Shown piece by piece: positions 1 through 21,421 of a DNA stretch of 21,421 bases. The notes beneath the pieces were generated by a model. The model was not told the DNA's origin. It ran no database searches and saw only the letters and a program-made list of their open reading frames with translations. The stretch comes from a virus: the IMG/VR virus record IMGVR_UViG_3300023296_000759, positions 1-21,421 of that record; one strand, written 5' to 3'. Both the position numbers and the translations under genes were made by a program. Numbering within the stretch: position 1 is the first letter of the stretch; each line of letters begins with the position of its first letter.

Positions 1-42
1 TTAAAGTATGAACCCGTTTATGTTTTTTGGAAACCAGAATGA
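1..42 (+). CDS. C-terminal end of an unidentified gene (partial)
   Basis: Reading frame 1 is open from the first base and ends at TGA 40-42, giving a 13-residue tail (LKYEPVYVFWKPE). The stop overlaps the ATG at 39 of the next gene in an ATGA junction, the style used throughout this window, which is the main reason for believing this is a real gene end. The tail is too short to assign to a family. Confidence 0.55.
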   Translation, partial: LKYEPVYVFWKPE

Positions 43-728
43 ACAATAAAGAAGAATTAGGATATCGTTTAGAATGTATGCTTGATGAATATATCATCAA
101 GGTCCAGAATAATGAATCTAGCAGAAAACCTAGATTTTCACAAATCATAAGTTCGTATAGTACACCTAAGAAGTTTCAGCGAGATTTGATGGACATCTTC
201 TCCAGAACTAGAGAAGAAATTGCGTGTGCAATTAAAGGTACAGATCTTCAATGCACTGAGGCTTGGTCATTTTTAACGCAAACAAAACTGAAAAAAATAG
301 AAGAATATCTCAATCTTCTAATTGAAGTTCTTGAAAACAATAGCAAAATTACAAGAAAAAAGAGAAAGATCAATCCTTCGGTTGCTGTGAGGAAATTGAA
401 GTTCAAGACTATATTCAAGAAAATAGAATCTGTTGATCCTGAGAAGATTATAGGTGCAACTCATTTTATCTGTTACAACACGAAGTATAAGAAAATTTCA
501 TACTACTATAGTAATGAAGGCTTTGGTGTCAAGGGAACAACCCTTCAGAATTTTGATAAAGAAAAATCTTTAACAAAAAATATTGGCAGATCTAAGATGG
601 ATCTGAAATTATTAAAGGAGTCAAGGATTGAGTGGTTTTTGAGGCAATTGAGTAGTATCAATTCCAAGACTCAGGAAGCAACAGGCAGAATTAATTCCGA
701 CACACTTTTATTAAAGGTCGTATCATGA
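39..728 (+). CDS. Conserved phage protein of unknown function, 229 aa
   Basis: I do not recognise a characterised function. The frame could begin at TTG 27, but ATG 39 is preferred because it overlaps the upstream stop (ATGA). The protein is basic and predicted mostly helical in its first half, with a Lys/Arg cluster near residues 105-115. The second half, with GVKGTTLQNF around residue 165 and a C-terminal GRINSDTLLLKVV, resembles from memory an uncharacterised protein family common in T4-like marine phages. There is no signal peptide or membrane segment. It sits just upstream of the replication genes and its stop overlaps the next start. A nucleic-acid or replication-associated role is only a guess from charge and neighbourhood. 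Confidence 0.75.
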   Translation: MNNKEELGYRLECMLDEYIIKVQNNESSRKPRFSQIISSYSTPKKFQRDLMDIFSRTREEIACAIKGTDLQCTEAWSFLTQTKLKKIEEYLNLLIEVLENNSKITRKKRKINPSVAVRKLKFKTIFKKIESVDPEKIIGATHFICYNTKYKKISYYYSNEGFGVKGTTLQNFDKEKSLTKNIGRSKMDLKLLKESRIEWFLRQLSSINSKTQEATGRINSDTLLLKVVS

Positions 729-1021
729 CACCAAGAGGAGAATATTCTGAGTTCAACGAAGATGGAACTCAGGTAGTATATAATTATGATGATTTGGTTT
801 ATTATAATAAAAAAGCCTATGTCGCTACTCGCACGCAAGAATTAGGTCATCCCATCCACGAAGATAGTGGTTGGTCTTTGGTTGGTAGTGGTGCCTCCTT
901 TTTTTCCAAGGACGAACCTCTATTTGCAAAACCCGGTGATAAATGGTTTGACTCTAGCAGCGGTGTGATGTATACTAGGGTTCAACAAGACGATAGTGTC
1001 TTATATTGGATAGAACTTTGA
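725..1021 (+). CDS. Small protein with carbohydrate-binding-like and fibre-type modules
   Basis: This 98-aa protein starts in an ATGA overlap at 725. Residues about 17-54 (VVYNYDDLVYYNKKAYVAT, then SGWSLVG) have the spacing of the CBM5/12-type carbohydrate-binding fold, where a strand with 'Y..GD.V.Y....Y.A' is followed by 'W.LVG'. Residues about 58-98 (PGDKWFDSSSGVMYTRV, then WIEL) match a module common in phage fibre and neck/baseplate-associated proteins, and a similar stretch occurs in the 590-aa fibre protein encoded at 17524-19296 (residues about 188-230). It is therefore probably a small virion or surface-binding protein, although it sits in the replication operon directly before rnh. 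The fold assignment is by eye; a domain search would settle it. Confidence 0.7.
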   Translation: MTPRGEYSEFNEDGTQVVYNYDDLVYYNKKAYVATRTQELGHPIHEDSGWSLVGSGASFFSKDEPLFAKPGDKWFDSSSGVMYTRVQQDDSVLYWIEL

Positions 1022-1866
1022 TTTTACTAGATAATAACCAAATACTTATTGCCAGCATTTTTCAGTCTTTAAAAACTCCAGAATTGCAAGAAACTAATTT
1101 TCTTAGGCATCTTGTACTTAATACTTACAGGATGTACAGATCCAAATTCAAGAAACAATATGGCGATTTAGTCATATGCCACGACTCTTCTAACTGCTGG
1201 AGAAAAGACTTTTTTCCAGAATATAAAGCAAACAGAAAAGAAAAGCAGAAAACTGATGGTATAGACTGGAAAAATATCTATAGTAAACTTCATGAAATAC
1301 GAGAAGAGGTTAGGGGTAATTTTCCGTACAAAAATGTAGAGGTTCCCCGAACTGAAGCAGATGATATAATTTCTGTTCTTTGTCACGAATACTCAGGCAA
1401 AGAAGATATTGTTATTGTGTCGAACGACAAAGATTTTAGACAACTGCTTAAACTTCCGAATGTAAGACAATATTCTCCTATGTTAAAATCTTTCGTGGAA
1501 TGTGAAGATCCTGACGCTTATCTTTTTGATCACATTCTTAAAGGAGATTCGTCCGATGGTGTGCCAAATATCCTCTCGGATTCTGATACCTTCATACGAA
1601 AAGATAAGAGACAAAAAAGATTGACAAAAAAGATTATTCAGGTTATAAAGGAAGAAATGGAATCTTCTTCTATACCACCTGAATTTTGTTCAGACAACTG
1701 GGAGCGGAATAAAATGATCATAGATTTATCCATGATTCCTTTAGATATTACACAATTAATAATTGAAGCATATGAGACATGCAAATTTGGTGATAGATCT
1801 TCTATGCTTAATTACATGATAGACAATAGATTGAAAAATCTAATAGAAAACTTGGAGGACTTTTGA
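1018..1866 (+). CDS. rnh: RNase H / 5'-3' exonuclease (T4 Rnh-like)
   Basis: This is a T4-type RNase H of the FEN-1/5' nuclease family, which removes RNA primers from lagging-strand fragments during phage replication. Acidic metal-binding motifs appear in order: LLDNNQ (residues 3-8), CHDSS (54-58), YKANRK (69-74), EADD (113-116), SNDKDF (135-140) and GDSSDGVPN (176-184), the last being the helix-hairpin region. The length of 282 aa is close to T4 Rnh (about 305). The start is probably TTG 1018, which overlaps the upstream TGA (TTGA) and gives the family-like N-terminus MILLDNNQ. An alternative in-frame TTG at 1006 would add four residues. The gene ends at the TGA that overlaps the next ATG. 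Confidence 0.93.
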   Translation: MILLDNNQILIASIFQSLKTPELQETNFLRHLVLNTYRMYRSKFKKQYGDLVICHDSSNCWRKDFFPEYKANRKEKQKTDGIDWKNIYSKLHEIREEVRGNFPYKNVEVPRTEADDIISVLCHEYSGKEDIVIVSNDKDFRQLLKLPNVRQYSPMLKSFVECEDPDAYLFDHILKGDSSDGVPNILSDSDTFIRKDKRQKRLTKKIIQVIKEEMESSSIPPEFCSDNWERNKMIIDLSMIPLDITQLIIEAYETCKFGDRSSMLNYMIDNRLKNLIENLEDF

Positions 1867-2051
1867 TGAGAAAGTCTAAGAAAATAGTAACCGATGGTGA
1901 TAAATTTGATAAAATGAAAGCAAAGAGTAGCAAGAAAATATTCAAGACAAAAAAAAACAAACACAAAACAATACTAAAAAACTATAACCACGATAAAACT
2001 TTTGACTATATTCGTACAAACGACATAGATGAATTGGAGAATTTAAATTGA
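1866..2051 (+). CDS. Small lysine-rich protein, 61 aa, unknown
   Basis: The ATG at 1866 shares its A with the rnh stop (TGATG) and is preceded by a good Shine-Dalgarno sequence, GGAGG near 1855, so translation is likely. The protein has 16 lysines and two arginines, almost all within the first 44 residues, followed by a short acidic tail (NDIDELENLN). I recognise no family. A small basic protein between rnh and the sliding clamp could bind nucleic acid or a replication or transcription protein; T4 carries a small RNA polymerase-binding protein (RpbA) near gene 45, but I see no sequence support for equating the two. There is no membrane segment. Confidence 0.7.
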   Translation: MRKSKKIVTDGDKFDKMKAKSSKKIFKTKKNKHKTILKNYNHDKTFDYIRTNDIDELENLN

Positions 2052-2053
2052 TG
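2031..2053 (+). promoter_or_regulatory. Gene 45 leader: Shine-Dalgarno plus candidate RegA operator
   Basis: The leader has GGAG at 2036-2039 followed by the A/U-rich run ATTTAAATT and the ATG at 2051. Nearly the same arrangement, GGAGAAT plus TTTAAATT plus ATG, precedes gene 44. In T4, RegA represses genes 44 and 45 by binding A/U-rich sequence over the initiation region, and regA is encoded here at 4927. The operator role is inferred. Confidence 0.4.
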
Positions 2054-2743
2054 ACAGGTACTAGAGTGACATTAGGAAAAGAAACTTTGGCGATTCTTAA
2101 GAATTTCGCTACGCTAAATTCTAATATTCTTATTGATGAGGGGAGTAAGATTCAAACTCTTACTCCTACCAAGAATGTAATGGCAATTGCTATGGTAGAG
2201 GAAGACTTCCCTACTAAATTTGGTATTTGGGATTTGAATAAATTCCTTTCTACCGTATCCCTATTCAAGAATCCATATTTTGAATTCGAGGATAAGTTTG
2301 TTATCATTGGTGATGATTATGGATCATCAGTTAAATATCATTATTGTGATGAAAGTGTATTGACTGTTCCTACAAAGGAAATTAATATGCCAGAATCAGT
2401 GGTATCGATTTCAATTGATCAGTCTACTTTTTTAGAACTACAGAAGGCATCTTCTGTTCTTCAACTTCCTGACTTGAGTGTGGTTCCTAGTGAAGATGGA
2501 CAAACCATTCTTGCGGTTGTGGATGATCGATCAGATCCAACAAGTAACAATTTCTCTGTTACTCTTGGTGAAAACACTTGTGAGCAGAACTTTATGTTTA
2601 ACTTTAAGTCAGATCTTCTGCGAATGTATCCCGGTAATTATGTTGTGAATTTCACCGAAACAGTTATCAGTGAATTTATCAACAGTGACTTGGATTTGAC
2701 TTATTATATCGCACTGGAAGCATCCAGTAAGTATGGAGAATGA
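2051..2743 (+). CDS. 45: DNA polymerase sliding clamp gp45
   Basis: This is the T4-type trimeric sliding clamp, 230 aa against 228 in T4. It tethers the replicative polymerase to DNA and, in T4-like phages, activates late transcription by touching gp33 and gp55 on RNA polymerase. Family-typical stretches are the N-terminal LGKETLAILKNFATLNSNI, the FGIWDLNKFLSTVSLF segment, and YPGNYVVNF near the C-terminus. The start is ATG 2051, which overlaps the upstream TGA; the in-frame TTG at 2048 is less likely. A GGAG lies 11 nt upstream. The gene is followed eight bases later by the clamp-loader gene, matching the T4 order 45-44-62-regA. Confidence 0.95.
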   Translation: MTGTRVTLGKETLAILKNFATLNSNILIDEGSKIQTLTPTKNVMAIAMVEEDFPTKFGIWDLNKFLSTVSLFKNPYFEFEDKFVIIGDDYGSSVKYHYCDESVLTVPTKEINMPESVVSISIDQSTFLELQKASSVLQLPDLSVVPSEDGQTILAVVDDRSDPTSNNFSVTLGENTCEQNFMFNFKSDLLRMYPGNYVVNFTETVISEFINSDLDLTYYIALEASSKYGE

Positions 2744-2754
2744 TTTAAATTATG
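2733..2754 (+). promoter_or_regulatory. Gene 44 leader: Shine-Dalgarno plus candidate RegA operator
   Basis: GGAG at about 2735-2738 is followed by AATGATTTAAATTATG, the last three bases being the gene 44 start. As I recall it, the T4 gene 44 RegA element is AAUGAGGAAAUUAUG, so this leader keeps both the AAUGA and the AAAUUAUG ends. The leader also resembles the one before gene 45. Binding by RegA is inferred from this resemblance. Confidence 0.45.
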
Positions 2755-3690
2755 CTAGATCATGGATTGTTTGTTGAGAAGTATCGTCCTTCTACAGTAA
2801 AGGATTGTATACTTCCTGTTGAGATCGAAACTACAATTCGAAAGATGGTTGAAGCGAAAGAATGCCACAACTTGCTCTTTCACGGAGGTGCCGGTTGTGG
2901 TAAAACCTCTGTTGCAAGAGCAATTTGCAATGATTTGGACGCAGATTATATCATAATTAACTGCTCGGAAGATGGTAATATTGATACCTTGCGGACAAAG
3001 ATTAGAAGTTTTGCAAGCACTGTTTCTCTTAATGGTAATTCTAAGGTAGTAATCTTAGATGAGTTCGACTATAGTAACGCACAGAGCATTCAGCCTGCTC
3101 TGCGTGGAGCGATTGAGGAGTTTGCAAAGAACTGTAGATTTATTATTACATGTAACTATAAGAACAGAATCATTTCACCGATTCATTCTAGATTTACTAA
3201 TGTAGATTTTACAATTCCAAGCGAAGAAAAGGCTAGTATTGCAATGAGAATACTTGAAAGAATGGAGTACATTCTTGGCGAGGAAGGTATTGAGTATGAT
3301 CAAGAAGTTATTGCAAAACTTGTAACTAAGCACTTTCCTGACATTCGCAGAATGCTCAATGAAATTCAAAGATATTCTTATAATGGAAAAATTGATATAG
3401 GAATTCTGTCAAGTCTAGGTGATGTCCAGATCAAAGACTTGATGAAGGCTATGAGTCAGAAGAATTTTGCAGATGTCAGAAAATGGGTTGTTAATAATTT
3501 GGACAATTCTTACTCTGATATTTTTAGATCTATATATGATGGATTGACTGGGAATTTGAAACCAAATTCTATTCCACAAGCAATTGTAACTTTGGGCGAG
3601 TATCAATACAAAGCTGCATTTGTTGCAGATCAAGAAATTAATCTAACTGCCTTAATGGTAGAACTTATGATGGAGTGTGATTTTAAATGA
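2752..3690 (+). CDS. 44: Clamp loader large subunit gp44 (AAA+ ATPase)
   Basis: This is the ATPase subunit of the gp44/gp62 clamp loader, which opens gp45 and places it on primer-template DNA. The 312-aa protein (T4 has 319) starts with the clamp-loader signature FVEKYRPSTVKDCILP. Walker A is GGAGCGKT at residues 45-52 and Walker B is VVILDEFD at 99-106. Sensor 1 is IITCNYKN at 131-138. The arginine-finger motif, usually SRC in clamp loaders, reads SRF at 146-148, with the arginine kept. A lid helical domain and a C-terminal collar domain follow. The TGA at 3688-3690 overlaps the next ATG. Unlike in T4, gene 62 does not follow directly; two inserted genes lie between. Confidence 0.95.
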   Translation: MLDHGLFVEKYRPSTVKDCILPVEIETTIRKMVEAKECHNLLFHGGAGCGKTSVARAICNDLDADYIIINCSEDGNIDTLRTKIRSFASTVSLNGNSKVVILDEFDYSNAQSIQPALRGAIEEFAKNCRFIITCNYKNRIISPIHSRFTNVDFTIPSEEKASIAMRILERMEYILGEEGIEYDQEVIAKLVTKHFPDIRRMLNEIQRYSYNGKIDIGILSSLGDVQIKDLMKAMSQKNFADVRKWVVNNLDNSYSDIFRSIYDGLTGNLKPNSIPQAIVTLGEYQYKAAFVADQEINLTALMVELMMECDFK

Positions 3691-4223
3691 ATGAACAACT
3701 AGAATTTTATTCGCAAATAGGACAAGATAAAATACTTTTTCGTCTTTTCAAGGAAAAGGAAAACGGAACATTTTTGGATATAGGTTGTGGTCAACCTGAT
3801 CATATCAACAATACTTATTTTTTTGAGAAAAATTTAAACTGGACAGGATTGAATTTAGATTTTGGTTCTCAATATAAAAAAAATTGGGAAAACATTAGAC
3901 CACAATCTAAATTTATTTTAGAAGACGCTTTAAATGTTGATTATCTAAAGTTGCTAAAGGAAAATAATTTTTCAACCGAAATTGATCTTTTATCTATGGA
4001 CTTAGATCCGTGGGATGTTACTTTCGAAGTATTAAAGAAAATTCCACTGGATAATATAAAGTTTAGTGTTATACTGTATGAACATGATGGATATAGATCT
4101 GGTGATGAATTTAAACAAAAAACAAGAACATATTTAGAATCTTACGATTATATCTTATTCACGGAGTTGAATAATCAAGATGATATCTGGGTTCATTCAA
4201 CCTTTGCGGAGAATCTTAAATGA
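3687..4223 (+). CDS. FkbM-like SAM-dependent methyltransferase
   Basis: The 178-aa protein begins with SQIGQDKILFRLF, followed by the SAM-binding motif GTFLDIGCGQP (residues about 27-37). NNTYFFEKNLNWTGL continues the pattern typical of FkbM-family methyltransferases, and SMDLDPWD lies further on. Such enzymes often O-methylate sugars, and phages with glycan gene clusters commonly carry them. Here the gene sits inside the replication operon between gp44 and gp62, in ATGA overlap with both neighbours. Its DNA looks more AT-rich than gene 44, which fits a recent insertion. The substrate is unknown; the glycosyltransferase cluster about 1.1 kb downstream suggests a sugar, but this is inference. 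Confidence 0.8.
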   Translation: MNEQLEFYSQIGQDKILFRLFKEKENGTFLDIGCGQPDHINNTYFFEKNLNWTGLNLDFGSQYKKNWENIRPQSKFILEDALNVDYLKLLKENNFSTEIDLLSMDLDPWDVTFEVLKKIPLDNIKFSVILYEHDGYRSGDEFKQKTRTYLESYDYILFTELNNQDDIWVHSTFAENLK

Positions 4224-4519
4224 AAGAAAAAAAGAAAAAATTTACCCCGACTAGGGATTTAGTTGCACTTGAGACAACTCTCAAGGAGAAAAAAACTACT
4301 GAGCATGGTATTGTTTATACTGAAAATCAGGTTTCTGATAATTATTATGTTTGGAGTACGGTTTATTCGGTTGGACCTAAAGTAAAAGAGGTTAAGCCAG
4401 GTGATGTGGTTTACTGGAAGTTAGGATCTAATAACTCTGAGTTTTATAAAGACGGAGACTTTATTGTGGATATTGTGAATTTTACTGATTTATTGGTGGT
4501 GAAGTGTGAAACTAGGTGA
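4220..4519 (+). CDS. GroES-like co-chaperonin (T4 gp31-type role possible)
   Basis: The 99-aa sequence follows the GroES pattern. After a lysine-rich start comes FTPTRDLVALETTL (GroES 'PL.DRVLVK'), then a mobile-loop region at about residues 20-40 with HGIVYTEN, where GroES has the GroEL-contacting GGIVL/I tripeptide. WSTVYSVGP (45-53), VKPGDVVYWK (58-67) and a final strand FTDLLVVKCE (88-97) correspond to the GroES VVAVG, VKVGDKVLF and C-terminal strands. T4 uses its own co-chaperonin, gp31, with host GroEL to fold the capsid protein gp23, so a capsid-folding role is plausible. Length is close to GroES (97) and shorter than gp31 (111). It overlaps the preceding gene by ATGA and gp62 by 14 nt. 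Confidence 0.82.
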   Translation: MKEKKKKFTPTRDLVALETTLKEKKTTEHGIVYTENQVSDNYYVWSTVYSVGPKVKEVKPGDVVYWKLGSNNSEFYKDGDFIVDIVNFTDLLVVKCETR

Positions 4520-4883
4520 TTTTCTTAATTCAGTAAATTACAATAAGAAAAATTTGTTTGAAGAGAACGAGGATTTTGCAGAAAAATCCTATGTTCCTTT
4601 CATTATCAATAGATGTCTTTCTTACTTTCCGGATACAATACTTCATGCAAATAGAATGAATATGTGTAGTGGGTTATCCAAGAGAATGAACTATGAATAC
4701 TACCTCCATTCGATAAGAAAAGGGAAGAGATTTTCTAAAACATTAAAGCATGAAATTTCAGACGATATTTCCTTGGTTATTACACATTTTTCTGTTTCTC
4801 GATCAAAGGCAAAGGACATGTTACCCATGCTGAAGAAAGAGTTTTTAGAAGATATTCGTGATATCTACCTCAAAACACACTAA
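4506..4883 (+). CDS. 62: Clamp loader small subunit gp62
   Basis: gp62 is the non-ATPase subunit that completes the gp44/gp62 clamp loader. Diagnostic stretches are SYVPFIINRCLSYFPDTIL, then HANRMNM, and YYLHSIRKGKRFSK (residues about 66-79), all typical of T4-like gp62. At 125 aa it is shorter than T4 gp62 (187) but near the size I associate with marine T4-like phages. The start is GTG 4506, which lies inside the end of the co-chaperonin gene, with a GGTGG purine-rich stretch just upstream. The gene has been separated from its partner gene 44 by about 815 nt of inserted sequence. Confidence 0.9.
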   Translation: MKLGDFLNSVNYNKKNLFEENEDFAEKSYVPFIINRCLSYFPDTILHANRMNMCSGLSKRMNYEYYLHSIRKGKRFSKTLKHEISDDISLVITHFSVSRSKAKDMLPMLKKEFLEDIRDIYLKTH

Positions 4884-4904
4884 TTTATAAATATTACAAG
4901 TGTG
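4876..4904 (+). other. Inverted repeat around the regA late promoter
   Basis: CACACT (4876-4881) and AGTGTG (4899-4904) are perfect reverse complements, separated by 17 nt that contain the TATAAATA octamer. The left arm includes the end of gp62. There is no U-run after it, so it is a poor intrinsic terminator. It may be fortuitous. Confidence 0.3.
4886..4893 (+). promoter_or_regulatory. T4-type late promoter (TATAAATA) upstream of regA
   Basis: This is an exact match to the T4 late-promoter octamer, recognised by sigma gp55 with gp33 and clamp gp45. It lies in the only sizeable non-coding gap (4884-4926), 33 nt before the regA ATG, leaving room for a leader with the SD-like TGAGGT near 4914. 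It could drive regA and the glycan module downstream. Confidence 0.75.
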
Positions 4905-4926
4905 AAATATTATTGAGGTTAAAACT

Positions 4927-5331
4927 ATGGAAAATGAAATAGATATTTTTAAAGGTTTGGGTGTAAGAGTAAAGTTAGAAGATGAAGATGACTTTCTGAT
5001 AGTCAAAGAAACGCTAACTCGCATGGGTGTTTCTTCCAGAAAAGAAAATAAGTTATTCCAGTCTTGCCATATCCTTCATAAGAAGGGTGAGTATGCTATT
5101 GTTCACTTTAAAGAACTTTTTATACTTGACAAACTGGAAAGTAATATATCAGAGTCTGATATAGCAAGAAGAAATTTAATAGCGAAATTACTTGAAGAGT
5201 GGGAATTATGTGATATACTAGATCCTGAGAAAATAAAGGATCCGATTGCTAATATAAAGCAAATAAAGATTATACCACATAAGCAGAAAAGTGAATGGGA
5301 ATTGATACCTAAATATCATCTAGGAAAATAA
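4927..5331 (+). CDS. regA: Translational repressor RegA
   Basis: RegA binds initiation regions of early phage mRNAs and blocks their translation, including replication genes. The 134-aa protein (T4 has 122) keeps the family signatures almost intact: VKETLTRMGVS (residues 26-36), LFQSCHILHKKGEYAIVHFK (43-62, the most conserved part), RRNLIAKLLEEWEL (81-94) and KSEWELIPKYHLG (121-133). The N-terminus has a short acidic extension compared with T4. The gene follows gp62 as in T4, but is preceded by an exact late promoter rather than being directly coupled to gp62, and gene 43 does not follow. Confidence 0.95.
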   Translation: MENEIDIFKGLGVRVKLEDEDDFLIVKETLTRMGVSSRKENKLFQSCHILHKKGEYAIVHFKELFILDKLESNISESDIARRNLIAKLLEEWELCDILDPEKIKDPIANIKQIKIIPHKQKSEWELIPKYHLGK

Positions 5332-5336
5332 ATATA

Positions 5337-5969
5337 ATGAAAGTGATATCTTTTTATACTGAGGGCGATGAGAAAAATTATTATAAACAGTGTGCAGATA
5401 GACTTATACGGGATTGCGACAAATATCAAATTGACTTAGATTTAGTTAAAAAAGAATCTCTGGGATCTTACAGGGAAAATTGTTTATCTAAGCCTAAGTT
5501 TATTCTTGATAAGTTAAATGAGTATAAGACTCCTTTAGTTTGGATTGATGTTGATACTGTTTTTAGAAACAAACCAGATCATTTTTATGCCGAGGCCCTT
5601 ATCAATATTGATTTGGCATTTTCTTCTTCAAATACTAATTTGACAGGGATGAAGGCATCTCCTCTTTACTTCAATTATAATGAGTTATCTAAATTATTTT
5701 TAGAAGACTGGATTCAAGTATGTACTGATGTTTTAGAAAACATGGATATTAACTTTGATCATGAATCTCTTTTTGGTATGGTGTCTAAGCACTCAGGTAC
5801 GATGCAATATGGATGCTTCCCCCCAGAGTATTGTATTTGGCCGGGGCAATCGAATGAAGACACTGTTATCGAAATGGGTCTTTCCGATATTTCGGATAAG
5901 ATTGAAGTTCTAAAGAAAATGGGTATAGACGGTGATCTTTTAGCGATACAAACAATAGGAATATTATGA
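5337..5969 (+). CDS. DxD glycosyltransferase (nucleotide-diphospho-sugar transferase-like)
   Basis: The 210-aa protein looks like a GT-A fold enzyme. It opens with MKVISFYTEGDEKNYY, and PLVWIDVDTVFRNKP (residues 66-80) carries a DVD motif of the type that binds metal and nucleotide sugar. The second half has few recognisable motifs; HESLFGMVSKHS may contribute to the acceptor site. It has no signal peptide or membrane segment and so is probably cytosolic. It starts five bases after regA, with AGGA near 5322, and its TGA overlaps the next ATG, making it the first gene of the glycan module. Donor and acceptor cannot be told from sequence. Confidence 0.8.
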   Translation: MKVISFYTEGDEKNYYKQCADRLIRDCDKYQIDLDLVKKESLGSYRENCLSKPKFILDKLNEYKTPLVWIDVDTVFRNKPDHFYAEALINIDLAFSSSNTNLTGMKASPLYFNYNELSKLFLEDWIQVCTDVLENMDINFDHESLFGMVSKHSGTMQYGCFPPEYCIWPGQSNEDTVIEMGLSDISDKIEVLKKMGIDGDLLAIQTIGIL

Positions 5970-6814
5970 AACAAATACAGTGTGTGGGTGCGGGATTTGA
6001 TCCCTCACAATCTTCATGTTCGAACCTAAAACCCCAATCTTTTTCTTGGACAACAGAACCAGCAGAAAATCAAGTTCTGATTGATAATGCAATTTTGTAT
6101 GCCAACAAAATAGACAGGTTGGATAGTCAAAAATCATATGGTTGGGTTTGCGAGTCTTCGGCTATTGTTCCTCAATTAATAGAAGCATTAAAGGACTTTC
6201 ATGAGGTTATCATAGAAGATGGAGAACTCGAAGCAATATTCACGAATGATAAAAGTCTTCTTGAATTAAATGATAAATTCATTTACTGTTCAAATGGCAG
6301 TAATTATCCGTGGATACCAATAGAGTCGTGGGGTATTGGGGAGAAGAATAAATTATGTTCTATGGTAGCATCACCTAAAGTCATGTGTGATGGACATCAT
6401 TATCGTCAGAAAATTGCATGCAAATTTAAAGACAAAATAGATCTTTTTGGTGGTGCTTGTGGATCTGAGAGAATTGGTATTTCTGCTAATTTGGATCAGG
6501 AATGGAACGACAAAAGGATTGCAGTGTGTCCTTATAAATTTTCTATAGTCATGGAAAATATATCTTCTGACAATTACTTCACAGAAAAACTTACTGATTG
6601 CTTTGCAACCGGAACAGTTCCGATTTACTGGGGAGCAAAAAACATTGGTAATTTCTTTGACTCTAAAGGAATTATCAAATTAGATGATGATTTTAATGTA
6701 GACATTCTTACAGATGATTTGTATAATGAAATGATACCTCACATAGAAGAGAATTATAAAAAAATAAAATCTATGGAAATGGCTGATGATGAACTTGCAA
6801 ACAAAATCTCATAA
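5966..6814 (+). CDS. GT10-like glycosyltransferase (fucosyltransferase family)
   Basis: The C-terminal half carries the alpha-1,3-fucosyltransferase (GT10) signature: YKFSIVMEN (residues 190-198), YFTEKLTDCFATGTVPIYWG (204-223) and NIGNFFD. In GT10 this region binds GDP-fucose or a similar GDP-sugar, with the Glu of the EN pair and the Lys of TEKL as key residues. The N-terminal half (1-150) is less typical and probably holds the acceptor domain. It overlaps the upstream gene by ATGA and the next GT10-like gene by about 29 nt. The neighbour at 6786 keeps the same C-terminal motifs, so the pair are paralogues. The true sugar may not be fucose. Confidence 0.83.
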   Translation: MKQIQCVGAGFDPSQSSCSNLKPQSFSWTTEPAENQVLIDNAILYANKIDRLDSQKSYGWVCESSAIVPQLIEALKDFHEVIIEDGELEAIFTNDKSLLELNDKFIYCSNGSNYPWIPIESWGIGEKNKLCSMVASPKVMCDGHHYRQKIACKFKDKIDLFGGACGSERIGISANLDQEWNDKRIAVCPYKFSIVMENISSDNYFTEKLTDCFATGTVPIYWGAKNIGNFFDSKGIIKLDDDFNVDILTDDLYNEMIPHIEENYKKIKSMEMADDELANKIS

Positions 6815-7652
6815 ACCTACAGTTAAAAACGGGGAATATCTTTTTAGAGATTCTTTTGAGTTTGACTTTCCTGTTGAAATTCATTTTTCTCGTATGGAAG
6901 ACTTTACGAATGCAGATGCGTTTAAGGTTCTCGTTCTGTCCAGCGAGTCAATGATGTCCCCAAATAGATCTACTGTACATGATGTGATGAACAATCACAA
7001 GAGATATGATCTAATTCTTTCAGCAGATGATGAAATTAATGTTTTCTGTAAGAATGCACATTTGTTTCCATATGGAAGCACATGGTTAAATCGAGGTGCT
7101 ATTAATCATCCAGATGGTCTTGGTTTATATAAGCCTTCTCCCATCTTCGAAAGAGAACAAAAAACTTTTGATGTGAGTTTTCTGGCTTCTTGGTATAATA
7201 TTGATCGACCTGGTTACAACTTAAGAAATCAGGTGTGGGTAAGGAAAGATGAAATCGAAATACCAACTAACTTCTACACAAGCACCAAGTGTTTTTCTGA
7301 TTCTCCAAACCCTCTTCCGGGAGGAGAAAAGGAATCTCTTTTCGACTCTCAGTATCATATTTGTATAGAGAATCAATCAGTAGGGCATTACTTTACGGAA
7401 AAACTTATTGATGCTTTCTTAACAGAAACTATTCCTGTTTACTGGGGATGTCCAAACATTGAAGATTATTTTGATGTAGATGGAATGATTTTGTTTCAAA
7501 CATTCGACGAACTTAAAGATAAATTAAATGACTTGACACCATCGTACTACGAAAGTATACTGAACATTGTTCATAAGAATAAGCAAAAGGCAATAGAGTT
7601 TGCAAATTATGATCAGAGAATATTTAATTTTATAAAAAATTCTGAAGTATAA
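6786..7652 (+). CDS. GT10-like glycosyltransferase, second copy
   Basis: This 288-aa paralogue of the preceding gene has YHICIEN (residues 190-196), HYFTEKLIDAFLTETIPVYW (201-220) and NIEDYFD, aligning with the GT10 GDP-sugar-binding region. Outside the C-terminal signature the two proteins differ strongly, so this is an old duplication or two independent acquisitions, probably with different acceptors. KVLVLSSES (47-55) and the DLILSADDE segment (75-83) also fit GT10 N-terminal domains. Starts at ATG 6786 or ATG 6789 are both possible, inside the end of the upstream gene. The stop is followed after two bases by the epimerase start. Confidence 0.83.
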   Translation: MMNLQTKSHKPTVKNGEYLFRDSFEFDFPVEIHFSRMEDFTNADAFKVLVLSSESMMSPNRSTVHDVMNNHKRYDLILSADDEINVFCKNAHLFPYGSTWLNRGAINHPDGLGLYKPSPIFEREQKTFDVSFLASWYNIDRPGYNLRNQVWVRKDEIEIPTNFYTSTKCFSDSPNPLPGGEKESLFDSQYHICIENQSVGHYFTEKLIDAFLTETIPVYWGCPNIEDYFDVDGMILFQTFDELKDKLNDLTPSYYESILNIVHKNKQKAIEFANYDQRIFNFIKNSEV

Positions 7653-7654
7653 TA

Positions 7655-8533
7655 ATGAATGTATTAGTAACAGGTGGTGCAGGTTTCATAGGAAGTAACT
7701 TAGTAGATCGACTGATTGAACAGAATCATGTTGTTACTTGTCTAGACATAAACCCACATGGATATTGGAACGAATCCGCCAAAAACTATACTGGTGACAT
7801 TTGTAACCACATATTAGTCAATGATATAATGAAAGGCATAGACTATGTGTTTCATATGGCTGCTGATGTTAGGATTCAGGATGCCATACTAAATCCTATT
7901 CATTGTTACGAAACGAATGTGATGGGAACTGCTACGCTGTTGGAGGCAGCAAGAAATAACAATGTGAATAACTTTGTGTTTTCATCTACCTCGGCAGTGT
8001 ATGAGTGTGATCACATGGTACAAGGTGAAGATTCTAAACTCTGTCCCACACTAAACCCATACGCATCATCTAAGTACGCTGGTGAAGATCTGTGTAGAAT
8101 GTATTCTAAACTATATGGATTGCACACCACGATTCTGCGTTACTTCAATGTCTATGGAAACCGACAACACACAACAGGACAGTATGCTCCAGTGTTGGGC
8201 GTCTTTATGAAACAGAATGAAGAAGGACTGCCTCTTACGGTGACTGGTGAGGGTAAACAGAGGAGAGACTTCGTTCATGTTTCTGATGTGGTTGATGCAA
8301 ATATACTAGTTGCCGAGAAGAATACCACTCCGTCCAGAGTGTATAATGTTGGATCTGGCGTGAGTTACTCGATCAAAGAGATCGCAAATATGATCTCAGA
8401 AAATATCACCTACATAAATGAGCGAAGTGGAGAAGTGTTTGCCACCCAAGCAATGATTCACCAAATTAGTGAGTTGGGTTGGCAACCACAGATAAATTTA
8501 CATGAATGGTTAAATTATGCCCAAAAAAACTAG
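7655..8533 (+). CDS. NAD-dependent nucleotide-sugar epimerase/dehydratase (extended SDR)
   Basis: This is an extended short-chain dehydrogenase of the UDP-glucose 4-epimerase/dehydratase type that makes or converts an activated sugar. TGGAGFIGSN (residues 6-15) is the NAD-binding glycine motif, SSTSAVY (110-116) supplies the catalytic Ser/Thr, and YASSK (136-140) is the catalytic Tyr-Lys pair. RYFNVYG and GKQRRDFVHVSDV are typical substrate-domain motifs. The 292-aa length is a little under the usual 310-340. Which sugar it acts on cannot be read from the sequence; UDP-glucose/galactose or a UDP-uronic acid are the usual choices. The DNA looks less AT-rich than the gene after it. Confidence 0.9.
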   Translation: MNVLVTGGAGFIGSNLVDRLIEQNHVVTCLDINPHGYWNESAKNYTGDICNHILVNDIMKGIDYVFHMAADVRIQDAILNPIHCYETNVMGTATLLEAARNNNVNNFVFSSTSAVYECDHMVQGEDSKLCPTLNPYASSKYAGEDLCRMYSKLYGLHTTILRYFNVYGNRQHTTGQYAPVLGVFMKQNEEGLPLTVTGEGKQRRDFVHVSDVVDANILVAEKNTTPSRVYNVGSGVSYSIKEIANMISENITYINERSGEVFATQAMIHQISELGWQPQINLHEWLNYAQKN

Positions 8534-9134
8534 TGATATTAAACTTAGTATTTTAATACTTTCTATACCTTCTAGGTTTAGTAAACTTGAAAAATTAATT
8601 TCTAAGTTAGAAAATCAAATAAAAAGTGAAGATGTAGAAATTTTGTGTTTGATGGATAACAAATCATTTCACATATATGAAAAAAGAAATGAACTTCTAG
8701 AAATGGCTAGAGGTAAATATATTTGTTTTCTGGATGATGACGATTCCGTTGGTGAGAATTATATAGAATCAATTTTAGAATCTACGGAAGATGATTTAGA
8801 TCTTATATGCTTCAAGCAACATTGTATTTACAACGGTCATAATTTTGATGTTTACTTTGATATCAATCATACATGGGACCCTATGGATCAATTGGTGTTT
8901 AACGGAAATGGATTTAATGATTTGAAGAGACCTCCATTTCATATGTGTCCATTCAAATCAGAAATAGCAAAGTCTGAAAAGTTTAGAGAAAACTACGATG
9001 CTAATGGTCAATCATGTGAAGATTCTGATTGGCTGCTTAGACTTTATCCGAAGGTGCAGAGTCAAGTTATAATTGATGACGCACTGCATCATTACATTTA
9101 TGACAGCAGAGAAACGGAATCTATTGTAAAATGA
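8517..9134 (+). CDS. GT2-like glycosyltransferase
   Basis: A GT-A family 2 pattern is visible: LSILILSIPSR (residues 10-20) at the start, KRNELLEMARGKYICFLDDD (57-76) leading into the acidic DDDD cluster at 73-76 that binds nucleotide sugar and metal, and CEDSDWLLRLYP further on, which corresponds to the conserved ED of GT2 catalytic sites. The 205-aa length is short but includes these elements. The gene overlaps the epimerase by 17 nt and the next gene by ATGA. Its coding sequence is markedly AT-rich compared with the epimerase before it, suggesting a separate origin. Acceptor and sugar are unknown. Confidence 0.82.
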   Translation: MPKKTSDIKLSILILSIPSRFSKLEKLISKLENQIKSEDVEILCLMDNKSFHIYEKRNELLEMARGKYICFLDDDDSVGENYIESILESTEDDLDLICFKQHCIYNGHNFDVYFDINHTWDPMDQLVFNGNGFNDLKRPPFHMCPFKSEIAKSEKFRENYDANGQSCEDSDWLLRLYPKVQSQVIIDDALHHYIYDSRETESIVK

Positions 9135-9811
9135 AACTAATATGTTTTTCTTTGTGGGGAGATCTACCCATGTATACTGTTGGTGCTGTTAAAAATGTAG
9201 AGATTGCTAATGAACTTTTTCCTGACTGGACTTGTAGGTTCTACATTGCAAATTCTGTTTCTCGTGATATTTACACACAATTGGAGGAACTTGGCGCAGA
9301 ATTGATTGTTCGTGACAACCCCGGAACTACTAATTCTATGTTCTGGAGATTTGAACCTGCGGCAGATGAAACAGTTGATGCAATGATTGTTCGTGATACC
9401 GATTCTCGGTTGGGTATACGAGAAAAACTTGCTGTTGACGAATGGTTAGATTCTAATAAGAAATTGCACATCATGAGAGATCACCCATACCATCAAGCTC
9501 CTATGTTGGGTGGTATGTGGGGGTGTCGGCCAGTTCTTTTACCTAATTTATCTGAGAAAATAGAATATCATATACATCAAAATCCTGACGAAAAGGGTTC
9601 TGATCAACATTTCTTATGGTCGCATGTTTATCCTAAATTTAGAGAAGATTCGTTTGTACATGATCCATTCTTTGATAATAATCCATTCCCAATAGAACGG
9701 AACGAAGATCCATTGGTTAAGTTTATTGGTCAGGTTTTTGATGAGAATGATCGATACGCTGGTGATTGGAAAAATGATTTAGATGTATTGGGTGACTCTT
9801 GTGCTAAATAA
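9131..9811 (+). CDS. Putative DxD glycosyltransferase
   Basis: The 226-aa protein starts MKLICFSLWGDLPMYTVGA and has FWRFEPAADE followed by IVRDTDSRLGIREKLAVDEW (residues about 86-105), a DTD motif in the position of a GT-A DxD. HIMRDHPYH and PMLGGMWGC follow. This layout, 'MFWRF.P......D..I.RDTDSR...RE..AV.EW', is one I associate with uncharacterised sugar-related proteins in phage and bacterial capsule clusters, so transferase activity is likely but less certain than for its neighbours. The gene overlaps the one before by ATGA. Its last 11 or more bases lie within the next gene's start region. Confidence 0.72.
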   Translation: MKLICFSLWGDLPMYTVGAVKNVEIANELFPDWTCRFYIANSVSRDIYTQLEELGAELIVRDNPGTTNSMFWRFEPAADETVDAMIVRDTDSRLGIREKLAVDEWLDSNKKLHIMRDHPYHQAPMLGGMWGCRPVLLPNLSEKIEYHIHQNPDEKGSDQHFLWSHVYPKFREDSFVHDPFFDNNPFPIERNEDPLVKFIGQVFDENDRYAGDWKNDLDVLGDSCAK

Positions 9812-10661
9812 TAGTTTAATATTTTATAATTGGATGCCTTGTGTTGCAGATTTAGTTCTTGATTATCCAGAGAACTATTATCATGCTTTTAATACTATTA
9901 GAGAACATGGTAAAGATAATCTTACTCTTGAAGATATCGAAAACATGAAACCGAATACTAAGATTTTTATCAAGACTGATTTCCTTAAGGACAGAACATT
10001 TCAAACTCAGATTCTCCCTAGAATCAAAACGCCTTTTGTTCTAATAAGCGGCGTTTCTTCGTATCAGGTTGATGACTATCAGTCGATCCTAGACTCAGAA
10101 TACTTGGTAAAATGGTTTTGTACAAATCCACCATGTTACGATAGTAAGGTGGTTGGTTTACCAATCGGCTTTGAGGAAAAGAACAGGGATGGTGGTAACC
10201 AAGAGGTTCTTAAATATTTTTACAACACGAAGCATGAGGATAAATTGAATAGGGTTCTTCTTCCATACCATACAGAAAGCAACAACCCAAAGAGAACGGA
10301 ATATATCAATTATCTTAAGGGACTTTCCTTTGTCGATGTGCAAGAAGAGAAACTTCCTTTTAAAGAATATCTTTCTCTTCTTTCGAGTTATAGATTTTGT
10401 GTGTGTCTTGAAGGTGCAGGTTTTGATACTCATCGAAACTATGAATGCCTTCTTACTGACACTGTACCAATTATGAAAATTAGCACGGTGGATATGATAT
10501 ATCGCCAAGATAATTTACCTTGCATTTCTGTTGCCGACTGGTATACTATAACAGATCAATTTTTCTCTTCTTTCTCCGAAGATAAATATAACTTTAATAA
10601 TGTTCGTGAGTTTATGCTAACAAAAACTCACGCTAAAAGGATAATGAATGAAACTGTTTAA
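9801..10661 (+). CDS. Exostosin-like glycosyltransferase
   Basis: The C-terminal third, SSYRFCVCLEGAGFDTHR then YECLLTDTVPIM (about residues 195-225), matches the exostosin/GT47-type pattern in which 'F.LCPRG.G.D..R..E.L..G.IPV' binds the nucleotide sugar. Upstream are VGLPIGFEEKN and a DVQEEKLPFKEYL segment. The start is uncertain. ATG 9783 would overlap the upstream gene by 29 nt; GTG 9801, five bases after GGTGA, gives a 286-aa protein and is preferred here; ATG 9834 is the shortest option. It overlaps the following gene by 14 nt. The acceptor is unknown. Confidence 0.78.
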   Translation: MLNNSLIFYNWMPCVADLVLDYPENYYHAFNTIREHGKDNLTLEDIENMKPNTKIFIKTDFLKDRTFQTQILPRIKTPFVLISGVSSYQVDDYQSILDSEYLVKWFCTNPPCYDSKVVGLPIGFEEKNRDGGNQEVLKYFYNTKHEDKLNRVLLPYHTESNNPKRTEYINYLKGLSFVDVQEEKLPFKEYLSLLSSYRFCVCLEGAGFDTHRNYECLLTDTVPIMKISTVDMIYRQDNLPCISVADWYTITDQFFSSFSEDKYNFNNVREFMLTKTHAKRIMNETV

Positions 10662-11664
10662 TATTGATATGCATATTTCTATCGTACATGATGTCAAGTC
10701 ATTGTTTCCAGAGATAGGACATAGTATTGACTCTTGTTGTATGTCTGGTCATACTTGGGTAAACAAAGAAAGTCAGGGAACTACGGAAGTCATCAACCCT
10801 CAGAATTGGTTTGGTATCGATCAGGATATGTGTGATCGATTCTATGAGGTCTATAAGGATAAACTGAGTGAGTATGATGGCTTTATTCACTCATACCCTC
10901 CTGCATTTGCCGCCTTGTTCGAGAAGTTCGAAAAGCCAATTTACACCATTGCTTGCACTAGGTATGATTATCCTTGTGGAAGCGGGGAGCATGCAACTCA
11001 GGATAGACTCGCTTGGTTAAACGAGAAACTGATGAAGGGTTACGAGAACGGGCAAGTTAAGTTTATTGCAAACAATCTATACGACAAGAAGTATTGTGAA
11101 GAGTTTTGTGGTGGAGATTGGAAGTTTATCCCTTCCCTCTGTACTTATATTAGTCATCTAAGATGTACTGGTGAAACAAACCAGATTCTCATGTGGGATA
11201 GAAACCGTGATGGCCTGCGTAATGAATTGGTGTACAAGAATGTAGAACCGAGATTTAGTACCTCACAGGTATACGACAGAGAGAAGTTGATCGGTGCGTC
11301 TGGTATTATTCATATCCCATATAACATTAGCGTCATGTCTTCGTTTGAACATTATGCTATGGGGATTCCTATGTTCGTTCCTTCTTATGATCTTTTGATT
11401 GACTGGAAGACCCAAGGTAGAAATGTCCTCAGTGAATTGGAATTCTGTAACAATCTAAATCAACCCGTAAAGGATGAATGGATTAAACTGGCAGACTGGT
11501 ATGATAAAGAGAACATGCCTGGAGTAATGCTGTTTGAAAGTATCGATCACCTACATGAACTGATTGATACTTATGATCGAGAAGCAGTCACGAACGAAAT
11601 GAAAGAATCTTATGGAAAGAAAAAGGAGAGAACAATCGCTCTCTGGGAAGAGGTATTGGTATGA
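10648..11664 (+). CDS. GT-B-like glycosyltransferase-related protein
   Basis: The 338-aa protein has a C-terminal part reminiscent of GT-B enzymes: LIGASGIIHIPYNIS (residues about 214-228) followed by MSSFEHYAMGIPMFVPSYD (230-248). In GT4-like enzymes the corresponding stretch, with a glutamate before the helix and 'A.G.P...', holds the donor nucleotide sugar. The N-terminal half (FIHSYPPAFAALFEKF, PIYTIACTRYDYP) would then be the acceptor-side domain. The similarity is remote and the EX7E motif is not complete, so the function is tentative. AAGG about seven bases upstream supports ATG 10648. Its TGA overlaps the epimerase start. The base composition is less AT-rich than most of the cluster. 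Confidence 0.7.
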   Translation: MKLFNIDMHISIVHDVKSLFPEIGHSIDSCCMSGHTWVNKESQGTTEVINPQNWFGIDQDMCDRFYEVYKDKLSEYDGFIHSYPPAFAALFEKFEKPIYTIACTRYDYPCGSGEHATQDRLAWLNEKLMKGYENGQVKFIANNLYDKKYCEEFCGGDWKFIPSLCTYISHLRCTGETNQILMWDRNRDGLRNELVYKNVEPRFSTSQVYDREKLIGASGIIHIPYNISVMSSFEHYAMGIPMFVPSYDLLIDWKTQGRNVLSELEFCNNLNQPVKDEWIKLADWYDKENMPGVMLFESIDHLHELIDTYDREAVTNEMKESYGKKKERTIALWEEVLV

Positions 11665-12554
11665 ATATTTTAATGACTGGTTGTGCAGGGTTTATCGGTA
11701 ATGTTGCATGGAGAAGGTTAGAAAAGAAATACAAGTTAATCGGTATTGATAACTTGAGTAGGGAAACTGCGGTTGCACCGATTCTTGATTCTATTCAACA
11801 CCATTTGTTTTATGTTGAAGATATCAATAATATTGAGAAAATAAATCTTCCTAAGTTGGATGCTATCATTCACCTAGCCGCTCAAGTAAGTGTTACTCAG
11901 TCTGTCATTGATCCAATTGATGACATCAGGACTAACGCAGAGGGAACTCTGCGAATGTGTATGCTTGCGAAGGAACATGATTGCAAATTGATTTACGCTT
12001 CCACCAATAAAGTCTACGGCGAATTAGAGGGTGTTTCTGAACCTATTAGCGATGATCGTGGTTTCACTCCCGAGACTGCTTACGGTATCAGTAAGTGTGC
12101 TGGCGCACAATATGTTCTTGATATGCTTCCGGACACGGGATATGTTTTCCATCAATCTTGTATCTATGGGGAGACTCAAGTAGGAACAGTTGATCAAGGA
12201 TGGGTTGGTTGGTTGCGTAATAGTATTGATACTAAGCGTCCAGTGACCTGCTTCGGGGATGGTACACAGGTCAGGGATCTTCTTCATGTTGAGGATTTGG
12301 TTGATCTCTATGAGATGGTTCTGGATGGTAAGATTGAGCCAGGATCATATGTAACAGGAGGTGGTGCGGAAAACGCACACTCTTTCTCTGAAGTCATGGA
12401 ACTTCTTGGTGGAGAGATTGACGGATATGATGATTGGCGTCAACATGATCAAAGGTACTTTGTGTCGTCAAATGAGAAACTAAATGCATCTGGATGGAAG
12501 CCAAAGACCTTGTTTAAAAATTGGATAACTAAAATTTATGGAGAAATAATATGA
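11661..12554 (+). CDS. CDP-paratose 2-epimerase-like SDR enzyme
   Basis: The extended SDR motifs are TGCAGFIGN (residues 6-14), ASTNKVYG (113-120), and YGISK (141-145) with the catalytic Tyr-Lys. The set STNKVYG, SCIYG (166-170), then VGTVDQGWVGWL (174-185) and FGDGTQVRDLLHVEDLVD (198-215) is what I associate with CDP-paratose 2-epimerases, which convert CDP-paratose to CDP-tyvelose, a 3,6-dideoxyhexose of some O-antigens. The glycine motif has Cys in place of the usual second Gly. At 297 aa it is shorter than typical (about 340). No other dideoxysugar genes are visible in this window, so the real substrate may differ. Confidence 0.85.
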   Translation: MNILMTGCAGFIGNVAWRRLEKKYKLIGIDNLSRETAVAPILDSIQHHLFYVEDINNIEKINLPKLDAIIHLAAQVSVTQSVIDPIDDIRTNAEGTLRMCMLAKEHDCKLIYASTNKVYGELEGVSEPISDDRGFTPETAYGISKCAGAQYVLDMLPDTGYVFHQSCIYGETQVGTVDQGWVGWLRNSIDTKRPVTCFGDGTQVRDLLHVEDLVDLYEMVLDGKIEPGSYVTGGGAENAHSFSEVMELLGGEIDGYDDWRQHDQRYFVSSNEKLNASGWKPKTLFKNWITKIYGEII

Positions 12555-13462
12555 TAACAATTTCAAAAGAAACTCACCCCGAATTGTATTTCGATTACAC
12601 CAAGGGATTGGATTTGCTTTCTTCGATTAAAGATGAAGATTATGAGTATCCAGAAGAGATTACTAATTTTCACATCTACACTGAAGTTAAAACTGACAAA
12701 GAACTAGAGTGTATTAAATCTTACTTTGCAACTCAAAACTTAGAAAAAACAAAATTGATTGTATGGTCAGATTATGACATTTCTCATAACCCTCTAATAC
12801 AACCATTCAAGGATAAAATGGAACTCAGGGTTTATGATCCAATAAAGGAAGCAAAAGGAACACCATTAGAACATGAGTACGATAAGTTAAAGGCTGCGGA
12901 TTCTAAGCATTATTTGCAGTCAGATTTGCTTCGTCTTTTGGTGCTTTATAAGTATGGTGGTGTTTGGGTAGACATGGATATCGTTTTTCTTCGAGATTTT
13001 AAGCCCATTCTTGATCAAGAATATATGTATCAATGGGGATCGGAAATAAATTATGGAAAACAGGGTGCGTGCGCGACAGTTCTTGCAATGAAAAAGCAAA
13101 GCGAGTTTTCCTGTAAGATGTTGGAAGTTCTGAAAACTATGCCCGTGACTGGCGGAACCGTTTGGGGCAAAGATACTTTTGCTAGGCTATGGCAAGTATA
13201 TCCTAACTTCACTATTTTTCCTTCTACTTTTTTTAATACAGAATGGTTAATAAGTAAAACTGATATTGAGTTTAGAAATTTACTTGGAAGTCCCTTTGGT
13301 TTTTCCAAGATTGAAACGGATAAAGATTTTCTTTTCCTCGATGCTTTTGCTTGGCATTGGCATAACACATCCAGTAAAGATGAACTAATCGAGCCTGGAT
13401 CTAAGTTTGATTTACTCAGAGAAAGAACAAACCTTCTTCTGAAGGATCGCGGACTCGTATAA
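12551..13462 (+). CDS. GT32-like glycosyltransferase (DxD sugar-binding)
   Basis: SKHYLQSDLLRLLVLYKYGG (residues 118-137) followed by VWVDMDIVFLRDF (138-150) is the classical DxD-containing sugar-binding segment of the GT32/capsular-polysaccharide transferase type, with DMD at 141-143. The late AFAWHWHNTSS (about 275) resembles the C-terminal His-rich motif of this group. The length of 303 aa is normal. Its ATG overlaps the upstream stop (ATGA), with GGAG about 10 nt upstream. It is the last gene of the glycan module: the stop TAA at 13460-13462 lies inside the next late-promoter octamer. Confidence 0.87.
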   Translation: MITISKETHPELYFDYTKGLDLLSSIKDEDYEYPEEITNFHIYTEVKTDKELECIKSYFATQNLEKTKLIVWSDYDISHNPLIQPFKDKMELRVYDPIKEAKGTPLEHEYDKLKAADSKHYLQSDLLRLLVLYKYGGVWVDMDIVFLRDFKPILDQEYMYQWGSEINYGKQGACATVLAMKKQSEFSCKMLEVLKTMPVTGGTVWGKDTFARLWQVYPNFTIFPSTFFNTEWLISKTDIEFRNLLGSPFGFSKIETDKDFLFLDAFAWHWHNTSSKDELIEPGSKFDLLRERTNLLLKDRGLV

Positions 13463-13465
13463 ATA
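13458..13465 (+). promoter_or_regulatory. T4-type late promoter (TATAAATA) of the fibre operon
   Basis: An exact late-promoter octamer overlaps the stop of the GT32-like gene and ends 19 nt before the ATG at 13485. AAGGA at 13471-13475 gives a Shine-Dalgarno downstream of the expected start site. It probably drives the GT2-TPR gene and the three fibre genes after it, which follow with no gap larger than eight bases. Confidence 0.78.
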
Positions 13466-13484
13466 GAATAAAAGGACTTATATA

Positions 13485-14795
13485 ATGAAACCAAGTATTA
13501 CCCTGTGCATGATAGTTAAAGATGAAACCCATGTTATTGAACGATGTTTGAGATCTGCTGCGCCATTTATAGATCGCTATGATATAACCGATACTGGATC
13601 TACCGACGGAACCCAAGATCTCATCAAAAAAATAATGGATGAATTAAATGTTCCGGGAACGATTCATCAGTCTGACTGGAAGGGTTTTGGGGATCACGGT
13701 GGCAAGATGGGATCCCGATCAGAATCATTACAGAATGCTGCAAAAAGTGACTGTAATTTTGCATGGATGATTGATGCTGACGACTCTCTGGAAAGTGGAA
13801 AAATGATCATTCCAGACGATCTGACTGTTGATGGTTATTCTGTCAAGATTCAGAGGGGTGACTTTGTTTGGTGGAGAAATCAAATATTCAATCTCAAAAC
13901 TGCTAAATGGAGATATGTTGGTGTTCTTCATGAGTATGCAACTTGCGATAAAGATCAACCTAATTGCAAAAAATTAGAAGGCAATTATTCTCTCACTGCA
14001 AGGACCGAAGGTGCAAGAAATGTTGGTATTACTCCTGTAGAAAAATATACAAGAGATGCAGAGATGTTAGAGAAAGCATTGGAAGAGGAACCAGACAATC
14101 AACGCTATCGGTTCTACCTTGCTCAGAGTTATTTTGATTCCCAGCAATGGGATAAGTCAAGAGAATCATATTTAAAGAGAGCAGAGCATGGAGGTTGGCC
14201 CGAAGAAGTTTTTTATTCTCTGTACAGAGCAGCAATTATTGACGGTATTCAAGAGAAGCCATTAGAGATAATTGCACAATCCTTCTTGAAAGCATATCAA
14301 GCAAAACCTGATAGAGCCGAAGCACTCTTTAATCTGGCAAGAATTTATAGATTGAATGGAATGCCCGCAGTTGGATATATTTATGCGAGAATGGGTTTGG
14401 AGATTTCGTATCCTCATAACGATATTCTCTTTATTCAGGATGAAGTTTATAGGTATGGAATTTTAGATGAGGTTGGAGCATGTGCTTTCTATGCAGGAAA
14501 ACCTCATGTGGGATATGCTGCGTGCAAGAAAATGATAGATGAGAATCTAGTACCTGATGGGGATCGTGATAGAGTTATCGAGAATCTCAGAAGTTATGAA
14601 AAAGTTCTAGGTCAACTACAGCAACAACAGATGAATCAAAATATGAATTCGCAGATGGCAGATTTTGCTAAAAAGCAAAAGGAAAAGGATGATAAAAGAG
14701 TAGAAAAAAAAGAAAAGAAAAATAAAGTTAAAAAATCCACCAAGTCAGCAAGTATACATACTCAATATAAGCCTAGAAAAAAGGTTAAAAAGTAA
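13485..14795 (+). CDS. GT2 glycosyltransferase with TPR repeats
   Basis: The N-terminal domain is a GT2 transferase: [19 protein letters not shown] (residues 4-22), [11 protein letters not shown] (33-43) and [10 protein letters not shown] (92-101) with the DxD-like acidic motif. Residues about 190-360 form TPR-like helical repeats ([18 protein letters not shown], then [14 protein letters not shown]), which usually bind protein or peptide partners. The last 60 residues are Gln/Asn- and then Lys-rich and probably disordered. The GT2-TPR architecture recalls protein glycosyltransferases and is found in T4-like marine phages. The gene leads the late fibre operon rather than the glycan module, so a fibre or other structural protein is a reasonable, untested acceptor. 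Confidence 0.88.
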
Positions 14796-14800
14796 GAAAT

Positions 14801-17524
14801 ATGACTGACAAGATACGAGTCAATAAACTAGAAAAAATGATCCTGAATGAAACTGTTTCTTCCGAGTTGCAGGAGGGGTGTGTTTTTCATGAGGCCGAAG
14901 GAAAACCTGATGAGATTATTAGGTTAGATCCGGGTATTAGTAATATTGATGTTTTATCTTCTGATGGGAAGTTGTTCCGGATACAGGGAAGTAGAAGAAA
15001 ATTAAGTGAACTTTTTACTATAGTAGAAGAAATTGTTCCTGAACCGGAAAAAACTACACCTACGATTATAATTGAACAGGGACAGCCGGGTAATGATGGA
15101 ATTCCTGGCCCTCCAGGTCCTGTCGGGGAAAAAGGTTATCACGGAGAAAAGGGTGATCAAGGAGAACCGGGAAATCCCGGTCCTGCTGGTCCCCCTGGTC
15201 CTGCAAATGGACCTAAAGGTGAGGACGGAGAGGAGGGCCCTCCAGGCCCCCAAGGCCCACGAGGAAATCGTGGCGATCAAGGGGAAAAGGGAGATCTCGG
15301 AGAACGGGGACAGCAAGGTCCAATAGGACTTAAGGGTGATGGAGGAGAGAAGGGTGATAGCATACAGGGAGATCGGGGAGATCCCGGAGAACGCGGAGAG
15401 ATAGGTCCTGCTGGTCCTGAAGGAAAGCAAGGAAAGCAGGGTAATAGTGTACGAGGAGACATGGGAGAGAGAGGATCTAAAGGTGATCGTGGTGATCAAG
15501 GCCTTGCTGGTCCTGTTGGGCCTAGAGGAAAAAATGGAGATCCTGGCGAAAAGGGTGAACCGGGAAGATCGGGTGTGCCAGGAGAGAAGGGTAACCCCGG
15601 AGATTCTAAGATTGAGTCTGTAAAATATCCTTTAGTTTTAGATGTTAAAACCAAAACTCTAAGTTTTAGTACTAAAAAATTAGAAGAACTTCTTTCTAAA
15701 TTTACTTCACTTGCTCAAAAAGATCCAGATTATGCTGGTATAACTGATTGGTTGGCAGCATCAGGTGGTGCTGTTGCTATTAGAGATGGAAATAATGGCG
15801 ATCGAATGATTATAAAATCTCTGAATGATTTAATTATTCAGGGTGAGGGTGTGTCTGTTGTTAAGGATAGAGGATCTAATGTCAGAATGACAATTTCTGG
15901 CGGAGGTGATGTGACTTCTGTCAATGGACAAACTGGTGCTGTTATACTTGCAGGTATTTCTGGAGATTCAGTTTCACGATTCAATGGATTGACTGGTTCA
16001 GTCGGAATCAGTGCTGGTACTGAAATATCAATTACTCAATCTGGTAATACTTTTACCATAGCATCATCGACATCAACTCTCCCATCACAAAGAACATTTT
16101 CCGCATCTGCTCCTTATACTTACACTTCCAGTGCGATAGCAGGTACTGCGACTTCCAACGGAGAAATATTACATAATACAAATAACGACTCAATATCAAT
16201 TTATAAATTTGATAATAATGGTGCAGATTTTAGAGATGTGTTATCGGAAGCATCTGGAATTGGCACTAGCGGTAAAGTTGGTATAGTATTTGGATCTTCT
16301 GAGACAGAACGAGGTTTCTATTATGATTCTGTGACATATAACGGAACTGCGTTTAACTTTACTACCACCGAAATTTTTCCTGACTCAAGTGCCGGGAGTG
16401 GTAAAGCAGTAGAACTAAGGGTTTATCCCGATAACCCAACACAAGGAGCCAGTACTCACTTCCGATTCCCAGATGGAACAAATGCTGTATCGATTGTTAC
16501 TACTTTAAATGGACTGACTGGTGGTGTTACATTAAATGCCGGGAACAATATAACATTAACTACCGGAATAGGTGGGATCACTCTTGCATCTTCTGGGAGC
16601 GGTAGTGGTGTGACTGGTGCTACTGGCGCCACTGGACCTACTGGTGCTGATTCTACGGTTGCCGGCCCTACTGGTGCTACAGGCGCAACTGGCGCAACTG
16701 GCGCTACTGGTAACACCGGAGACGGACTCTTCGACACCACATTCGCAACAGGAACTTCACTTGATCACAGTCTTAATTTTGATAACATTAATACGGTAAG
16801 TGGTGGTGGTAGGAAATTCCCAGTTCTTCTTGAAGGCGGAGAAATTACTTTTGATTACATTCGCGCCCAAGACATCTTCTTGGACTCGGAGTTTGTCTTT
16901 GGTATTAACTCGTTTAGTATATCGGGAGACGCTACCGTTCTGATTGGAAGTGGTAACTACAGTTTGACTGGTAGAAGTTTGTCTGCAACTTATCAAACGC
17001 CTGGAAGCATATCAGTTGCCGCAGCCAATGTGACAACTAACGCATCTTCCGACTCTGGGTTCCCAGTAGACTTGTCTAGTGGTTCTCATACACTGGCAGG
17101 TGCAACTTTGATCGCTTATCCTGGCAGTAAAAACTCTTCGGTGACATTTACTCTCGGCGCAACGGGTAGTGATGCGAGTTTTGTAACCTCGACCGACAGC
17201 ATAACTTTTAGAAACAATAACTATTATGGTGTTTCAAGTAACGCTGGATTGACTGGACCTGATCTATTAACTCTGACTGCATTTTTAGACAGTAATAGAT
17301 CTGCTACTGTAAATGTGAACGCTGGTTCGGGTGAATACATATACTATGCTTACCCTTCCTCTTATGGGGATGCTACTTTCAAGGTAGGTGGATTTGCTGG
17401 TGGTATAAGTAAACTATACGGCGGTGCAACTGCACATACGAATGCTTCGAGTTTCGCTGAAACATACTTTATCTACCGATCGGATAATGCAAGTCTAGGT
17501 TCAACAGAAGTGGTGGTTTCCTAA
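14801..17524 (+). CDS. Collagen-like tail fibre / adhesin protein, 907 aa
   Basis: Residues 1-90 form a non-repetitive head, probably for attachment to the virion. Residues about 94-268 are an almost unbroken collagen-type Gly-X-Y run with triplets such as GPP, GEK, GDQ and GER, broken at GPANGPKG (about 133-140), GDSIQGD and GNSVRGD. Then come NGQTGAV and NGLTG-type adhesin motifs near 373, 395 and 569, and a second GAT-rich stretch (about 604-645) with [17 protein letters not shown] beta-rich C-terminal receptor-binding region follows, with no chaperone or protease domain recognised. It is likely a trimeric fibre with a collagen-like triple-helix shaft. The stop TAA shares a base with the next ATG. 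Confidence 0.88.
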
Positions 17525-19296
17525 TGCCTATTTCACTAATTGACATCATCAAGCAGCAGAACAGAAACGCCACTAGTGGTGACTTCTTTTTCATGCTGGA
17601 CTCTGGTGATATCAACTTCAAGGTTCAGGGGATACAAGTAGATGCATCTTTATCACCTGGCGCTACAACAGATTTTAAGTACATTGTAGAAGATGTATCT
17701 GCTCTCAACGCTGGTTTCGGTACGATCACTGGCGTTGGTGATGATGATATTGTTAGATATAATGGATCTGCCTATGAGATATTCTTAGATGCAAGCAATA
17801 AGCAAGATGGTACGATTGTATTTAACGAGGGTGACTCTAAGTTTTATGGGTTCAATGGAACTGCATGGCAAGAACTAGGATCGGGTGCGGGTGGTGGTGT
17901 TACAGGAGCAACAGGAGCAACAGGTGCGACAGGCGCCACTGGTAACACTGGTGCTGCTTCTACGGTTGCTGGGCCCACAGGCGCAACAGGCGCCACTGGT
18001 AACACTGGTGCTGCTTCTACGGTTGCTGGGCCCACAGGCGCAACAGGAAACACTGGTGCAAGAGGTACTACTGGCTCTGCTGTTGTAGATATTTTCTATC
18101 AGGATTCTGCACCGACAGGGGGAGCCGAAGGTAATATTTGGTTTAATTCAAATAGTGGTTTGTTCTTTATCTATGTTGACGATGGGGATTCAGAACAGTG
18201 GGTTCAGATTGTGGGTAGTAGAGGTCCTACTGGTGCAACTGGTGGTGCTGGATCTGGTGGTGGTGGTGTGTCCGCTGGAGCAGGATTGACGCTAAATGGT
18301 GTTACTCTTGGTATTGATTCTACCGCAACCATTCATGTTGCTGGTGTTTCATCTGATGGTGGTATTACTGCTGGTGGTAATAGTAAATTCGGTCGTGTTG
18401 AAATTAACGACAATCTTATTAAACTAGTAAATGGTAGTGGTATCCATAACGCATCAAATGCCTATGTATATCTCGGTTCATCATATATTGCATTGATGCC
18501 GACCGGGAGTTCACCTTCAGGAATAAATGTCCTCACAACAGAAACGCATGTAAAACAAGTCCTTCATACCTCTGATGGTATCTCAATGGATGCTGCTGGT
18601 ATTACCTTCCCTGATGGAACCTACCAGACAACTGCCGTTAATCCTACTGCAACCATTCATGTTGATGGTATCTCTGCTGATGGTGGTATTACTGCTGGTG
18701 CGGATATTGAAATACCAACTGGCACCAAATATGCTTGGAGTGATGGTGCTTTTATCAACAACAATAGTGGTACTTTGCAGATGTCATCTAGTAGCGGCTA
18801 TTACTCAATGCAACTTGGAGCCAACGGTGTGTCATTCTACCGAGATGTCTTCTGCGAAGATAAACTTCATGTTGCAGGTGCTGCTGGTATTTCTGCTGAC
18901 TATGGAATGGCGATAGGAACTGGTGGTATCACCTTCGCTGATGGAACCCACCAAACAAGTGCCGCATCTGGATCTGGTGGTGGACTCGCAGGAAGTTTAT
19001 CATACAACGGACTTTTAGAATTCCCCACCAACAAGACATATAGATTTGACAGATACACAGTATCAGCAAGAACATTTAACTTCCTGTATGTCGATTGTGC
19101 AACTGGAGGATGTAGTGCTGATTTCTATGCCGCTGGATCTACACTTTCAAATACTCTGAATGTCACACCCAGTGGAGCAAGTGCCAGTTTCTCAACCGCT
19201 GTACCTGCGGGATCTACATTCTCTCTCGTTGTTACTGGAATCACTGGTGGTATTTTGACGCAAGACTTTGGATTTGTTGCGGGATATACACAATGA
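17524..19296 (+). CDS. Tail fibre / adhesin with GAT-rich repeats, 590 aa
   Basis: The N-terminal 125 residues ([20 protein letters not shown], then GTAWQEL) look like a fibre attachment module. Residues about 126-185 are GATGATG-type collagen-like triplets built on a 57-bp tandem repeat. SAPTGGAEGNIWFNSNSG (about 195-212) matches the module in the small protein at 725-1021. Further on, ATIHVAGVSSDGGITAGGN and [13 protein letters not shown] recur, the second again as GITFADGTHQTSA, and the same units appear in the fibre gene at 20087. The end is beta-rich (TFSLVVTGITGG). There is no catalytic domain; this is a structural host-recognition protein. The TGA overlaps the next ATG. Confidence 0.87.
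   Translation: MPISLIDIIKQQNRNATSGDFFFMLDSGDINFKVQGIQVDASLSPGATTDFKYIVEDVSALNAGFGTITGVGDDDIVRYNGSAYEIFLDASNKQDGTIVFNEGDSKFYGFNGTAWQELGSGAGGGVTGATGATGATGATGNTGAASTVAGPTGATGATGNTGAASTVAGPTGATGNTGARGTTGSAVVDIFYQDSAPTGGAEGNIWFNSNSGLFFIYVDDGDSEQWVQIVGSRGPTGATGGAGSGGGGVSAGAGLTLNGVTLGIDSTATIHVAGVSSDGGITAGGNSKFGRVEINDNLIKLVNGSGIHNASNAYVYLGSSYIALMPTGSSPSGINVLTTETHVKQVLHTSDGISMDAAGITFPDGTYQTTAVNPTATIHVDGISADGGITAGADIEIPTGTKYAWSDGAFINNNSGTLQMSSSSGYYSMQLGANGVSFYRDVFCEDKLHVAGAAGISADYGMAIGTGGITFADGTHQTSAASGSGGGLAGSLSYNGLLEFPTNKTYRFDRYTVSARTFNFLYVDCATGGCSADFYAAGSTLSNTLNVTPSGASASFSTAVPAGSTFSLVVTGITGGILTQDFGFVAGYTQ
17941..18054 (+). repeat. 57-bp tandem repeat in fibre gene (two copies)
   Basis: A 57-bp unit starts at 17941 and again at 17998, starting GGTAACACTGGTGCTGCTTC. 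The copies match until the last few bases, where GGCGCCACT in copy one is GGAAACACT in copy two. Each unit encodes 19 residues ([19 protein letters not shown]). Exact copies suggest recent duplication by slippage or recombination. Confidence 0.85.
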
Positions 19297-20078
19297 TTTT
19301 TGGTGGAACACCCGAGACTGCAATACTCAATGATCCAGATCTTACATTTCTTTTGAATGCGGGAAATGCTTCAAGTGGAGGTGATGGAATAACAGGTGGA
19401 AGTGGAACTTGGTATGACATGTCTGGCAACGGGAAAGATTTTGCTGTTGGGTATGGTACTCCTACTTGGAGAGATGATTACGGCGGGGTTATTGGATTTA
19501 CTGCTGCTGACGAACTCGACTCTGATCATTTTATTTTAGATGTGAATGTTGCTGCTGCGAAGATGACAAATACTACTATGTTTGTTGTTGTTAAGAATAC
19601 TAGAAGTGCTGGAGTTAAAGATTTTTCTGGTATTCTTCATGCTAGAGGTGGTGGTGGGATGTCCACTGGAATACAAGGAACCAGTAGTTTATATGGTGCG
19701 GCTGGACCATCAGGAAATTTAGGATACAATTATGGAAGTTCTTATGCAACTTGGCGATATAATTCTGGACTTACTTTTCCGCTAAATAAATGGTGTTTGG
19801 CTGTTGTTGCAGTTGACACTAGTGTAGGTGCAACATTTTATATGTGTGATGCAGACAACGGAATACAAACTAATGTACATAGTTATAGTTCATATGGTAC
19901 AATTAGTGATTTTAGAACAACTCGTATTGGAAGAGAGACTGGTGGACAGGCGTCCGGGGCCGACAGTAACCGAGGTTGGCAGGGTGATTATGCTATGGCG
20001 GGAATGTACACAAGAACTCTAAATTATGGTGAAGTTGAAAAAATATACAATTCATTAAAGAGTAAATATGGGATATAA
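19293..20078 (+). CDS. LamG/concanavalin A-like lectin domain protein
   Basis: The 261-aa protein resembles concanavalin A-like (LamG-type) lectin domains seen in phage structural proteins. [13 protein letters not shown] (residues about 41-53) is the typical 'W.D.SGNG..' start. The middle holds TMFVVVKNT, the segment [18 protein letters not shown] lies near 168-185, and the C-terminus [20 protein letters not shown] (about 233-252) is the usual end of this domain, followed by NSLKSKYGI. It probably binds a surface glycan or forms the tip or side of the fibre apparatus. It starts in an ATGA overlap with the preceding fibre and ends eight bases before the next fibre gene. No catalytic residues are recognised. 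Confidence 0.85.
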
Positions 20079-20081
20079 ATA
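20074..20081 (+). promoter_or_regulatory. Late-promoter octamer (TATAAATA) before the last fibre gene
   Basis: An exact TATAAATA overlaps the TAA stop of the lectin-like gene. It ends only five bases before the ATG at 20087, so a transcript begun here would have almost no leader. It could be a real late promoter for a leaderless message or an AT-rich coincidence; confidence is lower than for the other two. Confidence 0.5.
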
Positions 20082-20086
20082 CTAGT

Positions 20087-21421
20087 ATGACCAATTTTCC
20101 AAATAGTCCAACCAACGGTCAAACAGTAACATTCGGTACTATAGTGTACCAATGGAATGGTGCTGAATGGATATCTCTTGGATCGATCGGTGCTGCAATA
20201 GGTCCGACTGGAAACACTGGTCCGATAGGCGCAACTGGCGCCACTGGTGCTACAGGAAATACTGGTGCTGCTGGACCCACAGGTGCAACAGGCGCAACAG
20301 GAAACACTGGTGCTGACTCTACAGTCGCTGGACCCATTGGTGCCACTGGTGCTACTGGTGCAACAGGCGCCACTGGTGCTGACTCTACAGTCGCTGGACC
20401 CATTGGTGCCACTGGTGCTACTGGTGCAACAGGCGCCACTGGTGCTGATTCTACGGTTGCTGGACCAACTGGGGCCACAGGCGCCACTGGTGCTGACGGT
20501 GCTGGTGGTGGAGGCGCCACTCTACATTCGGGTGTTGGACTTACATTATCAGCACTTGTGTCTGGTAAAGGTTACACAATGTCTGTTGATCCAACCGCAG
20601 TAGTTCATGTCGCTGGTATTTCTGCTGATGGTGGTGCTACCTTTGATGGTATTGTGTATGCTAACCGATTTATGGGTTACGGCAATTCTGCTACTGGTGT
20701 ATTAGTGGGTGGTGTTGGACTCAATAACTTTTATATAAACACTAGCGGCGCGTCCAGACTGAGAATTTGGTCTGGTGCTATTATTGCTTATGTAAAACTT
20801 CAGGCAGACGCACTTATTCATGCCAAAGCAGGTATCTCAATGGATGCCGCTGGCATCACCTTCCCTGATGGAACCCACCAGACAACTGCCGCATCTGGGT
20901 CTACCATAACTGCTGGTGCAGGTATGACACTCGCTGGATCTACTCTAGGTATCGATCCAACCGCCGTGATCCATGTCGCTGGTATCTCTAGTGATGGTGG
21001 TGCTACCTTTGGTGCAGGTATCTTTGTTACTGGTGGTAACATCGTTGGTCCGAATAGAGCCACGGGAAGAGTTATTACTGATGTCGTTCAGAGTCCAGAT
21101 AATGCAAACTCTTTGTATGGTTATAAAAACAACAGCAGTGCATGGGTGGTTCAGACTGGTAATAGCGTTGCTCAAATTACCGTTAGTTCTGGTGGTATTC
21201 AATCGGCCGCGAAATTAGACGCAACCACATTCGTCAAAGCAGGAACATATGTTCATGCTGGAACTGGTGTGTCTCTTGACGCAGGTGGCATCACCTTCCC
21301 TGATGGAACCTTCCAATCAACTGCCTCTGCCTCTGCTGGCGGAACTGGTTACATTGCCGGTGCTGGACTCACACTAGATGCTGCTGGTGGAACCTTTAGT
21401 ATTGATCAAACAGCCACAATT
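20087..21421 (+). CDS. Tail fibre / adhesin with GAT-rich repeats (partial, 3' end missing)
   Basis: An open frame runs from ATG 20087 through all 445 codons to the window edge without a stop. It starts [20 protein letters not shown] then [12 protein letters not shown], a common phage fibre N-terminal module. Residues about 42-142 are GATGATG-type triplets with the [16 protein letters not shown] unit repeated. Beyond these are [48 protein letters not shown] and [14 protein letters not shown], the same adhesin units as in the 17524 gene, in places nearly identical at DNA level. It is probably a paralogous fibre. A weak GGGA lies 13 nt before the ATG; no stronger Shine-Dalgarno is seen. Confidence 0.85.
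20331..20462 (+). repeat. 66-bp tandem repeat in fibre gene (two copies)
   Basis: A 66-bp unit beginning GACCCATTGGTGCCACTGGT starts at 20331 and again at 20397. The copies are identical except for a few synonymous changes near the end (GACTCTACAGTCGC against GATTCTACGGTTGC). Each encodes 22 residues, including GADSTVAG and several GAT triplets. A partial related copy precedes it. It is part of a triple-helix-like shaft that can change length. Confidence 0.85.

What the first reader, a model, noticed from the sequence alone, without database searches (positions are those of the whole stretch)
13485..17524. GT2-TPR glycosyltransferase leads the collagen-like fibre operon: candidate fibre glycosylation system
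A GT2 enzyme with TPR repeats (a partner-binding fold) is the first gene after a late promoter and lies six bases before a 907-aa fibre with a real collagen-like Gly-X-Y shaft. Collagen-like shafts are known glycosylation targets in other systems, and the upstream module could supply the sugar nucleotides. Together these may form an undescribed virion-fibre glycosylation system.
Basis: inference. Interest (0 to 1): 0.65.

Follow-up and report, generated by a model that had tools for sequence, protein, structure and literature searches.

The report
Phage enzyme likely sugar-coating collagen-like fibres
A marine T4-like phage carries, directly before its collagen-like tail-fibre genes, an enzyme related to the one that puts sugars on the collagen-like hairs of Clostridioides difficile spores, so the phage probably glycosylates its own fibres; this has not been tested and would be a new use of a known kind of enzyme.

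Summary
A 436-aa GT2-TPR protein (13485-14795) ends 5 nt before a 907-aa fibre with a 59-triplet collagen shaft, and TATAAATA lies 19 nt before the GT start. Fibre glycosylation is now better supported than from adjacency alone. (1) The protein is homologous to C. difficile SgtA, an O-GlcNAc transferase of collagen-repeat Thr in BclA3, encoded immediately upstream of bclA3. Nearest solved folds are SunS/ThuS; GmaR is the best sequence match. All act on proteins or peptides. (2) Of 116 virus loci, at least 70 have a collagen-like fibre before dUTPase. Every fibre-first hit with upstream sequence has GT2-TPR there. GT and fibre distances track each other (r=0.86) better than GT and dUTPase (0.50). 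(3) Homologues in many bacterial phyla also sit by collagen-like genes: 36 of 80 loci within 4 kb, none at 4-8 kb. Corrections: the main shaft has no Thr in position Y, so likelier targets are Thr-rich G-X-T runs in three of the four module genes; the sugar-gene block is optional; the idea has a characterised bacterial precedent. Glycosylation itself, the sugar and the acceptor residue remain untested.

The parts
13458..13465 (+). TATAAATA, T4-type late promoter-like site before the GT2-TPR gene
   Evidence: enriched before this gene across loci, 22/116 vs 34/802 block ORFs; not significant from this window alone
13485..14795 (+). GT2-TPR glycosyltransferase, 436 aa: GT-A domain about residues 1-180, TPR/helical repeats about 184-353, long helix and Lys-rich tail 358-436
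   Evidence: PDB profile hits GmaR 5e-13, SunS/ThuS about 1e-7; Foldseek SunS/ThuS E 1e-13; SgtA E 4e-13
13773..13784 (+). DADD (residues 97-100), DxD-type motif, invariant in 81 relatives
   Evidence: aligns to IDAD of SunS and GmaR and LDADD of SgtA
13929..13934 (+). His149-Glu150 of the invariant G-x-L-H-E motif
   Evidence: aligned HE in SunS and SgtA
14801..17524 (+). First collagen-like fibre, 907 aa
15080..15607 (+). Main collagen shaft, residues 94-269, 58.7 triplets rich in E/K/D/P/Q/R, no Thr in Y; relatives mostly 52-60 triplets in total
15608..15907 (+). Conserved post-shaft domain (PL-x-x-D ... GGA-V-x-I ... IKS-L-ND-L), probable trimerisation or registration domain (role inferred)
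   Evidence: orthologues in related loci by profile search
16607..16717 (+). Thr-rich G-X-T runs in the first fibre, candidate O-glycosylation sites
   Evidence: 10 of 11 triplets have Thr in Y
17524..19296 (+). Second fibre gene, 590 aa, with Thr-rich G-X-T runs at 17896-18081
19293..20078 (+). Probable virion structural protein, 261 aa, weak similarity to PHROG 8510
20074..20081 (+). TATAAATA before the next fibre gene
20087..21421 (+). Fourth gene of the module, collagen-like fibre (runs off the window) with Thr-rich G-X-T runs at 20201-20497
5337..13462 (+). Sugar-gene block: GT10-like (5966, 6786), epimerase/dehydratases (7655, 11661), GT2-like (8517), Gly_transf_sug (12551), others unassigned; optional in relatives
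2048..5331 (+). T4-like replication cluster: gp45, gp44, FkbM-like methyltransferase, Cpn10-like, gp62, regA

Best explanation
The GT2-TPR gene encodes a soluble cytoplasmic protein O-glycosyltransferase of the SgtA/GmaR/SunS type that modifies the phage's own collagen-like fibre proteins during virion production. The TPR domain is proposed to hold the fibre chain while the GT-A domain transfers a sugar, most likely from a UDP-sugar, to Ser/Thr. The likeliest sites in this phage are Thr residues in Y positions of the short G-A-T/G-P-T/G-N-T runs in the first, second and fourth genes of the module. The glycan may then be extended by enzymes of the upstream block where that block exists. Shown here: the genes, the homology, the conserved pairing, the parallel divergence and the bacterial parallel. 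Inferred: catalysis, donor, acceptor residues and benefit to the virion.
For: Homology to SgtA: E 4e-13 over residues 4-241, profile 9e-23; same gene order there, with a 685-aa collagen-like protein (117 of 154 triplets G-X-T) starting 78 nt after it (locus L243 found by exact match to the published sgtA primer). PMC7157674: recombinant SgtA adds beta-O-GlcNAc to Thr of BclA3 collagen-repeat peptides. Best PDB relatives by sequence are GmaR and SunS/ThuS, by fold SunS/ThuS. Motifs invariant in 81 relatives. 116 non-redundant loci: at least 70 with collagen before dUTPase. Reciprocal search: 22 fibre loci, GT2-TPR directly upstream or one gene away in all that hold upstream sequence, fragments at contig ends included. 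Distance correlations GT-fibre 0.86 vs GT-dUTPase 0.50, bootstrap difference 0.10-0.60. Bacteria: 36 of 80 loci with at least 10 strict G-X-Y triplets within 4 kb, 0 at 4-8 kb, 31 of 36 Thr-rich in Y. In one 6.1-Mb mycobacterial genome the only Pfam collagen gene lies about 1.8 kb from its only GT2-TPR match. No multi-span membrane protein by a simple hydropathy test among 875 block ORFs. Late-promoter motif enriched.
Against: No direct evidence of glycosylation. The main shaft carries no Thr in Y, and Thr-rich runs are seen downstream in only 45 of 116 loci (fragments limit this), so the acceptor cannot be one uniform motif in view. 14 of 116 loci have no fibre next to the GT. Identity to SgtA is only 24%. 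SunS transfers to Cys, so the linkage is not fixed by fold. Virus loci are related and not independent. The late-promoter motif is present in only 22 of 116 loci.
Confidence: 0.7

Rival explanations
1. The GT2-TPR enzyme, like the rest of the sugar block, remodels the host's surface polysaccharide (LPS/O-antigen) to block superinfection; it lies next to fibres only because both occupy the variable host-recognition island.
For: This is the published reading for glycosyltransferases in pelagimyophage islands (PMC7029224). A sugar block lies next to the gene in most loci.
Against: Closest characterised relatives act on proteins or peptides. GT2-TPR and fibre stay together without any sugar block in L102, L103, L122. 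Bacterial homologues sit beside collagen-like genes in 36 of 80 loci. Hydropathy found no multi-span protein in the block. It does not predict the closer GT-fibre distance correlation.
Confidence: 0.14
2. The enzyme glycosylates another virion or host protein (for example the BppU-like protein that often lies between it and the fibre), and the collagen fibre is a bystander.
For: The BppU-like ORF follows GT2-TPR directly in many loci and tracks it well (r 0.82). 18 loci have it with no collagen seen before dUTPase or the contig end.
Against: Many loci have the fibre directly after the GT with no BppU-like ORF. In bacterial loci the recurring partner is the collagen-like gene.
Confidence: 0.11
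3. The enzyme glycosylates phage DNA bases against restriction, like T4 alpha/beta-GT; the position between regA and dUTPase in some loci would fit.
For: In 14 loci the gene lies directly before dUTPase with no fibre in between.
Against: No thymidylate-synthase-family gene (the family of the hydroxymethylases that make the acceptor base) in eight contigs of 80-157 kb, while the search worked in control genomes (contigs may be incomplete). Homology and TPR architecture point to proteins. It does not explain linkage to collagen-like genes in bacteria.
Confidence: 0.05

Closest known systems
SgtA-BclA3 of Clostridioides difficile spores (PMC7157674)
   Same: GT-A domain plus C-terminal TPR; gene immediately upstream of a collagen-like gene; homologous sequence (E 4e-13); enzyme modifies Thr in collagen repeats
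   Different: Here encoded by a T4-like phage before virion fibre genes; 24% identity; main shaft lacks Thr in Y and only short G-X-T runs are present; activity and donor unknown
GmaR, flagellin O-GlcNAc transferase of Listeria (PMC9638930)
   Same: N-terminal GT domain (best PDB sequence hit) followed by TPR; modifies a filament protein
   Different: GmaR has an antirepressor domain and a flagellin acceptor; neither is present here
SunS/ThuS peptide S-glycosyltransferases (SunS from SPbeta prophage)
   Same: Nearest full-length fold (Foldseek 1e-13); GT2 plus helical repeats
   Different: SunS modifies Cys of a bacteriocin (established knowledge); NCBIfam SunS score 26.9 against a cutoff of 350
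Mycobacteriophage virion glycosylation (Freeman et al. 2023, as cited in PMC12619734)
   Same: Phage-encoded modification of virion proteins
   Different: Targets there are capsid and tail-tube C-termini, not collagen-like fibres; enzymes not compared here
Mimivirus collagen hydroxylase/glucosyltransferase (as cited in PMC8968730)
   Same: Virus-encoded modification of viral collagen
   Different: Acts on hydroxylysine; no lysyl hydroxylase was seen among the window proteins scanned

Membership tests
SgtA-type GT2-TPR glycosyltransferases of collagen-like proteins | GT-A (GT2) domain followed by TPR repeats, sequence homology to SgtA | tested here: met
   (24% identity over residues 4-241, E 4e-13; profile 9e-23)
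SgtA-type GT2-TPR glycosyltransferases of collagen-like proteins | Gene next to a collagen-like gene | tested here: met
   window; at least 70/116 virus loci; SgtA locus L243
SgtA-type GT2-TPR glycosyltransferases of collagen-like proteins | Thr-rich G-X-T collagen repeats as acceptor | tested here: inconclusive
   Main shaft has none; short G-X-T runs in three of the four module genes; only 45/116 loci show such runs downstream
SgtA-type GT2-TPR glycosyltransferases of collagen-like proteins | Transfers beta-O-GlcNAc to Thr/Ser | not testable with these tools
   needs an enzyme assay; shown for SgtA in PMC7157674
SunS peptide S-glycosyltransferase (TIGR04195) | score above the curated cutoff 350 | tested here: not met
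   26.9 bits
GmaR | C-terminal antirepressor domain after TPR (637 aa in all) | tested here: not met
   protein is 436 aa, ends in a helix and Lys-rich tail
T4-type DNA glucosyltransferase system | hydroxymethylase of the thymidylate synthase family to make the acceptor base | tested here: not met
   PF00303 absent from eight large related contigs; incomplete contigs limit this
O-antigen/LPS modification cluster | multi-span flippase, polymerase or lipid-linked transferase | tested here: not met
   865 of 875 block ORFs with no hydrophobic segment, 10 with one (simple hydropathy test)
Mimivirus-type collagen modification | lysyl hydroxylase | tested here: not met
   none among the window proteins scanned with Pfam; rest of the genome not seen

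The most novel reading that the evidence does not exclude
A widespread family of GT2-TPR enzymes, shared by bacteria of many phyla and by aquatic T4-like phages, is dedicated to glycosylating collagen-like fibres. In the phages it sugar-coats tail fibres of near-constant shaft length (mostly 52-60 triplets), a virion fibre glycosylation not described in the literature found here.
Probability: 0.6. Interest if true: 0.75.

Novelty: new variant of a known kind. Interest (0 to 1): 0.62.

Why it matters
Phage glycosyltransferases are usually put down to DNA protection or to changing the host's surface. If this one modifies fibres, host-contact structures of abundant aquatic phages are glycoproteins, which would affect host recognition, stability and any host range inferred from sequence alone. 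It also links a large family of unassigned bacterial enzymes to a predicted substrate, collagen-like surface proteins, which can be tested one pair at a time.

Tried and rejected
Searches of 50,697 cultured phage records found no close GT2-TPR relative (8 weak records) and no post-shaft domain, so no cultured phage with proteomics is at hand. The 26-sequence post-shaft alignment was too variable for a pattern scan and was replaced by an 11-sequence one. The window's own post-shaft domain found only the contig of its closest relative. A Pfam call failed on wrong coordinates and was repeated without that protein. Gly-rich proteins and GC-rich antisense frames inflated the first bacterial collagen count; a stricter test (at least 10 triplets, at most 20% Gly in X/Y) was used. 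The late promoter in the window alone is not significant. Considered and set aside: DNA glucosylation, LPS remodelling as sole role, mimivirus-type hydroxylysine chemistry (see rivals and membership). Freeman et al. 2023 is not held, so it is cited only through PMC12619734.

Full report
What is there. The window is a 21.4-kb virus record from a T4-like phage. It has RNase H, sliding clamp gp45, clamp loader gp44, an FkbM-like methyltransferase, a Cpn10-like protein, gp62 and regA. A block of sugar genes follows (5337-13462), then the GT2-TPR gene (13485-14795), then four fibre or virion genes (14801 to the window end). The GT2-TPR gene ends 5 nt before the first fibre. TATAAATA at 13458-13465 lies in the right place for a T4-type late promoter, but three exact sites in the window are not more than chance (1.67 expected).

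The enzyme. Pfam finds the TPR repeats and finds GT2 in a relative. PHROG 13126 covers the protein. The AlphaFold2 model from 40 relatives has mean pLDDT 92. Its nearest solved folds are SunS and ThuS, peptide S-glycosyltransferases (E 1e-13; the next hits are TPR proteins at 2e-6). A sequence profile finds GmaR, the flagellin O-GlcNAc transferase (5e-13), then SunS/ThuS (about 1e-7). D36, the DADD motif (97-100) and H149-E150 are invariant or nearly so in 81 relatives, so the enzyme is probably active.

The characterised relative. PMC7157674 reports that C. difficile SgtA (GT domain plus four TPRs) adds beta-O-GlcNAc to Thr of BclA3 collagen-repeat peptides and that sgtA lies immediately upstream of bclA3. 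The encoded protein aligns with the window protein over residues 4-241 (24% identity, E 4e-13; profile 9e-23), and a 685-aa collagen-like protein with 117 of 154 triplets G-X-T starts 78 nt after it. The window therefore has the same gene order with a homologous enzyme.

The pair in viruses. A scan of IMG/VR gave 80 loci and a second scan 47 new ones. After removing duplicates and fragments, 116 loci carry GT2-TPR. At least 70 have a collagen-like ORF before dUTPase, 18 are classed as having a BppU-like ORF without collagen in view, 14 have dUTPase directly, and the rest are cut short or have other large ORFs. 'BppU-like' is my reading of the sequence; Pfam gives no match. The fibre in question is one family: a variable N-terminal part, a shaft of mostly 52-60 triplets in total (the longest unbroken run is about 40 in some), and a conserved post-shaft domain. 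Starting from the fibre instead, 22 loci were found, 17 of them on contigs already seen. All with upstream sequence have GT2-TPR directly upstream or one BppU-like gene away, including three where only its end is on the contig. Protein distances of GT and post-shaft domain correlate at 0.86, GT and dUTPase at 0.50 (19 loci; bootstrap interval of the difference 0.10-0.60). Physical closeness may contribute to this. Where GT2-TPR lies apart from fibres (L062), the same contig has the same fibre about 21 kb downstream, and two other large contigs (L100, L128) carry it beyond the fetched flank.

The sugar block is optional. Where regA is in view, L102, L103 and L122 read regA-GT2TPR-BppU-fibre with no sugar gene, and nine loci read regA-GT2TPR-dUTPase. 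Of 875 block ORFs none has two or more hydrophobic segments by a simple hydropathy test, so no flippase or polymerase is evident.

Timing. TATAAATA lies within 110 nt upstream of GT2-TPR in 22 of 116 loci, against 34 of 802 block ORFs (Fisher 1.5e-7) and none of 238 replication, nucleotide and chaperone genes tested. It is found in 0 of 14 loci where dUTPase follows directly. Relatedness makes these p-values too small. The pattern suits late expression with the fibres, in a minority of loci.

The independent test. Because related viruses share gene order, I looked at bacteria. The 80 best bacterial relatives (23-39% identity) include many phyla. With a strict test (at least 10 consecutive G-X-Y, few Gly in X/Y), 36 loci have a collagen-like stretch within 4 kb of the GT and none has one between 4 and 8 kb, over 583 and 507 kb of flank; in 31 of the 36, Thr makes up at least 30% of Y. 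In one mycobacterial genome of 6.1 Mb the only Pfam collagen gene lies about 1.8 kb from the only GT2-TPR match. Collagen genes are otherwise thinly spread in that class: 0 to a few places in most of 40 genomes. The loci include Actinomycetes, Bacillota, Pseudomonadota, Bacteroidota and candidate phyla, read from record titles. This linkage was not used to choose the loci.

Where the sugar would go. The main shaft of the window's first fibre has no Thr in Y in 54 uninterrupted triplets and one Ser in X. Thr-rich runs (GAT/GPT/GNT) are in the first fibre at residues 603-639, the second at 125-186 and the fourth gene at 39-137. By the SgtA precedent those are the likelier acceptors. But Thr-rich runs are seen downstream in only 45 of 116 loci, so in other viruses the site must be elsewhere or out of view.

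Against DNA or LPS as target. PF00303, the family of the hydroxymethylases that make the base for T4-type glucosylation (established knowledge), is absent from eight contigs of 80-157 kb, and the same search works in controls. The published reading of glycosyltransferases in pelagimyophage islands is host O-chain change (PMC7029224). That may be right for the block, but does not explain the bacterial linkage.

Verdict. The target (G-X-T runs rather than the main shaft), the dependence on the sugar block, and the word 'undescribed' need correction. No step of the chemistry is shown.

Noticed in passing
window 3687-4519: An FkbM-like methyltransferase and a Cpn10-like protein lie between gp44 and gp62, which are neighbours in T4 (the latter from general knowledge).
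   Followed up: no
L002-L059, fibre ORFs: Shaft length of the GT2-TPR-linked fibre is nearly constant (mostly 52-60 triplets in total) although the shaft sequence varies, as if length is under selection.
   Followed up: partly
L244 (minimal-arrangement virus, contig 156.6 kb): The fibre lies about 21 kb from GT2-TPR, followed further on by a 1,066-aa ORF with 37 G-X-Y triplets of which 30 have Thr in Y.
   Followed up: partly
L189, L191, L193, L200, L209: In Streptomyces the GT2-TPR gene and a Thr-rich collagen-like stretch on the opposite strand lie about 0.6-0.75 kb apart, head to head.
   Followed up: no
L082 (Tunturiibacter phage Tunturi_5), 14998-25069: A jumbo soil phage has a 34%-identical GT2-TPR protein ending against an oppositely oriented tail-fibre cluster.
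   Followed up: no
window 17896-20497: The G-A-T/G-P-T runs are separated by near-identical spacers ([16 protein letters not shown]) in different fibre genes, suggesting exchange between them.
   Followed up: no
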